Below the pieces are notes generated by a model. The model was not told the DNA's origin. It worked only from the letters and a program-made list of their open reading frames with translations, and did no database searches. 64,000 bases of DNA from Methanomassiliicoccus luminyensis B10. GTDB taxonomy: Archaea > Thermoplasmatota > Thermoplasmata > Methanomassiliicoccales > Methanomassiliicoccaceae. The translations under genes were made by a program, and so were the position numbers. Of this stretch, positions 1-64,000 are shown piece after piece; position 1 is the first letter of the stretch; the number at the start of each line of letters is the position of its first letter. The stretch is from the NCBI RefSeq assembly GCF_000308215.1, contig NZ_CAJE01000012.1, forward strand, positions 434,001 through 498,000, read 5' to 3'.

Positions 1-479
1 ACGTCCCCCGAGGTGGCCATGGTGTAGGTGCCGTTGCTGGCGATGAGGGAGCCGGCCATTCTCTCGGCGCCCTCCTTCAACCCGGCGTCGATGGCCCCCC
101 TGGTCCAGGACACCAGGACGTCCGGGTCCGTGGTAACGGGGGGCGACATCCGGAGTTCGGGATCGTACCTGAACGGCCCTTTGGGCAGGGGCACGTAGGC
201 ATCGGCGGGAGGGCTGTTCCTGGCCGCAGCCACCACCTTTCTCGCGGCGGTCCTCAGGGAGGACTGCGACAGGTCCTCCACGGTCGTCCCGGCCTTGCGC
301 GCCTCCACCTTCACGAAGATGCTGCAGACCTTCTGATCCAGATCGTCGATGACGGTGATCTCGTTGTTAGAGAACCGGACCATGGTCTCCTCCGATTCCC
401 CGATCGAAGCCACCACATCGGTGGCGCCTTCCTTCCTGCACATCTCGATGACGCGCTGGCAGATCTCCTCGCCGTTCAC
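1..479 (-). CDS. tldE: TldE/PmbA-family protein, 3' part cut off by the window edge
   Basis: About the first 159 residues of a TldE/PmbA-type protein, the non-catalytic partner of TldD in a protease that degrades unfolded or modified peptides. The visible N-terminus begins VNGEEICQRVIEMCRKEG and continues with VRFSNNEITVIDDLD, the typical start of this family. The start is a GTG whose last two bases lie in the TGA stop of the upstream tldD (GTGA overlap), so the two are translationally coupled and one operon. The C-terminal half lies outside the window. Family assignment rests on the N-terminal pattern and on the tldD neighbour. Confidence 0.85.
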   Translation of the reverse strand, partial: MNGEEICQRVIEMCRKEGATDVVASIGESEETMVRFSNNEITVIDDLDQKVCSIFVKVEARKAGTTVEDLSQSSLRTAARKVVAAARNSPPADAYVPLPKGPFRYDPELRMSPPVTTDPDVLVSWTRGAIDAGLKEGAERMAGSLIASNGTYTMATSGD

Positions 480-1912
480 TTCGATCCCCCCAGGCGAATG
501 TTCCTGAGCCTCATATGGGGGCCTCCGGTCCACACCGGTATGGCCTGCATCGGATCACCTTTGCCGCAGTGCGCCGCGGCGAACTCGACATCCTTCCCGA
601 CCGCGTCCACCGCGGACCACAGGGCCGGGGTGGAGATCTCCAGCACGGGGTTCTTCAGCCTCGGCCCCAGCTTTCCGTTCTCGATCAAATACGCTTCCAG
701 CCCGACATATCGCTGGTTGTACCTGCGGTCGTCGATATTCCACTCCATGAAGTTCTTTATGTACGCTCCCCTGCGCACCCCCTCGATCAGCTCGCCCACG
801 CTGTGGTCCTTCGGCTCGACGAAGGTGTTGGCCATGCGCACGATCGGTTCGCGGTAGTACGCCACGGCGCGGGAGGAGCCGTTGCTGGCAGCGCCCATCC
901 GGTACGCCGTTTCCCGGTCGTGCAGAAGTTCGTTGGCCAGACCTTCCTTGATAAGATACCTCCGCCTTGCTTTCACGCCCTCATCATCGCTGAGATAGAA
1001 GCCGAAGGAGCGGTCCAGGGTAGGATCGTCGACCACGTTCACGACCTCCGAGCCGATCTTCCTTCCCGCATCCTCCTGCCCCAGGTAGGTCTCCCCCGCC
1101 TGGGCCGCCTCCCTGCCGAGCATGCGGTCCGCTTCCGCGGGATGCCCGGCGGACTCGTGGGACACTATGCCCACGACCTCCGGACCGAGGACCACGTCCA
1201 TGTTCCCGCCGTCGAACGGCACCGCGGTAAGGAGAATCTCACCCAGCGTGGCAGCTTCCCGGTCCAGCTTGGACGGCAGGTCCCATCGCTCCACCGCCTC
1301 CCAGCCCCCGCTCTCCCCGATGGAGAAGGACCTCTGCCCCGAGCCTTTGGCCGCTTCCGCTGCCGTGAGCATAACGTCGACCTCCACTCTCGGGACCTTG
1401 CTGCGGAAGTCCGCCCCGTCCGAGTTCACGATGTACTTCTCGGTGGTGAACACGTCGAGGCTGAGCTGCCGCCCGACGAGCTTCACGCCCGATCTCTTGG
1501 CCGCTTCCATCGCCGAGGAGTCCGCCTCCTTCAGCAAGGCGATGCGGTCCTCCAACTCCACGTCCCCGAACTTCACGCGGGGCCTCTTCTCCGCGTACCC
1601 CGTGGCCATCTCCGCCTCCCCCATGCGGATCGGCTCCTTCCTCAGCCCCGCCGCCGCTTTGGCGCTGCGCACGGTCCTTCCCACCATCGCCCTGAGATCA
1701 CCTTTGGCCAGTGAACCGGTCGCCCCGAAGCCCAGGCCTCCGCCGGCGAGCACGCGAACGGCCACTCCCCGGCGGGACTCGAAGGACGAGACCTCGGGAA
1801 CGCCGTTCCTCAGCAGGCTGCTCTCGTAGCTGTCACTTTGGTACCTGGCCTCGGCGTAATCGGCGCCCTGGGCCAGCGCGAGATCGATGAGGGTTGCGAG
1901 CTCCGGTTCCAT
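476..1912 (-). CDS. tldD: TldD-family metalloprotease subunit
   Basis: 478-residue TldD-type protein. The zinc-binding HExxxH motif is visible as HESAGH at residues 252-257, followed by the conserved AEADRMLGREA stretch. The C-terminal half has the family's FYLSDDEG and NELLHDRETA segments. TldD carries the catalytic zinc and works with TldE, which overlaps its stop codon downstream. In bacteria the pair matures microcins and degrades unfolded helical peptides; the archaeal substrate is unknown. The length is normal and the ATG start is the first in frame after an upstream stop. Confidence 0.93.
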   Translation of the reverse strand: MEPELATLIDLALAQGADYAEARYQSDSYESSLLRNGVPEVSSFESRRGVAVRVLAGGGLGFGATGSLAKGDLRAMVGRTVRSAKAAAGLRKEPIRMGEAEMATGYAEKRPRVKFGDVELEDRIALLKEADSSAMEAAKRSGVKLVGRQLSLDVFTTEKYIVNSDGADFRSKVPRVEVDVMLTAAEAAKGSGQRSFSIGESGGWEAVERWDLPSKLDREAATLGEILLTAVPFDGGNMDVVLGPEVVGIVSHESAGHPAEADRMLGREAAQAGETYLGQEDAGRKIGSEVVNVVDDPTLDRSFGFYLSDDEGVKARRRYLIKEGLANELLHDRETAYRMGAASNGSSRAVAYYREPIVRMANTFVEPKDHSVGELIEGVRRGAYIKNFMEWNIDDRRYNQRYVGLEAYLIENGKLGPRLKNPVLEISTPALWSAVDAVGKDVEFAAAHCGKGDPMQAIPVWTGGPHMRLRNIRLGGSK

Positions 1913-2078
1913 CTAGTGCCTCCGTTTCCCCGATGCCTTGAACGACGTCAAGCTTTGCGGCGGGGAGATGCTACATCTTGGAAGTGGGCGCTATATTAAC
2001 CTCCTGGACCGGTTGGATGATGGGGATAATCTACATTTTGGGAAAAGAGATAGATATGCCCGCCGACGATATCGGGTC

Positions 2079-2636
2079 ATGCGTATCAACATTACCCTTC
2101 TTTCCTACGACCATGGCATATTGAGGCAGGTGTTCGACGTCATGGAGTACGTCGTCCAGAACGGGGAGACGGAGAAGCACCGGGACCTGTTCCCGCCGTT
2201 CGCGGACTTCACTATCCGGTTCATGGACGAGTACCACCACAAGAAGGAGGAGCAGTTCGTGTTCCCCCTGGCCGCGGACGGTCCGGACAAGCTCAAGGAG
2301 ATGATGCCCGAGCTGATCGACGACCACCGCAAGGCGAGGTCGTTCGCCGATGCCATCACCAAGGATGTAGGGGCATGGGACCGCGAGGGGCTGGCCAAGA
2401 ACACCCTGGACCTGGTCAAGCACATGCGCCACCACATCCTGGAGGAAGAGGACTACGTGTTCCCGACCATCGACGGCTACATGGACCCCGACCAGGACCT
2501 GGAACTGTGGCAGGAGTCCCAGAAGTTCCTCGCCGACAAGTTCGGAGAGGCGTTCCCGTCGGACATGGAGAGCTGGGCCAACGAGATGCAGGAGAAGGTG
2601 TGGGGCAAGGGCGTCATCAAGGCGCCATCGAGGTGA
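2079..2636 (+). CDS. Hemerythrin-like (HHE) domain protein
   Basis: About 185 residues starting MRINITLLSYDHGILRQVF. The His/Glu ligand pattern of a non-heme di-iron hemerythrin domain is visible: YDHGILR, EYHHKKEEQFVFP, DDHRKAR and HMRHHILEEEDYVFP. Such proteins bind oxygen, NO or iron, or act in redox stress defence. An in-frame ATG exists further upstream at 1938, but the sequence between lacks protein-like character, and a TATA-like element (gctatattaac, near 1987) fits the later start. A second hemerythrin lies at 51513-51965. The specific role is not known. Confidence 0.85.
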   Translation: MRINITLLSYDHGILRQVFDVMEYVVQNGETEKHRDLFPPFADFTIRFMDEYHHKKEEQFVFPLAADGPDKLKEMMPELIDDHRKARSFADAITKDVGAWDREGLAKNTLDLVKHMRHHILEEEDYVFPTIDGYMDPDQDLELWQESQKFLADKFGEAFPSDMESWANEMQEKVWGKGVIKAPSR

Positions 2637-2858
2637 TCGAGGCCGCCTCGTAGCCTATCGGGATCGGGTATTTTCTTCCCCTGATCTTCATCTTCCCTCC
2701 CCGGTTGATCCTTCCCGCTCGTGTCTTAGGATCACCGGGGGAAGAGTCGACCCATTCAACAGTCTCAAAGGGGATGCTCATCGGAGGTCTGGCCCTGAAT
2801 TCCAAGCGGACCTCCTCTGCGATGCAGACGAGGACGGGGCGCCGAATGAGCTCCGTGT

Positions 2859-3086
2859 TCAATAGGGGAGCGTCATGACAAACAGAGAGAGCATCAGGAA
2901 AAGGGAAATGCCAAACAGCTGAGGTAACCAGTGCTGAGTGAGCACCAGGCTTAACAGACCGGCAGTATTGAACAGTATGAAGGCGAAAAATGCCAGCCCG
3001 ATGAAATATTTGTCGGGAAGGTTCTTGAAGCAGCATTCTGTCGTATCGATGGTCTCAGGCCTTCGACCACGAGATGGTCGAATCAA
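2859..3086 (-). CDS. Possible small two-TM membrane protein
   Basis: A 75-residue reading frame with a charged N-terminus and two plausible membrane segments (FIGLAFFAFILFNTAGLLSL and FGISLFLMLSLFVMTLPY). It lies in the 525-bp gap between the hemerythrin gene and tRNA-Ser and has no recognised family. Another minus-strand frame directly downstream (to 2617) continues with a more hydrophilic protein-like stretch, so this may be the first half of a longer gene broken by a frameshift. I see no other gene in this gap. Confidence 0.35.
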   Translation of the reverse strand: MIRPSRGRRPETIDTTECCFKNLPDKYFIGLAFFAFILFNTAGLLSLVLTQHWLPQLFGISLFLMLSLFVMTLPY

Positions 3087-3161
3087 ATTAAAAAATATGG
3101 AACGGTGGAATTGTTGCAGGCTCGTGCCTGCAAGCTCCTATCATCTCATAAGATGGACGAA

Positions 3162-3268
3162 TGGCGCCGAGGGAGAGATTTGAACTCCCGTGGCGGGGAC
3201 CGCCAGTGGTTCGCTCGGAGATCTCGTTCTTTCGAGACCACCGCCTTACCGGGCTAGACTACCTCGGC
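3162..3268 (-). tRNA. tRNA-Ser(CGA) with intron
   Basis: Type II tRNA. Acceptor GCCGAGG/CCTCGGC, discriminator G73 and an encoded CCA. D-arm GTCT/AGGC, T-arm GGGAG-TTCAAAT-CTCTC with one GU pair, and a long variable arm (TGGCGG-TCC-CCGCCA) as in Ser and Leu tRNAs. The anticodon stem GTGGT/ACCAC closes only if about 19 nt (3212-3230) are removed after position 37, giving anticodon loop CTCGAAA and anticodon CGA. G73 and the long variable arm agree with serine. Intron edges may be off by a few bases. Confidence 0.9.
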
Positions 3269-3399
3269 GTGTGGATAGGGCAAAAAGCCAACCGCATATA
3301 AACCCTTTTGCTGAGCTGCGGGCTATTGGGCCGGTCCCGATGTGCCCATGAGACGGAAAGGATGATAACTCCCTCGATGCTTCGGGAGGGGAGATAAGA

Positions 3400-3573
3400 A
3401 TGGTCGATAAGCGCACCAGCAAACAGCTCTTCGTCGCCCTGGGCCTGGCCCTCGCATTCGTGGTCATGGCGGTGCTGGTCCTCGCGGACCAGGTGGTATG
3501 GGGGATCGCGCTGGGCGCGTCGGTCGCCGTCATAGTCATGGTCATCGCCTTTCTCCCGCGGATGGCCCGCTAG
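3400..3573 (+). CDS. Small two-TM membrane protein
   Basis: 57-residue protein starting MVDKRTSKQLFVALG. It has two hydrophobic helices (roughly residues 10-28 and 31-52) joined by a short loop and ends in PRMAR. A strong Shine-Dalgarno run (gggaggggag) sits just before the ATG. The third-position GC bias matches neighbouring genes, which supports coding. No family recognised. Confidence 0.7.
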   Translation: MVDKRTSKQLFVALGLALAFVVMAVLVLADQVVWGIALGASVAVIVMVIAFLPRMAR

Positions 3574-3623
3574 TCCGGACGTCGCGCGAAAAGGGTATAT
3601 GCCCGGCCTCCTTTGGCAGGGGC

Positions 3624-3824
3624 ATGAAAGTCAAAGTGAGGAGCGGCCGCGAGGACCTGGATCTCGATCTTTCCGAGGGGGCTACTCCCGAGGATATCGT
3701 GAAGGCACTGTGCCTCCATCCTGACGCCCACCTTATCGTGCGGGACAACTCGCCGATACCCATCGATGAGCCCCTCCGGGAAGGCGATCACATAAGGCTT
3801 ATCAGGGTAGCCTCCGGGGGCTAA
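3624..3824 (+). CDS. Ubiquitin-like sulfur carrier (SAMP/ThiS/MoaD-like)
   Basis: 66-residue beta-grasp protein ending in the diagnostic C-terminal Gly-Gly (RLIRVASGG). The pattern MKVKVRSG...LSEGATPEDIVKAL...VRDNSPIPIDEPLREGDHIRLIRV is that of archaeal small modifier and sulfur-carrier proteins. These are adenylated and thiocarboxylated by a UbaA/E1-like enzyme and supply sulfur for tRNA thiolation (Ncs6/TtuA type) or molybdopterin, or conjugate to proteins. A TATA-like gggtatat at 3593-3600 lies about 24 bp before the ATG, so the mRNA is probably leaderless or nearly so. The exact pathway cannot be told from this gene. Confidence 0.85.
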   Translation: MKVKVRSGREDLDLDLSEGATPEDIVKALCLHPDAHLIVRDNSPIPIDEPLREGDHIRLIRVASGG

Positions 3825-3891
3825 GCCAGTGTTATGCACATCATTATTCTCCCCCTTGATAAAATAATTGGATTTGCCGTTCCATCACCGA

Positions 3892-3901
3892 AAGTTTTAT
3901 A
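3892..3901 (+). promoter_or_regulatory. TATA-type promoter upstream of the dnaG leader
   Basis: The element aaagttttata lies about 25 bp before 3921-3925, where a structured segment starts. This is far upstream of the dnaG start codon at 4120 and predicts a leader of about 195 nt, long for archaea. Confidence 0.5.
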
Positions 3902-3920
3902 CCGCCCATCTCCCTCTATT

Positions 3921-4100
3921 GGGGTGAAACGGCTTAGTTCCTAGACTGATTTCATGCTCACCATCATCATTTCCACCTGGCCAAAGGTGGAAAGTCCAGA
4001 TATAAGGCCACATTCGGGCCGGGCGGTGCTGTTAGCGCAGCCCAGTCAAGATGTCAGATAAGTGTCCGTGCATCTAGTCGTGGGGATCGCCGTTTCGAAC
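3921..4100 (+). ncRNA. Candidate structured RNA / dnaG leader
   Basis: No protein-like frame is visible between 3825 and 4119. The ends pair perfectly: GAAACGGC (3926-3933) with GCCGTTTC (4089-4096). Inside are a perfect 9-bp hairpin TTTCCACCT-ggccaa-AGGTGGAAA (3970-3993), a GGCC/GGCC pair (4006-4009 with 4017-4020) and a nested helix GGGC-gg-TGC/GCA-GCCC (4021-4043). The 3' strand of the closing stem can instead form TTTCG-aa-CGAAA just before the dnaG ribosome site (gagaggtg). It may be an independent ncRNA processed from the transcript or a cis-regulatory leader. I do not recognise a known RNA family. Confidence 0.45.
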
Positions 4101-4119
4101 GAAAGAGAGGTGTACTACT

Positions 4120-5547
4120 ATGAACATCGATCCCAGCACCACCAAGTACATGATCAGGGCCAAGCTCCAGGCCGACGGCATCGTGGAGAAGCCTGACGTG
4201 GTGGGCGCGATCTTTGGACAGACCGAAGGATTGCTGGGCGACGAGCTGGACCTCAGGGACCTCCAGAAGAGCGGCCGCATAGGGCGCATCGAGGTCGAGG
4301 TAAGCTCTAAGCAGGGCAAGTCCGAGGGCGAGGTCCTCATACCATCAAGTCTCGACCAGGTTGAAACGGTAATACTCGCTTCCGCATTGGAGACGATCGA
4401 CAGAGTTGGTCCCTGCAAGGCCAAGATCAACGTGCTCAGCATTGAGGACGTTCGCATCACCAAGCGGTCCAAGATCATTGAGAGGGCCAGGGAACTGCTC
4501 ACCGAGCTTATCAAGCAATCCAAGACCTCCGGCATCGACCTCACCGAGAGCGTCCGCCAGAGCGTGCAGACCGAGGAGATCATTCACTTCGGCAAGGAGC
4601 GCCTGCCCGCCGGACCGAACGTCCAGGACAGCGACGCCATCATCGTCGTGGAGGGCCGCTCCGACGTTCTGAACCTGCTCAAGTCGGGCATCAAGAACGC
4701 CATCGCCGTGGAAGGGACGAACGTCCCCAAGACGGTCATGGACCTCAGCAAGGAAAGGGTCATCACCGCCTTCGTCGACGGCGACAGGGGCGGCGAGCTC
4801 ATCCTGCGCGAGCTGTTCCAGGTGGCCGAAGTGGACTTCGTGGCCAGGGCGCCCCGCGGCATGGAGGTCGAGGAGCTGACCCAGAAGCAGATCATGAAGT
4901 GCCTCCGGAACAAGATCCCCGGCGAGCAGTTCATGGAGATGTACGGCATGTCCGGCGAGAACGGCAAGGCCCCCGAGCCCCGCGAGGAGAAGGCCAGGGA
5001 GCGCGAGGAGCCCTCTGAGCGCTACGAGAAGGCCGAAGCGCGGTCCGAGAGGACTGAAAAGCCGCACCGCGAGCCCCGAGAGAGGCGTGAGCCCCGCGAG
5101 GAAAGGCGCGAGCGCAGGGAGCCCCGGGAGAGGGAAAGGGCCGAGCCTGCAAGGGAGCTGCCTCCCGCCGAGCCCGCTGCGGCCGAGCCAGCTGACGCAT
5201 ATTCCGAGCCTGAGCCCGCGGACGTTCCCGAGCCGGTCAAGAAGCTGTCCGAGTCGCAGGCAAAGTACAAGACCATGATCAACGAGCTGTCCTCCTCGTC
5301 CAAGGCCAAGATCCTGGACTCCAACGGCGAGCTGCTGAAGGAGGTCCCGGTGAGGGAGCTCGTGAACACCCTGAAGGCCGGCCCCAAGGGGGTCGGCGCG
5401 GTGGTCTTCGACGGCATCGTGACCCAGAGGATCATGGATATCGCCGCCGAGGGCAAGATCAATACCATCGTGGGCACCAAGATGGGCAACATCACCAAGC
5501 AGCCTACGGCGGTAGAGGTCTGGACCAAGGACGACCTGAACGAGTGA
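4120..5547 (+). CDS. dnaG: Archaeal DnaG-type primase / exosome-associated protein
   Basis: 475 residues. The TOPRIM domain is clear: [12 protein letters not shown] near residue 177 and DGDRGG near 219 give the Glu and Asp-x-Asp metal ligands. The N-terminal region ([40 protein letters not shown]) is typical of archaeal DnaG. A long Glu/Arg/Pro-rich linker (about residues 285-370) separates it from the C-terminal domain. Archaeal DnaG has weak primase activity and is also a stable subunit of the RNA exosome. A good Shine-Dalgarno (gagaggtg) precedes the ATG. One base separates its stop from the downstream ATPase, so they are probably co-transcribed. Confidence 0.96.
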
Positions 5548-5548
5548 G

Positions 5549-7078
5549 ATGAGCGAAAAAGTGGACATCCAGGGCGAACCGGACCTCCGTTCGGTCGCCA
5601 CCACCGCGGACATCCTGATACCGAAGGACCCTCTCAGGAGGGTCATCGGGCAGGACGAAGCGGTGGAGCTCGCGAGGATCGCCGCCAGGCAGAGGAGGCA
5701 CCTCCTCCTGGTGGGCCCTCCGGGCACTGGTAAGTCCATGATCGCTCAGGCCCTCGCCCTTCACCTTCCCCGGCCGAAAGAGGAGGTTCGGGTCGTTCAC
5801 AACCCCGAGAACCCCGAACGGCCGCTGGTGGAGGTCAAGAGAGAGGACGAGGTCTCCAGGGAGAGGGAGTCCAAGGGCTCCGCCGAAGGAGACCTCATAG
5901 ACCCCCACAACGCCCCGCCCAGCGTGGCCGAGCGGCTGGGATACCGCTGCAAGAACTGCGGCACCTATTCTCCACCACAGGACCGCTTCTGCCCCAAGTG
6001 CGAGAAGGCCAAGGCCGACACGGGGATGCCCGGCAATCCCTTCGGGGACATCCTGGGAAACCTAATGGAATCCATGGCCGGCGCCGCGCCCGGCCTGGCC
6101 CCCGGCAAGGAGAAGGTCACCACCACTCGGAAGAGGGGCGAAAAGGAGGAAGTGGTGGTCTTCGAGCGCGCCGGCGAGATGATAAGGATGCTGGACCAAA
6201 GCGCGCTGGAGAGAAGAAGGGAGCTGGAGAGGCAGCGCCCCCGCAAGGTGCTGGTCCCCCTGGAGCGAAACCCCTTCGTTCTCGCCACCGGCGCCAGCGA
6301 GACCGAGATCCTCGGCGATGTGCGCCACGACCCCTACGGCGGGCACGCCCAGCTGGGCTCCCCTCCGTATGAGAGGGTCATACCTGGTTCCATTCACGAA
6401 GCTCATGAAGGAGTGCTGTTCCTGGACGAGGTATCTCATCTGGGACCGATGCAGCGTTCCATCCTCACCGCCATGCAAGAGAAGCGGTTCCCCATTTCCG
6501 GCCGCAACCCCCAGTCCGCCGGTGCTTCCGTTAAAGTGGAGAACGTCCCGTCCGATTTCATCCTGGTGGCAGCATGCAACATCCAGGACCTCGAGAACAT
6601 CCTGTCCCCCCTGCGCTCGCGCATCGCCGGGGATGGCTACGAAGTGCTGGTGGACACCTGCATGGAGGACAACGAGCTTAACCGCGCCAGGCTGGCGCAG
6701 TTCATGGCCCAGGAGATACACACGGACGGCCGCATACCTCACGCCTCCCGCTCGGCCATCGAAGCCATCATAAGGGAGGCGAGGTACCGCGCCAAGGTCC
6801 TCGACGGAAAGGAGGGCGCCCTGACCCTGAGGCTCCGCGAGCTGGGCGGCCTGATACGCTCATCCGGCGATCTTGCGGTGAGCCTGGGCGACTGCCTCAT
6901 CGAGGAGAAGCATGTCCTGGCCGCTCAGAAGAGGACCAGGCCGGTGGAGGAGCAGATCAGGGAGCGCTACGGCACCTACATGAAGGGGCTCGGCACCGAC
7001 ATATCCTCCGCGCAGAAAGAGAAGTCCCCCTATTATTTCCAGAACGAGCACATCAGGGACGACCGGGCGTATCAGTGA
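5549..7078 (+). CDS. LonB-like AAA+ ATPase without a protease domain, with a zinc-ribbon insert
   Basis: 509 residues. The N-terminus and ATPase core match archaeal LonB and related RuvB/Mg-chelatase-like AAA+ proteins: VIGQDEAVELARIAARQRRHLLLVGPPGTGKS (Walker A about residues 56-63), GVLFLDEVSHL (Walker B about 290-298), then NPQSAGASVKVENVPSDFILVAACN and LRSRI (sensor and Arg-finger region). An insertion carries a four-Cys zinc ribbon (CKNC...CPKC, about residues 133-152) where LonB has its membrane segments. The frame stops after the helical AAA lid (HIRDDRAYQ), and no Ser-Lys Lon protease domain follows, because the next gene is on the other strand 8 bp away. It could be a remodelling ATPase. 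One operon with dnaG. Confidence 0.8.
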   Translation: MSEKVDIQGEPDLRSVATTADILIPKDPLRRVIGQDEAVELARIAARQRRHLLLVGPPGTGKSMIAQALALHLPRPKEEVRVVHNPENPERPLVEVKREDEVSRERESKGSAEGDLIDPHNAPPSVAERLGYRCKNCGTYSPPQDRFCPKCEKAKADTGMPGNPFGDILGNLMESMAGAAPGLAPGKEKVTTTRKRGEKEEVVVFERAGEMIRMLDQSALERRRELERQRPRKVLVPLERNPFVLATGASETEILGDVRHDPYGGHAQLGSPPYERVIPGSIHEAHEGVLFLDEVSHLGPMQRSILTAMQEKRFPISGRNPQSAGASVKVENVPSDFILVAACNIQDLENILSPLRSRIAGDGYEVLVDTCMEDNELNRARLAQFMAQEIHTDGRIPHASRSAIEAIIREARYRAKVLDGKEGALTLRLRELGGLIRSSGDLAVSLGDCLIEEKHVLAAQKRTRPVEEQIRERYGTYMKGLGTDISSAQKEKSPYYFQNEHIRDDRAYQ

Positions 7079-7085
7079 AGCGGAT

Positions 7086-7520
7086 TCAGATGAACAGCTG
7101 CATCTGGTAGGCGTCCTCGCCGTCATTGTAGTAGTTCTTTATGACGTCCATCGGCTGGAACCCGAACTTGTGGTAGAACTCGGTGGCCGGAACATTGCCC
7201 TTGCGGACCTCCAGTGACACTACCTTGGCCCCCTTCTTCCTGCTTTCCTCGAGATATCTGGACATGAGCATGGAGCCGACCCCTTTTTTCCGTATTTCCG
7301 GAGAAACGGCCAGCATTAGCACGCGGGAGTGCACCGACGAGGTCAGGATGCCGAGTATGAACGCCTTGATGCCCCAGGGCGATTCGACCACGATGAAGCC
7401 TTCCGGCCAAGAGGACGACAAGGTAGTGAATATGGTCGGATCATACCTCTCGCTCAAGGTCGAGCATGCCAGTCGGTACACCGACGGCAGGTCGTCGCTC
7501 ATGAATCCCCTCAGGTACAC
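7086..7520 (-). CDS. rimI: RimI-like GNAT N-acetyltransferase
   Basis: 144 residues with the GNAT fold pattern. The acetyl-CoA loop RKKGVGSML follows VLMLAVSPE, and the C-terminal signature LEVRKGNVPATEFYHKFGFQPMDVIKNYYNDGEDAYQMQ is characteristic of RimI/Ard1-type protein N-alpha-acetyltransferases. In archaea this enzyme acetylates N-termini of many proteins. It lies convergent to the ATPase gene with an 8-bp gap. Alternative start: the Met seven residues in (MSDDLPSVYRL). Confidence 0.9.
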   Translation of the reverse strand: MYLRGFMSDDLPSVYRLACSTLSERYDPTIFTTLSSSWPEGFIVVESPWGIKAFILGILTSSVHSRVLMLAVSPEIRKKGVGSMLMSRYLEESRKKGAKVVSLEVRKGNVPATEFYHKFGFQPMDVIKNYYNDGEDAYQMQLFI

Positions 7521-7527
7521 CTTTGAT

Positions 7528-9519
7528 TCAATGTCCCTTCCGTTCTTTAATCCTTTTGAATACGATGAACGCTGCCACCGGGACCAGGGGCAGGACCGCC
7601 AGGTATGGAAGGCCGCCTCGGTCTTCGCCCTGCTGCCCCGGGAGCGGCATCGCCGTTACAGTCACGGTCCCCTGCGCGGAGTTGTTGTATCGGTCGTAAG
7701 CGGTCACGGTGACGACGTGGACGCCTTCCTCGAACACCGCGACGAACTTGGCTCCGGTCCCATCGGGGCGGCCGTCCCCGTCCAGGTCCCAGGCGATCAA
7801 CGATATGCCGGAGCGGTCGGTGATGTTGCTCCCGTCCAGGAGCACCGGCATGCCGGCATAGGTGAGGATCCGCTCGTGTCCCAGCCGCATGGTGGGCGGC
7901 AGGGGGTCATCGGCCCAGTCGGCCCAGAAGAGATCGGAGAAGAAGCCCGATATCTCGGACGAGCGGACCAGGAGGCCCAGCTCCCGGTTGTCCCGGAGCG
8001 CGCTGTCGCCCCAGTTGATCGAGGAGATCAGGACCGAGTCGTCCATGATCATCCCCTTATTGTGCATAATGCTGATGCCGTGGTACGACGAGACGACCTT
8101 GGCCTGCATGTCCACGGAGGTCCGGGCGGCCAGGGCATTGATGGCCTCGGCCACTTTGAAGTTCTCGTCCTTCGAGAAGGTGTTGTCGAGGAGAAGCCTC
8201 ACCGTAACTCCCCGCGACGCGGCGTCGATGAGGTCAGTGAGCAGGCCCGGTGAGGCGAGCCAGTTTTCCTGGCAATACATCTGTTGGACCAATATGCGGT
8301 CCCGCGCCGAGGCGATCATCCCGCGGAGCGCCTCTTCGGAGAAGTCCGGGGATACTATCGGGATTACTGCGGCCCTCCACCGCACCAGCTCGGAAACCGG
8401 GCCTGGAGCTGTCGCCCCCTGTCCCGAGTAGGGAGCGGGCTCGATGTTAGCGGAGACATCGATCTGCCCGCTGAAATCAGCATCGAACATGCCCTCCAGG
8501 TACTCGACCAGGCCATAGCTCTGGGCGCACACTCCCCACCCCCGGTTGTTCCACAGGCCGGAGCCCCAGTTCTCCGACATGACCACCGAGCGCAGGCCGT
8601 CGGCGATAAGATACTTGCAGTGAAGGTAATCGTACCGCTTGTACGCGTCCTGGGAGCGCAGCGCTCTCACGTCGCACCCGGCGTCAAGCAGCGCGGTCGC
8701 CGCCGCGCGGGAATCGGCGGACAGGCCGCCCACCGGCTGCCCTTCCACCAGCACGCTGACGTTCACGCCCCTCCCCGCGCACGCCGCGAAGGCGTTCACG
8801 ACGACGGGATCGGTGAGCTCGTACACGGCCGCCTTGACCCATACGGAAGCGGTCTGGATCTCCCTGACGAGCCGTTCCGCGGCGTTCTCCGGCATCGCGA
8901 AAGGCTCCACCACCGCGGGGAACTCCGCCGGCATCAGGGCGCTCCTTCCCGGCGGGGCAGGGGACCAGTCCAAGGAGGAGTTGGTGTCGGGACCGCCCCG
9001 CACCAGGGCGTCGGCCGATCCTCCCTTGAGAGCGGGGGCGCCGCTCCACCCCGGGCCGGAATAGGCGCTCTTTCCGTAGGCGAGCATGTCGATCAGGGCG
9101 CCCGAGCCGTCCAGGAGCTGCACCTCGTCCCCGGTGTCGGCAAGTGCGAAGCGCCCGGCCTTCCTGATCTGGGGAGAGGTGAACTCCAGGCAGGCGATGC
9201 CCGGGTGGACCTTGGCGAACGTGGACGCGTCAGCGGCGATGGCCACCTCGGCTAGGGAGGCTAGGACAAAATGCGCGGTCCAACTCAGCGTTCCCTCCCC
9301 GTCCGAGATCGCGGTCCCGTTGAGATTGACATCCCCGCCGCAGTTCCTGATGATCACGTACTCGACCGGCCTCGCGGGGCACACCTCCGCTATGAGGAGC
9401 CCGCCGGACTCCCCAGCAGCAGGAACTGCGCTGTCCTTCCATGATTGTGATGAGAGGCCGGGGAGAACAGTGGGGATGACGATCAGCAACACGAGAAAAC
9501 ATGCGCTGTGGCCTCTCAT
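7528..9519 (-). CDS. Secreted phospholipase D-like protein with lamin-tail-like N-domain and C-terminal membrane anchor
   Basis: 663 residues from MRGHSACFLVLLIVIPTVLPG, a clear signal peptide; the open frame extends further 5' but that part is not protein-like. Order: a lamin-tail-like beta domain (LLIAEVCPARPVEYVIIRNCGGDVNLNGTAISDGEG, with later DTGDEVQLLDGSG). Next come two PLD domains with HxK motifs (YLHCKYLIAD and ISIMHNKGMIMDDSVLISSINWGDSA), then a PKD-like domain (DLDGDGRPDGTGAKFVAVFEEGVHVVTVTAYD). It ends with a TM helix and a basic tail (FIVFKRIKERKGH). Probably a surface-anchored phosphodiesterase or nuclease. The second HKD has the full HxKx4D; the first has HCKYLIAD. Divergent from the NmrA-like gene. 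Confidence 0.85.
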   Translation of the reverse strand: MRGHSACFLVLLIVIPTVLPGLSSQSWKDSAVPAAGESGGLLIAEVCPARPVEYVIIRNCGGDVNLNGTAISDGEGTLSWTAHFVLASLAEVAIAADASTFAKVHPGIACLEFTSPQIRKAGRFALADTGDEVQLLDGSGALIDMLAYGKSAYSGPGWSGAPALKGGSADALVRGGPDTNSSLDWSPAPPGRSALMPAEFPAVVEPFAMPENAAERLVREIQTASVWVKAAVYELTDPVVVNAFAACAGRGVNVSVLVEGQPVGGLSADSRAAATALLDAGCDVRALRSQDAYKRYDYLHCKYLIADGLRSVVMSENWGSGLWNNRGWGVCAQSYGLVEYLEGMFDADFSGQIDVSANIEPAPYSGQGATAPGPVSELVRWRAAVIPIVSPDFSEEALRGMIASARDRILVQQMYCQENWLASPGLLTDLIDAASRGVTVRLLLDNTFSKDENFKVAEAINALAARTSVDMQAKVVSSYHGISIMHNKGMIMDDSVLISSINWGDSALRDNRELGLLVRSSEISGFFSDLFWADWADDPLPPTMRLGHERILTYAGMPVLLDGSNITDRSGISLIAWDLDGDGRPDGTGAKFVAVFEEGVHVVTVTAYDRYNNSAQGTVTVTAMPLPGQQGEDRGGLPYLAVLPLVPVAAFIVFKRIKERKGH

Positions 9520-9622
9520 CGTCACGGGACCGACGGTGGAGAAAATAACCGCTGGTGCTACAGTTAAGGTGCGGAAACCCGTTAAATCGCAGGAGCTTCT
9601 TGACAGTATGACGAGGCGGAAT

Positions 9623-10486
9623 ATGGACATAGTTCTGGGAGCCACAGGGCAGGTCGGGTCTGGGGTGGCCAAGGGCCTTCTCAAGAAAGGGCGAGAGGTA
9701 CGCGCCGTGGTGAGGAACGGGGCCAAAGCACGCGAGCTGGAGAAGATGGGGGCAGAGATCGCTGTCGCCGATTACCTGGACAGGGAAGCGCTGGAGAGGG
9801 CGTTTCATGGCGGCGGGACCGCCTTCCTCTTGACCCCCGAGGACCCTTGGTCGGAGCACCACATCGATGACGTTCGCGTGATGCTCGGCAATTATCGTGA
9901 GTCTGTCCAGGCGTCCGGCGTAAACAAGATAGTGGGCCTTTCGACCATGGGTGCGCAGCTCGGACCGGGCTCGGGGGACCTGTACGCATCATATCTGCTG
10001 GAGCGCGCCTTTTGGGGGCTTGATGTCGAACAGGTGTTCGTCAGGCCGACCTATTATTACAGCAACTGGACCGGATACCTGGACCTGGTAAAAGCGCAGG
10101 GGATATTGCCGACCCTTTTCCCTCCGGAAATGAAGCTGTCGATGGTCTCCCCGCTCGATATCTCGGCATATTTGGCCGAAGCAATGGTCCGCGATGCCCC
10201 TCAGGAGCGAGTGGCAGAAGTCCTGGGCCCCCGGGAATACAGCTCATTGGATATAGTCAAGACATTCGAGGATGTTCTCGGAAGGGATGTAGCGTTGCAG
10301 CCGATCCCGCCGGATGAGTGGGGGAGAATGCTGACGCGGGCGGGGTTCACGGCGGACGGGATAGAGGATCTCACGCTGATGACGAAGGCCGTGATCGATG
10401 GAAGGACCAAGGGCGAACGCCCCGACCCGGTCCATTTGCCAACAGACTTCCGAACATATCTGGTCAATCGGCTACGAACGGCCTAG
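9623..10486 (+). CDS. NmrA-like NAD(P)-binding Rossmann protein
   Basis: 287 residues starting MDIVLGATGQVGSGVAKGLLKKGREVRAVVRN, an atypical short-chain dehydrogenase/NmrA fold with the dinucleotide motif GATGQVG at residues 6-12. VFVRPTYYYSNWTGYLDLVKAQGILP resembles the NmrA/azoreductase-like family. These act as redox sensors or NAD(P)H-dependent reductases; the substrate cannot be told. An in-frame ATG 15 bases upstream (9608) is an alternative start. I prefer 9623 because the Rossmann strand begins directly there and gaggcgga precedes it. It is divergent from the PLD-like gene. Confidence 0.85.
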   Translation: MDIVLGATGQVGSGVAKGLLKKGREVRAVVRNGAKARELEKMGAEIAVADYLDREALERAFHGGGTAFLLTPEDPWSEHHIDDVRVMLGNYRESVQASGVNKIVGLSTMGAQLGPGSGDLYASYLLERAFWGLDVEQVFVRPTYYYSNWTGYLDLVKAQGILPTLFPPEMKLSMVSPLDISAYLAEAMVRDAPQERVAEVLGPREYSSLDIVKTFEDVLGRDVALQPIPPDEWGRMLTRAGFTADGIEDLTLMTKAVIDGRTKGERPDPVHLPTDFRTYLVNRLRTA

Positions 10487-10532
10487 ACTGTCCACGGACC
10501 ACCCGAGGACCGCGTTCTACCGCCCATAATCA

Positions 10533-11210
10533 TCAGAGGTACTTTATCAGGTCCTCGACGGCGGCCTTGGGGTCCTTGGCCTTGACGACGCCCGAGGCGA
10601 CGAGAACGCCGGAAGCTCCCAGCTCGACGGCCTTCCGCACGTCCTTGCCGGTCTTGACGCCGGCGCCGCACAGGACCTCGATGCCTTCGTCGACCCGGCG
10701 CACCGCTTTCACGGCGTCGCTCACGATCTCCGGCTTGGCCTCGGTGACCGAGATGTTGCCGCCGATAAGTTCGGGCGGCTCCACAGCCACCATGTCGGGG
10801 TCGAGCGCCGCCGCGGCCGCAGAGGTGGCCTCCGTGTCAGTGCATACCACCGTCGCCAGGCCGGCGCCCTTGCACATCTGGATGGCCTGAGCGAGGTCGG
10901 CGAGGACCATGCGGTGCTCGGAGTGGTTGAGCAGCGTCCCCGCCGCTCCCGCTCCTGCGGCAAGCTGGGGAGTGACCCAGCCGGTGGCGGCGCCGGGGGA
11001 CCTGGCGTCGACGTGCTGCGCGAGCACCGGCACCGTGACCGCCTTGGCCACCGCGGAAAGTTCGGTGGTGGGGGGGCATACCCCGACGGTGATGCCCGAG
11101 GCATCGGACACTTCCTGGCATATATCCGCCAGGCGGACGGCCTGGGGGCCTTCCACCTCGGCGTACGCCTTGAAGTTCACGATGACCACGGGGGTGCGGA
11201 GCTTACTCAA
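10533..11210 (-). CDS. tpiA: Archaeal triosephosphate isomerase
   Basis: 225 residues, the short archaeal form. Visible catalytic elements: VNFKAYAE (N-terminal Lys), TLLNHSEHRM (catalytic His region), DPDMVAVEPPELIGG (catalytic Glu) and GASGVLVASGVVKAKDP (phosphate grip). It interconverts dihydroxyacetone phosphate and glyceraldehyde 3-phosphate. Its start overlaps the end of the upstream FBP aldolase/phosphatase by 8 bases, forming a gluconeogenic two-gene operon. Confidence 0.96.
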   Translation of the reverse strand: MSKLRTPVVIVNFKAYAEVEGPQAVRLADICQEVSDASGITVGVCPPTTELSAVAKAVTVPVLAQHVDARSPGAATGWVTPQLAAGAGAAGTLLNHSEHRMVLADLAQAIQMCKGAGLATVVCTDTEATSAAAAALDPDMVAVEPPELIGGNISVTEAKPEIVSDAVKAVRRVDEGIEVLCGAGVKTGKDVRKAVELGASGVLVASGVVKAKDPKAAVEDLIKYL

Positions 11211-12345
11211 GTTTTTCCATCCTTTCCTTGAGCTTCTTCAGCACAGCGGGGCGGGTGGTGTACTCCATCTCCTCGGGGCCGAGCACAGCGGGCATGAAGG
11301 GGCCGTGGCGGCGCATGTAGATGGATGCCTTGACCGCATCGCTCCTGGCCTTGTCCCAGCAGCTTCCCTTGAAGTAGTCCAGCGCCACGTGGGTGCCCCT
11401 CGGCGAGGTGGGGTCCTCAAGACCCTGGAACACGCCGTTGCTGACGTGCAGGCTCACCGCGCATATGCGGGGGGGCCCGTCGAAGAACACGGGGTCGGAA
11501 TCGTCCACCGCGCAGGGGTACCATCCGCCATAGTGGGAGCCGCGCATCCAGCCGGACACCAGCGCGGGGAACATGTATGGCTGCAGCAGCTCGCCCACGG
11601 CGGGAAGGCCGGACTGGGCGCGGCAGATGCAGACTGGGTCGTCCTTTCCGACGTACTTGCCGGCGGCGATGTTCAGCTTCTCGGTGGAAACGACCGCGGC
11701 GATGCCGATATCGCTGCTCTTGCTCCATATCTTCTTGATGGCGTACCTGGTGGTATCGCCCAAGAGGGTAAGGATGTCATAGGTCTCATCGGGAGTTGAC
11801 ATGACCACCTTCTTGGAGTCGCACACGTCCACGATCTCGAACTTGAAGCCTTCGTGGGCCCGGGGGTCGATGACGAGGCCGGTGGTGGTGAAGGGGTCCA
11901 TGTAGCTCCTGCACAGCGGCAGGGAGTAGGAGGACGGCTCGGTCTTGTCGGCCATGAAGAACACCATGGGCTCAGCGCCCCTCTCCTTGAACTCCATCTC
12001 GGCGGCGCCGGGTCCGGCCCCTCGGACGTTACCGGAGAACGCATCGGTAAGGAGATCCTGGCCGGCGGCGTACAGCTTCATGCTCTTGGCGACCTTGGTG
12101 GCGTCCATGAACGCCTCCCAGGTCAGACCATGAACGTCCCTGTTGTTCTCTCCCCGGGTGTGGGTGAGGAACAGGTTGATGTCATCCCCCACGCGGGTAA
12201 CGTAATAATCATCGATCGTGCCAGCCCTGAGGCCGTCGGCGAGCCTTTCCTCGCACTTCTTCATCATAAGCGGATGCGGGCGGGCGTGTCCTCCGACGGA
12301 ACCTACATCTGCCTTGATAACTGATACTGTAACCCTATCTGACAT
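11203..12345 (-). CDS. fbp: Fructose-1,6-bisphosphate aldolase/phosphatase
   Basis: 380 residues beginning MSDRVTVSVIKADVGSVGGHARPHPLM, the signature N-terminus of the archaeal bifunctional FBP aldolase/phosphatase. The pattern DDINLFLTHTRGENNRDVHGLTWEAF and the Asp/Glu-rich metal-binding loops are present. The enzyme makes fructose 6-phosphate directly from triose phosphates and is the marker of archaeal gluconeogenesis. It sits upstream of and overlaps tpiA, which feeds it substrate. A Shine-Dalgarno (aagggg) and a TATA-like run (tatttatatt near 12385) precede the ATG. Confidence 0.97.
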   Translation of the reverse strand: MSDRVTVSVIKADVGSVGGHARPHPLMMKKCEERLADGLRAGTIDDYYVTRVGDDINLFLTHTRGENNRDVHGLTWEAFMDATKVAKSMKLYAAGQDLLTDAFSGNVRGAGPGAAEMEFKERGAEPMVFFMADKTEPSSYSLPLCRSYMDPFTTTGLVIDPRAHEGFKFEIVDVCDSKKVVMSTPDETYDILTLLGDTTRYAIKKIWSKSSDIGIAAVVSTEKLNIAAGKYVGKDDPVCICRAQSGLPAVGELLQPYMFPALVSGWMRGSHYGGWYPCAVDDSDPVFFDGPPRICAVSLHVSNGVFQGLEDPTSPRGTHVALDYFKGSCWDKARSDAVKASIYMRRHGPFMPAVLGPEEMEYTTRPAVLKKLKERMEKLE

Positions 12346-12473
12346 TTACTTTCCCCTTACTGTATCCTCGAAATATTACTTGCAATATAAATACTTGCCA
12401 TGGCAGGCCGACCGCCCCATGATCGGATAGGCGGCCTGCCAGTATGTTCCCCGCTATGCTCTTTGAGATGATA

Positions 12474-12704
12474 TTACTTGCTCACGGAGATCACGTTGGT
12501 GGGACACTCCTCGGCCGCCTTGGCGGCGCAGTCGAACTTGTCGTCCGGCGCTTCTCCCTTCGCAACGTCCCCGCCCACCCGATACTCCTCTTTGACGTCC
12601 GAAGTGCCGTCCTCAGACTCGGAAAAGACAGCAGGGCATTCGTCGTTGTAGCACTTGCCGCATTGGATGCAGCCTTCCCGGTCGATTTCGATCTTCACGG
12701 TCAT
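12474..12704 (-). CDS. Ferredoxin, single [4Fe-4S] type
   Basis: 76 residues. The cluster ligands are CIQCGKCYNDECP (residues about 12-24) plus a distant Cys in EECPTNVISV. An acidic central region gives the usual low isoelectric point. It is a soluble electron carrier for oxidoreductases. A TATA-like ggataaaagg lies about 30 bp upstream, and the gene appears to be its own transcription unit. The region 12346-12473 between it and fbp holds only promoter sequence. Confidence 0.92.
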   Translation of the reverse strand: MTVKIEIDREGCIQCGKCYNDECPAVFSESEDGTSDVKEEYRVGGDVAKGEAPDDKFDCAAKAAEECPTNVISVSK

Positions 12705-12865
12705 GGTGGAGTAATTCCAAGGCCCGGCCTTTTATCCTTTTGGTGCCCGCGAGACGGTCAGTGCTTCAAAAGCGTACTTGGCCTAGAAGCAATCATTCTT
12801 ATGATCATTTGAAATATTCTGGTTATTAGAAAATCTTAATAATCTCCAAATGCCTTGCGTTGTTT

Positions 12866-12940
12866 AGCAGGTAGGTCCCGGCGGTACAGATCGTCGGACG
12901 GCGGTCGCTGCAAGACTCCCTCTGGGGGCTGCTACTTTTT
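12866..12940 (+). ncRNA. Candidate small structured RNA with T-tract end
   Basis: No coding frame of quality here. A promoter-like cttaataat (12835-12843) lies about 26 bp before the first base. The ends pair, AGCAG (12866-12870) with CTGCT (12929-12933). Inside are a 6-bp hairpin CCGGCG/CGTCGG (12878-12883 with 12892-12897, one GU), extendable by GTCC/GGAC with a bulge, and a CTCCC/GGGGG hairpin (12916-12928). A tactttttg run follows. Size about 70 nt. It does not fold as a tRNA and I do not recognise the family. Confidence 0.45.
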
Positions 12941-13340
12941 GTTACAAAATTCGTCCAGAGACAATCTTGTCCATTATTATGCGCAAGTAGGTGTCCACGC
13001 CCATTTCGACATGCTGAAAAATCGCTCCGACAACAAAATCGTGCACTTGCAGTTCCTTTTTTGATTCGGAATCGAATTGGCTTACCTGAACTTGCGGTGC
13101 GAAGTTGCCAGCGTGGTGATCTTTGAGAAGAGATCTTACATGCTCTTCCAGTTTGTCGCGCTCCTATTTCTTCGAGAAGTATCTGTCCATCATGATATGC
13201 ATTCTTCGTGCAGGTGCCCGTATGAATAACTCTGGAAGGACAATGTCGCAGGCCATCAGGTACATGTTGTGTTTATTGGCAAGAAGTGTTGTGGGCATGT
13301 TGGATTTCCCCAAGGACGTGGCGCCGCGCCCGAACCCCAC
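12941..13340 (+). other. Intergenic stretch without a supported gene
   Basis: About 400 bp of lower-GC sequence between the candidate RNA and the aspS promoter. Open frames here lack protein-like composition, including the 5' extension of the aspS frame. I see no repeat or RNA structure worth naming. Confidence 0.5.
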
Positions 13341-13341
13341 T

Positions 13342-13350
13342 ATCTTTATA
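13342..13350 (+). promoter_or_regulatory. aspS TATA box
   Basis: atctttata lies about 34 bp before the aspS ATG, predicting a transcript start about 10 nt before the codon. This supports the 13384 start over upstream in-frame ATGs. Confidence 0.6.
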
Positions 13351-13383
13351 GTGCTCCAGGCCATCCACGGCCCCGATATAGCT

Positions 13384-14700
13384 ATGAGCGATGTCACGCT
13401 TCGCGATTCCAAGTCCCTCTCCCCTGCCGACGCGGAGAAGGACGTCACCGTGCAGGGCTGGGTCCAGGACGTCAGGAACCTGGGAGGAATATCGTTCCTG
13501 GTCCTGAGGGACCGCTTCGGAACTGTCCAGATAACCGCTCCCAAGAAGAAGATCGCTCCCGAGGTGATGGGTGTGCTGACCTCGGTGTCCCGCGAGTCCG
13601 TGGTCAAGATAAAGGGCGCCGCGAAGGCAGCGCCCCAGGCCAAGGGCGGCGTCGAGGTGATACCGTCCAGCATCGAGGTCCTCAGCCCCGCGGCGACCCC
13701 CCTCCCCATGGGCGTCATCGACAAGGTGAACGTGGAGGCGGACACCCGCTTCGACCACCGCTTCATGGACCTGAGGAAGCCGGAGAACCGGGCGGTCTTC
13801 GAGATCAAGTCCATCACTCTCAACCTCATTGACCAGTTCTTGGTGAGCGAGGGCTTCACCGAGGTGTTCACCCCCAAGATCGTGGCGTCGGGGGCCGAGG
13901 GGGGCGCCACCCTCTTCAAGCTGGGATACTTCGGGCAGGAGGCCTACCTGGCGCAATCACCCCAGCTGTACAAGCAGATGCTGATGTCCACCGGCCTGGA
14001 CCGGGTGTTCGAGATCGGGCCGGCCTTCCGCGCCGAGCCGTCCGATACCGTCAGGCACGTTTCCGAGTTCATATCATTCGATGGTGAGATGGCCTTCATC
14101 GACTCCATGAAGGACGTGCTCGACCTCATCGAGCGGTGTACCCAGTACGTCATCGGCGGCGTGGCGGACAGAGCGAAGCCGCAGCTTGAGCTGCTTGGAA
14201 AGGAGGTCGCTGTACCCGGGGCCCCCTACCCGATCATCGAGTACAAGGATGCCGTGGAGATGGTAGCAGGCGAGGGCATGCACATCAAGCTCGGCGACGA
14301 CCTCGGGACCGAGGGGGAGAAGCTCCTCGGAGACATCATGAAGGCCAAAGGCAACGAGATGTACTGGATCGTGGAGTATCCGGAGGAAGCGAAGCCGTTC
14401 TATATCATGGAAAAGGACGGGACGCCGTACTCGTACTCCTTCGACCTTGATTATAAGGGCCAGGAGATATCCTCCGGTGGGCAGAGGGAGCATCGCTACG
14501 ACCGCCTGGTCGCCAGGATGCATAAGAAGGGGCTGAACCCCGAGGCCTTCAAGTTCTACCTCGACGCGTTCGAGTACGGCATGCCCCCCCACGGCGGGTG
14601 GGGGATCGGTGTCGAGCGCCTCGTCCAGAAGATGTTGGACCTGCCGAACATCAGGGAGACCATACTGTTCCCCCGGGACCGCGTCCGCCTGGTCCCTTGA
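13384..14700 (+). CDS. aspS: Aspartyl-tRNA synthetase, archaeal type
   Basis: 438 residues, the usual archaeal length. An N-terminal OB-fold anticodon-binding domain (VTVQGWVQDVRNLGGISFLVLRDRFGTVQITAPKK) is followed by the class II core: motif 2 region FEIGPAFRAEPSDTVRHVSEFISFDGEM and motif 3 GMPPHGGWGIGVERLVQKMLDLPNIRETILFPRDR. It charges tRNA-Asp; archaeal enzymes may be non-discriminating and also charge tRNA-Asn, which the sequence does not settle. The start follows the TATA position; upstream frame is not conserved-looking. Confidence 0.96.
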   Translation: MSDVTLRDSKSLSPADAEKDVTVQGWVQDVRNLGGISFLVLRDRFGTVQITAPKKKIAPEVMGVLTSVSRESVVKIKGAAKAAPQAKGGVEVIPSSIEVLSPAATPLPMGVIDKVNVEADTRFDHRFMDLRKPENRAVFEIKSITLNLIDQFLVSEGFTEVFTPKIVASGAEGGATLFKLGYFGQEAYLAQSPQLYKQMLMSTGLDRVFEIGPAFRAEPSDTVRHVSEFISFDGEMAFIDSMKDVLDLIERCTQYVIGGVADRAKPQLELLGKEVAVPGAPYPIIEYKDAVEMVAGEGMHIKLGDDLGTEGEKLLGDIMKAKGNEMYWIVEYPEEAKPFYIMEKDGTPYSYSFDLDYKGQEISSGGQREHRYDRLVARMHKKGLNPEAFKFYLDAFEYGMPPHGGWGIGVERLVQKMLDLPNIRETILFPRDRVRLVP

Positions 14701-14719
14701 AACATTTTTAGAAAAATCC

Positions 14720-15280
14720 TTAATCGTCCCGGGGGTCGTCGTAGGGGTGTTCCTCGGCGGCCTCGGGGGCTGCCTTCGCTTTCTTTCTCCCCTTCTTCGC
14801 AGGCTGCTCCTTCCGGGGCTTGGGGACGGCGTTGGTGTATCGCGACACTTTGATGTACGCCCCCGGCCTGACGCCGTCATTGTAGTCCTTGGAGACCCGC
14901 ATGGAAACGACCTGGCAGTCGTCGGGGAACATGATGCCCGTGAGAGCGTCATTGATCGCTCTCACCAGCTTGTCGATGTCCGGCTTGACAGTTGGGTGCA
15001 GCCTTCGGTGCCAGGGAATGGACGGCGGCCTGGACAGAACGAAGTCCACGTCCACGGCGTACGCGCAGCCGCAGTCGGAGACCCACGGACGGTCCACGAT
15101 GGCCCGCTGGGCCTCGGTGGCAACGCGGTTCCTCCAGGCCTGCAGGCCCTTCTGGTTCTGGTGAGTGATGACCGCGCGGTTCAGCTTCTCGATATAGAAC
15201 GCTTTGGTGCTTCCCTCCGGTGAGGGTTCGCCAAGAACGACGAATTCGATCGTTTCCAAAGGTTCTTCATCGGCCCGCAT
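14720..15280 (-). CDS. RusA-family Holliday junction resolvase-like nuclease
   Basis: 186 residues. The RusA signature is visible: KPDIDKLVRAINDALTGIMFPDDCQVVSMRVSKDY, which supplies the acidic metal ligands and the conserved Lys. The N-terminal strand FVVLGEPSPEGSTKAFY also fits. RusA enzymes resolve four-way DNA junctions and are usually prophage-borne in bacteria. Here the gene sits among housekeeping genes with normal base composition. A Lys/Ala-rich tail (KPRKEQPAKKGRKKAKAAPEAAEEH, about residues 153-177) is extra. Convergent with aspS, 19 bp apart. Confidence 0.85.
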   Translation of the reverse strand: MRADEEPLETIEFVVLGEPSPEGSTKAFYIEKLNRAVITHQNQKGLQAWRNRVATEAQRAIVDRPWVSDCGCAYAVDVDFVLSRPPSIPWHRRLHPTVKPDIDKLVRAINDALTGIMFPDDCQVVSMRVSKDYNDGVRPGAYIKVSRYTNAVPKPRKEQPAKKGRKKAKAAPEAAEEHPYDDPRDD

Positions 15281-15411
15281 GTCGTCACTGCACGATACTG
15301 AGAGAACGCGTGCAACGCTCCCAGGGTCCTGAACGGACCGTCACCAGATGTCGAAGGAAGATATAAAAAGAACCCAGATGAGGTGGCCGAAAGTGCACTA
15401 GCCCTCCGGGC

Positions 15412-17190
15412 TCACCGTTCCGGGCCCTTCTCCATCTCCTTCCACCTGACCCGGTACCGGAACTGGGTCTCCGGGGCCTTGCCCGCCGGCGCCTGGGGGA
15501 GGCGCTGGACGGGCCTCGCGTACAGCGAGGAGTCGCAGGTCCGGTCATGCACCATCTTGGCCAGGTACAGGAACCACACTGCGTACGCCGCGAGCACCAC
15601 CAGCACCGAAGGCCAATACTGCTCGAAGGTGAAGGCCACCACCAGAACCGCGAACAGGCCCACGCTCACCGCCGACGCGATGTACTTTGCTATGAGATCG
15701 TGGCTGTCGGGGATAGTCCCAAGGTTCCGGTAGTCGGTCCGGGCGGCCACCTCCCGGAGGCTGGAGCGAAGGTAGAACCACGCCATGACAATGGAGCCTG
15801 TCGCCGCCGCGGCCATGATGAGCCGCAGCTCCCCGGATGTCGCGGCCACCCCTATTACTGTCACGATGTACGCAGCCAGGGGTATGAGGACCTGGTTGCT
15901 GGCGCGGAATATCTTGTAGCCTCCCGGGAGGATCATCTTCCCGAGGGTGCGGGACATCACCGCGCCCCCGTAGGCCATGAACCTGGGCATCTTGGAGGCG
16001 AGGTAGTCGGCGAAAGGATAGCTCATGCGGATGAAGAACGGGCACAGGATGCACATTATGAAGGTAAGGCCGCCGGCGATAGGGACGAGCTCGGCGCCCT
16101 TGACCGCGCCCGCGGCCTTGCTGCCCACCGTGGCGTACATGACCGACTCCCCGCCCCGGGCGGAGAACGAGGCGCCGATGGTCATGGAGGTCCTCCGCCC
16201 GAACCCGACCAGGTAGGCGACGGCGGACATGACGAAGATCTCGTTGATCAGTACCAGGGCCGCGGCCGCCAGGATCACCCAGATGAGCGAGCCGAACATG
16301 GCCGGGTCGATGAGCATGCCGAAGGACACGAAGAACACCGCGGCGAAGGCGTCCCGGAGGGGGGCGATCCTCTTCTCCATCCGGTCCATGACCTTGGTCT
16401 CCGCGAACACCATGCCTATGAAGAAGGCCCCGATGAGGGCGGGGACCCCGCACAGCTGGGCAAAGGCCGCGGACACGCATATGATCCCCAGCATGAACAG
16501 GACGAACATCTCGTCGCTCTTCATTTTGGCCAGCCGCGAGACCACCTTGGGGATTACGAACAGGGCCAGGACGGCGAAGAACGCGAAGAACGCGACCATC
16601 CCCACGACCATGCTTGTCAGCGAGAAGCTCCCGCCCGAGGGGACCACCAGCCCGCCCACGACGGTCAGGAACAGCATGGAGATGAACTCCTCGAGTATGA
16701 TCATTCCCATTATGTACTCGGTCTCGGAGCTGTTCAGGCGGCCGAGCTCCATGAGGGTCTTCATGGCCACGGCGGAACAGCTCATCGCCATTACCGCGGC
16801 CAGGAATATGGCGTCCACCAGGGGCCACCCCAGCGCCGCGGCCAGGAGGAAGCCCACGAACAGGTTCATCCCCACATCTATGATGGAAAGGATCACCGCG
16901 GGGCCCTTGACCTTCTTGATCTTGTCGATGGAGAACTCCAGTCCGACGAAGAAGATGAGGAGTATGAGGCCCAGCTGGGAAATGGTGTCGATCAGGCCCA
17001 CCTCTTCGATCACCCCGTTGTAGACGAACGGGCCGATCTCGAAGTGGATGTACGGGCCGACCAGAATGCCTGCGGCTATGTAGCCCAGAATAACGCTCTG
17101 CTTGCCCTTGTTGGCGATGGTCGCCCCTATGAAGGCGACCAGCATCAGGACCCCTATCTGTAGCAACAGGCTGCTATCGCTCATGACCAC
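15412..17190 (-). CDS. Kef/CPA2-type cation:proton antiporter
   Basis: 592 residues with about 13 membrane segments in the first 400 residues. Family patterns include GYIAAGILVGPYIHF, LILLIFFVGLEFSIDKIKKVKG, FLAAVMAMSCSAVAMKTLMELG, CGVPALIGAFFIGMVFAE and GASFSARGGESVMYA. CPA2 antiporters exchange K+ or Na+ for H+. There is no C-terminal RCK/TrkA-N domain; instead several further hydrophobic helices follow (YIVTVIGVAATSGELR to FLYLAKMV), which is unusual. A start two codons later (MSDSSLLLQ) is possible. Confidence 0.9.
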   Translation of the reverse strand: MVMSDSSLLLQIGVLMLVAFIGATIANKGKQSVILGYIAAGILVGPYIHFEIGPFVYNGVIEEVGLIDTISQLGLILLIFFVGLEFSIDKIKKVKGPAVILSIIDVGMNLFVGFLLAAALGWPLVDAIFLAAVMAMSCSAVAMKTLMELGRLNSSETEYIMGMIILEEFISMLFLTVVGGLVVPSGGSFSLTSMVVGMVAFFAFFAVLALFVIPKVVSRLAKMKSDEMFVLFMLGIICVSAAFAQLCGVPALIGAFFIGMVFAETKVMDRMEKRIAPLRDAFAAVFFVSFGMLIDPAMFGSLIWVILAAAALVLINEIFVMSAVAYLVGFGRRTSMTIGASFSARGGESVMYATVGSKAAGAVKGAELVPIAGGLTFIMCILCPFFIRMSYPFADYLASKMPRFMAYGGAVMSRTLGKMILPGGYKIFRASNQVLIPLAAYIVTVIGVAATSGELRLIMAAAATGSIVMAWFYLRSSLREVAARTDYRNLGTIPDSHDLIAKYIASAVSVGLFAVLVVAFTFEQYWPSVLVVLAAYAVWFLYLAKMVHDRTCDSSLYARPVQRLPQAPAGKAPETQFRYRVRWKEMEKGPER

Positions 17191-17459
17191 CTTTGAGGTG
17201 TTGGAGGTCTGGGTAAAGTGTCCTCAGGTGAGCCCGCCCGCGTTCGCGGAAACGCTCCGCTAACGGCTAATGGCTGATGAGGCGGCCGCCTACGGTCCAC
17301 CTACTCGAATCCCGTGCATCCCGAGAGAAGTAATCCGGACGTGGCTTTAATAATTTTCGAACGATAGTGCTGGCCTGTCACTGGGGTGGCCCGTCGAACG
17401 TTCCATCGGCAGCGAAAAAACAAGCGGGCGCGGTGTGCGAAGATGGCAGCACCGGCAAA

Positions 17460-18782
17460 ATGGATATATCCAGGACGGTCATTGGGCAGCATCCGGTCGG
17501 TGAAAGGGTGAGGTTCAAGCTGGCAGGGCGGAAGAGGGCCGAGGGTGCCGATGTCGATCCCAGAAGATGGAGCGAGCGGGCGGAGGCGAGGCTGCGCTCC
17601 CTCACATACCGCCAGAAGATCGCCGCGCTCGTCCTCGCCGCCATGGTCCTTTACGGCGGCTTCATCGCCCTGGACGGGCTGGGGGTCCGTTCCTGGCTGG
17701 ACTCCAGTTTCGGCGAGACGCCCGACCTGAAATATTATCAGGAAAGGACCAAGGTCATCCTGAACGGCGGGATGCTGTACCGGGACCTGGACATAGAATC
17801 GCCGCCGCTGATCAACTATTTCCTGGTCCCCGCCCAGCTGCTCGGGGGGGAGTGGTGGTCGTATGAGATATACTTGTCATTGTTCCCGCTGCTGACCGGC
17901 CTGGTCATCTACACGGTGATGCGCCGCTGGGACGACTACTACGCCTTCCTGGTGGCGTTGATCTACATCGCCAACCCCTATTTATTGCCGGACGCTACTT
18001 GGGGGATCCAGGACGAGCCCATCGTGGCGTTCATATATATTCTCCCCATCCTGCTGTTCCTCCACGGCTATCGCCGTACGGCGGGGGCGGTGACCGCGGC
18101 GGGGTTCTGGACCAAGTTCCTTCCCATCGTGCTTTACCCGGTGTTGCTCATCAAGCTCGACAGCGTCAAGGAGAAGCTCATCAACATCGGAGTGGCCGTC
18201 GCCACGTCCCTCCTAATCGCAGCCCCGTTCCTGCTGGCCGCTCCCATGGAGTTCCTTCACTTCCCCTCCTACTATCTTCTGGAGCGGGAGGGTAGCGCGG
18301 GGTTGTCCGTCATCTCCCTGCTGTCGAAAGGCGGCCTGCATATCGACGGCCTCATAGGGGCGGGACTGACCGTCGCCGTCCTGCTGCTGTCCTACTACCT
18401 CATACACAGGTGGAAGCTGGATATCTGGAGGGGCGCGATGCTCACCACCGTCATGTTCCTCTGCACCTATCCCATGGCCCACCTGAACTATTTCGTGATG
18501 CTGTTCGTGTTCTTCCTGGTGTGGGCGGTGAGGGATAAATGGCTTATCGTCCGGCTCGCCCTCATGTACGTCCTGCTGCTGTTCAGCGAGGGCTTCTCCC
18601 TGAACTCCGTGCCGGGAATGGCCACGGAATGGAACTGGCTCATCGCCCTGCCCATGATGCTCGCGAACATAGTACTGATGGCGGACACGACCAGGATATG
18701 CCTCAAGACCAAGTGCTTCCTGGATCGGGAGCCTCAGGGCGAGCGGGACAAGAAGGGCGAGGGGGCCCCTGAATCAGCTTAG
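17460..18782 (+). CDS. Multi-spanning membrane glycosyltransferase-like protein
   Basis: About 440 residues with 9-11 hydrophobic helices. The organisation resembles polyprenyl-phosphate-dependent GT-C enzymes such as the GT39/GT87 families: an acidic periplasmic loop after the first helix (SSFGETPDLKYYQERTKVILNGGMLYRDLDIESPPLINYFLVP, with paired acidic residues) followed by repeated helices. It probably transfers a lipid-linked sugar at the outer face of the membrane. The start is uncertain: a TATA-like tttaataat at 17346 would also permit the ATG at 17367. A charged tail (EPQGERDKKGEGAPE) ends the protein. Confidence 0.7.
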   Translation: MDISRTVIGQHPVGERVRFKLAGRKRAEGADVDPRRWSERAEARLRSLTYRQKIAALVLAAMVLYGGFIALDGLGVRSWLDSSFGETPDLKYYQERTKVILNGGMLYRDLDIESPPLINYFLVPAQLLGGEWWSYEIYLSLFPLLTGLVIYTVMRRWDDYYAFLVALIYIANPYLLPDATWGIQDEPIVAFIYILPILLFLHGYRRTAGAVTAAGFWTKFLPIVLYPVLLIKLDSVKEKLINIGVAVATSLLIAAPFLLAAPMEFLHFPSYYLLEREGSAGLSVISLLSKGGLHIDGLIGAGLTVAVLLLSYYLIHRWKLDIWRGAMLTTVMFLCTYPMAHLNYFVMLFVFFLVWAVRDKWLIVRLALMYVLLLFSEGFSLNSVPGMATEWNWLIALPMMLANIVLMADTTRICLKTKCFLDREPQGERDKKGEGAPESA

Positions 18783-18829
18783 AAGGTCTCATCATACCCC
18801 GGCGGGTCCGCTGACCCTCTTATCATCAC

Positions 18830-18848
18830 GGAGGGGTATCCCCCCTCC
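18830..18848 (+). terminator. Possible hairpin terminator
   Basis: GGAGGGG-TATC-CCCCCTCC forms a GC-only stem 50 bp after the membrane glycosyltransferase-like gene. No T-tract follows, so a terminator role is only a suggestion. Confidence 0.3.
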
Positions 18849-18923
18849 CCTTGACGACCGACTGGTTATATTATTCCTTGTGCGGAGCAACATTGAACTA
18901 GGCGTGGCTGCCAATGAGCATCG

Positions 18924-19169
18924 ATGCCCGGTGCGGTGGTGCTCCTGAACGTGGAGGTGGGGAAGGAGAAAGAGGTCGCGCAGCGCTTATGCTCCGTCGA
19001 GGGAGTGGAGAGGGCCTACGCCGTCTACGGTGTGTACGACGTGGTGGTCATCGTCTCCTCGGAGACCCTCGAAGGGCTGGAGGCCCTGCTGATGCAGAAG
19101 GTGAGGAACTTCGCGGGGATCAAGAGCACCATGACCCTACTGATCAGCCACGAGTGCATCGTGGAATAG
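18924..19169 (+). CDS. Stand-alone AsnC/Lrp ligand-binding (RAM) domain protein
   Basis: 81 residues. The sequence AVVLLNVEVGKEKEVAQRLCSVEGVERAYAVYGVYDVVVIVSSETLEGLEALLMQKVRNFAGIKSTMTLLI is the ferredoxin-fold effector domain of Lrp/AsnC regulators, with no DNA-binding HTH. Such small proteins bind amino acids and can modulate full-length Lrp proteins. The LysE exporter follows 49 bp downstream, which suggests an amino acid link. A TATA-like gttatatta is at 18865-18873. An overlapping ATG at 18914 is in another frame and gives no family match. Confidence 0.88.
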   Translation: MPGAVVLLNVEVGKEKEVAQRLCSVEGVERAYAVYGVYDVVVIVSSETLEGLEALLMQKVRNFAGIKSTMTLLISHECIVE

Positions 19170-19218
19170 GTCCGGGGCGCTGGTCATGACTAAATAGCCG
19201 GCCGTTGTTGACAGGAAC

Positions 19219-19848
19219 ATGGAGGCGACCTCCGATCCGCTGCTGTTCCTGGCCATGGTGGCGTTCATCTCGATGTCCGGAGCGCTGATGCCCGGGCCGA
19301 TGTTCGCCACGGCCGTCCACCGCGGCCTCGAGGACGGGCGTGCGGGGATCAAGATGGCCGTCGGCCACGCCATCGTGGAGATACCGCTGATCATCGCCAT
19401 ATTCTTCGGGCTGGAAGCCATATTGAGGAACGAAACGGTGTTCGCGGCCATCGGCCTGGTGGGCGGCGTGTTCCTTCTCCACATGGGCGCATCGATGTTC
19501 CGAGCCAAGCTCGACGAGCCGGGCAGGAAGGACTCGAAGCACGGCTCGGTGGTGGCGGGCATCATACTGACCGCGGCGAACCCCTACTTCATACTGTGGT
19601 GGGCCACCGTGGGCGCGTCCCTGGTCGTGCTGGCCTCCGGGTTCGGCCTATGGATCGTCCCGCTCTTCGCCGCGGTCCACCTTGCCTGCGATTTCGGGTG
19701 GTTCTTCGTCGTCAGCCTCGCCGTCAACAGGTCCAGGACATTCTGGACCGGAAATAGGTATAGGTATCTTTACGGGGCCTGCGGGACCATCCTCATCGTC
19801 TTCGCACTGTACTTCATCTATAGCTCCATCGCGGGGCTCGCCGGTTGA
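19219..19848 (+). CDS. LysE/RhtB-family amino acid exporter
   Basis: 209 residues, six predicted membrane segments, with the family's N-terminal motif (FISMSGALMPGPMFATAVHRGLEDGRAGIKMAVGHAIVEIPL) and TAANPYFILWWATVG in the middle. LysE-type proteins export basic or neutral amino acids. The gene follows the RAM-domain protein and its last 201 bases overlap the 3' end of the next gene on the other strand. The C-terminal TM (YGACGTILIVFALYFIYSSIAGL) shows that LysE is intact through the overlap. Confidence 0.92.
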   Translation: MEATSDPLLFLAMVAFISMSGALMPGPMFATAVHRGLEDGRAGIKMAVGHAIVEIPLIIAIFFGLEAILRNETVFAAIGLVGGVFLLHMGASMFRAKLDEPGRKDSKHGSVVAGIILTAANPYFILWWATVGASLVVLASGFGLWIVPLFAAVHLACDFGWFFVVSLAVNRSRTFWTGNRYRYLYGACGTILIVFALYFIYSSIAGLAG

Positions 19849-21723
19849 GGCCGGCTCAGGCCGCCCTTCCGCCGGCACGCACCGGGCGGCCGCCTCGGCG
19901 AGCTTTCTGCTCAGCCCCTCCCCTCTGGCGATTATGCCCGAGAGGTCCAGATTGATAACGGATAGGTCCACCGCGCTGTCGGCATCCAGCCCCTCCTTGT
20001 ATGCGGGAAGGCAGTCGTCGGCCCCGAGGTAGCCGTGGGCGAGGGCGGCGTACAGCGAGGTGTAGCCGACCTTGTCCCTCTCCCGGACGCCGACCAGGGA
20101 GGGGCAGTCGGCCCGGTGCACCCGGCAGCCCCGGGAGTCGGCGATAAAGCTGGGCAGCGTGGACACGGTCTCGGGGATGTCCTTGAACACCACGTCGCCC
20201 ACGATGATGAGTTCGCTGCCCTCGCCGGTGACCCTCTTAGCCTTCAGGTTCATGGGGATGGGGGCCCGCGACAGCACCCTGTCGTTCAGGATGGCCGTAA
20301 GGTCGACGGGCGGGAACCCTCCCTTGATCCTTCTCTCGATCATGTTAGTGATGGTGTCCAGGACGAACTTGGGCAGCGCCATGGGGAGGCTGATCTGCCT
20401 CATGTCGAAGTCCACGTCCACCGCCTTGACCATGAGCCGGTCGCCGTCCACGGCGAGTTCGGCGACCGCTCTCCGGAGGTCCACGTGCAGATACTGGTCG
20501 AATTCGTACAGGACGGTGTCGCGCTCCTTGACCTCGGGCTTCCTCGCCTTCTCTCTGCTGCCCATCCAGGCCGGGAAGAAGGGATTCATCCCCCTGGACG
20601 TGGTGGTGAGGAGCCTCGTTCGCGCGGTGGCCTTGACCCGCACGTCCACCATGGTGTCGAATATCTCGATGGTGCCCCCGTCGATAAGCCGGACGTTGGG
20701 CTTGTCGGGGGTGACCAGGGCGTCGTAGTCGACCCAGGCCCGGGCCACTTTCGTGGTCCTCCTCTCCAACCCCAGGGCTCTTAGGTGCGAGGGGAAGTCC
20801 AGCAGTCCCCGTAGACTGTCCAGGAGCTCCCTGGCGTCGTCGACGTCGACCCGCCCGCCCCCCCGGATGGTCCTGGGAACGGAAGGCCACACGTCGTCCA
20901 GGATGCGGCGGATGGACTCCTCCGACAGCCCGATGGCCATGTCCCCGTCCCCGATGAAATCTTTGATCCCCCGGGGGTCGCCCGGCGTCTCGTTCTGGAA
21001 GGATAAGGCCGCGGCGAGACAGCTGTTGTTGATGATCCCGAAGTGGCCGGCGGTGACGGTCGGCCCCGGGGCCCCGTCCGGTTGGCCGACCATTTCATGA
21101 GGGATCATGGATGCCAGGGGTACCTCGAACTCGGGCACCTCCAGCGTAACCCCGGGAAATCCGGGGAATAGCGACACCGGGATGTCCCTGTCCAATTTGA
21201 CGATATCAGAGGATAGCATTGACGAGGGGAGGGAGAAGGTCGAGACCCCCATGGCCCTGGTGACCTCGCCGAGAAGGTTGGAGCGGATCTCCGCGGACAG
21301 CACCTGATTGACCAGCGGGAGCACCCATCGCGGAGGAGCGTGCCTGCCCCCCACGCGCAGTTCCTCCACCCCCATCTCCACGAGCTCGACGGACACCTGC
21401 CGGGACTCCTGATCAAGGAGGACCTTGGCGAGGATGTTGGCGGTGACGTTCACCGGCACCCTGACCTTGCCGGCTAGCGTCAGCACCACGGCGAAGCTGG
21501 CCCTCAACCGCACCCGGTCCTGGGGCACCAGGTCGATCATGGGCGGCTCTCTCAGCCGGATATCGTAGTCGACCCGGGCCAGGCCGGTGAAGGGGAGCTG
21601 GGAGCGCGGGACCACGGAGCCTTTGAACCTGGAGAAGAAGGAGGCGTGATAGGCGGCGGCGAGGGCCCTGTTCAGCATGCGTTCGTTCGCTTCCACCAGC
21701 ACGTCGTAGCCGCCGGTCCTCAT
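19648..21723 (-). CDS. Large protein of unknown function with Ada-like zinc motif and acidic tail
   Basis: About 691 residues; no family recognised for most of it. Two stretches (roughly residues 25-150 and 350-500) alternate hydrophobic and polar residues as in lipid-binding beta/alpha modules and may be a duplicated unit. Near residue 520 is SRGCRVHRADCPSLVGVRERD with a later DDC, the pattern of the Ada-like Cys/His zinc site found after some nucleases and surface proteins. The last 67 residues are Asp/Glu/Pro-rich and read antisense to lysE. No signal peptide. ATG at 21816 would be too close to the TATA (21830-21836); starts at 21768 or 21723 fit better. Confidence 0.7.
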   Translation of the reverse strand: MRTGGYDVLVEANERMLNRALAAAYHASFFSRFKGSVVPRSQLPFTGLARVDYDIRLREPPMIDLVPQDRVRLRASFAVVLTLAGKVRVPVNVTANILAKVLLDQESRQVSVELVEMGVEELRVGGRHAPPRWVLPLVNQVLSAEIRSNLLGEVTRAMGVSTFSLPSSMLSSDIVKLDRDIPVSLFPGFPGVTLEVPEFEVPLASMIPHEMVGQPDGAPGPTVTAGHFGIINNSCLAAALSFQNETPGDPRGIKDFIGDGDMAIGLSEESIRRILDDVWPSVPRTIRGGGRVDVDDARELLDSLRGLLDFPSHLRALGLERRTTKVARAWVDYDALVTPDKPNVRLIDGGTIEIFDTMVDVRVKATARTRLLTTTSRGMNPFFPAWMGSREKARKPEVKERDTVLYEFDQYLHVDLRRAVAELAVDGDRLMVKAVDVDFDMRQISLPMALPKFVLDTITNMIERRIKGGFPPVDLTAILNDRVLSRAPIPMNLKAKRVTGEGSELIIVGDVVFKDIPETVSTLPSFIADSRGCRVHRADCPSLVGVRERDKVGYTSLYAALAHGYLGADDCLPAYKEGLDADSAVDLSVINLDLSGIIARGEGLSRKLAEAAARCVPAEGRPEPASTGEPRDGAIDEVQCEDDEDGPAGPVKIPIPISGPECPGPVDGEADDEEPPEIAGKVDRGEERDDP

Positions 21724-21857
21724 CTTTCGCCGCCCCTGTGCATGTCCCACCGCGAAGGGGGCTGCCATCCTTACTGAGAAGGACGTGCCAGCCTGTTCCG
21801 CTCCTCCGAATATCATGGGTCCCGGGAGTATATAACGAATGGGAGCGGAGAGTTCCG

Positions 21858-22026
21858 CTGCGCACGGTCGAGATGGCCAGAACTTACCTTGCAGGCAGGA
21901 CTGTCTCTGCAGCCGCTCGGGGACGGTTGTAATTTAGATGAGCAAGAAGCTCTGCTCAACAGAAAAGGGCAGTCCGCATCTGGGAAAGAAAGGTTGTCTG
22001 GCCGGGGACTCCCCCGGCCATTTTTT
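21858..22026 (+). ncRNA. Candidate structured RNA with hairpin-T terminator
   Basis: Plus-strand segment without a coding frame longer than 19 codons. The TATA run at 21830-21836 is symmetrical and could also fire to the right, about 28 bp before 21858. An 8-bp long-range helix joins GGACTGTC (21898-21905) to GGCAGTCC (21968-21975, one GU). A local hairpin GAGCA/TGCTC lies inside (21940-21957). The segment ends in the strong terminator described separately. Together this suggests an RNA of about 165 nt. Family unknown. Confidence 0.45.
21999..22026 (+). terminator. Intrinsic-type terminator
   Basis: A 9-bp perfect stem TGGCCGGGG-actc-CCCCGGCCA is followed at once by six T residues on the plus strand. 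No plus-strand protein gene lies upstream within 2 kb, so it most likely ends the candidate RNA. In the other orientation it is downstream of nadA but lacks the T-tract. Confidence 0.75.
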
Positions 22027-22053
22027 AAAGCAGAACGGCTCGAGCTCGACCGT

Positions 22054-22959
22054 TCAGTCTCCCCGGCCGATCTCCATCATCCTCTCCAGCGGGGCCCTGG
22101 CCTTCGCGGCGATCTCCGGATCGACCTTGATCTCCGGGGACATGGTCTCCAGGGCGGCGAGGACGTTGTCGAGGGTGATCAGCTTCATGGTGGGGCAGAC
22201 GGCCCCGGGCACGGGATAGAACGTCTTCCCGGGGTTCTCCTTACCCAGGCGGTACAGCATCTCTTGCTCGGTGCCGATGATGAACTCGGTCTTGTCCGAT
22301 TCCTTCACCAGGCTCATCATGCCCTCGGTGGAGCGGGCCGCATCGGCGATGTCGATGACCTCAGGGCGGCATTCCGGGTGCACTACCACGAAGGCGCTGG
22401 GATGCTCGGCCTTGAGCTTCTGCACTTTATCCACGGTGATCGCTTCATGAGTGGGGCAGAAGCCAGGCCAGGGAATAATGTCCTTCTCGGTGGACCGCTG
22501 GACGAACGAAGCGAGGTTCTCGTCCGGGATGAATATGACGAGGTCCGAGTCGAGCTTGTTGACCACCTTCACCGCGTTGGAGGAGGTGCAGCAGACGTCC
22601 GCCTCGGCCTTGCACTGGGCGGAGGTATTAACGTACGCCACCACCTCGGCCTTGGGGAAGTCCTTCTTCAGCATCCTGACCCCCTGAGGGTCGCACATGG
22701 CGGCCATGGGGCACTTGGCCTTGGTCTCAGGGTGAAGCACGATCTTGTTCGGGTTGAGTATCTTGGCGCTCTCGGCCATGAAATCGACGCCGCAGAACAC
22801 TATGACATCGGCGTCGGTCTTGGAAGCCTGCATCGCCAGGCCCAGAGAGTCGCCTACGAAGTCAGCGATGTCCTGTATCTCGGGGACCTGGTAGTTATGG
22901 GCGAGGATCACGGCATTCCTCTCCTTCTTCAGTTCTAGGATCCTATCCTGGGGCCGCAT
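22054..22959 (-). CDS. nadA: Quinolinate synthase A
   Basis: 301 residues. It condenses iminoaspartate with dihydroxyacetone phosphate to quinolinate in NAD synthesis and needs a [4Fe-4S] cluster. Motifs: AVILAHNYQVPEIQDIADFVGDSLGLA, VIVFCGVDFMAESAKILNP, KCPMAAMCD, YVNTSAQCKAEADVCCTSSNA, GFCPTHEAI, HPECRPEV and PVPGAVCPTMKLITL, with three conserved Cys positions. The gene stands alone here; nadB and nadC are not in the window. Confidence 0.96.
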   Translation of the reverse strand: MRPQDRILELKKERNAVILAHNYQVPEIQDIADFVGDSLGLAMQASKTDADVIVFCGVDFMAESAKILNPNKIVLHPETKAKCPMAAMCDPQGVRMLKKDFPKAEVVAYVNTSAQCKAEADVCCTSSNAVKVVNKLDSDLVIFIPDENLASFVQRSTEKDIIPWPGFCPTHEAITVDKVQKLKAEHPSAFVVVHPECRPEVIDIADAARSTEGMMSLVKESDKTEFIIGTEQEMLYRLGKENPGKTFYPVPGAVCPTMKLITLDNVLAALETMSPEIKVDPEIAAKARAPLERMMEIGRGD

Positions 22960-23443
22960 GTGCGGTGTGATGTTGGGTGGATTATAAAAAGTATCCTCTC
23001 CCAGAAGTCAGTTGGTAGTGTGCTGAAGGCGGCTCCTCGCTGTTATGGGCATTTGCATATGACTCGACATGAGGTGGATATCTTGAGCTAACTCACCCGA
23101 CCGCTTCTTTGATCACGCGTCGAGGAACGGAAATAGGTGCTGGTCCGAGCGCTTCGGAACCAGGACGAGAAATGAAGGAAGACATCGGAGAGGGGGCGAG
23201 AGGCAACGGAAGATACAGGGGCAGTAACCGCGGTCCCGCGGATGCCTTCGATCGGAGAGTGATAGCGCTCCGATCACGGGACCTATGGACCTCCACCTTC
23301 AGGTGCTGTCCGCCCACATGGAGCATTTCATCCTCTATGCACGCTCAGGTCCTGCCTGACCTGCCCTCACTCATGAGGCGCGGCCGCCGGAGATGCCACA
23401 TTTAATATCGATGAGCGCATGACCAGCTCCTGGAGGGCAGGAC
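22960..23443 (+). other. Intergenic region with one perfect inverted repeat
   Basis: No credible gene in about 480 bp; open frames have random-like composition. GATCGGAG (23250-23257) and CTCCGATC (23268-23275) form a perfect 8-bp inverted repeat with a 10-base loop. A TATA-like tttaatatc (23401-23409) fits the promoter of the MptD gene. Confidence 0.5.
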
Positions 23444-23830
23444 ATGAAGGCGTCTCGGGAAGAACGGGCTGCGGATTATTTCAATTGCACTGCCAGGGAA
23501 CGGGCCATTTTCGAAGCTGGCATCAAGCTGGCGGCGGTGTACCACCAGTTCATAGGCACCCCCGTCAGCTCGGCGAACGTGGAGAGCCTGGAGCGCGCCA
23601 TCGAGGAGGGTGTGAAGGTCCAGCCGTTCGTGGAAAGCGTCACGGTCAGCATCAACAGGGAGCAGCTGCGCTCGAAGAGGAACGAGTACGACTATCAGTC
23701 TCTCACCGGCGACATGTTCGACGTGACGGTGACGATCAATATCGACGGGGTGTGCGCTACCGGCCGCCTGCGGTACGTGGAGGATATAAAGTACCCCCTC
23801 ATGTACGTCGAGAGCATCGTTGACCGATGA
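23444..23830 (+). CDS. mptD: Archaeal dihydroneopterin aldolase (MptD family)
   Basis: 128 residues. The sequence ERAIFEAGIKLAAVYHQFIGTPVSSANVESLERAIEEGVKVQPFVESVTVSI and the C-terminal YVEDIKYPLMYVESIVD match the archaeal MptD family, which converts dihydroneopterin to 6-hydroxymethyl-dihydropterin in tetrahydromethanopterin or folate-like pterin synthesis. A Shine-Dalgarno (ctggaggg) precedes the ATG. It agrees with a pterin-using C1 metabolism but does not prove methanogenesis. Confidence 0.87.
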   Translation: MKASREERAADYFNCTARERAIFEAGIKLAAVYHQFIGTPVSSANVESLERAIEEGVKVQPFVESVTVSINREQLRSKRNEYDYQSLTGDMFDVTVTINIDGVCATGRLRYVEDIKYPLMYVESIVDR

Positions 23831-24048
23831 CGCAAGAATGACCGACTTGCTGATATAGCTGTCCTCCATTGTGGGGAGAGAAGGACATAACTCGGGGCGG
23901 TGTCGGGAGTGCTTTGCTTAACACCTTGCCGCTGCCTCTCGCCAACGAGGAACATGTTGAGAAACCTATTAAGAACGGAAAGCCATACGGGACGGCTCTG
24001 AATGGCAGGTTTGCTCTGATTATTGGGGAAAGACGCTCGGTGACATTG

Positions 24049-24594
24049 ATGAACACTGGAATGAAGATCGGCATAACAGGTCTCCCAGGAGCGGGAAAGA
24101 CCCACGCCTTGCTCAAGGTCATAGAGATGCTCGAGGCAGAGGGGGTGAAGGTCGGCGGGATGGTCACCGAGCCCATTGTCGAGGACAATAAGCGCACCGG
24201 TTTTGCCATCATCGACTGGTCCAACAAGTCCAAGGGCGTGTTCGCCCACGTGGACATACAATCCAAGTTCATGGTCGGGAAGTTCGGCGTGGACCTTCAG
24301 GTCCTCGAGGACGTGGGGGTCAAGGCGCTTATGAAGGCGTGCGAGGACGCTGACGTCATCGTCATCGACGAGGTAGGGAGGATGGAGGTCGAGTCGGAGC
24401 CGTTCATCGAGGCGGTCAAGTTCGCCTTGGACGTGGAGAAGCCGTTGTTGCTGACGCTCCACAAGAAGTCCCGGAACCCCCTGTTGCAGGACATCCGGAG
24501 AAGGGACGACGTGAGGATATTGGAGGTAACTCCCATCAACCGCAATCTTTTACCATATAAGATAATGAAGCTCATGAAAGGAGAGCTCCTGTGA
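24049..24594 (+). CDS. THEP1-type nucleoside-triphosphatase
   Basis: 181 residues. Walker A GLPGAGKT near residue 11, Walker B VIVIDEVGRME near residue 103, and the family's C-terminal HKKSRNPLLQDIRRRDDVRILEVTPINRN. THEP1 proteins hydrolyse NTPs and are related to RecA/ASCE ATPases; their cellular role is unclear. The long open frame upstream (from 23869) does not look coded, and Met 1 or Met 5 directly precedes the first beta strand. The stop overlaps the GTG start of trm1 by four bases. Confidence 0.88.
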   Translation: MNTGMKIGITGLPGAGKTHALLKVIEMLEAEGVKVGGMVTEPIVEDNKRTGFAIIDWSNKSKGVFAHVDIQSKFMVGKFGVDLQVLEDVGVKALMKACEDADVIVIDEVGRMEVESEPFIEAVKFALDVEKPLLLTLHKKSRNPLLQDIRRRDDVRILEVTPINRNLLPYKIMKLMKGELL

Positions 24595-25691
24595 GCCCGG
24601 AAGGCTCCTCCACCATCATCGAGGGTGCCACCGAGCTGGTAGTTCCCGCCGCTCATTCCGTTCACGGCCCTGGCAAAAGGGTCGGACATGTCTTTTACAA
24701 TGAACAGATGGCGTTCAACCGGGACGTGTCGATCATGCTCCTGGCCGCCTGCCCGCAGGTGAGGAGCGCTCTCGACGCCATGTCCGGGACCGGCGCGCGC
24801 GCCACTCGCCTCGCCAAAGAGGCCCGCCCGGACCTGCAGATCGTCGCCAACGACCGTGACGTCGAGACGTGCGGCTACATCAATGCCAACATCCGGTTCA
24901 ACGAGCTGTCGAACGTGCAGGCGAGCAACGAGGACCTCCGCTGCCTCCTCGCGCGGAGGGTGTTCGACTACATCGACCTCGACCCGTTCGGGACCCCCGT
25001 GCCGTTCGTCCCCGCGGTGATGCAGGGGCTGAAGCGCCGCGGCATGGCCGGGGTCACCGCCACGGACACCGCGCCCCTGGCGGGGACGTATCCCAAGAAG
25101 TGCCTCCGCCGCTATGGCGCGAGATCGGCGCGCTCCCCCTTCGGCCACGAGACCGGGCTGAGGATCCTCATCGGCCACCTGGCAAAGGAGGCGGCCAAGG
25201 AGGACAAGGGCCTGGAGTGCGTGCTGTCGTTCTACGCCGACCACTACTTCCGCACTTACGTAAGAGTGCTGGACAGCGGTGCGAACGCCGACACCACCAT
25301 CGCCAAGCTGGGGTACATCGAATATGACCGGGACACCGGAGAGAGGGTTGTCTCGGCGGAGAGGCCGTCGGAGCGGTCCATCGGCCCGCTGTGGCTCGGT
25401 CCCCTGCATGACAAGGAAGTGCTCGCCGCCATGAGCGCGAGCGAGAACCTGCACACCCAGCAGCGGTGCGCCAAGTACCTGGAGACCTGGAAGCAGGAGC
25501 TGGACATCCCGTTCTTCTATGACAACGATGAGATCGCTTCCATGCTCAAGGTGTCCCCGAAAAGAATGGACCGCCTGTTCGAAGCGCTCTCCGCGTGCGG
25601 TAGGGTGTCGAGGACGCACGCCTCCCCAACGGGGTTCAAGACCGACCTTTCGCTCAGGGAGCTGTTGGACGTCTACAGGAGCGTCGCCTGA
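24591..25691 (+). CDS. trm1: tRNA (guanine26-N2)-dimethyltransferase
   Basis: 366 residues with a GTG start in a GTGA overlap with the THEP1 gene. Trm1 features: VGHVFYNEQMAFNRDVSIMLLAA, LDAMSGTGARATRLAKEA (SAM-binding loop), the motif FDYIDLDPFGTPVPFV, and VTATDTAPLAGTYPKKCLRRYGARSARSPFGHETGLRILIG. The enzyme makes m2,2G26 in tRNA. The C-terminal domain ends in a winged-helix-like region (EIASMLKVSPKRMDRLFEALSACGRVSRTHASPTGFKTD). Confidence 0.96.
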   Translation: MSPEGSSTIIEGATELVVPAAHSVHGPGKRVGHVFYNEQMAFNRDVSIMLLAACPQVRSALDAMSGTGARATRLAKEARPDLQIVANDRDVETCGYINANIRFNELSNVQASNEDLRCLLARRVFDYIDLDPFGTPVPFVPAVMQGLKRRGMAGVTATDTAPLAGTYPKKCLRRYGARSARSPFGHETGLRILIGHLAKEAAKEDKGLECVLSFYADHYFRTYVRVLDSGANADTTIAKLGYIEYDRDTGERVVSAERPSERSIGPLWLGPLHDKEVLAAMSASENLHTQQRCAKYLETWKQELDIPFFYDNDEIASMLKVSPKRMDRLFEALSACGRVSRTHASPTGFKTDLSLRELLDVYRSVA

Positions 25692-25703
25692 CGCGGCGGC
25701 GCC

Positions 25704-25898
25704 TCACCCCTTCAACTTGTCCAGATCGCCGATGTAAAACGAAATCTCTCCGCATTGCGGGCATACTGCTACCTTGGGCTTCTTGACCGTGTCGCCGAAA
25801 ACTCCCTTCTTAGTGATCTTGATCCCATAGCCCTGCATATCGACCTTCACGTCCAGGTCCTCGATCATCATGGTGTTGCATCTCAAACATGTCCTCAT
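25704..25898 (-). CDS. Small zinc-ribbon protein
   Basis: 64 residues: MRTCLRCNTMMIEDLDVKVD...VAVCPQCGEISFYIGDLDKLKG. Two CxxC pairs (residues 4-7 and 46-49) form one zinc ribbon. A Shine-Dalgarno (ggaggggc) sits a few bases before the ATG, and AT-rich promoter sequence lies upstream (25970-26030). Likely a nucleic-acid or protein-binding accessory factor; role unknown. The very long frame containing it is an antisense shadow of purA. Confidence 0.85.
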   Translation of the reverse strand: MRTCLRCNTMMIEDLDVKVDMQGYGIKITKKGVFGDTVKKPKVAVCPQCGEISFYIGDLDKLKG

Positions 25899-26031
25899 CG
25901 TCGCCCCTCCGGAGATCGTTTCCCGCGCACCATTATTGATGTCATTCGAGAGCGCGGTCTCGACCAAAAACGTGTATTTAAGATATAAAGATAGAATAAA
26001 AATTAATAATAGAGCACTGCAGGGCCAATTG

Positions 26032-26040
26032 TTTTTATAA
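26032..26040 (+). promoter_or_regulatory. purA TATA box
   Basis: tttttataa, centred about 33 bp before the purA ATG, predicts a leader of under 10 nt. Confidence 0.65.
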
Positions 26041-26069
26041 CTGAAACTACTGACAGTGCTAGTGACTTC

Positions 26070-27371
26070 ATGCCTACTTTGGCGGTGATTGGATCTCAGT
26101 GGGGAGATGAGGGGAAAGGCAAGATCACTGACTATCTGGCCGAGGATGCCGATCTGGTAGTGCGCTATCAGGGAGGGGCCAACGCCGGACATACCATCAA
26201 GGTCGGGGAGGAGGTCTTCGCCCTTCACCTGCTGCCGTCCGGCATCATCAGGGAGAACGTGATCTCCGTGGTGGGCAACGGGCTCGTAATCGACTGTGAT
26301 GAGCTGGAGGTCGAGCTCGAAGCTCTCAGGAAGACCGGACGCTCCGGAAAGGGGCTCAGGCTTTCCGATCGCGCCAACGTGGTCATGCCGTACCACCGCA
26401 TCCTGGACGGAGCGGAGGAGAGAGCCCGTGGCTCCAAGACCGTCGGCACCACTGGCAGGGGCATCGGCCCGTGCTATTCGGACAAGATCGCCAGGGCGGG
26501 CATCCGTATCGGGGACCTCCTCGACGAGGAGCTTCTCAGGGATAGGATCGCCACTATCGCCCCGGTAAAGGAGCGGTTCGCCGAGTCCCTGGGAGCAGAG
26601 CTGGGCTTGGACCAGGAAGCGCTGGTGGCCAAGCTGCTGAGCTTCGGCAAGAAGTGGGAGCAATACATCACCGACACCTCTGTTCTGGTGAACGATGCCA
26701 TCAAGGCCGGGAAGAAGGTCATGTTCGAGGGCGCCCAGGGCACCATGCTGGATATCGACTACGGCACCTATCCATATGTCACTTCGTCCAACTGCACCTC
26801 CGCGGGCATCTGCACCGGCGTGGGAGTGCCGCCGTCGGCGGTGGGCGAGGTCATCGGGGTCACCAAGGCCTACACTACCAGGGTCGGCGCGGGACCGTTC
26901 GTGTCCGAACTCACCGATGAGGTGGGAAAGCACCTCCAGACCAAAGGCGGGGAGTTCGGCACCACCACCGGCCGGGCCAGGCGGTGCGGGTGGCTCGATC
27001 TTGTAGTAGTGCGGCACGCCGTCCGCCTCAACGGGATGGCCTGCATAGCGCTGACCAAGCTGGACGTCCTAAATGATCTGGACACCATCAAGGTCTGCGT
27101 GGCGTATGACGTGGACGGCAAGCGGGTGGAGAACTTTCCCAGCAACGTGCGCCATCTCGAGAGAGCGAAGCCCATCTACGAGGAGCTGGATGGCTGGAAG
27201 AGCTGGGAGGGCAGCACCGCCGAACTATGCAAACGCGGGTACGAGGCTCTCCCCCAGGGCATGAGGTCCTACATCCAATACATCGAGAGGAGCACCGGCG
27301 TCCCCGCGGGCATCATTTCTGTCGGAAAGGGCCGCGACGAGACCATCGACCGACGCCACAAGAAGTGGTGA
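26070..27371 (+). CDS. purA: Adenylosuccinate synthetase
   Basis: 433 residues. GTP-binding and catalytic N-terminus LAVIGSQWGDEGKGKITDYLAEDADLVVRYQGGANAGHTIKVGEEVFALHLLPSG, plus GTTGRGIGPCYSDKIAR, FEGAQGTMLDIDYGTYPYVTSSNC and TTTGRARRCGWLDLV. It catalyses the first committed step from IMP to AMP. Own promoter, normal length. Confidence 0.98.
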   Translation: MPTLAVIGSQWGDEGKGKITDYLAEDADLVVRYQGGANAGHTIKVGEEVFALHLLPSGIIRENVISVVGNGLVIDCDELEVELEALRKTGRSGKGLRLSDRANVVMPYHRILDGAEERARGSKTVGTTGRGIGPCYSDKIARAGIRIGDLLDEELLRDRIATIAPVKERFAESLGAELGLDQEALVAKLLSFGKKWEQYITDTSVLVNDAIKAGKKVMFEGAQGTMLDIDYGTYPYVTSSNCTSAGICTGVGVPPSAVGEVIGVTKAYTTRVGAGPFVSELTDEVGKHLQTKGGEFGTTTGRARRCGWLDLVVVRHAVRLNGMACIALTKLDVLNDLDTIKVCVAYDVDGKRVENFPSNVRHLERAKPIYEELDGWKSWEGSTAELCKRGYEALPQGMRSYIQYIERSTGVPAGIISVGKGRDETIDRRHKKW

Positions 27372-27400
27372 GAGGGCAGAAGGAAGGATAGAGGTCGGTT

Positions 27401-28879
27401 CTACCTCCGGCCCCTTCTCCATATCGCGTACAGCACGATGCCCAATATCGCCGCGGAGGATGCCGCCGCGATCGCCCATGGAGGCTCTGGATCGGTATCC
27501 TCACCGCGGTCGGCCACCGCCTTTCCTCCATAAGCCTGCCACGACTCGCTGTGTATGCTGAGGTAATGAACGGTCACGTCGGTGCGGTAGAAGACGTCCT
27601 CGCCCATCAAGGGCATATTGCCGTCGAAATAGATGTCCTGGAGCGATGTGCATTCTGAGAACGCGCTCGACCCCAGGGTCGTGACGGTGTCGGGGATGCG
27701 GATCGAAGTGAGCGCCTTGCAATCCCAGAACGTCCCTTCGCCTATAGATACGAGCCCTCTTCCGAGATCAATATGGGCCAGGGACGAGGCCTCATAGAAC
27801 GCGTACGGGCCAATATCCGTCACCTTGCTCAGAGATATAGACCCCAGCGACGCGCACCTGTAAAACGCCGAGCCTCCCACGGACGTTATATCTCCCTTCA
27901 TGGTCAGATCGGAGATCGACGACCCGTATCCGAATACCCGCTCCTCTATCGCCGATATGCCGCTGCCGACCACGACCTTCTCCACCGAGTTGCAGATGTA
28001 GAACGCCCCTCCGCTCATGCACTTGACCGTGTCAGGGATCATGATCTCGGTGAAAGAATGGCAATCGCGGAAGGACTCGAACCCGATGAACTCAGTGTTC
28101 CGAAGGTCTACATCGGTCAGCTTGTTGCTGTTCCTGAACGCTTCGTCGCATATCACCCTCAGGGACTCCGGGAACGCTACCGTCAAGAGCGACACGCAAT
28201 CATAGAACGCCCGCACACCGATACTTTCCACGCCCTCTCCCACGATCAGGGACGATATGCCGGTCCCCCTGAACGCTTCATCGCCTATCGACTTCACCGG
28301 TACGCCTGACACCTCCGAGGGGATCGATATTTTAGTGCCTGCCACAAGGCCGTGGACCACCGCCTTCCCGTCGATCACGTAGTAAGAGATCGAGCTGTCC
28401 GCGTCGGAATATATCATGAGATCGAGCGCGGCCGGGAGGGAGCCCCATCCTTCCGCGCCTTCCAGCACGTATATCTCTACCCCATCGGGGATGCCGTCAT
28501 CCCCCAGCGTCGGACGGTCGCCAAGGAAGTACACCCTCTCCAGATCGGCGCAGTCACTGAACGCCGTATCAGATATCGAAGTGATGGAGGAGGGTATGAC
28601 CAGCGTATCGGCCGTACACCCGGACAGGGATGTCACCGTCCTCAAAGGGTATCCCTCTAGAGCGGATTGGATGAACACGGTCCCGGAGCCTCCCGTCAGG
28701 CCGAGGATCTCGGAAGCGTAGTCGGCGGACGTAGCCCCGGATGTTCTGTATTTATACACGCCACCGGGGGACGCGTACTCGGACGGCGATAGGCCCTCTG
28801 CAGGCACGGTGATGTGGACCACGGACAGCACGAGCATTGCCAGGACCAGGAACGCGAATACGAGGCTCCTTCTCGGCAT
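27401..28879 (-). CDS. Secreted BspA-type leucine-rich repeat protein with C-terminal membrane anchor
   Basis: 492 residues. Signal peptide (SLVFAFLVLAMLVLSVVHITVPAEG), then at least ten BspA/TpLRR (LRR_5) repeats of the form SIGDEAFRGTGISSLIVGEGVESIGVRAFYDC and LTSIRIPDTVTTLGSSAFSECTSLQDI. It ends in a membrane helix and Arg-rich tail (AAAILGIVLYAIWRRGRR). BspA-type LRRs bind host or microbial surface ligands. It is the last gene of the seven-gene importer operon, 4 bp after the zinc-ribbon gene. The same repeat type forms the middle of the giant dockerin protein at 38391. Confidence 0.9.
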   Translation of the reverse strand: MPRRSLVFAFLVLAMLVLSVVHITVPAEGLSPSEYASPGGVYKYRTSGATSADYASEILGLTGGSGTVFIQSALEGYPLRTVTSLSGCTADTLVIPSSITSISDTAFSDCADLERVYFLGDRPTLGDDGIPDGVEIYVLEGAEGWGSLPAALDLMIYSDADSSISYYVIDGKAVVHGLVAGTKISIPSEVSGVPVKSIGDEAFRGTGISSLIVGEGVESIGVRAFYDCVSLLTVAFPESLRVICDEAFRNSNKLTDVDLRNTEFIGFESFRDCHSFTEIMIPDTVKCMSGGAFYICNSVEKVVVGSGISAIEERVFGYGSSISDLTMKGDITSVGGSAFYRCASLGSISLSKVTDIGPYAFYEASSLAHIDLGRGLVSIGEGTFWDCKALTSIRIPDTVTTLGSSAFSECTSLQDIYFDGNMPLMGEDVFYRTDVTVHYLSIHSESWQAYGGKAVADRGEDTDPEPPWAIAAASSAAILGIVLYAIWRRGRR

Positions 28880-28883
28880 ACCC

Positions 28884-29570
28884 TTACCTTCCTTCCCGGC
28901 CGGAGGGACGATGTCTTCCGCGGGTCGGGCGCCTTTCCATGCCGCAGAGCGATCCCGGAACGAAGCTCCTGCCGCCCTTCGCGCCTGCGATCGTCTCGGC
29001 CGGGTCGTTCCATTTCTTCGATCTGCATCTGGGGCAGGACTTGGGAAGCGCGTCCCCGTACAGCTTCCATTCGTGCCCGCATCTGGCGCATTTTCCTAGC
29101 GAGATCATCTTATCCCACCGAGAGGATCTGCACGCGGGGCATGATGTGGGCGGGGACGACCTCGGCCTCCAGGTGTGGCCGCATTTCCTGCATGTGCACT
29201 GTCGGCTGAGCGACATCCATTTGGTGGACTTGCACGACGGGCACCTCTTCGGGGACGGAGATCTGGATATCCACGAGTATCCGCATAGGTGGCATTCGAA
29301 TGAGTGGTACCCAATCTCGACCCATGTCGACATCCCGCAATGGGGACATCGCTCATCGCTACTCACCCAAGTGGTCCCGCAATCTGCGCATGTACGTTGC
29401 TCCAAGGCCGCCTCCGACCACCGTCCACTGTGGCACTTCGGACAGCGCTTCGGCGGATGGCTGCCCTTGGACAGCCAGGTATGGCCGCACCTGCCGCAGT
29501 GGAGGGTCCTGGCGCCTACGTTTTGGGACGGCCCGGGAAGATCACAGGAGAGCCGACCATCCACCATCAT
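28884..29570 (-). CDS. Tandem zinc-ribbon protein (about five ribbons)
   Basis: 228 residues. Repeated units of the form C-x2-CG-x-TW ... CP-x-C-x-S-x-x-W: CGRCGHTWLS/CPKCHSGRW, CADCGTTWVS/CPHCGMSTW, CHLCGYSWIS/CPSCKSTKW, CRKCGHTWRP/CPACRSSRW and CARCGHEWKL/CPRCRSKKW. No enzyme domain or membrane segment. It could bind DNA, RNA or proteins and may regulate the operon. The ATG overlaps the stop of the ATPase gene (ATGA). The basic tail (MERRPTRGRHRPSGREGR) is consistent with nucleic acid binding. Confidence 0.85.
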   Translation of the reverse strand: MMVDGRLSCDLPGPSQNVGARTLHCGRCGHTWLSKGSHPPKRCPKCHSGRWSEAALEQRTCADCGTTWVSSDERCPHCGMSTWVEIGYHSFECHLCGYSWISRSPSPKRCPSCKSTKWMSLSRQCTCRKCGHTWRPRSSPPTSCPACRSSRWDKMISLGKCARCGHEWKLYGDALPKSCPRCRSKKWNDPAETIAGAKGGRSFVPGSLCGMERRPTRGRHRPSGREGR

Positions 29571-30370
29571 ACAGCCCCAACCTTGTATCTTTTCGGCAGG
29601 ATGTAGATCTCCCCGTCGGCATCCGTGCCCACGCGCGCTTCCACCTCGTACACGTCGCGGACGAGGTCCTCGGTTATCACCGTCTTGGGATCCCCGATAT
29701 TGACGATCTCCCCCCTCCTCATGATGATGCAGGTGTCACAGTACCTCGCCATCAGCGATATGTCGTGCTCCGCCACCAGGACGGTCATGTCCGTCTTCGA
29801 CATGGCCTGCAGATATTCCATCACCTGCAGCTTGTATTTCATGTCAAGATGCGACGTCGGCTCGTCGACTAGCATCAGCTTCGGCTCCTGGACGTATGCC
29901 TTGGCGATCATGGCGCGCTGGCGTTCCCCGGAGGACAGCGTGGACACGTGATTGTGCCTGAGCTGGTCTATCCCGAACGTGCGGAGCGCCTTGCGGACGA
30001 TCATTTCGTCGTCCTTGGTCTCCCACCATATCCTGTTCCCGTACGGGTACCTGCCGAGCATGACCATCTCCATCACGGTCATGCCGAAGGTCGGCCCCGA
30101 TTCCGCGGGGACGGAGGCAACGAGCTTGGATATCTCCGAAGGTCTCAGCCCGGCGATGTCCCTGCCGGCCACGTGGATCGATCCAGAGGTCACGCCATGT
30201 ATCTTGGAGATGCACTTCATCATCGTGGACTTGCCGCACCCGTTCGGGCCTATCAGGCCGACCATGAGACCCCTGGCCAGGTCCAGGTTGATATCCTTAA
30301 GCGCCTCGAACCCGTCGAAGCTCTTATGAAGCCCTTTGATGCTCAGCGCCGCCTCATCCATTATACTCAC
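29567..30370 (-). CDS. ABC transporter ATP-binding protein (BtuD/FecE family)
   Basis: 267 residues. Walker A GPNGCGKST near residue 40, Q-loop region in VASVPAESGPTFG, signature LSSGERQRAMIAKAYVQEP, Walker B LMLVDEPTSHLD and switch His in VLVAEHD. The pattern is that of cobalamin/Fe-siderophore importers. The C-terminus has the family's TEDLVRDVYEVEARV segment. It overlaps the permease gene by 17 bases and is cytoplasmic, powering the FecCD permease. Confidence 0.95.
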   Translation of the reverse strand: MSIMDEAALSIKGLHKSFDGFEALKDINLDLARGLMVGLIGPNGCGKSTMMKCISKIHGVTSGSIHVAGRDIAGLRPSEISKLVASVPAESGPTFGMTVMEMVMLGRYPYGNRIWWETKDDEMIVRKALRTFGIDQLRHNHVSTLSSGERQRAMIAKAYVQEPKLMLVDEPTSHLDMKYKLQVMEYLQAMSKTDMTVLVAEHDISLMARYCDTCIIMRRGEIVNIGDPKTVITEDLVRDVYEVEARVGTDADGEIYILPKRYKVGAV

Positions 30371-31502
30371 GTCCTTTCTTCATGAGCATGTAGGCAAAGA
30401 CCGGTGTACCGATCATTGCCGTTATCGCTCCCACGGGGAGCTCCAGCGGAGATATGACTGTTCTGGCCAGCAGGTCGGCGAACAGCATGAGCATGGCCCC
30501 CAATACGATGGATGCCGGCATGATCAGCCTATGGTCCCCTCCGAGCGCCATCCTGCAGGCGTGAGGGATAACGAGCCCCACGAAGCCGATGATGCCGACG
30601 AACGCCACGCAGACCGCCGTGAGCACGGACGCCACGACCATCATCGATCTCTTGAACCTCCGGACGTTCAGGCCGAGCTGCTGGGCCTGTTCCTCCCCGT
30701 TTATGAACAGGTTGAACTCCCGGGCCCACAGCATGGCGATCAAGGAGATCCCCATCGCCGGCACGAACACGATCCAGGCGTTCTCCCAGGTGATGTTGGC
30801 GAACGACCCGAAGAGCCACCACATCGCGTCGGTGAGGTAGTCTTTTCCCAATGACAGGAATATCGTCTGGACCGACGAGAAGGCAAAGCCCACTATCACT
30901 CCGGCGAGGATGTAATTGGTGGACGACCCCCCGGAACCTTCGGCGACGGTCATGGTCAGGGCGAAGGCCACGAGACCGCCCACTATGGCGGCCAGAGGTA
31001 TGACGTACAATGAGCCGTTCCCGAGGAACGGCACCGTCGCTCCCAATGCGATGACCGCGACGGCGGCGCACCCTGCTCCGGATGATACTCCGGTGATGTA
31101 GGGGTCCACCAACGGGTTCCTTATGATAGCCTGGTACATGCATCCCGCGATGGCCAGGCCCGCGCCGACCCCGATGGCGGCGATCGCCCTCGGCAACCTC
31201 GCCACATATATGTACAGCTCGACGGTGTTGAGGTTATTTCCGCCCTTCATCAGCGCTGAGAACATCGCCGCGACGGCATCCGTGACCGGGATGATCCCGC
31301 CGGACGATATCGAGATGGATATCAGGAAGGCGACCAGCGCCATCAGGGCGCCGAACACCGTGATCACGATGAAGCGCCGTTTCTTGACATCGACATCGAA
31401 GACCTCATCCTCAGCGGGGGCGGCCCTCCTTTTCCTCGTTTTACGGGCGCCGCCCCTGCCCCCTTCGCCCTTTCCTCTCTTCAGTTTATCCAACGGAATC
31501 AC
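30354..31502 (-). CDS. ABC transporter permease (FecCD/BtuC family)
   Basis: 382 residues with about ten membrane helices. Family motifs: RLPRAIAAIGVGAGLAIAGCMYQAIIRNPLVDPYITGVSSGAGCAAV and GLVIPHACRMALGGDHRLIMPASIVLGAMLMLFADLLAR. It imports corrinoids, heme or ferric chelates. A GTG start with a good Shine-Dalgarno (ttgaggtg) follows one base after the stop of the propeller gene. The N-terminal 45 residues are strongly basic (KRGKGEGGRGGARKTRKRR), longer than usual. Confidence 0.93.
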   Translation of the reverse strand: MIPLDKLKRGKGEGGRGGARKTRKRRAAPAEDEVFDVDVKKRRFIVITVFGALMALVAFLISISISSGGIIPVTDAVAAMFSALMKGGNNLNTVELYIYVARLPRAIAAIGVGAGLAIAGCMYQAIIRNPLVDPYITGVSSGAGCAAVAVIALGATVPFLGNGSLYVIPLAAIVGGLVAFALTMTVAEGSGGSSTNYILAGVIVGFAFSSVQTIFLSLGKDYLTDAMWWLFGSFANITWENAWIVFVPAMGISLIAMLWAREFNLFINGEEQAQQLGLNVRRFKRSMMVVASVLTAVCVAFVGIIGFVGLVIPHACRMALGGDHRLIMPASIVLGAMLMLFADLLARTVISPLELPVGAITAMIGTPVFAYMLMKKGREYNG

Positions 31503-31503
31503 C

Positions 31504-33390
31504 TCAATAGTATTTTCGCAAGAACAGGAAGCAAGCTATGACGAACACCAAGAGCGCGAGCCACGACCAATGGTATAGGCCATTCTCGAGGACGATCTCC
31601 CCGCTGTCGCCGTATATCTTGCCCGCCACCTCGGATATGCAGTAGACCGCACCGTAGTCGTTGCCGACGTAGATCTTCCCGTCAATGACCGTGGGGGAGA
31701 CCATCGAGTACGAGTCCGCGGAGAAGGGAGTGAGCTGCAGCCTCCATATCTCGCTGCCATCTTCGGCGTCGATCGCCATCACCGCGCCGCCGGTGGGATA
31801 GAACGTCCCCGCCGAGTAGTCCATGGCGTAGAGTACACCGTCCGCTAGCGTCAAGGACGCCTTTATCATCTGGTACGCCTGGCTGGTCCAGACGACCCTC
31901 CCCTGGAGGTCGAACTTGTATATCGCGGAGACCGCATCGGACCCCGTCCCGTCGGCGCCCCTGAGCTTGGACGAGCCGGAACTCAGCGGAGATATGTACG
32001 CGTAAAAGCCGTCCTCGACCGCCACGGGATGATTGCATAGGACGTCCAGCTTCCAATCGTATTCGGAGCCGTCCGCGCCCTTCCCTGTGGCCGCATCGAT
32101 AGAGATCACGTACCCCGTCAGCGACGACAGGCCCCCATCAGAGCAGCATACGATGAGCTTTCCTTCGCGCGTCACCGCGATGCTGCCCGCGGAACCGGGG
32201 GTTCCGGGGTGCGGCTTGTTTTCATCCCTCAGGTCTATGACCTTCTGGACCCATATCTCCTTTCCGGTGGAAGCATCCAATGCGTGGACGTTGCCCCCGT
32301 AGCTGCCGATGAACAGCATGCGCACGCCGTCCACATCGGCGATCACTGGGGGATGGTAGTAGAAGCAGCCCCTGGTGCCCGAATAATCGCCCTTGGAGCC
32401 CGTGGCCGGCGGGTCATAGTCCCAGAGCAATGAGAACTTTTTCTCAGGGGTCAGGGAATAGCACAACACGCGGCCGTCCGAGGTGCCGAAATATATCGCT
32501 CCCGAATCGTAGACCGGGGTGGTCCCGCCGGTGAGGAAGGTCCTGCCGTTCCAGATGATGTCGCCGTTGCCGTCCACGGGATAGCTCATCTCCAGTTTGA
32601 GCGTGTCCAGGAGCGTCCCGTCGTAGCGGTCCAGGCAGTACACATCACCATTGGTGGCGGTTATGACGAGCGTGTCCCCGACGATGAGCGGCGTGGTCAC
32701 CTCGTAGCCCTGTCCGTATGCGTAATGGAACTCCCAGACCAGTTCTCCGGTGTATCTGTCGAGGCAGTACACCCAGGGGTCCCGGTCAGAGCCCGCGGCG
32801 CCGTATGATCCCCCCGTGGTGTGGTAGAGGAGGCCCCCGGCCACTACGATCTCGGAGTCCACGAACCCCGTGGAGTACGTCTTGTACCATTCGGGGGGAA
32901 CGAGCGCGCCCACCGTCCCGTACGAATCAGACACGCTGGATGACGACGAGTCCCCGCCGGCGGATATCCATGCCGTGGGTTCGTCAGGCGTCTCCGCCGG
33001 GGTGATGGACCCATCGGGATAGAAGCCGATGGCGAAAGTCCCCCCATCATACTGCCCCCCCATGGCCTCTCCCGGCATCCAGGCCCCGTTCCCGGCATCC
33101 CAGACATACAAGTTCCACCGGCAGGTCTGGTCCCCCACGGAGTGCTCGGCCAGGCCGCCGACGGCGGTGATGCCGGACCCGGACACGGACACGCTCAGGC
33201 CCAGCTTGCCCGCGCAATCCTGGGCCACCGACGCATACGATCCCTGGGCGGATATGTCGCACCAGTAAGTGGTGCCGTTGCCCATGTCTATGAGCAGCTT
33301 CCCGTCCCCCGCATCGGCCGTCGTCATCGGGAGAACGGGTACCATCACCATTAGAAGCACGGCGGCGACCGCCAGCGGCAATGCCTTCAT
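31504..33390 (-). CDS. Membrane-anchored PQQ beta-propeller protein with N-terminal DUF4430-like domain
   Basis: 628 residues. Signal peptide MKALPLAVAAVLLMVMVPVLP. A DUF4430-like domain follows (KLLIDMGNGTTYWCDISAQ...RWNLYVWDAGNGAWMPGEA, about residues 28-125); DUF4430 resembles the transcobalamin C-terminal domain. Then PQQ-type propeller blades: VYCLDRYTGELVWEF, VYCLDRYDGTLLDTL, VHALDASTGKEIWVQ and VMAIDAEDGSEIWRL. It ends in a membrane helix (HWSWLALLVFVIACFLFLRKYY). The ATG overlaps the stop of the binding-protein gene. Being operonic with BtuF/C/D-like genes, it is probably a ligand-capture or docking partner of the importer. Confidence 0.85.
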   Translation of the reverse strand: MKALPLAVAAVLLMVMVPVLPMTTADAGDGKLLIDMGNGTTYWCDISAQGSYASVAQDCAGKLGLSVSVSGSGITAVGGLAEHSVGDQTCRWNLYVWDAGNGAWMPGEAMGGQYDGGTFAIGFYPDGSITPAETPDEPTAWISAGGDSSSSSVSDSYGTVGALVPPEWYKTYSTGFVDSEIVVAGGLLYHTTGGSYGAAGSDRDPWVYCLDRYTGELVWEFHYAYGQGYEVTTPLIVGDTLVITATNGDVYCLDRYDGTLLDTLKLEMSYPVDGNGDIIWNGRTFLTGGTTPVYDSGAIYFGTSDGRVLCYSLTPEKKFSLLWDYDPPATGSKGDYSGTRGCFYYHPPVIADVDGVRMLFIGSYGGNVHALDASTGKEIWVQKVIDLRDENKPHPGTPGSAGSIAVTREGKLIVCCSDGGLSSLTGYVISIDAATGKGADGSEYDWKLDVLCNHPVAVEDGFYAYISPLSSGSSKLRGADGTGSDAVSAIYKFDLQGRVVWTSQAYQMIKASLTLADGVLYAMDYSAGTFYPTGGAVMAIDAEDGSEIWRLQLTPFSADSYSMVSPTVIDGKIYVGNDYGAVYCISEVAGKIYGDSGEIVLENGLYHWSWLALLVFVIACFLFLRKYY

Positions 33391-34757
33391 GCCGAGACCC
33401 CCCTGCTGTATTTGAGATAGTCGCGGTACGTGTCGTCGAAATATTTCGGGATCACGTCCAGCGGGTCCAGCGATATGAACTTCTCGGGGTTCAATATCTT
33501 GGCCATGAGCTCCGTCGCTTCCGCGAGCCTCGGCCCCGGCCTGGACAGTATGTCGTTCGCATCTCCGGAGAAGACATACACCTCCCCGTTCTGGAACGCG
33601 GGAGTGGCCTTCCACAATGGATCAAGGGAGTCTAGGAGGCGCTGGTATTCATCCTCCGTCGACACCGGGGTGCTCGACATGATCACGATCGCCTTCGGCT
33701 GCTTGGCATAGATCTGCTCCTTGGAGACCATGAACCATGACGAGGACTGCGAATCGAACGCTCCTACCCCTCCTGCGACAGAAATGACGTCAGACATGTA
33801 CGTCTGGGAACCGGCGGTCCACGGCGACGGGTCGGAGGACAGCGCGACGAAAACCCTTTTATCGGTCCTGCCGGCAATTCCCGAGACCACGTCCACCGCT
33901 GAGCGCAGTTCGCGATTCCCGGCGTTGGCGTTCTCCGAAAGCCCCAGGGCGCACCCCACGATCCATATGTTGTCGTACAGCGTGCCCAGGTCGGTCCCGT
34001 CGTAGAGGACCACGCAATTTATTCCGGACTTGCGTAGCTTATCGGCCATGGTAACATGCTCTCCCGTGCCGCCGTCGCAGAGGACCAGGTCCGGAGCGAG
34101 CTTGATTATCCATTCGTAGTTGGGGTCGGTGTATCCCCCGATGATCGATATGCGGCCGTCCTCCTTGGCGTCGACGATCTCCTGCGGGTAGTTGCTGTAC
34201 AGGTCCGTTCCGATGATGAGGCCGGCGCCGCCCACAAATGCCACCATCTCCGTCACCGACGGAGCCAGCGTGACCACCCTCAGCCCTTCCTCGCCGGCGG
34301 CGCTTCCGCGAGCATAGTTGTAATAGCTGTGCCCCGTGGCGTCCACGCCGGGGATCACGGTATCCGGACCGGACGCGCGCGCCCAGCATAAAATGTTATG
34401 CTCCGACGCGTCCACCGACGCCGGGTCCGCCTCGGCCCAGCCGTCCGTGGAGAGAGTGTAGAAAGCCCATTTTACACCGATGAGGTTTACCTGATCGTTC
34501 ACCGAGTACACGGTGCCGTCGTCCAGTATGCCACATTCATATCCTTGGATGTCGCAGGCAGCCTTGAGGGCGTCATAGCCGTTCATTCCCCCGGTGAACG
34601 TCATCTCCGTCCACACCACGTCCCAGTATCCGAAGTCGATGATCATCCCCTGCCTCTGGTCGGCGGATGATGCGGTGAACCCCAGCATCGGTATGGTCGC
34701 CAGGACCGCCACCGCGATGACGGCGGATGCGACGAGCTTGACCGTGATGGCGTTCAT
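33387..34757 (-). CDS. BtuF-like substrate-binding protein fused to a DUF4430-like domain
   Basis: 456 residues. Signal peptide (VASAVIAVAVLATIPMLGFTASS). Residues about 37-140 resemble DUF4430 (GMNGYDALKAACDIQGYE...WAFYTLSTDGWAEADPASV). Residues about 155-440 form a class III periplasmic-binding fold: RVVTLAPSVTEMVAFVGGAGLIIGTDLYSNYP, GGYTDPNYEWIIKLAPDLVLCDGG and VYVFSGDANDILSRPGPRLAEATELMAKIL. No lipobox Cys is evident. It delivers corrinoid, heme or metal chelate to the FecCD/BtuC permease. The N-terminal fusion is unusual and shared with other proteins of this locus. Confidence 0.88.
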   Translation of the reverse strand: MNAITVKLVASAVIAVAVLATIPMLGFTASSADQRQGMIIDFGYWDVVWTEMTFTGGMNGYDALKAACDIQGYECGILDDGTVYSVNDQVNLIGVKWAFYTLSTDGWAEADPASVDASEHNILCWARASGPDTVIPGVDATGHSYYNYARGSAAGEEGLRVVTLAPSVTEMVAFVGGAGLIIGTDLYSNYPQEIVDAKEDGRISIIGGYTDPNYEWIIKLAPDLVLCDGGTGEHVTMADKLRKSGINCVVLYDGTDLGTLYDNIWIVGCALGLSENANAGNRELRSAVDVVSGIAGRTDKRVFVALSSDPSPWTAGSQTYMSDVISVAGGVGAFDSQSSSWFMVSKEQIYAKQPKAIVIMSSTPVSTEDEYQRLLDSLDPLWKATPAFQNGEVYVFSGDANDILSRPGPRLAEATELMAKILNPEKFISLDPLDVIPKYFDDTYRDYLKYSRGVSA

Positions 34758-34761
34758 AGTC

Positions 34762-35619
34762 TCATGCCAGCAATGACGGGGGAATGTCTTCGGGAGTTAC
34801 GTCCCACTCAAAGCCTACGCTGTTCACCGAGGTTGTCTGACGGACCAGCGCGAAGTAACAGACCTTGGAGATGTCGAAACCGCCCATGACGGACTGGCTG
34901 TACACCCATTTATCCCCGTTCCAATGATACTGCGACCAGTATCTCCAGTCCTTTCCCACCCCCACGTCGGCGAGGCCGAAGAAGGACCATAGCCATCCGT
35001 TGGGAGTATTCTCCATGTCCATGTCGAGCTCCCAGCCGAGCCTCTCCGCTACATCCTGGAAAGCGTACGCCGCGTCAATGCCCTCGCCGCACACCCAGAA
35101 CCCGGCCTGCCTCTCCTCGGCGGTGAGGTAGGAGGTCACGTGGCTGTTGGCATTGTAATCTTCATCGAACTTGATGAAGAACCATACTTTTTGTGCTATG
35201 GAGAAATCGGGAGCGGTGTACGAAGTTTTTCCGTCCTTGATCTCCACATCAGACAGCATCAGGGCGATGTGCGTGCGGCCATTCAGTACGATGGCATCGT
35301 TCACGGACGATAGCGGGGACCATTTCGCTTTCGACCATGTCCACATGACCCACTTCTGATCCTCCCCGGCCATCACGCCGTCAACGGAGGAAACTTGGCC
35401 CGCGGAGTTGAACACCACGTTCTCGATTGCGTTGTCGAACAGCTCCCTCAACGAGGAACCCTGGGCCTTTTTCTCAACTTTTTCCCCGTCCAGCATATAA
35501 TAAACGGTGACCCTGTCGTCGACGGCGGGGTCCTCATTATTACCGGTGTCCCCATCGTTAAGGTTCCCTATCACAACATAGACGAGAGCCCCCGAAACCA
35601 TGAGGGCCGCTATCACCAA
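34762..35619 (-). CDS. Secreted protein with two DUF4430-like domains; N-terminus probably frameshifted
   Basis: 285 residues from a TTG codon. One domain has SSLRELFDNAIENVVFNSAGQVSSVDGVMAGEDQKWVMWTWSKAKWSPLSSVNDAIVLNGRTHIALML. A second follows (about residues 150-265, GIDAAYAFQDVAERLGWELDMDMENTPNGWLWSFFGLADVGVGKDWRYWSQYHW). The frame opens inside a hydrophobic helix. An ATG at 35642 with agGCGGG upstream would read MDKK and stop, but one extra A in the A6 run (35631-35636) would join it to ITIALVIAALMVSGALVYVV, giving a normal signal peptide. First gene of the leftward operon. Ligand unknown. Confidence 0.8.
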   Translation of the reverse strand: MVIAALMVSGALVYVVIGNLNDGDTGNNEDPAVDDRVTVYYMLDGEKVEKKAQGSSLRELFDNAIENVVFNSAGQVSSVDGVMAGEDQKWVMWTWSKAKWSPLSSVNDAIVLNGRTHIALMLSDVEIKDGKTSYTAPDFSIAQKVWFFIKFDEDYNANSHVTSYLTAEERQAGFWVCGEGIDAAYAFQDVAERLGWELDMDMENTPNGWLWSFFGLADVGVGKDWRYWSQYHWNGDKWVYSQSVMGGFDISKVCYFALVRQTTSVNSVGFEWDVTPEDIPPSLLA

Positions 35620-35724
35620 TGCGATCGTTATTTTTTATCCATGGCATTTCCCGCCTGGAAGGGCGGCCCATGATATCGTTCAGATAATGGGCGGCATTAT
35701 CGGCTTCTCGCATTGGAATTATGG

Positions 35725-35741
35725 TTGTATTAATTAAAAGT
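35725..35741 (-). promoter_or_regulatory. Promoter of the leftward surface/importer operon
   Basis: Reading leftward, cttttaattaatac forms a BRE/TATA-like element ending just downstream of the first palindrome. It predicts a transcript start near 35705 and a leader of about 60 nt to the probable ATG at 35642. Confidence 0.5.
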
Positions 35742-35760
35742 ATTGGATGGATAATCCAAT
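35742..35760. promoter_or_regulatory. Operator palindrome 1
   Basis: ATTGGAT-GGATA-ATCCAAT, a perfect 7-bp inverted repeat with a 5-bp spacer. It abuts the upstream side of the leftward TATA element, a place where a bound regulator would affect TBP/TFB. Confidence 0.7.
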
Positions 35761-35770
35761 ATTAATATGA

Positions 35771-35789
35771 GTTGGATATTGCATCCAAC
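35771..35789. promoter_or_regulatory. Operator palindrome 2
   Basis: GTTGGAT-ATTGC-ATCCAAC, same architecture as palindrome 1. Its centre lies 29 bp from that of palindrome 1, close to three helical turns, which would place two bound dimers on one face. It also lies about 20 bp upstream of the candidate small RNA promoter. Confidence 0.7.
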
Positions 35790-35832
35790 TAATGCCTGAA
35801 TAAATGTTATTTATCTTGGACCTCTGCCTGAA

Positions 35833-35917
35833 GGTGAGCCGTTCCCCAGCCGCCTAGAATGCCGGCGGGGTCATCTTTCGGGTGGGACGGACGACCGTCT
35901 GGCTAGCCAAGTTTTTA
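35833..35917 (+). ncRNA. Candidate small RNA in the divergent control region
   Basis: A TATA-like tgttatttatc (35805-35815) lies about 25 bp before the first base. The ends pair, GGTGAGCC (35833-35840) with GGCTAGCC (35901-35908), 7 of 8 positions including one GU. Inside are CCGCC/GGCGG (35850-35854 with 35864-35868) and GACGG-acga-CCGTC (35886-35899). A T5 run at 35912-35916 follows. No coding frame of quality. It may be an sRNA regulated by the same operators, or part of a leader. Confidence 0.4.
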
Positions 35918-36052
35918 TCCGCCCAAATGCGAGGCGTTGGCGCTCTTCGATCGATCGTCATTGCGATTTCATTTTTCTGTATCAATTGTACCGACAATAT
36001 TTTAATAAATATCAATCGTTCAAGTGGAGGATACATCCATATCGCTTATTAT

Positions 36053-36071
36053 ATTGGATGTTACATCCAAT
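36053..36071. promoter_or_regulatory. Operator palindrome 3
   Basis: ATTGGAT-GTTAC-ATCCAAT, identical arms to palindrome 1. It overlaps the end of the rightward TATA-like cttattatattgg (36045-36057) and the predicted transcript start of the gene at 36106, the typical site of a repressor. Confidence 0.7.
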
Positions 36072-36105
36072 CCGGTACGAATGAACATGGGAGAAGGCGG
36101 TTAAA

Positions 36106-38184
36106 ATGATAGCATCAATTTGGAGAAAAACGGCTGCCATCGGCATGGTGGTCGCCATCATGGTCATGGCAATACCATTGATGGATCTCAATGCGGCGGC
36201 TGATGAAGAAGACTATTGGTTCTACGTTGACCTAACGCCTGACTATGAGCTGAACGGCGAGTGGATCCAAGGTACCGGGCCGACCCCGGCCGAGGCATTC
36301 ATCAATGCTGTGAACGCTAGATATGGCGCAGAGAACAACGATATCGATCCAAGTGGTTGGATAACTAAGGTCGACGGTTTAGCTACAGAAGGTGTTTGGG
36401 GAGGTACCTGGGAGTACTTTAACTGGGCCCATTTTGGATATGTTGATGGCGTGTTCGATCTCGATGCGCACCTAATGGGGGGAGCGAAGCCAACTACCAA
36501 CAATCAATATGCGATTTTCAGGACCCAGTACGTATGGGTTGAGATAATCTCGTATGAGGGCGCTAGTACTCTAACTGAAGCGGAGGTCCTCGGAACCGCC
36601 GAGTACGGTGATGCTGCCACATGGCCGCAGGTCATGGGCCCTGTTCCTGATGACTACACCCCTAAAGCTGTCTCCGCCACCTATGACGGAACCGAGTGGA
36701 ATGTAGTATGGTATATCCTTCCTAACGCCCAGCTCAACCATGTTGACGAGTATGCTAAACTTACCGTTCCGGCATATGGATACGCGCAGCGGGATGAAGC
36801 GGCGGGGTTGGAGCCCTATGTCCCCGGAATATCCACAGACTTCATCACCGACGTCACCAGAGGCTACGCCCCACTGACGGTGCAGTTCACTGACAGGACC
36901 TTGGACGCCGGGGATTGGCAGTGGGACTTCGGCGACGGGACCAGCAGCACAGACCAGGATCCTTCGCACACATACAGCACGCCGGGCAGATACACCATTA
37001 CTCTGACCACGACCAATGCCGGCGGCAACCACAATGCGAGCAGGACCGTGACTGTGGAGCAGGCGACCGAACCCGGTGCCCCCACCAATCTGGCGGCCGC
37101 AGCCGGTGACAGCCAGGTCGTCCTGACCTGGAACGCTCCCGCGAACGACGGAGGCGCCTCGATATCCCACTATGTCGTCTATAAGGACGGCGTCAGCATC
37201 GGCACGTACACGGGGACCTCCGCTGCCATAACCGAGCTGACCAACGGCAACCAGTACAAGTTCACTGTCGCCGCCGTCAACTCGGTCGGAGAGAGCGAGA
37301 GGTCCAATGAGGCTACCGCTACACCGAACGATGATGTCGAGGGCTTCACACCGGATACGGAGTTCCAGGTGACCGCCACATCCGATGTCAATGGCAGATT
37401 GAGCGTCACGTATGATCCCACCGTACTGAGATTCATGTCGGCCACCGGCGCGACGAGCATCGTCAACACGGAGGGAGCGGCACATATTACAACCGCAGGC
37501 GCGAACGGACCGGTGGAAGTAAAGTTCGCGGTCGTAGAGAACGCACCGATCGGACTTACCACGGTCACCCTGAACGGGGAGAGCAAGGTCTTCAACATCG
37601 TTCCCGGCGAACCTGCGATCTACAGCTCCTTCGTGATCGTCGAGCAGGACGAAGCGCGGAACATCGCGAACGTGTCTCTCTATAAGGTCTCCCAGATCGC
37701 CGGGTTCAAGCTGGTGTTCCACTACGACAGCGGCACTCCAGTCATGAACGATCTGGCCGGGCTCGGCTCCAGGGGCAGCGTTTCCACGGCGGTCGACGAA
37801 GCGGGTAAGACCATCACCGTGGTCTGGGCCAGTTCGGACAATGTCAACTTGAAAGGCATATTGTTCTCGATCAGCGGCGCCAGCGGCCTTGCGCTGTCGC
37901 CGGCCGAGGCCGATCTCAGGCACATCACGGATGACCTCAGTGTAAGCGTCCGAGTGGATGTCGGAGTAGCCAGCAGCTACGAGGACGCAGTGGCTCGTGA
38001 TCCCAACCCCAGTACGGACCTGAACAATGATGGAGCGACCGATCTCGCGGACCTCATCCTGCTGATGCAGCACCTCGCCGGTTATGAGGTGAGCATCGAC
38101 GGGGACAACGCGGACCTCGATGGCGATGGGGTCGTGGACATCCGTGACGCGATAGTCCTGCAGGACCTCATAACCGTGGCATGA
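36106..38184 (+). CDS. Secreted DUF4430-PKD-FN3-dockerin protein
   Basis: 692 residues. Signal peptide about 1-31; DUF4430-like domain about 35-148; PKD 244-318 (APLTVQFTDRTLDAGDWQWDFGDGTSS); fibronectin III 323-407. A beta-rich module spans 413-500 and a cohesin-like beta-sandwich 501-620 (VSLYKVSQIAGFKLVFHYDSG, ILFSISGASGLALSP). A type I dockerin occupies 636-692 with two calcium loops, DLNNDGATDLADLILLMQHL and ADLDGDGVVDIRDAIVLQDL. No membrane anchor, so the dockerin is the likely means of retention, presumably on the cohesin of the 44034 protein. Shine-Dalgarno gggagaagg precedes the ATG. Operator palindrome 3 overlaps its promoter. Confidence 0.9.
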   Translation: MIASIWRKTAAIGMVVAIMVMAIPLMDLNAAADEEDYWFYVDLTPDYELNGEWIQGTGPTPAEAFINAVNARYGAENNDIDPSGWITKVDGLATEGVWGGTWEYFNWAHFGYVDGVFDLDAHLMGGAKPTTNNQYAIFRTQYVWVEIISYEGASTLTEAEVLGTAEYGDAATWPQVMGPVPDDYTPKAVSATYDGTEWNVVWYILPNAQLNHVDEYAKLTVPAYGYAQRDEAAGLEPYVPGISTDFITDVTRGYAPLTVQFTDRTLDAGDWQWDFGDGTSSTDQDPSHTYSTPGRYTITLTTTNAGGNHNASRTVTVEQATEPGAPTNLAAAAGDSQVVLTWNAPANDGGASISHYVVYKDGVSIGTYTGTSAAITELTNGNQYKFTVAAVNSVGESERSNEATATPNDDVEGFTPDTEFQVTATSDVNGRLSVTYDPTVLRFMSATGATSIVNTEGAAHITTAGANGPVEVKFAVVENAPIGLTTVTLNGESKVFNIVPGEPAIYSSFVIVEQDEARNIANVSLYKVSQIAGFKLVFHYDSGTPVMNDLAGLGSRGSVSTAVDEAGKTITVVWASSDNVNLKGILFSISGASGLALSPAEADLRHITDDLSVSVRVDVGVASSYEDAVARDPNPSTDLNNDGATDLADLILLMQHLAGYEVSIDGDNADLDGDGVVDIRDAIVLQDLITVA

Positions 38185-38221
38185 GGAGCGGGGTGAGTTC
38201 AGACGATCGAGAAGATATTTA

Positions 38222-38268
38222 GAGGCTCGGCCTCAGGCGGTGGCTCCGGCCACCGCCAATCGTTTACC
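38222..38268 (+). repeat. Duplicated double-hairpin element, copy 1
   Basis: GAGGC-tcg-GCCTC is followed one base later by a perfect 9-bp stem GGCGGTGGC-tccg-GCCACCGCC and then aatcgtttacc. The same 47 bases recur after the next gene at 43828-43874. It lies 38 bp after the stop codon, between co-oriented surface genes, and no T-tract follows. It may be a processing, stability or partial termination element. Confidence 0.85.
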
Positions 38269-38390
38269 ATAACAATGTCCGAGCGGAGCTCAGGACCGCA
38301 GAGAAATCATCACATGCGAAGACAGGGCAGAACACACTGGGCAACGATCGCCCGGTTCAGGAAATAAGAAGAGAACTGAGGAGGAATAAG

Positions 38391-41300
38391 ATGACAGAAC
38401 ACAAAGTCGAAACAGTGCTCATATCATTGATACTGTTCGTTAGTATCATCGCTCCACTGGTCGCTGTCGATCTAGGCAGCGCCGCGAGCGATTGGCCCAG
38501 CGTACCGGGGAACAATGAGAATCCCTGGATCTCGGATGCATTGTCCCCCACTATCGATGAAGATCTCGCCATCAAGTGGAGCGTTATCGGGGCTACGTCG
38601 GGCATGAGCGGATGGGAAGTCCCCAGTACGGCGATTACGGTGGGCGACTATGCCTATTATTATGATCAGCTCAATAAAAAGCTAATGAAAGTCCACATCG
38701 AGGACGGCGCAGAGGCGGCTTCCGCGCCCCTGACGGCTAGCGGGTATAACTTGCCAGTAACCTATGGCAACGGCAAATTGTTCGTGCCCATGATCAATTC
38801 CAAAGTCAGCATCTACGACGCGGACACGATGGAAAAGATAGGGACCACGGATACGAAGTTAACGAAATGGAACGGCATGCAGGGACCCGTGACATATTAT
38901 GATGAATACATATATCTCGGGACCTACGGCAGCACATATCCTGGTATCGACTTCGCGTGCTTCCATGATAACGGCACATTGGCATGGTCGTTGGACGGCG
39001 GAGGCTGGGGATACTCACTGGCCCCCCAGTTCATCGAGGTCGGCGATAAGACCTACTGCGTAGTAGCCTCTAAAGGCTACGGGCAAGCAGGGATCACCGA
39101 CGGAGGTTCCACAATCTATGTCCTGGACCCTGCCACTGGATATGAGTATAGCAGGGTAAAGATCAGCGATGAATACAACCAGGGAGGCATCTCGCATTAC
39201 GAAGGCCGCATATATGTGGCCACCCAGAACGATGCCGCGACGGCCACTCACATACATTCATATGTCGTGGGAGCGGACGGCTCACTGTCCGACGAGAAGG
39301 TCTGGACCTCCAGCCTCACCGGTGGCACCCAGAGCGCGCCGGTGATCTACAACGACCGCATCTACCTCGGAAGCGGCGGGGCCACCATGGGCGCCAACAG
39401 GAACATCGAGGTCATCAGCATCGGCAGCGACGGCAGCATGACCTCGGTATACGACATACCAATAAAAACGAAGGGTACGCTCACCCTGACAACCGCGTAT
39501 GCCACCGCCGAGAACGACTACACTGTCTACCTGTATGTCACGCCGTACGACGGCACGAGCACAAACCCAGACATATACATCATTAAAGACAGCGCACATC
39601 AGACGGCCGCGCATTACAAGGGGATCGAGCTGCCCGGAGAGGGGGACCAGTACTCCTTCAACAGTGTGACCATATCCAGCCAGGGGTATCTCCTGTTCAA
39701 GAGCGACGTAGCTCTGTGGTGCGTGGAGGCGGTACGCGAAGAGTCCACACCAGGTACGGAGTTCCAGGTGTCCGCTTCGTCCGATGCCGATGGAAAACTG
39801 ATCGTCACGTACAATCCCTCTGCATTGAGGTTCGTATCGGCCACTGGTGCGACGAACATCGTCACTGCTGAAGGAACGATCACCATCACGACAGCGGGCG
39901 CGAACGGACCGGTGGACGTAACGTTCGAGGTCGTGGAGGACCCGCTTGTAGGACCTACTAAGGTAACCTTGAATGGGGCCGATGAGGTCTTCAAGATCGT
40001 TCCTAGGACCTTCGCACCCGGCATTCCCACCAACCTGGCGGCCGCCGCCGGCAATGGCCAGGTCACCCTGACCTGGAACGCCCCCGAGAACAATGGGGGC
40101 GAGGCGATAAGAGGATACATCATATACGTGAACGGCTACAAGTTCAGCACTTACACCGTCGGCGAGTACAACGAGACCGCAACAACCATAACCGGGCTGA
40201 CCAACGGCAGAGAATATACTATCACCATATCTGCCTTCAACCCGACGGGGGAGAGCGGCAGGTCCGTCGAGATCAAGGCTACGCCGACCGATGTGGTGAT
40301 CGTTCCTGAGGTCCCCAGTGCCCCCACCAATCTGGCGGCCGCAGCCGGTGACAGCCAGGTCGTCCTGACCTGGAACGCTCCCGGCAGCAACGGGGGCGCC
40401 GCGATCACTCACTACGTCGTCTACCGGGACGGCACCAAGATCGACGGCATGTTCACCGGGACGACAGCGACCGTAACCGGGTTGACCAACGGCAACCAGT
40501 ACAAGTTCACTGTCGCCGCCGTCAACTCGGTCGGAGAGAGCGAGAGGTCCAATGAGGTCTCGGCCACGCCGGTCGCTCCGGCCTCCACTTACACTTATAA
40601 AATAAGCGGAGGCACAGTGGAGATCACCAAATATACTGGGTCAGGAGGCATAGTGGAGATACCCAGCACGATCGAGGGATTGCCCGTTACTGCCATCGGC
40701 ACCAACGCGTTCCAGAACAAGGCCACTCTGACCTCGGTCACGATACCGGACAGCGTGACCAGCATCGGCACCCAGGCATTCATGGGATGCTCTGGCCTTA
40801 TCTCGGTGAGCATAGGCAGTGGTGTGACTAGCATCGGGACCAACGCATTCTACAAGTGCGCCGCCCTGACCTCCGTTACCATCCCGAGCAAAGTGATCAG
40901 CATCGGTACCAATGCGTTCCGGGACTGTACCGCCCTGACCGAGATCAACGTTGACGCCGACAACACCGCATTCAAAAGTGTCGATGGCGTGGTGTACAAC
41001 AAGACCGTAACCACCCTGATACTGTGTCCTGCGGGATGGTCCGGTTCGCTGACCATACCTAGCAGCGTGACCAGCATCGGCGACAGCGCGTTCATGGGCT
41101 GTGCCGGCCTGACCGAGGTGATAATGCTAAGCAGTGTGACCAGCATCGGAACAGGTTCGTTCAACGGTTGCACTGGCCTGACCTCGATCGCGATACCAGG
41201 CAGTGTTACGAGCATCGGGAACAACGCGTTCAGCGGATGCACCAAGCTGGCCGCGGTAACGATACCGAACAGCGTCATTAGTATCGGGACTAGCGCGTTC

Positions 41301-43796
41301 AGCGGATGCACCAAGCTGGCTTCGGTCACCATAGGCAGTGGTGTGACCAGCATCGGAGACTACATGTTCCGGTATTGCTACGCCCTGACCTCGGTCATTA
41401 TCCCGAACAACGTGAACACCATCGGCAATAACGCGTTCCAAGGGTGCAACAACCTGACCACAGCGACAATAGGCAGTGGTGTGAACAAGATCAGCAACAG
41501 CGCGTTCAGCGGATGCACCAAGCTGGCCGAGATCATCGTTGACGCCGACAACGCAGTATACAGAAGCGTAGAGGGCATAGTATACAACAAGACCGTAACC
41601 ACTCTGATACTGTGTCCTGCGGGATGGTCCGGTTCGCTGACCATACCTAGCAGCGTGACCAGCATCGGCGACAGCGCGTTCAGCGGATGCACCAAGCTGG
41701 CCGCGGTAACGATACCGAATGGCGTGATCACCATCGGCGAAGACGCATTCACCGGCTGTATCGGTTTGACCACGGTCACTATTCCAAGCAGCGTGACCAC
41801 CATAGGTGAAGATGCGTTCACTGGCTGTACCGCCCTGGCCGAGATCATCGTTGACGCCGACAACGCAGTATACAGAAGCGTAGAGGGCATAGTATACAAC
41901 AAGACCGTAACCACTCTGATACTGTGTCCTGCGGGATGGTCCGGTTCGCTGACCATACCTAGCAGCGTGACGAGTATCAATAGCGAAGCGTTCCTTGGCT
42001 GCACCGGTCTGACCTCGGTCACGATACCGGGCAGTGTGACCAGCATCGGCGCGAAAGCGTTCCAAGAGTGCACCGCCCTGGCATCTGTCACGATAGGCAA
42101 CGGGGCCGGCACCACCATCGGCACGCAAGCGTTCTCCTACTGCCCGGTCCTGAGCATAGTGACCATAGGCAGTGGTGTGACTAGCATCGGGAACAGTGTG
42201 TTCAGGGACTGCCCCGCCCTGACCTCGATCGTCATACCGAACAGCGTGACCAGCATCGGTACCAATGCGTTCGCATACTGCACCGGCCTGACATCGGTCA
42301 CAATCGGCAACGGGGTCGCCAGCCTTGGACAATACACATTCCAAGGGTGCACCGCCCTGGAAAGACTGGTCATAGGCAGTGGCATGATCAGCATCGGCAA
42401 CGACGTGTTCTATGGATGTACCGGTCTGATCACGGTCACGATACCGAACAGCGTGACCGGCATCGGGAACAACGCGTTCTACGGATGTACCGGTCTGACC
42501 AAGGTCATCATAGGCAGTGGTGTCACTACCATCGGCAGCTCTTTCTCCGGCTGCACCGCCCTGACCACCGTGGTGTTCACCGGCAATGCACCGACATCGG
42601 TCAGCAGCGCTTGGGTCAGAAATGTTCCCAATCCGGTAGTTCACTACCATCTGGGTGCCGAAGGGTTCACCACGCCGACCTGGAATAACGTCGCGTGCTA
42701 TCCTCTGGCCATACCTGATTTCGAGGCCGACGTAACTTCGGGCAACGCCCCGCTGACGGTGCAGTTCACCGACAAGAGCCTAGGCGCCGCATCGGTGCAA
42801 TGGGACTTCGGTGACGGAACCACCAGCACCGCCTGGGACCCGTCGCATACGTACAGTGCACCGGGCACATACACGGTCACCCTGACCACGATAAATGCCG
42901 GTGGTGGCAGCACCCAAACCACCATGACCGTGACCGTGATCGCGCCGCCCGTAGAGTTGCCCGTAGGGACCGAGGTCATGGTGTCTGCTTCGTCCGATGC
43001 CGATGGAAAACTGATCGTCACGTATGACCCCACCGTACTGAGGTTCGTATCGGCCACTGGTGCGACGAACATCGTCACTGCTGAAGGAACGATCACCATC
43101 ACGACAGCGGGCGCGAACGGACCGGTGGACGTAACGTTCGCGGCATTGGCGAACCTGGGACCTACCACGGTCACCCTGAACGGGGAGAGCAAGGTCTTCA
43201 ACATCGTTCCCGGCGAACCTGCGAGCTATAGCTCGTTCGTAATCGTAGAACAGGACGGCCAGCAGAACACCGCGGATGTCTCGCTCTACAAGGTCCCCAA
43301 AGTCGCCGGCTTCAAGCTGGTGTTCCACTACACTGGCGGAACTCCGGTCGTTAGCGACCTGGCCGGGCTCGGTGCCAAGGGTATCTTCTCGACAGCGGTC
43401 GACGAGGTTGGCAAGACGATAACCATAGTATGGGCCAGTTCGAGGAACATGGTCCCGAGCGGCATCTTGTTCTCGATCAGCGGAGCTGACGGCCTGACAC
43501 TATCGCCGGCCGATGCCGAGCTCAGGTACATCGCGGACGATGTAAGTGTCAGTATCCAGGTGATCGTCGGAGTGGCCAGCAGCTACGAGGACGCTGTGAG
43601 TCAGGATCCCAACCCCGCTCCCGCCGCTGACCTGAACGGGGATGGGGAGACGAACCTCGCGGACCTCATCCTGCTGGTGCAGTTCCTTGCCGGTAACGAG
43701 GTGAACATCGACGAGGACAGCGCGGACCTCGATGGCGACGGGATAGTGGACATTCGTGACGCGATAGCCCTGCAGGAGATCATAACCGTGGCATGA
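38391..43796 (+). CDS. Giant secreted propeller-FN3-LRR-PKD-dockerin protein
   Basis: 1801 residues. Signal peptide about 1-28; beta-propeller-like domain about 30-455, very similar to that of the 44034 protein; a beta-rich module about 458-541. Two FN3 domains span about 541-730 and BspA-type LRRs about 755-1415 (some 25 units such as SVTSIGTNAFYKCAALTSVTIP). PKD about 1443-1522, the beta-rich module again about 1525-1608, and a cohesin-like beta-sandwich about 1609-1728. The C-terminal dockerin (1746-1801) has DLNGDGETNLADLILLVQFL and ADLDGDGIVDIRDAIALQEI. Likely an adhesin docked on the membrane-held cohesin. A Shine-Dalgarno (gaggagg) precedes the ATG. Long exact DNA repeats occur inside the LRR part. 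Confidence 0.92.
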   Translation: MTEHKVETVLISLILFVSIIAPLVAVDLGSAASDWPSVPGNNENPWISDALSPTIDEDLAIKWSVIGATSGMSGWEVPSTAITVGDYAYYYDQLNKKLMKVHIEDGAEAASAPLTASGYNLPVTYGNGKLFVPMINSKVSIYDADTMEKIGTTDTKLTKWNGMQGPVTYYDEYIYLGTYGSTYPGIDFACFHDNGTLAWSLDGGGWGYSLAPQFIEVGDKTYCVVASKGYGQAGITDGGSTIYVLDPATGYEYSRVKISDEYNQGGISHYEGRIYVATQNDAATATHIHSYVVGADGSLSDEKVWTSSLTGGTQSAPVIYNDRIYLGSGGATMGANRNIEVISIGSDGSMTSVYDIPIKTKGTLTLTTAYATAENDYTVYLYVTPYDGTSTNPDIYIIKDSAHQTAAHYKGIELPGEGDQYSFNSVTISSQGYLLFKSDVALWCVEAVREESTPGTEFQVSASSDADGKLIVTYNPSALRFVSATGATNIVTAEGTITITTAGANGPVDVTFEVVEDPLVGPTKVTLNGADEVFKIVPRTFAPGIPTNLAAAAGNGQVTLTWNAPENNGGEAIRGYIIYVNGYKFSTYTVGEYNETATTITGLTNGREYTITISAFNPTGESGRSVEIKATPTDVVIVPEVPSAPTNLAAAAGDSQVVLTWNAPGSNGGAAITHYVVYRDGTKIDGMFTGTTATVTGLTNGNQYKFTVAAVNSVGESERSNEVSATPVAPASTYTYKISGGTVEITKYTGSGGIVEIPSTIEGLPVTAIGTNAFQNKATLTSVTIPDSVTSIGTQAFMGCSGLISVSIGSGVTSIGTNAFYKCAALTSVTIPSKVISIGTNAFRDCTALTEINVDADNTAFKSVDGVVYNKTVTTLILCPAGWSGSLTIPSSVTSIGDSAFMGCAGLTEVIMLSSVTSIGTGSFNGCTGLTSIAIPGSVTSIGNNAFSGCTKLAAVTIPNSVISIGTSAFSGCTKLASVTIGSGVTSIGDYMFRYCYALTSVIIPNNVNTIGNNAFQGCNNLTTATIGSGVNKISNSAFSGCTKLAEIIVDADNAVYRSVEGIVYNKTVTTLILCPAGWSGSLTIPSSVTSIGDSAFSGCTKLAAVTIPNGVITIGEDAFTGCIGLTTVTIPSSVTTIGEDAFTGCTALAEIIVDADNAVYRSVEGIVYNKTVTTLILCPAGWSGSLTIPSSVTSINSEAFLGCTGLTSVTIPGSVTSIGAKAFQECTALASVTIGNGAGTTIGTQAFSYCPVLSIVTIGSGVTSIGNSVFRDCPALTSIVIPNSVTSIGTNAFAYCTGLTSVTIGNGVASLGQYTFQGCTALERLVIGSGMISIGNDVFYGCTGLITVTIPNSVTGIGNNAFYGCTGLTKVIIGSGVTTIGSSFSGCTALTTVVFTGNAPTSVSSAWVRNVPNPVVHYHLGAEGFTTPTWNNVACYPLAIPDFEADVTSGNAPLTVQFTDKSLGAASVQWDFGDGTTSTAWDPSHTYSAPGTYTVTLTTINAGGGSTQTTMTVTVIAPPVELPVGTEVMVSASSDADGKLIVTYDPTVLRFVSATGATNIVTAEGTITITTAGANGPVDVTFAALANLGPTTVTLNGESKVFNIVPGEPASYSSFVIVEQDGQQNTADVSLYKVPKVAGFKLVFHYTGGTPVVSDLAGLGAKGIFSTAVDEVGKTITIVWASSRNMVPSGILFSISGADGLTLSPADAELRYIADDVSVSIQVIVGVASSYEDAVSQDPNPAPAADLNGDGETNLADLILLVQFLAGNEVNIDEDSADLDGDGIVDIRDAIALQEIITVA
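40995..41093 (+). repeat. LRR-region DNA repeat, diverged copy
   Basis: 99 bases that match 41583-41681 with one visible mismatch (c at 41015 against t at 41603), offset 588 bp, a multiple of three. They encode the KTVTTLILCPAGWSGSLTIP segment and the start of the next LRR unit. Confidence 0.85.
41523..41659 (+). repeat. LRR-region DNA repeat, exact copy A
   Basis: 137 bases identical to 41835-41971 (period 312 bp, exactly 104 codons). They encode an island between LRR blocks (AEIIVDADNAVYRSVEGIVY, then KTVTTLILCPAGWSG). Identity at silent positions indicates recent duplication or conversion. Confidence 0.9.
41835..41971 (+). repeat. LRR-region DNA repeat, exact copy B
   Basis: Second exact copy of the 137-base unit at 41523-41659, in the same frame and orientation. 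Confidence 0.9.
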
Positions 43797-43827
43797 AGGA
43801 CGTGAGCTCGAAGGGCTAAACATCTTT

Positions 43828-43874
43828 GAGGCTCGGCCTCAGGCGGTGGCTCCGGCCACCGCCAATCGTTTACC
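43828..43874 (+). repeat. Duplicated double-hairpin element, copy 2
   Basis: Same 47 bases as 38222-38268, located 32 bp after the stop of the giant dockerin gene. Both hairpins, including the TCCG tetraloop, are unchanged. The following sequence is also related (gagcgga...ctcggag against gagcggagctcagga). Confidence 0.85.
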
Positions 43875-44033
43875 TCGAAGGTCCCGAGCGGATCTCGGAG
43901 CTATGGAGAATCAGATACATGCTAAAACAGAGCAGAACGTTCCGAGCGATGACCACGCCCCCCATGGTCACTCTCGTGCTCAATGTAAATACGCAGTTCA
44001 GGACAAGAGAAGAATTTGAAAAGGAGGATTCTT

Positions 44034-45956
44034 ATGACAAAGCACAATGATAGAGCGGCGATCCTGTCGCTGATACTGGCCGCATGTTTCATCGCTCCGC
44101 TGTTCGCTGCCGGCCAGAGCAGCGCCGCGAGCGATTGGCCCAGCGTACCGGGAAGCAACGAAAGCCCCTGGATCTCGGATGCATTGTCCCCGACGATCGA
44201 TGATGGTCTCGCCATCAAGTGGAGCGTTATCGGAACTACGTCTGGGATGAGCGGATGGGAAGTCCCCAGTACGGCGATTACGGTGGGTGACTATGCCTAT
44301 TATTATGACCTCCTCGCAAAGAAATTATTGAAAGTCAACATCGAGGACGGCACGGAAGTAGCTTCCGACGACCGGACCATAGTTGGGATGTACAATGTGC
44401 CGCTGACTTACGCCAACGGCAAATTGTTCGTGCCCCAATACAAGGCCGGTGTGGTTAATGTTCTGATCTACGACGCGAACACAATGGAAAAGATCGGGGA
44501 AACGCCGTCGTCCAACAGGCTGCTTAAGGGGAACGGCATGCAGGGGCCCGTGACCTACTACGACGGGCGCATCTACCTCGGGACCTACGGCGGCACCGCC
44601 GTGGGCATGGACTTCGCGTGCTTCACCGAGAACGGCGAATACGTGTGGGGAATGGACGGCGGGAGCTGGGGATACGTGATGATCCCACAGTTCATCGAGG
44701 TCGGCGATAAGACCTACTGCGTAGTAGCCTCCAAAGGCTACGGGCAAGCAGGTGTCACCGACGGAGGCTCTACGGTTTACGTCCTGGATCCAGCCACCGG
44801 GCAGGAATACAGCCGGGTTAAGATCAGCGACGAATACGTACAGGGAGGCATCTCCAGCTACGAGGGCCGCGTGTATGTGGCAACCCAGAACGATGTCGCG
44901 TCGGTCACGCATATACACTCTTATGTCGTAGGAGCGGACGGCTCGCTGTCAGATGAGAAGGTCTGGACCTCTAGCCTCACCGGCGGAACGCAAAGTGTAC
45001 CGGTGATCTACAACGACCGCATCTACCTCGGAAGCGGCGGGGCCACCATGGGCGCCAACAGGAACATCGAGGTCATCAGCATCGGCAGCGACGGCAGCAT
45101 GACCTCGGTATACAATATACCGATCAAAACGAAGAGCTCGCTCTCTCTGACCACCGCCTATGCCACCGCCGAGAATGACTATGCTGTCTACCTGTACTGC
45201 ACGCCGTACGACGGCATGGATGACAATCCAGAGGTATGTATTATTAAGGACAGCGCACATCAGACGGTCGCGAAGTATAAGGAGATAGAGCTGCCCGGCG
45301 AAGGGGACCAGTACTCCTTCAACAGCGTGACCATATCTGGTCAGGGATATCTCCTGTTCAAGAGCGACGTAGCTCTGTGGTGCGTGGAGGCAGTACACGA
45401 AACGGACCCCATATTGAGAGCTTCGTCCGTTTCGGGCACAGTGGGCGATACGGTCACCGTCAATGTCAGCATCGAGAACAATCCAGGGATCCTGGGCAGC
45501 GTGCTCAATGTGACATATGATCCCAACGTGCTCGAAGTACTATCCGCGAAGGCGGGGAATATCAGTTCCAACGTGCTATTCTATGCCAACACGGAGGAAC
45601 CGGGCAAGGTCAAGATGAGCTGGTTGCCCAGCGAGGGAGTCTACACTGACGGCTCGATAATGGTGATCGAGTTCAAGATAAAAGAGACGACGGCAGGGTC
45701 TACATCGATATCGATCAAGGACGGTGGAACGTCCGATCTGGACAAGAACCTCATCTCTGCACGGATCGTCAACGGGACCGTCACGATCGCCTCCACGCCG
45801 CCGGCTGAGAATCCTTCGACGGACGATGACGCCCCAAAGTCGAACGACGACCCGCTGCTCATCGCGATCACCCTGGTCGCCGCAATAGCGGTGATAGGGG
45901 CTGCGTTCGCCTTGTTCTGGAAAAAGAAGAGGAACGGCGGAATGACTCAGAAGTGA
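44034..45956 (+). CDS. Membrane-anchored propeller-cohesin protein (candidate scaffoldin)
   Basis: 640 residues from MTKHNDRAAILSLILAACFIAP, chosen over ATG 44016 because aaaggagg lies 7 bases before it. Signal peptide about 1-28; beta-propeller-like domain about 30-455, closely related to that of the 38391 protein. A cohesin domain follows, about 457-585 (SGTVGDTVTVNVSIENNPGI, NVTYDPNVLEVLSAKAGNIS, DGSIMVIEFKIKETTAGSTSI, NGTVTIA), then an acidic linker. A C-terminal helix with KKKR (about 605-632) fixes it in the membrane. It would present the cohesin at the surface to bind the dockerins encoded by the two genes upstream. Cohesin type and binding are inferred from sequence only. Confidence 0.9.
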   Translation: MTKHNDRAAILSLILAACFIAPLFAAGQSSAASDWPSVPGSNESPWISDALSPTIDDGLAIKWSVIGTTSGMSGWEVPSTAITVGDYAYYYDLLAKKLLKVNIEDGTEVASDDRTIVGMYNVPLTYANGKLFVPQYKAGVVNVLIYDANTMEKIGETPSSNRLLKGNGMQGPVTYYDGRIYLGTYGGTAVGMDFACFTENGEYVWGMDGGSWGYVMIPQFIEVGDKTYCVVASKGYGQAGVTDGGSTVYVLDPATGQEYSRVKISDEYVQGGISSYEGRVYVATQNDVASVTHIHSYVVGADGSLSDEKVWTSSLTGGTQSVPVIYNDRIYLGSGGATMGANRNIEVISIGSDGSMTSVYNIPIKTKSSLSLTTAYATAENDYAVYLYCTPYDGMDDNPEVCIIKDSAHQTVAKYKEIELPGEGDQYSFNSVTISGQGYLLFKSDVALWCVEAVHETDPILRASSVSGTVGDTVTVNVSIENNPGILGSVLNVTYDPNVLEVLSAKAGNISSNVLFYANTEEPGKVKMSWLPSEGVYTDGSIMVIEFKIKETTAGSTSISIKDGGTSDLDKNLISARIVNGTVTIASTPPAENPSTDDDAPKSNDDPLLIAITLVAAIAVIGAAFALFWKKKRNGGMTQK

Positions 45957-45977
45957 AGGATCGCTTCCCCAACAACC

Positions 45978-46009
45978 GGCGGGGACTTGCCGACCCCGCC
46001 TATTTTTTT
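45978..46009 (+). terminator. Intrinsic-type terminator after the cohesin gene
   Basis: GGCGGGG-acttgccga-CCCCGCC followed by tattttttt. It lies 21 bp after the stop and ends the rightward surface arm. Confidence 0.8.
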
Positions 46010-46212
46010 CTATCGACCCCCGGCAAGACCTATCGCGGATCATTATGCACAGCGACGGAAATGCTGCCCCCTGATCCAGCGCATCGACAAGAGCGGGCGG
46101 AGATGCGGCCCGGCGCTGCCGGGGCCCCCACGCGGACACGGCGGTACGGATCCGGGCCGGCCGATCGACCCCGATATAGAAGTGAGCTTCGGATGCGGAT
46201 AAGGGAGCTGAC

Positions 46213-47478
46213 CTATGCCAGCTTGGCCCGGTCGAACCCTTTTGCCCCGAACGGTTTGGTGGCGTCGATGGCGACCTTGGAGGTTGTCCCCTCGGACGAT
46301 GGGTCCAGGGAGGAGCCGGCGGCGTTGTTCACCACCATCAGGGAGCGGGAGGCCTGGAACCTAGTGGCCTCGGCCCACTCCACATCCCGGTCATCGAAGA
46401 TGTCGATGTCCTCGTCCACGATGGTGACCTTCTTCATGGAGGGATGCCCGGAGAACGCCGCCATGGCGGCGTTGATCCCGTCCCCCTCCTTGTTCTTGGT
46501 GATCGATACCACGCCGTGGAGCCAGCAGCAGCCGCCCTCGGTCAGCCGCACCCCGTGCACCTTTGGGACGACCTGGTTCACGGTGCGATAGATTATGGGC
46601 TCCCGGGGAAGGCCCATGAGCATGTAGTGCTCGTAGCCTCCAGGCAGAAGCAGGTGGAACAGGGGGTCCTTGCGCATGTAGAGGCGGTCGACCTCGAATA
46701 TGGGCGCCTTCCTTACCGAGTCGTAGGTCCCGGTGATGTCCATGAAGGGGCCTTCATCGACCATGCGGGAGGTGATGCGGCCCTCGAACACTATCTCCGA
46801 GGCCGCCGGGACCATCAGCCCGTTGTTGAGCTTGGCGACCTCCAGCCCGCTGCCCTTGGTCCTCTCCCGGAGGGAGTTGGCGATCCTCATCTCGTCGGTG
46901 CCGTAGTCGGTGGAGATGGCCGCTGCCAGCAGGACCGGCGGGCACACCCCCATGCAGAACGCCACGGGCAGCTCCTTTCCCTGGGCCTGCGCGTTCTTCC
47001 ACATGGTGTAAAGGTGCCGGGGGACCAGCCTGAGCGCGAAGCTCCTCTCATCGTGCAGCTTCATGCGGTGGAAGGACAGGTTCCTCTTGCCCTCGTACTC
47101 GGCGACCGCCACGGCGGAGGTGATGTACCTGCCCTGATCGCCGGGGAAGTACTTGGGTATCGGCAGCTTGGTAAGGTCGAACTCCGTCCTCACGTCGTCC
47201 ATGAACGCTCCCTCCTTGGCGACCTTTGGTTCAGAAGGGTTGGCCATGGCCTCCAGCATCTTGGGGATGAGCTGCTCCTTGGTTATGTCCAGAGCGCCGG
47301 AGATCCTCTCCCTGGTGCTCCATATGTTGCCGGCGGCCCGCATGCCGGCGAGGTTCTTGAATATGACCGGAGTGGTCTGGTTCTCCGCGAGTATCTTGGA
47401 TACCTCATACTCCAACGGAACATCGCGATCGATGGTTATGGTGTCCTTCATTTTGGCGAGAACGTCCCTCACGGCCAT
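46213..47478 (-). CDS. UbiD-family decarboxylase (probable anhydromevalonate phosphate decarboxylase)
   Basis: 421 residues of the UbiD fold, needing prenylated FMN. Patterns include FKNLAGMRAAGNIWSTRERIS, YITSAVAVAEYEGKRNLSFHRMKLHDERSFALRLVPRHLYTMWKNAQ, GGYEHYMLMGLPREPIIYRTV and NAAMAAFSGHPSMKKVTIVDEDIDIFDDRDVEWA. In archaea the short UbiD homologue decarboxylates trans-anhydromevalonate 5-phosphate in the modified mevalonate route to isoprenoid lipids. That is the likely role, by lineage and length. No UbiX is visible nearby. The 200 bp between the terminator and this gene hold nothing recognisable. Confidence 0.9.
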   Translation of the reverse strand: MAVRDVLAKMKDTITIDRDVPLEYEVSKILAENQTTPVIFKNLAGMRAAGNIWSTRERISGALDITKEQLIPKMLEAMANPSEPKVAKEGAFMDDVRTEFDLTKLPIPKYFPGDQGRYITSAVAVAEYEGKRNLSFHRMKLHDERSFALRLVPRHLYTMWKNAQAQGKELPVAFCMGVCPPVLLAAAISTDYGTDEMRIANSLRERTKGSGLEVAKLNNGLMVPAASEIVFEGRITSRMVDEGPFMDITGTYDSVRKAPIFEVDRLYMRKDPLFHLLLPGGYEHYMLMGLPREPIIYRTVNQVVPKVHGVRLTEGGCCWLHGVVSITKNKEGDGINAAMAAFSGHPSMKKVTIVDEDIDIFDDRDVEWAEATRFQASRSLMVVNNAAGSSLDPSSEGTTSKVAIDATKPFGAKGFDRAKLA

Positions 47479-47643
47479 GGCGGGTAATCGCCCCCCAGCT
47501 TATAAATACGGATGGGGGCCGGGCGCGACGAGCACATCCGGAATATGGCCGCTGAGCGAGGGTCGCCGGAAGAGCCGGTTCGTGCTGCGCGGACGAAATC
47601 TATTTCGTGGCATTGCCCATCTCTTTTTCGGCACCGTGAAAAG

Positions 47644-48387
47644 ATGAAGATAGAACGCCTGACCATCCGAGGGCCGGATAACTGCATCCCGGCCGTCATC
47701 ATCTTCCCCTCAAACCCGCTGGGAGGAGCGGCCATCGCTCATGGCTACGGCGGAAGCAAGGAGGAGCAGCTGGGATTGGCATGGCGGATCGCCGAGGCCG
47801 GCCTGGTCGCCTGCGCCATCGATCTCCGAGGACACGGCCAGAACCCCATGCCGCTGGACGAGAACGTCATGGGGGATATGGAAGCGGCCATCCGCTACCT
47901 GCGAAAGTACGGGAAGGTCGCGGCCGTCGGCCATTCCATCGGAGGCCGCCTGGCGCTCACCAGCAGCGCCGACCATGCCATAGGCATTTCTCCCCCGCTC
48001 GATCATACATACTGCGCCAGGACCCAGGAGCAGCTGCGGAAGTTCAGGAGCTACCGGGTGCGGCCGGACGACCCCATGGTGGTCTTCGACATCCTCGCTA
48101 AGATGCCGGAGTGGCAGGCGAACAGCGATAACAGGGCCATGATCATTTATGGCACCAGGGACGTTCCAGAGATCGCCGAGGCCTGCGGGGCGCTGGGGCC
48201 ACATCAGGCCAACGTGGTCAGGGCGGATGACGCGCTGCATGGCGACACCTACCTACTGGAGGCTGCCTTCGACGCCGTCACCAAGCAGATCTCCAGATGG
48301 TTCGGCGATGGAAAGGTGCGCGCCGCGGACGCCCCGATCGAGGGCTCATGCGGCGGGGCCGGAACGCCGAACGACGCCGGCGCGTGA
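47644..48387 (+). CDS. Alpha/beta hydrolase
   Basis: 247 residues. Nucleophile elbow AVGHSIGGRLAL (GHSIG, Ser near residue 101), oxyanion region AAIAHGYGGSKEEQLGLAWRIAEAGLVACAIDLRGHGQN, and late acid/His candidates in IIYGTRDVPEIAE and DDALHGDTYL. Dienelactone hydrolase or prolyl-oligopeptidase-like esterase; substrate unknown. The ATG at 47644 follows a short AT-rich stretch; the frame extends upstream into the antisense of ubiD, which is not protein-like. Confidence 0.85.
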   Translation: MKIERLTIRGPDNCIPAVIIFPSNPLGGAAIAHGYGGSKEEQLGLAWRIAEAGLVACAIDLRGHGQNPMPLDENVMGDMEAAIRYLRKYGKVAAVGHSIGGRLALTSSADHAIGISPPLDHTYCARTQEQLRKFRSYRVRPDDPMVVFDILAKMPEWQANSDNRAMIIYGTRDVPEIAEACGALGPHQANVVRADDALHGDTYLLEAAFDAVTKQISRWFGDGKVRAADAPIEGSCGGAGTPNDAGA

Positions 48388-48430
48388 TCCGACGAGCGAG
48401 CGGCGCGATGCCGCGCTGGTCCAAGAACGC

Positions 48431-49681
48431 CTACCATATGCTGACCCTGCCCGCCTCCACAGGGAGATGCTTCACGAACTCCCGCAGCATCCTTTCCGTT
48501 AACGACCTGGGACCCGGATCGTCCTGGTACCCCACGGTGATCGACATGCGGCCGTTGAACGTGGAAACGACGAAGCAGGCGCCGGGCATGTACAGGCCGG
48601 GATAGCATACGTATGCGTCGACCAGCCCGTCGACCGGCGGGAGCTCCAGGCGGCCGGGGTTGGACAGGAAGATGTTGGCCAGGCCATCCTCCCGCATCTG
48701 GGCCATTCTCTCCACCAACCTTTGGACGGCCGTGCCTTCCGGGTCGCAGCTCCTATCGAACTCGACCTGCTCCGGGATGCCGAGAGATCCTTCCTTCAGC
48801 TTCCTGGTGGCGCCGATGACCTTGTCAAGTATCTCACCCGCGCCTTCCTCCGGCTCCCGGTTCAGCTGAAAGCAGACGTTCGCCGATTGGTTCGATAAGA
48901 GCTTTGGATCGCCATTCAGGTGCTGCCTCAGGTTCACGGGGAAGCACACCGTCCGCGGCCCCACATGGCCGGTGATCTCGCTCATGGAGAGGAAGTAGGC
49001 GGCGAGAAGGGCGTCGTTCACCGTCCCCCCGCGGGCGCGGACCACCTGTCTTATCCTATCCACTTCGTCCGGGCCGATGACCGCGCGGTGATATGTGGAC
49101 GGCGCCTTGGACGGGCCGCAAAGAGCGGGCCACATGGCTTTGGTTATATCCGAGCTGACCGGCCGCTCCTCCGGTCTCCCGTCAAGCAGGCCGGCCGTCC
49201 AGAGGGTATCCCTCTCCGGGAGGCCGTCTTCCGCCGCCTCTATCGACGAGGGATCCCGGTACGCGCCCATCAGCGCACGGGCCAGTCCCATCAGCCCAAA
49301 GGCATCGGAGGCCGCATGCGCCATGCTCAGCACCGCCACGTCCCTCTTCGGGGAGCGCAGCAGCCGGAGCTCGGCCTGCCGGGGAAGGTACGGGTCGATC
49401 CCTTTAGCCACCAGGGGCCGGTAGTCGCCGCTCACCTCCAGCAGGGGCACGTCGCTATCCTCTTCTCGCCTTCTGATATGCTCCCAGTAGGCCGGGCCGT
49501 TCCCCCTGACCATCCTGGAAGACAATATAGGAAAAGCATCCAGGCATCCGGAGAAGGCTTCCTCCAGCCTCTCGCGGTCCGCCCGGCCCTCGAACTCCAG
49601 GACCGCGATCATGGTGGCGTCCCCCATCAGCCGCAGGGAATCGGTGAACATGTCCAGGGACGAGGCGGGGCGGCGGCGCAT
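48431..49681 (-). CDS. Condensation-domain-like acyltransferase
   Basis: 416 residues of the CoA-dependent acyltransferase/NRPS condensation superfamily. The active-site motif is MAHAASDAFGLMGLAR (HxxxD, about residues 120-124; the first His of HHxxxDG is replaced by Ala). The later VNDALLAAYFLSMSEITG and FPVNLRQHL segments are typical of PapA5, alcohol acyltransferases and wax-ester-like enzymes. It probably esterifies or amidates an alcohol or amine with an acyl-CoA. No NRPS partner domains are nearby. Convergent with the hydrolase, 43 bp apart. Confidence 0.8.
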   Translation of the reverse strand: MRRRPASSLDMFTDSLRLMGDATMIAVLEFEGRADRERLEEAFSGCLDAFPILSSRMVRGNGPAYWEHIRRREEDSDVPLLEVSGDYRPLVAKGIDPYLPRQAELRLLRSPKRDVAVLSMAHAASDAFGLMGLARALMGAYRDPSSIEAAEDGLPERDTLWTAGLLDGRPEERPVSSDITKAMWPALCGPSKAPSTYHRAVIGPDEVDRIRQVVRARGGTVNDALLAAYFLSMSEITGHVGPRTVCFPVNLRQHLNGDPKLLSNQSANVCFQLNREPEEGAGEILDKVIGATRKLKEGSLGIPEQVEFDRSCDPEGTAVQRLVERMAQMREDGLANIFLSNPGRLELPPVDGLVDAYVCYPGLYMPGACFVVSTFNGRMSITVGYQDDPGPRSLTERMLREFVKHLPVEAGRVSIW

Positions 49682-49780
49682 GGCCCGAGAATACCTGGTC
49701 CGACGATAAAACGTCCGGTCGAGGCCGCCCGCCCTCTTTTCCGCGCCCGCTCGCAGAAAGGCTAAAAAGAATGATGCCCC

Positions 49781-51478
49781 ATGGGCGGGATGATGTCCGC
49801 CGATCTGAGAGAGGTCGTCAAGAAGTACACGCTGCAGAACGCCGCCCTGTTCGGGGGCAAGGCCAATCCCAAGGCCGTGCTCGGCAAGGTGCTGGCAGAA
49901 CAGCCTGAGCTTCGCTCCAGGGCCAAGGAAGTGGCCGCCGCGGCGGAAGAGGCCGCCCGCGAGGTGCAGGCCATGCCCTTCGATGACATCTGCAGGATGG
50001 TCGGGGACATCGACCCGAACCTACTGAAGAAGACCAAGTGCGAGAAGAAGCATGTCCTGCCCGACCTGCCCGGCGCGGAGGAGGGCAAGGTGGTCATGCG
50101 CTTCGCGCCCGGTCCCTCGGGACCTTTGCACCTGGGCCACACCAGGGTGGCGATCCTCAACGATGAGTATGTCAAGAGGTACAAGGGAAAGTACATCAAC
50201 CGCCTGGAGGACACCAACCCCGACAAGATCGATCCCGACGCCTATAAGATGATCCCGGAGGATCTGGAGTGGCTCGGCATACACGTGGACGAGACGGTCA
50301 TCCAGAGCGACCGCTTCGAGATCTACTATGACTATGCGGGCAAGCTCATCGACCTGGGCAAGGCGTACGTGTGCACCTGCCAGGCCGACACCTGGAGAAA
50401 GCTGAAGGAAGAGAGCAAAGCATGCCCGCACCGTGACCAGTCCCCGGAGGAAGCGCACGCTCTGCTGGACAAGATGCTCTCCCGCGGGTTCAGGGAGGAG
50501 GAGGCGGTCCTCGTGGTCAAGACCGACCTGAAGCATCCCAATCCCGCGGTCAGGGACTTCATCGGGCTGAGGATCGTGGACTCGGTCCCCCACCCCCGGA
50601 CCGGGACCGAGTACACCGTGTACCCCATGATGAACTTCTCGGTCGCCATCGATGACCATCTGCTCGGCCTCACCCACGTCATCAGAGGCAAGGACCACCT
50701 CAACAACACCCTGAGGCAGGAGTACATCTTCGATTACTTCGGCTGGAAGAAGCCGTGGTACTTCCACTACGGGCTGGTGCGCATACCGGAAGCGATCCTC
50801 AAGACCTCTACCGTGGGCAAGGGGATCAAGAGCGGCGAGTACTCGGGATGGGACGACGTGCGCCTGGGTACGGTGCGCGCCATGGCCAAGAGGGGCATCT
50901 CGGCCGAGGCCATACGCAGCTACTGGCTGGACGTGGGCATGAAGGAAGTGGACATAGAGTTCGCCTGGGACAACCTGTACGCGTTCAACAAGCAGATCAT
51001 CGACCCGGTGGCCGACCGCTACTACTTCGTGTGGGACCCCCAGGAGCTGGAGATCGTCGGGGTGGATAAGCTGGAGTCCCGCTCGCCCCTTCATCCCGAT
51101 CACCCCGAGAAGGGCGTCAGGCACCATGTCCTCGCCCCGCCCCTAAAGGTCTACATTACCGGCGACGACCTGGCCGGGTTCAGGGAGCGCGGCACCGTGC
51201 GCCTGAAGGACCTGTGCAACCTGCGCTGGGACGGCGAGAGGGGCGTGTACACCGGCAACGACCATAATGTGCTACGCGAGGGAGTGAAAATAGCGCATTG
51301 GGCCCCCGTCGACGGCGTGGAATGCGAGGTGATGATGCCCGACGGCACCGTCAAGAAGGGCATCGCCGAGAAGCTGCCTTCTCAGGAAGAGGGGAAAGTA
51401 GTACAGTTCGAGCGGTTCGGCTTCGCCAGGATAGAGACGGTGGCCCCGATGATCAGGGCCTACTTCACCCAGAACTGA
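49781..51478 (+). CDS. gltX: Glutamyl-tRNA synthetase, archaeal type
   Basis: 565 residues, class I, archaeal/GlnRS-like architecture with an N-terminal helical extension. HIGH motif variant PSGPLHLGHTR (near residue 112), NRLEDTNPDKI and HVIRGKDHLNNTLRQEYIF. The KMSKS position reads LKTSTVGKGIKSGEYSGWDD. A C-terminal beta-barrel anticodon domain follows. It charges tRNA-Glu and, in archaea, also tRNA-Gln for GatDE. Starts at 49790 or 49793 (MMSADLREVVKK) are as likely as 49781. Confidence 0.96.
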   Translation: MGGMMSADLREVVKKYTLQNAALFGGKANPKAVLGKVLAEQPELRSRAKEVAAAAEEAAREVQAMPFDDICRMVGDIDPNLLKKTKCEKKHVLPDLPGAEEGKVVMRFAPGPSGPLHLGHTRVAILNDEYVKRYKGKYINRLEDTNPDKIDPDAYKMIPEDLEWLGIHVDETVIQSDRFEIYYDYAGKLIDLGKAYVCTCQADTWRKLKEESKACPHRDQSPEEAHALLDKMLSRGFREEEAVLVVKTDLKHPNPAVRDFIGLRIVDSVPHPRTGTEYTVYPMMNFSVAIDDHLLGLTHVIRGKDHLNNTLRQEYIFDYFGWKKPWYFHYGLVRIPEAILKTSTVGKGIKSGEYSGWDDVRLGTVRAMAKRGISAEAIRSYWLDVGMKEVDIEFAWDNLYAFNKQIIDPVADRYYFVWDPQELEIVGVDKLESRSPLHPDHPEKGVRHHVLAPPLKVYITGDDLAGFRERGTVRLKDLCNLRWDGERGVYTGNDHNVLREGVKIAHWAPVDGVECEVMMPDGTVKKGIAEKLPSQEEGKVVQFERFGFARIETVAPMIRAYFTQN

Positions 51479-51492
51479 GGTCGAAGCGGAAC

Positions 51493-51512
51493 GCCCGGGG
51501 CGCGCCCCGGGC
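51493..51512. terminator. Perfect GC palindrome between convergent genes
   Basis: GCCCGGGGCGCGCCCCGGGC, a 20-bp perfect palindrome exactly between the stops of gltX and the hemerythrin gene. It is probably a bidirectional stem at the mRNA ends; no T-tract on either side. Confidence 0.5.
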
Positions 51513-51965
51513 TCAGCCCCTGATCTTCTGGATCTGCCTGCTCTCCTCCGCCTCGAACTCCTTGTCGAGCTTCTCCTTGTCCTCGGCGGCGATCATCTCG
51601 TCAAGAAGCGGGAAGATATTCCCTTCCTCGATCTGGAAGTGCAACGAGATCATGTTGTTCAATACCACCAGCTTGGGGAGCCAGGTCTCCTCGTTGACCT
51701 TTACGTCGGCCAGGTCCCTCATCAAGTTCCTGATGACCCGGTGCTCCTCCATTGACTGCAGGGCGATGGGGCGGACGTCGAGGTCGGTGGAGATGGCCTG
51801 GTAGATGGAGGCCTCCTCGCCCTTCTCGTGGGCCTCCACCTTGGCCATGAGGTCGAGGTATTCCCTCGCGTATTTGTCCACGTTGTCTATCGGGCCGTTC
51901 AGAAGCTCGTTCAGGTCCCCCAGTATGCCACGGTGCTCCGACCTTATGCGCTCGATGATGTCCAT
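51513..51965 (-). CDS. Hemerythrin-like (HHE) domain protein
   Basis: 150 residues. Ligand pattern: IRSEHRGILGDL, AHEKGEEASIYQAI, MEEHRVIRNLM and NMISLHFQIEEGNIFPLLDEMI. A di-iron HHE protein of the DUF438/RIC-like group, likely for iron, oxygen or NO handling. It stands alone between convergent gltX and the divergently spaced radical SAM gene. Confidence 0.9.
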   Translation of the reverse strand: MDIIERIRSEHRGILGDLNELLNGPIDNVDKYAREYLDLMAKVEAHEKGEEASIYQAISTDLDVRPIALQSMEEHRVIRNLMRDLADVKVNEETWLPKLVVLNNMISLHFQIEEGNIFPLLDEMIAAEDKEKLDKEFEAEESRQIQKIRG

Positions 51966-52043
51966 TGGTACACCTTCTCCTTAGCAGAATTCGTGGGAGA
52001 GCGGAGTATATGTGAATATCGGCATCGATGGCTCTGGATGCGC

Positions 52044-53081
52044 CTAGATGTCCCTGAACGGGACTATGTCGCAGCAGGTGCACTCGTGGCACATGGTGTG
52101 GAACGTCCTGGTGTCAAGACCGTGCTCCTCCAGTATGCGCTTGTGCCCCTTGGCCAGGCGCAGGATGCGGTCCGGCGATATCGGCTCCAGGGGGCCGAGG
52201 GCCTCGATCATGGGCCCACGGTTGATGTCGTTCAGCCGCAGGGGGCGGAGGGTGGCCACGCACCCCAGCTGGGCCAGCGCCCTGACGCCGTCCAGCACGT
52301 TCTGGTCGCTCTCTCCCATCCCTACGATAATGTTCGAAGCCACCTTTCCCTTCCCAAACACCCTGCCGGCGTGGGCGATGGCGGCCATGATGCGCTCGAA
52401 GTCCTGCTCCCCGCACACCTTCTCGAAGATGCCGCGGTCGTAGGTCTCGATGTTGATCTTGATCTCGTCGGCCCCGGCGCCTTTCAGCTGGTCGATCTGT
52501 GCCAGGTCGTCAACGTACGGCTCCACCCCGATGGGCACGTCGGGGTGGGTCTTCCGCACCTCCGAGATGACGTAGGCCATCCTGTCCACGGTCCCCTGCG
52601 GCGCCGCCACCACCGCCGAGGTCAGCGCCACGGCCCTGAAGTCAGGGCGGGCCGCCGCGCGGCGTATCAACGCCACGATCTTATCGGGGTCCAGGCCCTT
52701 GTCCATCCTCTCGTCCAGCCGGGGGGAGGCGCAGAACTTGCAGTTGTAGATGCACCGCGTGCCAAGGTTGAAGAACGCCTGCTCCGGCGCGTGGAACACC
52801 ACCGGCTCGATCTCCACGCTCTCGATGAACATCTCCCCGTTCCTCAAGAGGGAGTACACCGGACCTGCCCCGACGAGCTCGAACTCCCCCTCCTCCGTCG
52901 ATATGGCCTTTTTGACCCTGGCGCCCTCGAACGCCAGCACTATGGCGGCAGAGCCGGCCCCGGGGCCGGCGGTGGACCTCGACAGCGGGAACGGGGGGCG
53001 GAAATCGGACGATACTTTGACGGGCCCGCCGGCGAGCAGAGCGGCCTTCTTCCCGGCCCTTATCCAGAGCTCCTCTTCCAT
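52044..53081 (-). CDS. Radical SAM protein of unknown function with C-terminal Cys cluster
   Basis: 345 residues. Radical SAM motif CxxxCxxC as NLGTRCIYNCKFCASPRLDER (Cys near residues 109, 113, 116). The core continues with KINIETYDRGIFEKVCGEQDFERIMAAI and GKVASNIIVGMGESDQNVLDGV, resembling BioB/lipoyl-synthase-like enzymes. The C-terminus has MCHECTCCDIVPFRD, a possible auxiliary cluster site. The N-terminal 100 residues are not recognised. It overlaps cysS by 22 bases at its start, so the two are co-transcribed; the functional link is not evident. Confidence 0.8.
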   Translation of the reverse strand: MEEELWIRAGKKAALLAGGPVKVSSDFRPPFPLSRSTAGPGAGSAAIVLAFEGARVKKAISTEEGEFELVGAGPVYSLLRNGEMFIESVEIEPVVFHAPEQAFFNLGTRCIYNCKFCASPRLDERMDKGLDPDKIVALIRRAAARPDFRAVALTSAVVAAPQGTVDRMAYVISEVRKTHPDVPIGVEPYVDDLAQIDQLKGAGADEIKINIETYDRGIFEKVCGEQDFERIMAAIAHAGRVFGKGKVASNIIVGMGESDQNVLDGVRALAQLGCVATLRPLRLNDINRGPMIEALGPLEPISPDRILRLAKGHKRILEEHGLDTRTFHTMCHECTCCDIVPFRDI

Positions 53082-54484
53082 TTTACCCCCTCCGAGGTAT
53101 CCTGGAGCTCGATCCCCTTCTCCTTGAGCCTGTCCCTTACTTTATCGGCGAGGTCGTACTGCTTCCGCTTCCTCAGCTCGTTGCGCACCTCGATCAGGAT
53201 CTCGATGATCTCCCCGGACCGGTCCTCCTGCGCTGCCTCCTCGGAAGGCAGGATGCCGAACACAGTGTCCACTTCCCCCAGCACGTGAAGGATGTTCTCC
53301 ACTCCTTCGTTGCTGAGCTTTCCCTCGGCCAGCAGACGGTTCGTCTCCCTGACGAGGTCGAACATGGCGGAGACCGCGGCCCGGGAGTTGAAGTCCTGGT
53401 CCATGGACTCGATGAACTGCCCGCGGAAGGTGCTCACCAGCGCCTCGGCGTTATCGTCCCCTTTTGTTTTGCCGAGGGCGGCACGCAGCTCATGAACGGT
53501 GTTGTGCAGCCTCTTCAGGCTGGCCGCGGCCTCTTCCAGCGCCGCTTCGGAGTACACCTGGGGCCCGCGGTAATGGGCCGACAGCACGTAGAACCTGATC
53601 TCCTGCCGGGTGCGCTTCTTCAGCACGTCCCTCAGGGTGAAAAAGTTCTTCAGGGACTTGGACATCTTGGCGTCCTGCACCTGCAGCATGCCATTGTGGA
53701 CCCAATAGTTGGCCAGAGGCTTACGGTTGGCCGCCTCGGACTGCAGGATCTCGTTCTCGTGGTGGGGGAAGATGAGGTCATTGCCGCCCCCATGGATGTC
53801 GATCGTCTCCCCCAGGTACTCGGTGCACATGGCCGAGCATTCGATGTGCCACCCCGGGCGCCCTTTCCCCCAGGGGCTGTCCCAGGCTATCTCCCCGGGC
53901 TTGGCGGCCTTCCACAGCGCGAAGTCATAGGGGTTCCTCTTCATCTCGTTGACCTCGACCCGCGCCCCCGCCTGCATGTCCTCCAGCTTCTGGCCCGTAA
54001 GCCGCCCGTAGTCCTGGACCTTGTCCACCGAGAAGTACACGCTCCCGTCCTCGCTGACGTACCCGAAGCCGTTATCGATGATCCTCTGGGTCATCGCTAT
54101 GATCTCGGCGATGTTCTCCGACGCCTTGGGGTAGTCATCGGCCCTGTTGACCCCCAGCGCGTCGACGTCCTCGAAGTAGCGCTTTATGTACATGCTGGAC
54201 AGGGCCAGGGGGTCCATGCCCATCTCCGCAGCGCGATTGATGATCTTGTCGTCCACATCTGTGAAGTTGGTGAGGTGGGTGACATCGTACCCGCGGTAGC
54301 GCAGGTACCGGGCGATCATGTCGAACACGATGATGGAGCGGGCATGGCCCATATGGATGTCGTCATACACGGTCACGCCGCACACGTACATCTTGACCCG
54401 CTTGTCGTCGATAGGCCTGAACTCCTCTTCCCGCTTGGTGAGAGTATTGAATATCCTGAGAGCCACTGGTTCCCCCTCGCTCAT
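53060..54484 (-). CDS. cysS: Cysteinyl-tRNA synthetase
   Basis: 474 residues, class I. Zinc Cys and HIGH region [44 protein letters not shown] and KMSKS variant [13 protein letters not shown]. It charges tRNA-Cys. Many methanogens lack CysS and use the Sep-tRNA route, so its presence is informative. The cysE gene lies 18 bp upstream in the same direction and the radical SAM gene overlaps downstream. A tRNA-Cys is in the same window (61863). Confidence 0.97.
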
Positions 54485-54502
54485 TTAGGTTGACAAGAAC
54501 AA

Positions 54503-55150
54503 CTATGGCTTATTGAGCTTTTCCTCAAGCTCGCTGACCCGGCGCTCCACCCGCTCGATGGAGGCGCATATATCGTCGAGCGCCTCCACCAGGGGGTCTG
54601 GCAGATTCTCCCGCCGCACCTCGATGCGCTTCTCTTTCTCCCCATTGCGCTTGACCACTTTCCCGGGGATCCCGACCACGGTGCTGTTGGGCGGGACGTC
54701 CTTCACTACCACCGACCCGGCGCCGATCTTGGAGCCGGCCCCGATGACGATGTTGCCCAGCACGGTGGCGTGGGCTCCCACTACGACGTTGTCCTCCAGG
54801 GTCGGGTGTCTCTTCTCTTTTGAAGTGCTCACCCCTCCCAGCGTCACCCCCTGGAAGATGGATACGTTGTCCCCGATCTCGGCCGTTTCCCCGATGACCA
54901 CGCCGGTGGCGTGGTCGATGAAGAACCCCTTGCCGATGGTCGCGCCGGGATGGATGTCGGCGCCGGTTAGGACCCTCGCCCAGTAGTTGACGGCCCGGGC
55001 GGTCTTGTAGTGCCCGTTCATGAAGAAGCGGTGCGACACGCGGTGGAGGATGATGGCGTGAAGGCCGGGGCTGAACATCAGCGCCTCGCCGAACGACCTG
55101 GGCGCGGGATCCCGTGCCAGGACCGTGTTAACGTCGTCCTTCCAGCCCAT
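54503..55150 (-). CDS. cysE: Serine O-acetyltransferase
   Basis: About 215 residues. Left-handed beta-helix with hexapeptide repeats; signature ADIHPGATIGKGFFIDHATGVVIGETAEIGDNVSIFQGVTLGG and KRHPTLEDNVVVGAHATVLGNIVIGAGSKIGAGSVVVKDVPPNSTVVGIPGK. It makes O-acetylserine for cysteine synthesis. A TATA element (minus strand, 55187-55178) predicts a transcript start near 55155, so the ATG at 55150 or 55156 in a leaderless message is preferred over the much longer open frame. A C-terminal coiled-coil (SIERVERRVSELEEKLNKP) follows. Pairs with cysS. Confidence 0.92.
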   Translation of the reverse strand: MGWKDDVNTVLARDPAPRSFGEALMFSPGLHAIILHRVSHRFFMNGHYKTARAVNYWARVLTGADIHPGATIGKGFFIDHATGVVIGETAEIGDNVSIFQGVTLGGVSTSKEKRHPTLEDNVVVGAHATVLGNIVIGAGSKIGAGSVVVKDVPPNSTVVGIPGKVVKRNGEKEKRIEVRRENLPDPLVEALDDICASIERVERRVSELEEKLNKP

Positions 55151-55260
55151 AAGCATGTGCATGAGCTTGTAGACTATGATATATTTTGCCCCGTGACCGC
55201 CCCTCCGCCCGCATGCTCCAGTCGCCGATGCATAGCGATTTATAGCAGCCTCGTAATTAC

Positions 55261-55280
55261 TATGCAAAAAATGGTGCATA
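55261..55280. promoter_or_regulatory. Shared operator, copy 1 (TATGCA-N8-TGCATA)
   Basis: TATGCA (55261-55266), 8-bp spacer aaaaatgg, TGCATA (55275-55280). It lies about 21 bp downstream of a rightward TATA-like gatttatag (55236-55244), near the expected transcript start of the radical SAM genes. The same element occurs at 59561-59580. Confidence 0.65.
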
Positions 55281-55343
55281 TGTATGTTTAACATTATGCA
55301 TATTAAAGAGAGCGCCCCGGGAATCGGGGCGGCCATTACCGCC

Positions 55344-57026
55344 ATGGCGGACCGTTTCATCGAGAGCGGATTGAGCAAGATCGTGACCTGGAGCGGCTGG
55401 GAGTCATATGGCAGAACGGGCGAGGCGGCATCCCAGGGCGGGGTCAAGATAGTCCTAACCGCATCGAGCATCGAGATGAGCGATTTCAACCTCAACCCCT
55501 TCCTGGCCTTCGCCGGAGGGTTTCCCCAGGTACTGGTCCAGAAGAAGCTCTATCCCCCTGTCCCGTCGAACGAAGATGGCTCGGCCAAGTTCGCGCCGTA
55601 TGGACTGAGGAAGGTGGAGTCCCTTCTGATCGACGAGTTCGGAGAGGAGAACGTTGTTGTCACGCACCCCCACAACCTCCACCGCTTCATCGGGCCGAAC
55701 ACCGAGATAATCGGGATCACCACCATGGACCCACTGGGGACGGGGTTCGTGAGCAGGACCTACACCAGCATCCTCGGCCTGAACGGGAGGTCGGCCACGC
55801 TCGCCGAGTTCGAGGACCTGATGAACGATCCCAGCATCAGGGGCTCGAAAGCGAAGGTCATCGTGGGAGGCTCCGGCGCGTGGCAAATATCCGAACTGAA
55901 GATGCAGGACGCCTTGGGCGTGACTTCCGTTCTGATGGGGCAGGCCGAACGCTCGCTCCCCGCGATCATGCGGGACATCCTTCGCGGGAGCGTGCCGGAC
56001 CGCACGATCCCCATGGACACGCCATCCCCTGACGAGGTTCCGCTGATAAAGAAGCCGGCCATATACGGCACGGTCGAGATCATGCGGGGATGCGGGCGAG
56101 GATGTTCCTTCTGCTCCCCGACGCTGCGCCATTGCCATTCCTTCCTCCTCGACCACATCGTAAAGGAGGCGGAAGTGAACGTGCGGGGCGGGACCAGGAT
56201 GATCATCCTCCAGACGGACGATGTGTTCCTGTACCGGGGAAAGGAGCGGTTCCTACCCAATAAAGAGGCCATCGTGGGCCTGTTCAGGGCCATGGGGATG
56301 ATCGAGGGCATGGAATACCTCCAGGTCGCCCACGCCTCGCTCGCTCCGGTCGTATACGATCCGTCCATCGTCGAGGGGATAGCCCCTCTTCTGGTGGACA
56401 GGTCCACCTGGACATGCCGGAACAAGCGCTGCGCGTCCGTGGAGGTGGGCATCGAGAGCGGGAGCCCCCGCCTGATGCGGCAGCACATGCGCGGCAAGAT
56501 GCTACCCTACCCGCCGGAGCAATGGCCGGACGTGGTGGTCAGGTCCATAGAGATACTGAACGATCACGACATTTACCCACTGGCGACATTGATCCTCGGA
56601 CTGCCGGGGGAAACGGATGAGGACATCCATGCCACCGTTGAACTCCTGGAGCGGCTGGACGGCTCGAAGCTGTTCTACGTCCCCCTCCTGTTCACGTCGG
56701 AAGAGGAGTCCAAGCTCAGACAGCAGCGCCATGGGGCCCTCAGAGATCTCGACGAAGATCAATGGGGCATCCTCTCCAGCTGCTGGAAGCACAACATCGA
56801 TGTGTGGAGCCCCGAGAGGGCGAGGTCGATCTTGCTGGCCAGCACCATGTCCGGCCCCTATTTTTGGATGAAGCATGGGAGCAAGGTCCTCGCACCGATC
56901 CTGAGGGTCTCCGGTCTCGAGGACCGGCTGATCGGAAGGAAGGCCGCGATCCCGTGCCAGCCCAACTTTTGCACGCCGGAGATCCAACCCATCGAGGATG
57001 CCATGTACGAGAAGACCGAGGAGTGA
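55344..57026 (+). CDS. Radical SAM protein of a cobalamin-type family (enzyme 1)
   Basis: About 560 residues; start uncertain (ATG at 55284, 55344 or 55476). Family similarity begins at VKIVLTASSIEMSDFNLNPFLAFAGGFP. The radical SAM motif is MRGCGRGCSFCSPTLRHCHSF (CxxxCxxC). The preceding part (IIGITTMDPLG, AKVIVGGSGAWQI) is a Rossmann-like region where related enzymes bind cobalamin, though no DxHxxG is visible. Later parts: SVEVGIESGSPRLMRQHMRGKMLPYPP and YPLATLILGLPGETDEDIHATVELL. Substrate unknown. 37 bp before the second radical SAM gene, probably one operon. Confidence 0.82.
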   Translation: MADRFIESGLSKIVTWSGWESYGRTGEAASQGGVKIVLTASSIEMSDFNLNPFLAFAGGFPQVLVQKKLYPPVPSNEDGSAKFAPYGLRKVESLLIDEFGEENVVVTHPHNLHRFIGPNTEIIGITTMDPLGTGFVSRTYTSILGLNGRSATLAEFEDLMNDPSIRGSKAKVIVGGSGAWQISELKMQDALGVTSVLMGQAERSLPAIMRDILRGSVPDRTIPMDTPSPDEVPLIKKPAIYGTVEIMRGCGRGCSFCSPTLRHCHSFLLDHIVKEAEVNVRGGTRMIILQTDDVFLYRGKERFLPNKEAIVGLFRAMGMIEGMEYLQVAHASLAPVVYDPSIVEGIAPLLVDRSTWTCRNKRCASVEVGIESGSPRLMRQHMRGKMLPYPPEQWPDVVVRSIEILNDHDIYPLATLILGLPGETDEDIHATVELLERLDGSKLFYVPLLFTSEEESKLRQQRHGALRDLDEDQWGILSSCWKHNIDVWSPERARSILLASTMSGPYFWMKHGSKVLAPILRVSGLEDRLIGRKAAIPCQPNFCTPEIQPIEDAMYEKTEE

Positions 57027-57062
57027 CCTCATGTCGCATATCGAGACGGGGGAGGGGCGGAA

Positions 57063-59012
57063 ATGTCGCTGAGAAAGGTGCTCCTCGTCAAACCCTCGGG
57101 CCGGCACGGCCTCTCCTTCGCTTTCGACCTCATACCGACCGGGCTGGAGTACATGGCCGCTGCCATCGAGCACTCCGCGCGCGAGGTGACGATATTGGAC
57201 CTCGAGATGGAGCGAAGGCCGTTCCAGGATGTCATGAGAGAGCAGTTGGACGATCTGGACCCCGACGCCGTGGGGATTTCCATGTCCGCCACCGACCACT
57301 GCGAGGGGCTGGTCATCGCCCGGATGGCCAAGTCAAAGGGGGCCATGACCATTCTGGGCGGATATCACCCCACCGCCATGCCGGACGAGCTGCTGTCATG
57401 TCCTGAGGTCGACGTCGTGGTCCGGGGAGAGGGGGAGCTCACGCTCAAGGAACTGGTCGTGAGGGGGCACGCCCGGGGCGTCCTCGGAACGTCCTACAAA
57501 GAGGGCCGCGACATCGTCCGCAATGCCGACCGCAGGCCCATCGAAGACCTTGACCTCCTCCCCTTCCCCGCGCGTCACCTCCGTAGGCACCAATATCGGG
57601 CCAGGGCCATGCCGGGTCGGGAGCATGATGTCCTGACCACATCCAGGGGATGCTTCGGCCAATGCACCTTCTGCTGCGAACCGTACATGAGCGGGGGCCG
57701 TCAGCGGTATCGTTCACCGCGGAACGTGGTGGATGAGATCCTGAACATGGTCTCCTTCCACCGCGGCCGCCCCCTCTCCGTAGAGGTCACCGACCCCAAC
57801 TTCCTGGGACGGCCCGAACGCGTCGACCAGATCTGCGATCTCCTGGCACCCTATGAGCTGGATGTCCAGTTCGGTATAAAGGCCCGGGCTGATGCCGTGG
57901 CCGGCCACCCCGCCCTGATAAAGAAGATGATATCGGCAGGTTTCGAGAGGTTCGAGATGGGCATTGAAAGCCCCGACATGGAAGACATCCGGTCCGTCTC
58001 CAAGGGGATGAGCGCGAACGTGCACGCCCAGGCGGTAAAGAACATCAAGGCTTGGGGCGGCAACGCCGGCGGCACCTTTGTCATCGGCCTTCCGGGCCAG
58101 ACCGAAGAGCAGATATTGACCTTTCCGGATTACGCAAAGAAGATCGGGCTGACCAGCGCGGCGTTCGGCATCGCTACCCCTTTTCCGGGAACAGGGTTCT
58201 ACCGGGAAATGGAAAGGAAAGGGACCATTGCCGAGACGGACTGGGGCATCTACGACGAGATGCACTCGGTGTTCAAGCACGAACATGTCCCCAAGGAAAG
58301 GCTTGAGGAGCTGGCCTCGATATGCATGGCCCGCTACTGGACGGTGGACACTTTCTTGGAAAAGGAGAGGATGCGCGTTATCCGCTATGGGAGCAAACGT
58401 TCGCTGGCCGAGTTCATTGACGAAAAGGTGCAGGAGCTGGGGTTCTCCCTGGACATGGGCACGCAGCTGCAGGGAAGGGCCTTGGAGGGGCACGTGGAAT
58501 CGATGTTGGCCGCATCCGCCGACCCCAGCGTGGAGAGATATACCGAGGATGTCCAGCTGCACGACCTCATCGAGATGACGATGTTCCTGAGGCTGCTGGG
58601 CCATCAGAACATACAGCTCACGGCTAGAAGGCGGGACGCCGGCTCGACCAGTTGGATCATGGAGGCCGCTCCGGGTGGTGTCGAGCGCATCAGGGCCATC
58701 CCGGGAAGGTCGGACCTCAGCACGATCGACCTCGAGGTCGATCTGGAGGATCTCAAGATCGCACGGGGGGAGGACCTTGACCTCATTGACAAGATCAGGA
58801 TCGTGAAAAAGATCATGGCACCGAACCGGGGCCTCGAAAGGCGGTGGAACCTTACGCGGCTGCTGACCGCAATCGCCTTCGAGGGTTTTGGTTACCTGTC
58901 CTCGAACATGCTGTCCAGCGCGTCAAAGACGCTCAATGGCGCTCATTTATCCAGGGAGGCGGGCTCGAAGAGGATTCCATCACGACGCCGATCTCGTCGA
59001 TTATCTTATTGA
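57063..59012 (+). CDS. B12-binding-type radical SAM protein (enzyme 2)
   Basis: 649 residues. The N-terminal cobalamin-binding-like Rossmann domain starts MSLRKVLLVKPSGRHGLSFAFDLIPTGLEYMAAAIE and includes DAVGISMSATDHCEG and GGYHPTAMPDELLSCPEVDVVVRGEGE. Radical SAM motif TSRGCFGQCTFCCEPYMSGG, then RFEMGIESPDMEDIRSVSKGM and GTFVIGLPGQTEEQILTF. About 200 extra C-terminal residues are not recognised. Members of this class methylate or couple unactivated carbons in lipids or cofactors. The last 80 bases overlap the regulator gene on the other strand, and the basic tail (KRIPSRRRSRRLSY) is read from it. Confidence 0.85.
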   Translation: MSLRKVLLVKPSGRHGLSFAFDLIPTGLEYMAAAIEHSAREVTILDLEMERRPFQDVMREQLDDLDPDAVGISMSATDHCEGLVIARMAKSKGAMTILGGYHPTAMPDELLSCPEVDVVVRGEGELTLKELVVRGHARGVLGTSYKEGRDIVRNADRRPIEDLDLLPFPARHLRRHQYRARAMPGREHDVLTTSRGCFGQCTFCCEPYMSGGRQRYRSPRNVVDEILNMVSFHRGRPLSVEVTDPNFLGRPERVDQICDLLAPYELDVQFGIKARADAVAGHPALIKKMISAGFERFEMGIESPDMEDIRSVSKGMSANVHAQAVKNIKAWGGNAGGTFVIGLPGQTEEQILTFPDYAKKIGLTSAAFGIATPFPGTGFYREMERKGTIAETDWGIYDEMHSVFKHEHVPKERLEELASICMARYWTVDTFLEKERMRVIRYGSKRSLAEFIDEKVQELGFSLDMGTQLQGRALEGHVESMLAASADPSVERYTEDVQLHDLIEMTMFLRLLGHQNIQLTARRRDAGSTSWIMEAAPGGVERIRAIPGRSDLSTIDLEVDLEDLKIARGEDLDLIDKIRIVKKIMAPNRGLERRWNLTRLLTAIAFEGFGYLSSNMLSSASKTLNGAHLSREAGSKRIPSRRRSRRLSY

Positions 59013-59334
59013 TGTTCGCTTTCACCTTCTTCCATGCCTCGGGGAGCGAAATGGAGCGATACACGTACTTCAGGCGGTTCCCCTGCTCCACCGTCTTGGT
59101 GATGAGCCCCTCCTCATCGAGCCTCTTGATATGCTTCCGTATCGACCTTTCGGAAACGTCCAGCTGCTCTTCGATCTCCTTGATGGTAAGGGACGCGTTG
59201 AGTAGCAGGTTGTATAACTTGATCTCCATCGTCTCGAAGTTGAAGAACGACAAGACCAGGCTGAATGTCTCGATGGGGTCCTTTTTCATGCTCAAGGTCC
59301 TCTTTAGATCGTTGAAGTATAGCCCTTTTCCCAC
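58933..59334 (-). CDS. Winged-helix transcriptional regulator (TrmB/ArsR-like)
   Basis: 133 residues. The wHTH is NFETMEIKLYNLLLNASLTIKEIEEQLDVSERSIRKHIKRLDEEGLITKTVEQGNRLKYVYRSI (about residues 32-95), followed by a helical segment (PEAWKKVKANINKIIDEIG) that may dimerise or sense a ligand. It sits between the two copies of the TATGCA-N8-TGCATA element and is the obvious candidate to bind them. Its own promoter (gaatttaatag, 59360-59370 region, minus strand) shows no perfect copy. Convergent with the radical SAM operon. Confidence 0.85.
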   Translation of the reverse strand: MGKGLYFNDLKRTLSMKKDPIETFSLVLSFFNFETMEIKLYNLLLNASLTIKEIEEQLDVSERSIRKHIKRLDEEGLITKTVEQGNRLKYVYRSISLPEAWKKVKANINKIIDEIGVVMESSSSPPPWINERH

Positions 59335-59560
59335 ATCAACGATAATAGGCCTCCCTCTATTAAATTCATACGTAGGCAGAGAAGAATACTACGGTGGGCG
59401 ACCTATCAGCCGCCGATCGAGATGGACGTGGGAGATATCCAGTTCTTGCGGATTTTTTCGATCATGCCTCGGCCCTTGAACACACCGCATCGTTAGCCCT
59501 GCTCACCCAGTTCCTATCGCCCTTCATAAGGTATTGTATGTCCAATTAATTTCATATATA

Positions 59561-59580
59561 TATGCAATATTATGTGCATA
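59561..59580. promoter_or_regulatory. Shared operator, copy 2 (TATGCA-N8-TGCATA)
   Basis: TATGCA (59561-59566), spacer atattatg, TGCATA (59575-59580): same arms and spacing as 55261-55280. It directly follows the TATATATA promoter element (59554-59562) of the membrane protein gene and would block or guide initiation there. Confidence 0.65.
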
Positions 59581-59594
59581 TAGTCTGGGGAGCC

Positions 59595-60344
59595 ATGTCG
59601 AACGTTCAAACTCTCAATAACGATGGGCAAGAGGACGAGAGCCCTCGTGATCAAGGGCCGCCGCATCTTCGGGACAAGAAGCTACGGGAGCGAGAGGGGG
59701 CACGGGGTCGCCGGATAAGCTGGCTTACCGTTTCCGCCGGCCTCTTTTCGCTGTTCGCGCTATTCCTGATGAGGGACTATCCATCCTTCCTCGCCTGCTC
59801 GGTCCTCGCCGGCGCGATAGCCGCCATCTTGGACTATGTGGTTGAGCGCATCGGGATCACCAGAAGATTGTGGGACTACCCAGGGGAGCGAATGCCCATA
59901 GGCCAGGTCCCCCTGAGCGTGCCTCTTCTATTCTTCTTCTGCGGGATCATCGCCACGCTAATCGTCTTTCTATTGTATCAGCAACAGCTTGTATCTCTGG
60001 ACCACCCCGCCCCCACCGTGCAGGTCGGACTGGTCCAGGCAGGCCTCGTCATCCTTGCGTGCTACTTCATCGTCCAATATGCGGTGGGCCGGGTCAGGTC
60101 GCTTACTTTCTGGGCCCTTCCCCTGAGCATCGCTCTATACCTCTTCTTTCCCGAGCCGATGTTGCTGGCGATAGCGGTCCTGACGGTGTATGTCGACTAC
60201 TATCTGGAAAAGAGCCTGGTCAAGAGATCGAACATACGATACGAAGGGTACAACGACCAAACGGCCATCAACATAGCCCTGAGCTACTTCGCGACAACTC
60301 TCCTCCTGCTGGAAGTGGTGACGGCCCTGGCCGTCGTCCTGTAG
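59595..60344 (+). CDS. Integral membrane protein, unknown function
   Basis: About 249 residues from MSNVQTLNNDGQEDES; the upstream ATG at 59562 overlaps the operator and TATA and is unlikely. A charged N-terminal 45 residues is followed by 6-7 membrane helices. A conserved-looking loop (LDYVVERIGITRRLWDYPGERMPIGQVPLSVPLLFFF) recalls small carotenoid/lipid-modifying membrane proteins, but I cannot assign a family. It shares its operator with the radical SAM genes, so it may belong to the same pathway, perhaps lipid or surface glycolipid synthesis. Confidence 0.75.
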   Translation: MSNVQTLNNDGQEDESPRDQGPPHLRDKKLREREGARGRRISWLTVSAGLFSLFALFLMRDYPSFLACSVLAGAIAAILDYVVERIGITRRLWDYPGERMPIGQVPLSVPLLFFFCGIIATLIVFLLYQQQLVSLDHPAPTVQVGLVQAGLVILACYFIVQYAVGRVRSLTFWALPLSIALYLFFPEPMLLAIAVLTVYVDYYLEKSLVKRSNIRYEGYNDQTAINIALSYFATTLLLLEVVTALAVVL

Positions 60345-60356
60345 GGGAAGACGTCC

Positions 60357-61592
60357 TCAGCGGAAGGACATCCTTTGTCTTTGCTGGTGCTTCCAGGTCC
60401 TGCTCCGTATCCCGTACGCGCGCGGCCACTTTTCCATTACCAGCCTCTCTGCCTTCGCCTGGATGGCGTGCTCGTAGAGGGCCACGGTCCTCATCGCGCA
60501 CTGCTGGACCGAATACTCCTCCGCTTTCTGCCTTGCCCTGATCCCGATCTCCGGACCCGCGTTCAAGGCCGTCGCCGTGGCCACGGCCCAGCATTCAGGA
60601 GTCTCGTAAAAGGTGAACCCATTAACGCAGTCATCGATGATCTCCCCCACCGCCCGGTAGTTGATCCCGCTGACAGGCTTCCCCGTGGCCATCGCGTCAA
60701 GCAACGCCAGGCCCTGGGTCTCGAACTTCGATGCGATGGTGAAGGCGTCGCATGCGGAGTACAGCCCAGGGAGGTCGACGTCCGGGACGAACCCGGGGAA
60801 GCACGTGCTGTCATCGATCCCGAGGTCCCTAGCCGTGCCTTTTATGTGCGTTTCGGCGGGGCCTTTCCCGGCGATGACGAGCTTGGTCCCCTTATCGGCG
60901 GCATGCAGGAGCCGGAAGCCTCTCAGAACGAGGTCCAGGTTCTTCTCCCAGGCGATCCGGCCGACCGTAAGGACGACCTTGGCCTCATCGAGGCCCAGTT
61001 CCCTCCTCATCGCGGAACCGTCATTGAGGGGGCTGAACCTGTTCGTGTCCACGCCCGTGGGTATCACCTCAACGCGCCTCATGCCGGGCGCGAATTCGTT
61101 CAGCACCCCCTTGGTGGCGTTGGTGGGGGCGATGACGGCATCGGCCCTCTCCAGCAGCTCGCGCATGTAGAACCATAGGAGGTGCTCGGCCGTCCGGTCC
61201 GGGATCGGAGTGAAGTTGTAGTAGCGCACGGCTTCGGAGACCATCGTGTGGAAGGTCACTACGACCGGGATGCGAAGGTCTCTGGCCGCCAGCATGCTCC
61301 GGAGGCCCATGAACATCATGCCATGGGAGTGAACGACATCGACGCCCAGCTTTCTGAGCAGCGAGCAATTGTCGGCGGGGAAGATGGGCACATAATAGCC
61401 TGGGTAGGAAGCGAAGCTCTTCGATTTGAAGTAGTGCACGCCGTCCTCCCGATCCTTCCGGTCCGGGGGTTCGGGGGCAAGTATTATGACCTCATGGCCC
61501 AGCGCCTCAAGCCCTTTGCGGGTCAGCAATATCGAGCTCACCACCCCGTCCCTCGACGGAAGGTAGGTGTCCGTGAACATGGCGATCCTCAT
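60357..61592 (-). CDS. GT4-family glycosyltransferase
   Basis: 411 residues, GT-B fold. MRIAMFTDTYLPSRDGVVSSILLTRKGLEALGHEVIILAPEP, HSHGMMFMGLRS and VIPTGVDTNRFSP at the front. VVLTVGRIAWEKNLDLVLRGFRLL and the EX7E-like SKFETQGLALLDAMATGKPVSG at the back. The pattern is close to diacylglycerol- or phosphatidylinositol-sugar transferases that use nucleotide sugars at the inner membrane face. Convergent with the membrane protein gene, 12 bp apart. A basic, Gln-rich tail (RSRTWKHQQRQRMSFR) is extra. Confidence 0.93.
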   Translation of the reverse strand: MRIAMFTDTYLPSRDGVVSSILLTRKGLEALGHEVIILAPEPPDRKDREDGVHYFKSKSFASYPGYYVPIFPADNCSLLRKLGVDVVHSHGMMFMGLRSMLAARDLRIPVVVTFHTMVSEAVRYYNFTPIPDRTAEHLLWFYMRELLERADAVIAPTNATKGVLNEFAPGMRRVEVIPTGVDTNRFSPLNDGSAMRRELGLDEAKVVLTVGRIAWEKNLDLVLRGFRLLHAADKGTKLVIAGKGPAETHIKGTARDLGIDDSTCFPGFVPDVDLPGLYSACDAFTIASKFETQGLALLDAMATGKPVSGINYRAVGEIIDDCVNGFTFYETPECWAVATATALNAGPEIGIRARQKAEEYSVQQCAMRTVALYEHAIQAKAERLVMEKWPRAYGIRSRTWKHQQRQRMSFR

Positions 61593-61716
61593 AAAGTTAC
61601 CTCACGAATGCGGTGGCCCCCGCGAATTTTCGCCCGTCCACTTGCCGAAAGAGGTCCATGGTCCTCAAAACGTTCGTTCTCTTGATGCCCATCCAGCTCC
61701 TGGCTCCCTGATGGAA

Positions 61717-61750
61717 GATAATACATGGACATAATCATACGTATGTATTA
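61717..61750. promoter_or_regulatory. Inverted repeat upstream of the GT4 gene
   Basis: ATAATACAT (61717-61725) and ATGTATTAT (61742-61750) are perfect 9-bp arms with a 16-bp spacer, and the spacer plus right arm contains the palindrome CATACGTATG (61735-61744). It is AT-rich and about 130 bp upstream of the GT4 start codon. May be an operator or a promoter pair. Confidence 0.4.
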
Positions 61751-61862
61751 TTTTCTTCATAGCATCGATATAGACGTATAAAAAATGTCCGCCCCCCATA
61801 GTGTCCCCTGCCCGCAGCGAGGGGTGCCGGAAGAGGTTTACCTATTAGCAAGGAGAAGGATG

Positions 61863-61967
61863 TGGGGCCGGGACCGTGATTTGAACACGGGTATGCGGAT
61901 ATCCGCCAAAAGTGACTGCATCAGTTCATGCCTGCAGTCCGCCACATGGCCGCTCTGTCATCCCGGC
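61863..61967 (-). tRNA. tRNA-Cys(GCA) with intron
   Basis: Acceptor GCCGGGA/TCCCGGC and an encoded CCA. T-arm CCGTG-TTCAAAT-CACGG; short D-stem ACA/TGT with AGCGG-type loop. The anticodon arm is GCGGA-CTGCAG..A-TCCGC, which closes when about 31 nt (61901-61931) are removed after position 37. The intron can pair with the anticodon region (TGCAGTC with GACTGCA), as in archaeal bulge-helix-bulge introns. The discriminator reads C73, whereas tRNA-Cys normally has U73. An alternative type II fold leaves an ill-fitting anticodon arm, so Cys is preferred. Confidence 0.75.
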
Positions 61968-62159
61968 GTCGCTGGATAATTTAAGTCCTTGTATATTTAG
62001 CTTCGTGTGACCAAAAGAAATCCAGATTTATAGAAGCTGAGCATAAAGATGCCAAAGGCCGCGAGGGCGATGTGCGTCCCCGGAGCAAAATATCGGCGTC
62101 CTGAGCGGACCGCGGCGTCGTCAGCAAGATTTATGAGCCGCCACCCCGTGCCGTGAGGC

Positions 62160-63002
62160 ATGCTCCCAGGGCACTGCAAGGACGTCGCGGTCAAGGAGGT
62201 CGACTTCCCCCTGACCAAAACGAGCATAAATGCGGCCATCAAGGGCAAGAAGGCCTACACCAGGTGCGACCACTATGTCCTCAGGAACGGGGCCGATATG
62301 GCGGTGGTCCGGGTGGCCAAGGCTGATGGTATGGAGCTTTTCCGCCCCATCGTGGAGCATGAGGTCATCGCCCTTCCCCGGGACGTTGTTTTCATAGAGG
62401 ACGACAGCGTCGACGTGATCAACCCCTCCATGATGGCGAGAGTGGCCAAGAAGCACCCCGGCAAGACCGTGGTGGTCCAGGGGCTGTTCGGCCATGTATC
62501 CTTCTTCAGCCCCCAGGAGCTGCTGGAGCTCAGCGTTCTCGACGTCATTCCTCCGTCCCCGTCCAAGCTTTCCGTTCTGGTCGAGAGGGCGCTGTCCTCA
62601 GGCATGGTGGACCTGCCCATAGTGCCCACGTTCGAGAATATCGACCTCTCCGAGCTGGCCAAGGGCGTCGCCACCGATGCGGTGGTGTTACCCTGCAAGG
62701 CCTCGGGATTGCGGTCGGACAGGAAGATGTTCTACCTGGACCAGGTTCCGGTGATCGACGCCGAGGCCACGCTGGTAGGGTGCGACCTCTCGGCGCGCAT
62801 CTACCGCTCTCTGTACAATGAAAAGATCGAGCGCATCGAGATGTGCCCGCAGGAGCTGGCCCCCAAAGATGGCAGGAAGCGCCTGGTCAAGTGCTGCAAG
62901 GTCCGGGAGGGCTTCCAGATCAAAGGAGATTTGGCCGTGGTGCCTTGGGGGGCGACGGTGCAGGAAGTGGCGCAAGCCATCACTGCACTCTTTTCCCGCT
63001 GA
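62160..63002 (+). CDS. Conserved archaeal protein of unknown function
   Basis: 280 residues, alpha/beta, no signal peptide or membrane segment. Notable stretches: KAYTRCDHYVLRNGADMAVVRVAKADGMELFRPIVEHEVIALPRDVVFIEDDSVDVINPSMM, KTVVVQGLFGHVSFF, KLSVLVERALSSGMVDLPIVPTFENIDL and KRLVKCCKVREGFQIKGDLAVVPWG. Good coding bias. A TATA-like agatttatgag lies about 32 bp upstream. I do not recognise the family. The last 23 bases overlap the convergent TPR-like gene. Confidence 0.75.
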   Translation: MLPGHCKDVAVKEVDFPLTKTSINAAIKGKKAYTRCDHYVLRNGADMAVVRVAKADGMELFRPIVEHEVIALPRDVVFIEDDSVDVINPSMMARVAKKHPGKTVVVQGLFGHVSFFSPQELLELSVLDVIPPSPSKLSVLVERALSSGMVDLPIVPTFENIDLSELAKGVATDAVVLPCKASGLRSDRKMFYLDQVPVIDAEATLVGCDLSARIYRSLYNEKIERIEMCPQELAPKDGRKRLVKCCKVREGFQIKGDLAVVPWGATVQEVAQAITALFSR

Positions 63003-63390
63003 GCTCGGACAGGTCCCTCGCTCGCGACATGGCCCTGAAGCCGTCCTCCGGCTTCCCCAGCTTGAACAGCACCTCCGCGGTGACGTACCATGCCTCGGCG
63101 TCGTCCTCGTGCTCGATGAGATGCTCTTCCAGTATCTTCAGGGCCACCTTGGTCCGTCCCGCGGCGATGTGTTCTCTGGCCCTCTGCGGCACGCTCTTGG
63201 AGCGCTCGATGTGATCGGACATGGCCGCCTGGGCCCCCTTGACCACATCATCCAAGGCGTACTTCGACAACCATGGGTAGCGGGCCTGGAGGGTCTGCCG
63301 GAACGCTTCCACCTCGGAGGGCACCAGCTCGGCAGTGCCCTGCCTGAACATCTTCCGGGGCACGTTGATCTCCAGGTTCCCGTGGAACAT
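62980..63390 (-). CDS. TPR-like helical protein
   Basis: 136 residues from MFHGNLEINVPRKMFRQGT. The second half has a tetratricopeptide-like helix pair: VALKILEEHLIEHEDDAEAWYVTAEVLFKLGKPEDGFRAMSRARDL. The first half is helical and charged. It probably mediates protein-protein contacts. An upstream TATA-like stretch near 63442 supports the later start over the longer open frame. Convergent with the conserved unknown gene. Confidence 0.7.
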   Translation of the reverse strand: MFHGNLEINVPRKMFRQGTAELVPSEVEAFRQTLQARYPWLSKYALDDVVKGAQAAMSDHIERSKSVPQRAREHIAAGRTKVALKILEEHLIEHEDDAEAWYVTAEVLFKLGKPEDGFRAMSRARDLSELSGKRVQ

Positions 63391-63564
63391 CTTGATGAAG
63401 TTGGGGTTGGACTGGGACCTGGCCGCGCTCTTCACGGCGGTTAAAATGAGGAGGGAATAGAAAATCGTTTTCCCGGCCCAAACGCTCTGTGACCATCTCG
63501 CAACCCCCGAGCATCGACGGGGAAGTTCCCACAACCCTGGGAGAAGGCGAGATATGTGGGGTCA

Positions 63565-63596
63565 ATAAAAAAGAGCGCGAAATGGTTTGTTCGCGC
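63565..63596 (-). terminator. Intrinsic-type terminator of the last gene
   Basis: On the minus strand GCGCGAA-(8 nt)-TTCGCGC is followed by tcttttttatt, right after the stop of the truncated surface protein gene. Confidence 0.8.
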
Positions 63597-63600
63597 CGTT

Positions 63601-64000
63601 TTAAGGCGCTTTAGGTTTTCTCGATTGGACGAAGACGAGAGCGATCGCCGCCAGCCCGGCGATCAGGCCTGCTGTTCCGAGGACAAGCGGCAGGGGATCG
63701 TTCTTGACATCGCCGAGCTCCTTCTCCGTGAGGCCCAGATCGTCTTGCGTTGCATTGCCCTCGTTCCAGGCCAGCCTCAGGTCGTGCTCCAGGTTCCGGA
63801 TCCACGCCCTGGCGGACTCCAGCTGGGCCGTGACCTCGGCAAGCCGGGACCGCGCGTCCTCAAGGTCCTGCTGCGGCTGGTCGACGTAGGTGATGGTGAC
63901 GGAACCGCTCGCCTCCAGGAACAAGGCCGTCGACCTCGCCTCGATGGTGTTCTCGCCTTCCGGCAGAGAGAGGACGATGGAGAAGGTGCCGTCGTCCTTG
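63601..64000 (-). CDS. Truncated membrane-anchored surface protein (C-terminal part)
   Basis: Only the last 133 residues are in the window; the 5' part lies beyond position 64000. A beta-sandwich end (DGTFSIVLSLPEGENTIEARSTALFLEASGSVTITYV) is followed by a coiled-coil (QQDLEDARSRLAEVTAQLESARAWIRNLEHDL), a membrane helix (LPLVLGTAGLIAGLAAIALVFVQ) and a short basic tail (SRKPKAP). This is the layout of archaeal surface proteins anchored at the C-terminus. A terminator follows. The identity of the missing domains is unknown. Confidence 0.8.
   Translation of the reverse strand, partial: KDDGTFSIVLSLPEGENTIEARSTALFLEASGSVTITYVDQPQQDLEDARSRLAEVTAQLESARAWIRNLEHDLRLAWNEGNATQDDLGLTEKELGDVKNDPLPLVLGTAGLIAGLAAIALVFVQSRKPKAP

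Follow-up and report, generated by a model that had tools for sequence, protein, structure and literature searches.

A BtuFCD-related importer operon with transcobalamin-type domains in Methanomassiliicoccus luminyensis B10: a candidate system for corrinoid capture and import

A seven-gene operon of the methanogenic archaeon Methanomassiliicoccus luminyensis B10 is likely to encode a corrinoid-regulated surface capture-and-import system of the Methanomassiliicoccales that is related to BtuFCD. The operon lies in a stretch of 64,000 nucleotides (contig NZ_CAJE01000012.1, positions 434,001 to 498,000; hereafter the window), which has a GC content of 60.5% and is part of a 2.62 Mb genome in 26 contigs. 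Methyl-reducing methanogens of guts and rumen use corrinoids as their core cofactor, and the communities in which they live are shaped by competition for these compounds. An earlier note on this DNA had proposed that extracellular DUF4430-type proteins of the operon capture a corrinoid or a similar ligand and pass it to the binding protein; this proposal is supported by profile and fold comparison and, independently, by a palindromic box common to B12-synthesis genes. In the Methanomassiliicoccales, many BtuC clades and B12 transporters located beside adhesin-like proteins have been described, and a specialised capture mechanism has been proposed (PMC10804542); the parts named here are testable candidates for that mechanism.

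ORF analysis revealed that positions 27401-35619 of the window are filled by seven genes on the minus strand, in the transcript order A, B, C, FecCD permease, ABC ATPase, multi-zinc-ribbon protein and LRR_5 protein, with junctions of +4, -4, +1, -17, -4 and +4 bp (Table 1). The tightly spaced seven-gene operon described in the earlier note was thus confirmed, with junctions ranging from -17 to +4 bp. Pfam likewise agreed with the FecCD/BtuC-type importer genes and the accompanying propeller, zinc-ribbon and LRR genes, recognising BspA-type LRR, zinc ribbons, ABC ATPase, FecCD permease, PQQ_2 propeller and PF01497 in the operon. PF01497, PF01032 and an ABC ATPase, the set expected of a BtuFCD-type system, therefore occur in a single operon, and this arrangement of binding protein, FecCD permease and ABC ATPase is held in common with the BtuFCD/FecBCD type II importers. 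The NCBIfam models for BtuF (gene B; 1.5e-20, 73.4 of 234 bits) and BtuC (permease; 3e-63, 213.9 of 334 bits) both scored under their cut-offs. Unlike in BtuFCD and FecBCD, the binding protein here carries an N-terminal transcobalamin-beta-like domain and the importer is accompanied by an extra propeller protein, which many relatives have as a fusion with the permease.

Table 1. Features of the operon and its surroundings, in window coordinates.
Feature	Coordinates	Strand	Basis
Gene A, surface protein with a signal anchor and two domains of the transcobalamin-beta/DUF4430 type	34762..35619	-	ORF, AF2 model
Gene A domain 1	35245..35523	-	best 4zrp_A Z 9.9, rmsd 2.1, 89 residues aligned
Gene A domain 2	34831..35199	-	best 3kq4_A Z 9.5, rmsd 3.0, 103 residues aligned
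Gene B, BtuF-like substrate-binding protein with extra N-terminal domain	33387..34757	-	PF01497 8.4e-29
Gene B N-domain, transcobalamin-beta-like	34302..34667	-	hhalign, AF2, PDB fold comparison
Gene C, DUF4430-like N-domain, PQQ-type beta-propeller, C-terminal TM anchor	31504..33390	-	PQQ_2 4.8e-25, TM prediction
FecCD/BtuC-type permease	30354..31502	-	PF01032 4e-84
ABC ATPase	29567..30370	-	Pfam; NCBIfam ranks corrinoid ABC transporter ATPase first, under its cut-off
Multi zinc-ribbon protein	28884..29570	-	Pfam; signal/TM prediction negative
BspA-type LRR surface protein, signal and C-terminal TM	27401..28879	-	PF13306 1e-57
Operator-like palindrome TTGGATGGATAATCCAA, operon side	35743..35759	.	
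Operator-like palindrome TTGGATATTGCATCCAA, operon side	35772..35788	.	
Operator-like palindrome TTGGATGTTACATCCAA, ahead of dockerin gene D	36054..36070	.	
Gene D, N-domain, PKD, FN3, dockerin (38014-38163)	36106..38184	+	Pfam Dockerin_1
Gene E, PQQ, FN3, LRR, PKD, dockerin (43626-43775)	38391..43796	+	Pfam
Gene S, propeller-like N-part, cohesin (45423-45788), C-terminal TM anchor	44034..45956	+	Pfam, TM prediction

The earlier note had assigned DUF4430-like domains to three genes of the operon and to the divergent dockerin gene D, and had likened DUF4430 to a domain of transcobalamin and intrinsic factor. The Pfam model of DUF4430 (PF14478) gave zero matches at E<=1 among the window proteins scanned, the sole match of the genome being located on another contig (C15:84570), and the product of gene A had no Pfam match. 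Since neither DUF4430 nor transcobalamin was significant in Pfam and PDB sequence searches (transcobalamin-2 beta-domain, E 0.69 at best), we relied on profile and fold comparison. A reference profile of 21 true DUF4430 domains from the phylum was compared by hhalign with N-domains from about 70 orthologous loci, yielding 95.2% for the gene B N-domain, 85% for a second form of gene A and 49% for the gene C N-domain, against <=0.04% for three control domains. The form of gene A found in the window reached 4.6% when compared directly with DUF4430 and 99.9% when compared with the second form, and the N-domains of genes B and C matched each other with a P of 98.4%. These profile comparisons suggest that the N-domains of the operon are remotely homologous to DUF4430. 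Thus, the assignment to the three operon genes failed in Pfam and held at the level of profile (strongest for gene B) and of fold (genes A and B). For gene D, a direct match to DUF4430 was lacking, and what stood was a relation between its N-domain and the second domain of gene A (E 1.1e-4 against an ortholog; hhalign P 95.6% against the gene A family).

Gene B contains about 120 residues ahead of its PF01497 part, and this N-domain is covalently joined to the binding protein across the whole B family. Comparison of its AlphaFold model (pLDDT 87.7) with the PDB placed the beta-domains of haptocorrin, transcobalamin and intrinsic factor at the top, with Z 9.7-10.9 over about 92 residues at 2.3-2.7 A, followed by a bacterial protein of Ruminococcus gnavus (3u7z, Z 8.4), with ubiquitin-like domains at Z <=6.8. 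Foldseek ranked the same structures first, at modest E values of about 0.006-0.04. Similarly, the best PDB folds for both domains in the AF2 model of gene A (pLDDT 88.5) were the beta-domains of transcobalamin, intrinsic factor and haptocorrin (Z 8.1-9.9, with unrelated folds at <=6.0). As modelled, the two domains of gene A and the N-domain of gene B clearly have a transcobalamin-type beta-domain fold. The resemblance to transcobalamin was therefore borne out at the level of profile and predicted fold, where Pfam alone would have contradicted it. A match between predicted folds is by itself no proof of cobalamin binding.

This beta-domain fold is held in common with vertebrate transcobalamin, intrinsic factor and haptocorrin. 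The vertebrate carriers have an (alpha/alpha)6 domain, whereas the archaeal proteins have none: it is absent from genes A, B, C and D by Pfam, and there is no space for it in genes A and B. Furthermore, unlike in the vertebrate carriers, the archaeal beta-type domain occurs in tandem or as a fusion with a BtuF-like protein or a propeller. The occurrence of this fold on a BtuF-like protein in an archaeon bears on the origin of the beta-domain of the vertebrate B12 carriers. In the literature that we searched, mostly papers available without subscription, we found no description of a transcobalamin-type domain on a binding protein, of a propeller-permease fusion or of the palindrome TTGGAT-N5-ATCCAA.

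This palindrome (box DNA TTGGATGATACATCCAA) occurs in three perfect copies between the operon and the divergent gene D, the third being located 35 bp before gene D. Genome-wide, 18 exact boxes were found where base composition predicts 0.05, and 14 boxes with one mismatch where about 2 are expected; the reversed-pattern control yielded 0. Boxes are located ahead of the hemA operon, cbiT-L-F-G-H-D, cbiC, cobD-cbiZ-cobS-cobY, cobT and cobN, and also ahead of several binding-protein/FecCD operons and one propeller-DUF4430-ECF operon, the key box-linked genes being verified by NCBIfam and Pfam. A one-mismatch box precedes cbiM, some boxes precede nitrogenase-like or CfbC-like genes, and a few lie ahead of genes without a clear B12 link. 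Independently of the DUF4430 idea, the box points to membership of the operon in a B12 (or cobalt) regulon. Since it is common to B12-synthesis genes, it favours corrinoids (or cobalt) as the ligand, rather than iron or heme.

The box is more frequent than its reversed control in nearly all sampled genomes of the order. In one genome from a second family, exact boxes were found ahead of dockerin-SBP-like, FecCD, cobN and nitrogenase-like genes, and the interval between divergent cbi operons contains a box with one mismatch. When a strict definition was applied (<=1 mismatch, within 400 bp before A or B), the box was present in 22 of 64 orthologous loci, so box-mediated regulation is not seen everywhere. 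A search for Rfam riboswitches upstream found none. The archaeal CBL-box, reportedly described by Rodionov and colleagues in 2003 as the signal through which a postulated B12 regulator of some archaea would act, is likewise a B12-linked DNA signal; we liken it to the palindrome by its description and not by its sequence. A box-bearing Lrp/AsnC gene (L026:9145-9588) was a candidate for the regulator but was dismissed because none of the 27 loci at which other genomes carry its relatives has the box.

Gene C, situated between the binding protein and permease genes, is predicted to carry a signal in addition to its C-terminal TM segment. Scanning species genomes with the gene B alignment provided 80 loci, nearly all from Methanomassiliicoccales and many from gut, rumen or termite. 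Gene C comes immediately after B in 68 of them, and in 37 of these 68 loci C and the FecCD permease form one polypeptide of 845-1339 aa. The fusion was verified by Pfam in two cases (PQQ_2 together with PF01032 at 4e-84 and 3e-85), and single-contig genomes also contain open frames of fusion length at their C matches. In the one fused protein examined for the order of its segments (L057), the propeller is followed by a TM helix and then by the permease helices. Because of these fusions and this helix order, the propeller probably stands outside the cell, at the importer permease. Such a fusion of propeller and permease would represent an unusual architecture for an ABC importer.

A surface propeller at an importer is also known from the BtuB-BtuG/BtuH systems of Bacteroides, in which BtuG, a seven-bladed propeller, binds corrinoids and caps BtuB (PMC10404256, PMC6143338). 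Gene C, with its PQQ_2 propeller, signal and TM segment, similarly places a surface propeller beside a B12-type transporter. Unlike BtuG, it combines a propeller of the PQQ/BamB type with a DUF4430-like domain and is associated with an archaeal ABC permease; BtuG is an outer-membrane lipoprotein whose partner is the TonB-dependent BtuB, whereas gene C is partnered with an ABC permease, to which it is joined in 37 loci. The 32 PDB sequence matches of the gene C propeller at E<=0.001 were all BamB, quinoproteins or designed propellers, and BtuG was not among them. By analogy, BtuG may be the nearest functional parallel of gene C, corrinoid binding by gene C being hypothetical.

The divergent side of the locus encodes dockerin and cohesin proteins. 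Gene S, 6-8 kb from the dockerin gene D, carries the only cohesin of the genome, and no multi-cohesin scaffoldin was found there. Dockerin-like matches occur at four sites, three over the Pfam cut-off and one below it: genes D and E, and the N-termini of two genes whose identity as binding proteins derives from their neighbourhood and one weak NCBIfam match. Both of these genes adjoin FecCD permeases and have boxes upstream; gene E lacks a box of its own. Thus, cohesin and dockerin domains over the Pfam cut-offs coexist in this genome, and all of its cohesin and dockerin-like domains reside in the present cluster or in box-associated genes. The confinement of the dockerins to one apparent regulon is notable, the numbers being small. 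It is plausible that the dockerin of gene D keeps a capture module at the surface via the cohesin of gene S; across the order, this cohesin-dockerin part is not conserved alongside the importer. There is precedent for the principle, since dockerins on ABC substrate-binding proteins are known from ANME archaea (PMC9012536). Dockerins are likewise linked to ABC binding proteins here, whereas, compared with ANME, they are few, limited to the cluster and box-associated genes, and accompanied by a single cohesin. Diverged cohesin-like domains of genes D and E were also considered and were not called cohesins because their match to the true cohesin reached only 32% on 33 columns.

The LRR, propeller, dockerin/cohesin and DUF4430-like parts might alternatively be adhesins or S-layer modules that merely share the operon of a corrinoid importer, an explanation that we consider unlikely. 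LRR, PKD, FN3 and propeller domains are widespread among the surface proteins of archaea, gene A and the LRR and zinc-ribbon genes differ from locus to locus, and B12 transporter genes have been found beside adhesin-like proteins in one strain (PMC10804542). Against this stand the fact that all members of the B family carry the N-domain as a covalent part of the binding protein, the fusion of propeller and permease in more than half of the loci in which C follows B, and the presence of a similar N-domain-propeller gene adjoining DUF4430 and an ECF transporter under the same box. Slightly less likely still is that the importer serves another tetrapyrrole or metal chelate (heme, siroheme, an F430 precursor, or a cobalt or nickel chelate), with the box answering to cobalt or tetrapyrrole supply: heme and siderophores are also among the substrates of the FecCD and PF01497 families (NCBIfam models IsdE, FecD and FhuB) and boxes precede the hemA operon, cbiM and nitrogenase-like/CfbC-like genes, but genes A and B have the transcobalamin-beta fold and most boxes precede corrin-specific or salvage genes (cbiT-L-F-G-H-D, cbiC, cobD, cbiZ, cobS, cobT).

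For the corrinoid capture-and-import system, we computed gene content, predicted folds, the fusion and the common box, and from these we infer the ligand, its binding and transport, hand-off, docking and the sign of regulation. A regulator protein would bind TTGGAT-N5-ATCCAA and probably repress the divergent operons when corrinoid is plentiful, the direction of this effect being conjectural. Corrinoid shortage would then lead to surface display of the transcobalamin-beta-like proteins A and D and of the TM-anchored propeller C, the latter beside the BtuCD-type importer. The transcobalamin-beta-like modules of A, D and the gene B N-domain may capture the corrinoid and pass it to the BtuF domain of B, and the N-domain of B may pre-bind the corrinoid or form a cover over it once it sits in the BtuF domain of the same protein. 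B would dock at propeller C, which may cover the mouth of the permease and act there as a lid for docking or as a receiver; import would be carried out by the BtuCD-type pair, driven by the ATPase. Gene S may tether dockerin proteins at the membrane. A full surface corrinoid-scavenging complex, in which transcobalamin-fold modules capture, a permease-fused or standing propeller receives the binding protein, and cohesin-dockerin pairs tether the parts in some species, is conceivable and is proposed tentatively. If true, it would represent a third solution besides Bacteroides BtuBG and the vertebrate carriers, partly with a vertebrate-type fold.

The DUF4430 and ECF transporter systems provide a further comparison, as they share the domain superfamily of the operon N-domains. 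One such operon is present in the genome, together with an N-domain-propeller gene and a box. These systems differ in that their transporter is of the ECF and not of the BtuCD type, and in that PF14478 gives a true score there.

With regard to the 5' end of the operon, the ATG at 35642 that the earlier note had taken as its start is one base out of frame with gene A (ATG GAT AAA AAA TAA). The gene A reading frame first opens at a TTG at 35619, an in-frame ATG being absent in the present assembly, and the anomaly reflects either an indel in the A6 run or an unusual start. This frame problem, the operator-like palindromes, the propeller-permease fusions and the cohesin partner are observations additional to those of the earlier note.

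In the M. luminyensis B10 genome, a second operon associated with the palindromic box (TTGGAT-N5-ATCCAA) encodes an ECF transporter together with an N-domain-propeller-PKD protein and a protein of the true DUF4430 type; a similar propeller/DUF4430 pair occurs in genome G019, and the propeller gene of genome G022 is preceded by a near-match box. Imperfect box copies lie near LRR proteins, a DUF4430-like-repeat protein and an ABC transporter at L027. Exact boxes also precede genes with no evident link to B12, namely an alcohol dehydrogenase-like gene with a PF00591 phosphoribosyltransferase-like gene (L025) and an amidohydrolase, the latter having an additional one-mismatch box (L019).

In gut relatives (L253, L255 and L061), the box or a near-match precedes nitrogenase-like/CfbC-like genes, which at L061 adjoin a BtuFCD-type importer of the window kind. 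Outside Methanomassiliicoccales, a FecCD permease of a Methanomicrobia archaeon (L137) is adjoined by propeller-like and BtuF-like genes.

Within the window, the GC-rich stretch GAGGCTCGGCCTCAGGCGGTGGCTCCGGCCACCGCC is common to two intergenic regions, and the N-terminal parts of the dockerin gene E and the cohesin gene S are near-identical, which together suggest a tandem duplication. The likely start of gene A, the first of the importer operon (ATG GAT AAA AAA TAA), is out of frame by one base at an A6 run, and this break may represent a sequencing error, an unusual start or a real lesion.

Positions of the loci and window features
Feature	Contig	Position
Second box operon (L022)	C15	5473-11015
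L025	C15	9595-11782
L019	C12	9793-11038
L027	C17	3871-8381
L061		4407-7872
Intergenic region, first		window 38185-38390
Intergenic region, second		window 43797-44033
Gene A start		window 35619-35642

Follow-up and report, generated by a model that had tools for sequence, protein, structure and literature searches.

A recurrent promoter palindrome and a proposed corrinoid and cobalt regulon in Methanomassiliicoccales

What do three copies of one perfect palindrome control between a leftward importer operon and a rightward series of cohesin-dockerin genes? The question was raised by a 64-kb stretch of the genome of Methanomassiliicoccus luminyensis B10, here called the window (C12:434001-498000; 60.5% G+C), in an assembly of 2,620,233 bases and 26 contigs. 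The original prediction saw in the palindromes a switch of this divergent locus, by which one dimeric regulator joins both arms in one regulon.

Three palindromes between divergent genes

The exact word TTGGAT-N5-ATCCAA was found three times in the window, at 35743-35759, 35772-35788 and 36054-36070. Letter by letter, the sequence bears out what had been described, namely three palindromes beginning at 35742, 35771 and 36053 with the same 5-bp spacer and 29 bp between the first two. Likewise, no other full copy was present anywhere in the 64-kb window, not even when a single mismatch was allowed. Under a first-order Markov model 0.003 exact copies are expected in a stretch of this size and composition, and the Poisson probability of at least three is approximately 5e-9. 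With up to three mismatches there were 19 copies vs 19.5 in shuffles; only the strict word is informative, because the looser count is no higher than chance.

The promoter placing that had been claimed was also recovered by eye. A leftward TATA-like stretch on the minus strand (approximately 35728-35740) abuts palindrome 1. On the other side, a rightward TATA-like stretch (approximately 36044-36055) abuts palindrome 3, which lies between it and the ATG at 36106, 36-52 bp upstream of the latter. The features of the locus and the genes at operators elsewhere in the same genome are given in Table 1.

Table 1. Features of the window (positions in the window) and genes at operators in the M. luminyensis genome
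Feature	Position	Strand	Remarks
Operator palindrome 1	35742..35760	.	ATTGGAT-GGATA-ATCCAAT, outer pair A..T
Operator palindrome 2	35771..35789	.	GTTGGAT-ATTGC-ATCCAAC, outer pair G..C
Operator palindrome 3	36053..36071	.	ATTGGAT-GTTAC-ATCCAAT, outer pair A..T
First gene of leftward operon, predicted secreted or membrane-anchored protein	34762..35619	-	no Pfam or NCBIfam match
BtuF-like substrate-binding protein	33387..34757	-	Peripla_BP_2 PF01497 8.4e-29; N-terminal domain related to the transcobalamin-like domain
Beta-propeller (PQQ_2) surface protein	31504..33390	-	PF13360 1.9e-22; predicted N-terminal transcobalamin/haptocorrin beta-domain fold, 32968-33321
BtuC/FecCD-type permease	30354..31502	-	PF01032 4e-84
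ABC ATPase (BtuD type)	29567..30370	-	PF00005 9e-31
Zinc-ribbon array protein	28884..29570	-	4-bp overlap with the ATPase gene
Surface protein PKD-fn3-dockerin, first rightward gene	36106..38184	+	PF18911, PF00041, PF00404
Surface protein LRR_5-fn3-PKD-dockerin	38391..43796	+	regulon membership by position only
Cohesin protein, C-terminal membrane anchor (by eye)	44034..45956	+	PF00963 5e-22; regulon membership by position only
Own-genome target: CobD-like aminotransferase and CbiZ			
Own-genome target: CobT			TIGR00303, 401 bits, cut-off 240
Own-genome target: Met8/HemA/HemC/CobA operon			by eye
Own-genome target: CbiT/CbiL operon			by eye
Own-genome target: divergent binding-protein/BtuC pair with CobN			
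Own-genome target: dockerin-like protein with BtuC-type permease			
Own-genome target: CobN			TIGR02257, 954 bits, cut-off 822; CobN at two target regions, score given once
Own-genome target: CbiC			PF02570
Own-genome target: locus of the window			
Own-genome target: binding-protein/BtuC operon			
Own-genome target: propeller protein, then CbiQ/CbiO-like genes			by eye
Own-genome target: Peripla_BP_2 operon			
CbpA-like peptide gene and CbpB	L011:6225-7774 (own genome C12:514.2-515.8 kb); peptide 7682-7774	- (peptide)	exact operator directly before the peptide gene, which in turn precedes CbpB

Distribution and promoter position of the word

The whole genome (2.62 Mb) contained 18 exact copies where 0.12 are expected, and the reversed-pattern control gave none; these counts rule out chance for the word. 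When the spacer was allowed to vary (TTGGAT-N0..20-ATCCAA) there were 20 matches, 18 of them with N5, one nested in an N5 site and one with N20, and opening the inner base pair (TTGGA-N7-TCCAA) gave 25 matches vs 1 for the control. The 18 sites represent 15 promoter regions, and the random scatter away from promoters that the original prediction had feared did not occur. A chance origin or a repeat artefact would agree with the three-mismatch count in the window. It is refuted for the exact word, and left with a negligible probability, by the genomic excess and by the restriction of the exact word to the order and to promoters.

Exact sites were detected in 37 of the 41 genomes searched of the order Methanomassiliicoccales. 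The four site-free genomes all belong to a single family (f6), and all 15 genomes of the family of M. luminyensis carried 6-18 exact copies. A set of 245 genomes drawn from the phylum comprised 39 of the order, of which 36 had the exact word, and 53 others of the class, of which 2 had it; among the remaining 153 it was present in 44, mostly as single copies. The full word TTGGATGATACATCCAA was found mostly in archaeal records titled Methanomassiliicoccales, Methanomassiliicoccus, Methanomethylophilaceae, Methanoplasma and the like, together with single matches in unrelated bacteria. One exact operator match (L047:4538-4622, genome G001) was the anticodon arm of tRNA-Ser(GCT). Some further background copies probably have this origin too, the same word recurring in other orders, and the arm will regularly give false positives when the operator word is searched for.

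With both strands counted, 151 distinct 41-mers gave the consensus aRTTGGATGWWWCATCCAAYt, and pairs of sites were often separated by about 30 or 72 bp, partly as homologous copies. With the loci L139, L140 and L193 left out, 128 of 148 distinct sites were located at most 300 bp from a called gene start vs 732 of 5000 random points, and only 4 of the 148 were inside a called ORF vs 3709 of the 5000. The median distance from site centre to called start was 52 bp. With the gene taken to lie on the right, profiling of 128 sequences around sites with a simple hand-made matrix, used without a shuffled control, put the best TATA-like match in most cases 15-40 bp before the site, commonest at approximately 35 or 15 bp upstream of its centre, and in a smaller group approximately 15 bp downstream of the centre. 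The leftward pair of our locus belongs to the smaller group, with the site upstream of the TATA-like match.

A TATA-like match 15-40 bp upstream would put the operator over or just before the transcription start, and one about 15 bp downstream would put it over the TATA/BRE edge; both are typical repressor positions. Mainly repression is suggested by this placement, and the regulator is most likely a repressor. If it instead activated genes of corrinoid acquisition during starvation, the minority of sites upstream of the TATA-like match, with the leftward pair of the window among them, would be accounted for. These are outnumbered by the sites at or downstream of the match, which makes an activator rather unlikely.

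Perfect inverted repeats are also able to form hairpins, and for some sites the presumed transcription start is on the upstream side, as would suit an RNA stem-loop or another leader element. A DNA operator is nevertheless strongly preferred, and the RNA element very improbable, because 44 of the 148 distinct sites serve divergent genes, some sites lie upstream of TATA-like matches, and the flanks are symmetric too, in a profile symmetrised by both-strand counting; in the window, moreover, the only Rfam family was a tRNA. The cobalamin riboswitch (RF00174) controls btuCDF, cbi/cob and cobalt uptake genes and thus has the same kinds of targets as the palindrome, but it is an RNA, and its covariance model matched neither the window nor a single one of the order's 41 genomes, whereas it did match 8 of 14 control genomes. 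This absence is in keeping with a protein regulator.

Genes behind the sites

In the M. luminyensis genome, 12 of the 15 promoter regions lie before genes for corrinoids, cobalt or tetrapyrroles, or before importers of the BtuCDF type (Table 1), some of them assigned by eye, and most NCBIfam matches of the importers are below the curated cut-offs. In the order as a whole, importers, cobyrinate/cobyrate synthases, chelatases and cobalt uptake proteins made up the leading families of the 145 first genes beside exact sites; the commonest Pfam domains include Peripla_BP_2 (n = 16), CbiA (n = 8), GATase_3 (n = 6), NAD_binding_7 (n = 6), CbiX (n = 4), CbiM (n = 3) and FecCD (n = 3). These are raw counts of genes beside sites only. 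They cover 145 of 160 adjacent proteins, five at loci of doubtful lineage (L139, L140, L193), five at the end of the list (L212-L214) and another five for their length having been set aside. The locus counts are not independent because, at several loci, one genome is included twice under different names.

The operator word and its palindromic extension, the distribution in genome and order, the promoter placement and the identity of most targets, all computed here, are best explained if the palindromes are operators of one dimeric regulator of corrinoid and cobalt acquisition and biosynthesis in most of the Methanomassiliicoccales, for which we estimate a probability of about 0.84. We infer that a single dimeric DNA-binding protein would bind all the sites across the order and would respond to corrinoid or cobalt sufficiency, repressing its targets mainly by sitting over the start of transcription or over the TATA/BRE region. 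In the window it would control the BtuFCD-type importer with its transcobalamin-like surface domains on the left and at least the first dockerin surface protein on the right. The operator role that the original prediction gave to the palindromes is supported, but a switch of this divergent locus was too narrow a view, the locus being one of several in an order-wide corrinoid and cobalt regulon. Against the corrinoid reading, many target families (Peripla_BP_2, FecCD, ABC) serve iron or haem too, and the closest PDB relative of the BtuF-like protein in the window is an iron-binding protein (2e-17; B12-binding proteins follow from 8e-17).

Three of the 15 promoter regions have no obvious fit: C3:18839, at a distance of 290 bp from its nearest gene, an AsnC regulator; the peptide-maturase locus of CbpA/CbpB; and a pair of a Zn-dependent dehydrogenase and a TrpD-like gene. 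CbpB is a radical SAM peptide maturase (TIGR04163, 479.7 bits, cut-off 375), and the 31-residue peptide beside it resembles CbpA (TIGR04164, 27.8 bits, E 1.3e-6, below the cut-off of 35). The locus also has a divergent amidohydrolase, and through the operator the radical-SAM peptide is placed in a B12/cobalt context. A near-identical CbpA-like peptide was seen at an operator in another genome of the order (G003, L102:4533-4661). The Zn-dependent dehydrogenase and the TrpD-like phosphoribosyltransferase stand behind two operators (L013:9599-11782), and this dehydrogenase adjoins sites in several genomes; as a guess, the pair could be engaged in lower-ligand chemistry.

Of 40 other genomes, 3 (G026, G032, G039; one genus of another family) have a full-length orthologue of the first gene of the leftward operon, and in all three the exact operator is found 60-78 bp upstream, as expected if the site is conserved in related genomes. 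In G026 the gene order of the window is kept behind the exact site. Weaker relatives of the gene in G001, G029, G035 and G037 had no exact site. A transcobalamin-like domain was looked for in the C-terminal part of the product of the window gene and not found (probability 6%), and a predicted model of this product, made from a two-row alignment, was left out at pLDDT 32.

For the domain at 32968-33321 of the beta-propeller protein, a model built from eight relatives (pLDDT 85) gave VIA Z values of 9.9-11.3 to the beta domains of haptocorrin, transcobalamin and intrinsic factor, the best being haptocorrin 4kki at 11.3. The Ruminococcus protein 3u7z was also among the structural matches (Z 10.5), and the next unrelated group was at 7.0. 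The Foldseek E values were not significant (best transcobalamin chain 0.02), and the sequence profile found no solved structure, with one match at E 0.57. The domain is accordingly described as a predicted fold of the cobalamin-binding beta domain. The likeness to the C-terminal beta domain of transcobalamin, haptocorrin and intrinsic factor extends over 91-95 aligned residues at 11-17% identity; the domain of the window differs in being archaeal and in having no alpha-barrel domain, and its B12 binding is putative. The N-terminal domain of the BtuF-like protein was aligned by hhalign with A4 at a probability of 94.9 and E 4.8e-8. By this modelled fold the operator points to unstudied surface proteins as candidate B12 catchers.

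In four genomes (L014:4550-7016, L057, L069, L198) an operator is followed by a conserved cluster that encodes a propeller protein with a transcobalamin-like domain, a protein of 165-169 residues and CbiQ/CbiO-like proteins. Zinc-ribbon array proteins recur in or beside the regulon, in the window (28884-29570) and at L051, L146 and L176.

Candidate regulators and related systems

The regulator gene was not found. Of the Fur, AsnC and DtxR candidates, which were checked by distribution, the first two are rejected as the common regulator and DtxR is left as a possible one. A Fur- or DtxR-type sensor of iron, cobalt or nickel, with metal rather than corrinoid homeostasis as the object of the regulon, would be in line with Fur genes adjoining sites of at most one mismatch in 9 of 30 Fur loci (8 places), with a site directly upstream of the Fur gene in some genomes (G003, G009, G011) and with the cobalt uptake genes CbiM and CbiQ/O among the targets. 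The 6-5-6 form of the palindrome also recalls the Streptomyces nickel regulator Nur. Fur, however, had no match in 10 genomes that are at least 90% complete and carry 2-11 exact sites (G002, G004, G005, G013, G015, G017, G018, G020, G029, G037), for which reason it is regarded as a target and not as the common regulator. DtxR matches were obtained in all 41 genomes and showed no correlation with the sites; they were strong in most, including the site-free G019 and G022, but weak in G024 with its four sites, and a site was present in none of 10 DtxR loci. Since CbiC, CobT, CobN and CbiZ among the targets point to corrinoids, a metal sensor is considered unlikely and a corrinoid or cobalt regulator is preferred. 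At L015:368-1270 two Fur-family genes in tandem were noticed, with a large divergent gene on one side and, on the other, a CbiM gene whose operator has one mismatch.

The AsnC gene at L005:9146-9589 looked autoregulated and was the best candidate of this kind in the M. luminyensis genome. It was rejected because site-bearing genomes of family f2 have no close orthologue, close orthologues are present in the site-free f6 genomes, and a site was near it in just 1 of 20 AsnC loci. The site of another AsnC-like gene (L069:4573-5541) also precedes a divergent surface gene. An iterated HMM started from one AsnC helix-turn-helix retrieved three related genes in the loci and no more. Zinc-ribbon proteins adjoin sites in a few genomes, one of them with a weak HTH_7 match; the protein at L051:5243-5662 has a weak resolvase-type helix-turn-helix at its end.

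These methanogens live by corrinoid-dependent methyl transfer in guts and rumens, and to our knowledge the regulation of vitamin B12 genes in archaea is largely an open field. The nearest precedent is the archaeal CBL-box, reportedly proposed by Rodionov et al. in 2003 as the site bound by a B12 regulator postulated for some archaea; as far as we know, the order Methanomassiliicoccales had not yet been described then. Both are DNA operators, not riboswitches, proposed for archaeal B12 genes, and the present word occurs beyond the order, within the phylum, mostly in single copies. In the limited literature searched, we found no operator of this kind, no paper on a cobalamin regulon in Methanomassiliicoccales, and none on the CBL-box with cobalamin in archaea or on cobopeptin; the operator word itself gave one match, in primers only (PMC7857596). 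A fixed operator of 17-21 bp offers a bait for finding the regulator and, in a single step, identifies a large part of the order's corrinoid regulon.

The leftward arm resembles a bacterial system in its composition. BtuG of Bacteroides is described as a beta-propeller surface B12 binder encoded with a B12 importer (PMC6143338), and the window too has a beta-propeller surface protein encoded with an importer. The likeness is one of description; the archaeal propeller is of the PQQ_2 type and fused to a transcobalamin-like domain.

Cohesin and dockerin domains are encoded side by side in the rightward arm, as in cellulosome-type assemblies, but Pfam detected no polysaccharidase domain in the three proteins, and the locus shares its operators with a corrinoid importer. 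At the N-terminus of the first dockerin protein (36106) a search for a transcobalamin-like domain was negative (probability 4%). The gene of this protein is the only one of the three with its own site; upstream of 38391 and 44034 no copy was present even when up to two mismatches were allowed. The proposal of one dimeric regulator for both arms is therefore supported as far as the shared, conserved and promoter-bound operator goes, but not for the later two cohesin-dockerin genes. A wider picture would be a dedicated archaeal corrinoid-scavenging programme under one regulator of undescribed kind, in which cohesin-dockerin assembly, transcobalamin-fold domains and beta-propellers would act in a cellulosome-like manner on B12 instead of polysaccharide, and CbpA would serve as a cobalt or corrinoid chelator alongside the importers and biosynthesis genes; we hold it to be doubtful, if a little less so than a metal sensor or an activator. 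The two dockerin genes of the window also share a feature at their ends: each is followed by a G+C-rich inverted repeat, GGCGGTGGC..GCCACCGCC, and the copies at 38220-38270 and 43825-43875 are nearly identical.

Follow-up and report, generated by a model that had tools for sequence, protein, structure and literature searches.

A cohesin–dockerin gene array beside a B12-type importer in Methanomassiliicoccus luminyensis, with a probable role in corrinoid capture

Methanomassiliicoccus luminyensis is a human-gut methanogen whose energy metabolism relies on corrinoid methyltransferases. Within the 64,000-nucleotide stretch of its DNA analysed here (the window), we establish the domain make-up and regulation of an array of three cohesin/dockerin surface-protein genes that adjoin, and diverge from, a BtuFCD-type importer (29567-35619). 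All three lie on the forward strand. P0001 (36106-38184) encodes a secreted protein with an N-terminal domain (residues 31-245), PKD, FN3, module A (412-500), an X module (501-620) and a dockerin, whereas P0002 (38391-43796) carries a propeller, module A, two FN3, a BspA-type LRR, PKD, module A again, an X module and a dockerin, and P0003 (44034-45956) a propeller, a cohesin and a C-terminal membrane anchor. Pfam finds PKD and FN3 in P0001 and FN3, BspA-type LRR and PKD in P0002, matching three of the four cargo modules named by a first-pass annotation of this DNA, and, as that annotation held, no glycoside hydrolase in P0001-P0003.

The annotation had also proposed that the first two proteins end in type I dockerins with paired calcium loops and that the third combines a cohesin-like domain with a C-terminal membrane helix. 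Profile searches of the kind it suggested place all three modules above their Pfam cut-offs. The dockerins of P0001 (residues 636-692; 38011-38181, forward strand) and P0002 (1745-1801; 43623-43793, forward strand) match Dockerin_1 (PF00404, cut-off 22.9 bits) over residues 637-686 (29.8 bits, E 6.9e-7) and 1746-1795 (30.1 bits, E 5.7e-7), respectively, and each dockerin has D or N at all ten of its calcium-ligand positions (1, 3, 5, 9 and 12 in either loop). Residues 464-585 of P0003 (45423-45788, forward strand) match cohesin PF00963 with 79 bits (E 5e-22) against a cut-off of 24.1 bits, and a phmmer search of the PDB connects the protein to solved cohesins, among them 4ums, 2xdh (named ‘COHESIN’) and 5nrk, with a best E value of 7e-7. 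It is the only cohesin over the cut-off in the whole genome. P0003 further has a signal-like helix at its N terminus and the expected membrane helix at residues 608-626 (45855-45911, forward strand), a 19-residue stretch of hydropathy 2.74 with KKK after it.

The propellers of P0002 (38478-39755, forward strand) and P0003 (44121-45413, forward strand) are 81% identical, so that the earlier claim of a domain common to the giant dockerin protein and the cohesin protein holds. AlphaFold2 models the latter confidently (pLDDT 84, pTM 0.88) with a BamB/PQQ-like fold, as the 50 best Foldseek matches are mainly BamB and PQQ dehydrogenases. BtuG (3DSM) is not among these 50, and we reject membership of the seven-bladed BtuG family on this fold search.

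The importer operon runs on the reverse strand and brings BtuFCD-type parts together. It encodes a membrane-anchored protein with two DUF4430-like halves (34762-35619; a weak assignment from profile and pattern), P0004 (33387-34757), in which a putative DUF4430-like domain is fused to a Peripla_BP_2 substrate-binding domain (PF01497, 101 bits), a PQQ/BamB-like propeller protein (31504-33615; PF13360, 89 bits; true start probably around 33390), a FecCD/BtuC-type permease (30354-31502; PF01032, 283 bits) and a BtuD-like ABC ATPase (29567-30370; PF00005, 108 bits). The N terminus of P0004 aligns with DUF4430 (PF14478) at an hhalign probability of 57% (E 1e-4). By contrast, DUF4430 as a cargo of P0001, which the first-pass annotation had listed, finds no direct support: Pfam does not detect PF14478 in P0001, direct comparison of its N terminus gives 3.5% in hhalign, and the P0001 model (pLDDT 43) is too weak to help. 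That N terminus does resemble the adjacent 34762 protein, namely its C-terminal half (91.8% in hhalign).

The divergent gap between importer and P0001 holds three exact copies of TTGGAT-N5-ATCCAA, candidate corrinoid-regulon operators at 35743-35759 (TTGGATGGATAATCCAA), 35772-35788 (TTGGATATTGCATCCAA) and 36054-36070 (TTGGATGTTACATCCAA), none assigned to a strand and the third lying 35 bp ahead of the start codon of P0001. A motif scan found no operator of their own in front of P0002 or P0003, and the window contains no detected cobalamin riboswitch. The genome has 18 exact copies, compared to none of the reversed pattern that served as control, and most stand in front of corrinoid genes. Adjoining genes include those for precorrin-2 dehydrogenase, CbiL, CobD, CobT, CobN and CfbA, for CbiC, CbiB, CobS, CobY, CbiT, CbiD, CbiQ, CobN and CbpB, for DUF4430 together with an ECF cobalt transporter, and for importers of the B12 type. 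Across the order Methanomassiliicoccales, 128 of 147 genomes carry the motif (roughly 620 exact sites against 2 control matches), and we propose it as a candidate operator of corrinoid genes throughout the order. Archaeal cobalamin boxes have been proposed before, and this operator may already be among them.

A search of genome contigs with an alignment as query found 24 related loci; the same search with P0003 alone returned none. In six complete archaeal loci the propeller gene is the first of an operon with DUF4430-like, binding-protein, PQQ, FecCD and ABC genes. No exact operator stands in front of the importer operons that we examined in other archaea; four of these have an operator-like site with 2-3 mismatches in a similar place. 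Among 15 bacterial loci, 11 have a same-strand cobalamin riboswitch (RF00174) that precedes the propeller gene by 21-590 bp and 3 more have one about 6 kb upstream; PF14478 genes follow the propeller gene in all four Clostridia-type loci tested, and ABC-ATPase genes do so in several bacterial loci. The propeller family, BamB-like rather than BtuG-like in fold, is controlled by cobalamin in Archaea as well as in Bacteria. Most relatives that possess the propeller-importer operon have Listeria-Bacteroides repeats in place of cohesin or dockerin, which implies that docking is not essential to function.

Because the surface proteins adjoin a B12-type importer and come under a common B12-regulon control site, their most likely role is that of an outer apparatus for catching B12, and we consider it probable that P0001-P0003 make up the exterior, capturing portion of a system for acquiring corrinoids (vitamin B12-type). 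The importer itself is a predicted corrinoid transporter, from its association with regulon and riboswitches. The C-terminal helix would hold P0003 in the membrane, with the cohesin near the membrane and the propeller outward, and the secreted P0001 and P0002 would clip onto this cohesin through their calcium-loop dockerins, which would place further propellers and LRR, FN3 and PKD binding arms next to the divergent importer. Corrinoids would be caught by the propellers or the transcobalamin-like domains, may be handed to the binding protein and would then be imported by the FecCD permease and ABC ATPase. A regulator binding TTGGAT-N5-ATCCAA would switch the array together with corrinoid biosynthesis and uptake genes, with transcription from the P0001 promoter presumably extending through P0002 and P0003. 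Elsewhere in the genome, a Lrp-like gene and two Fur-like genes are found close to copies of the motif and are candidates for this regulator. The earlier description of a ‘complete’ cohesin–dockerin system is too strong, docking being a prediction.

Four dockerin matches occur in the whole genome: P0001, P0002 and two ABC substrate-binding proteins, both of which belong to importers and have the operator in front of their genes. The modules on the binding proteins (one over the cut-off at 27.4 bits, one below at 18.5 bits) have a degenerate first loop (GNAN), and modules of this type occur mostly in genomes without a cohesin. We found no cohesin in 69 of 86 dockerin-positive genomes, so that the dockerin-like modules of binding proteins probably often act without one. 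Only tentatively do we extend the proposal to docking as the way in which a vitamin-capture machine is put together, with a single membrane cohesin recruiting, through calcium-dependent dockerins, both secreted corrinoid-binding arms and dockerin-tagged binding proteins of B12 importers under one order-wide corrinoid regulator. The scarcity of cohesins among dockerin-positive genomes of the order would also suit a reading in which the cohesin and the dockerin-like modules serve as spacers in the structure and as calcium-binding folds, without mutual pairing, as would the weak likeness to cohesin of module A itself, which precedes the dockerins (hhalign 30% in one alignment and 8% in another, suggestive only, where the FN3 and PKD controls scored about 1% or lower). 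Module X, at 3-5%, finds no support as a cohesin. We regard non-pairing as unlikely, however, given the canonical calcium ligands in both array dockerins, the presence of cohesin and dockerins within one gene array, and earlier measurements of binding between archaeal cohesins and dockerins, as stated in PMC9012536. The X-dockerin pair is, moreover, kept in a second archaeon: the X module and dockerin of P0001 are homologous to one of its proteins (33.5% identity over 182 residues, E 1e-15), and it encodes propeller-dockerin proteins and a cohesin below the cut-off.

The first-pass annotation had left the choice between capture and adhesion open. Its non-cellulolytic, membrane-held surface assembly stands, as does capture, whereas generic adhesion is less likely than corrinoid capture owing to the three regulon operators at the locus and the cobalamin riboswitches ahead of the bacterial propeller family. 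A more specific version, in which the LRR/FN3/PKD arm tethers the cell to a partner that produces corrinoids or to the host surface and the regulon link mirrors where corrinoids come from without direct binding, would account for the dominance of adhesin-like BspA-type LRRs in P0002, for LRR proteins within or beside importer operons (27401-28879 of the window, and locus L204) and for a rumen relative with a complete B12 transport system beside adhesin-like proteins (PMC10804542). Yet it is the propeller, not the LRR, that is conserved with the importer and lies downstream of bacterial riboswitches, and the bacterial propeller proteins showed no LRR or cohesin match; we consider this version improbable, though the LRR arm may have a part in adhesion that is regulated by B12. 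A general metal-chelate system whose ligand would be cobalt or a tetrapyrrole other than a corrinoid, such as haem or a precursor of F430, is quite improbable. It would fit the haem and nickel-sirohydrochlorin (CfbA) genes and the CbiQ cobalt-type ECF component in the regulon and the many chelates served by FecCD importers, but not the cobalamin riboswitches preceding the propeller family in bacteria, nor the DUF4430 of those operons, a type of domain that forms the C terminus of transcobalamins (PMC4350170).

The array shares a cohesin and X-dockerin-like modular parts with the clostridial cellulosome, but we found no cellulose-binding module or multi-cohesin scaffoldin here, and the lone cohesin over the cut-off and the lack of glycoside hydrolases in P0001-P0003 lead us to reject a cellulosome. 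Like the DUF4430/transcobalamin-type domains that accompany ECF or ABC importers, putative DUF4430-like domains occur in the window's importer operon, although P0001 is related to DUF4430 only indirectly. Cohesin–dockerin pairs of non-cellulolytic archaea are already known from Archaeoglobus (A. fulgidus) and ANME, where dockerins on ABC substrate-binding proteins of the NikA/OppA and TroA types were noted before (PMC9012536); unlike those, the M. luminyensis array and the genome's two tagged binding proteins have a corrinoid operator in common and are neighbours of BtuFCD-type importers. Our literature search found no report of cohesins or dockerins used in B12 capture, and this link appears new. 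Another parallel is with BtuG and BtuH, surface B12-capture lipoproteins of Bacteroides, of which BtuG, a propeller with seven blades, has been reported in Bacteroidetes alone and partners outer-membrane BtuB (PMC6143338, PMC8941943). Like BtuG, the M. luminyensis surface propeller is encoded with a B12 importer and would be expected to catch and hand over corrinoid; unlike BtuG, it is BamB/PQQ-like, belongs to an archaeon without an outer membrane and is probably attached by cohesin–dockerin contacts. We propose a specific and testable function, in a cultured human-gut methanogen, for archaeal cohesins and dockerins, which have been termed vestiges or function-less puzzles.

Profile searches place C-terminal Dockerin_1 domains in P0001 (36106–38184, +) and P0002 (38391–43796, +) and a cohesin in P0003 (44034–45956, +), each above the curated Pfam cut-off, as the first-pass annotation had proposed in reading two secreted proteins ending in type I dockerins and a third gene with a cohesin-like domain; solved cohesins are the nearest matches of P0003 in the PDB. 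Its further claims, that the cohesin protein carries a C-terminal membrane helix and shares a propeller with the giant dockerin protein, also hold: P0003 has this helix as well as an N-terminal signal-like one, and the propeller is 81% identical between P0002 and P0003. A 50-base stem-loop, GGCGGTGGCTCCGGCCACCGCC, occurs in the gaps upstream of P0002 and P0003 (window positions 38219–38268 and 43825–43874) and, as its copies are 98% identical, suggests together with the common propeller that the two genes arose by tandem duplication; the repeat may be a sign of that event or else a shared control element.

Across the host genome (2,620,233 bases in 26 contigs; M. luminyensis B10 is a 2.62-Mb isolate from human faeces, deposited as CAJE01000001–CAJE01000026 (PMC5011839; PMC4153887)), there is one cohesin above the cut-off, plus a weak match within P0002, and four dockerins. 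The two dockerins outside the locus belong to ABC substrate-binding proteins, where they are N-terminal and come directly behind the membrane helix; FecCD-type permease genes lie in the vicinity. Most likely, P0003 would display its propeller together with a cohesin close to the membrane, P0001 and P0002 would dock via calcium-dependent dockerins, and corrinoid captured outside would pass to a neighbouring importer. The domain architecture, the number of cohesins in the genome and the regulatory sites are observed, while docking, ligand binding and hand-off are the steps that we infer.

The importer operon (29567–35619, −), divergent from P0001, encodes a membrane protein whose halves resemble DUF4430, a PF01497 binding protein with a DUF4430-like N terminus, a PQQ propeller, a FecCD permease and an ABC ATPase, and three exact copies of TTGGAT-N5-ATCCAA lie between it and the P0001 unit. 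BspA-type LRR proteins occur near or within corrinoid importer operons (window 27401–28879; L204:10572–12248). The host genome holds 18 exact sites in 15 regions (roughly 0.16 expected from base counts; none for the reversed-pattern control). By our own reading of gene calls and family searches, about 13 of the 15 are corrinoid-linked: they include precorrin-2 dehydrogenase with the hem operon, CbiL, CobD, CobT, CobN and CfbA; CbiC, CbiB, CobS, CobY, CbiT, CbiD, CbiQ, CobN and the radical SAM enzyme CbpB; a DUF4430 protein with an ECF transporter; the two dockerin-tagged binding proteins; further importer operons; and the P0001–P0003 locus itself. The other two, with an Lrp-like regulator and an alcohol dehydrogenase, fall outside this set. 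We read the operator as defining a corrinoid regulon. Since a copy of it lies in front of a CbpB-family (TIGR04163) radical SAM enzyme that modifies peptides (L085, G000:C12:515793), a modified peptide may be a member. The cluster at L090 (G000:C17:14001–27000), in which a one-mismatch site accompanies an ABC gene and the genes of two LRR proteins, may be another surface system under this regulon.

The motif recurs in 128 of 147 genomes of the order Methanomassiliicoccales (about 620 exact sites, summed from our table, versus two for the control). Among 51 sampled dockerin genes, it lies within 300 bp, with at most one mismatch, of 18 of the 40 with an N-terminal, membrane-proximal module (11 exact) versus none of the 11 others, the chance per gene being about 0.0008. 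The N-terminal class consists of PF01497-type binding proteins (hhalign 97–99%; 33 sequences, three groups). Docking of their modules onto the P0003 cohesin is doubtful, because no cohesin was detected in 69 of 86 dockerin-positive genomes and the first loop of the modules is degenerate. Dockerin-like two-loop modules placed right behind the membrane helix of an ABC substrate-binding protein (L208–L227, L046–L063) are frequent throughout the order, for the most part where the genome has no cohesin at all.

A propeller-alignment query returned 24 loci. Six complete archaeal loci have the propeller gene followed by a DUF4430-like gene, binding protein, PQQ protein, FecCD and ATPase. Of the 15 bacterial loci (Clostridium cadaveris, C. 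methylpentosum and Syntrophaceticus schinkii among them), 11 have a cobalamin riboswitch on the same strand 21–590 bp upstream of the propeller gene and three have one about 6 kb upstream; none was found in the remaining locus. DUF4430 (PF14478) is present in the gene directly after the propeller gene in all four Clostridia-type loci checked, and an ABC ATPase gene lies further downstream in several bacterial loci. The propeller family is thus tied to cobalamin by a riboswitch in bacteria and by an operator in archaea, control mechanisms that are unrelated and belong to different domains of life. Five bacterial operons (L187, L190, L192, L194, L195) combine riboswitch and propeller, most also with DUF4430 and ABC-ATPase genes; such operons of Clostridia and relatives look like a so far undescribed system for B12 uptake.

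In a second archaeon (G043), propeller proteins carry C-terminal dockerins below the cut-off (20.2 and 15.0 bits), and one protein combines a sub-cut-off cohesin (22.6 bits), the X module that precedes the dockerin in P0001 and P0002, and a strong dockerin (38.8 bits), being homologous to P0001 across X module and dockerin (33.5%, E 1e-15). Two adjoining membrane-anchored proteins may contain divergent cohesins (one weak Pfam match; the other hhalign 49%).

In the openly accessible literature, we found no report linking cohesin–dockerin pairs to B12 acquisition. Such pairs, and ABC binding proteins with dockerin tags, are already known in archaea (PMC9012536); in Methanomassiliicoccales, abundant BtuC has been reported, as has a B12 transporter adjoining adhesin-like proteins (PMC10804542), and surface propellers that catch B12 are already known from Bacteroides (PMC6143338).
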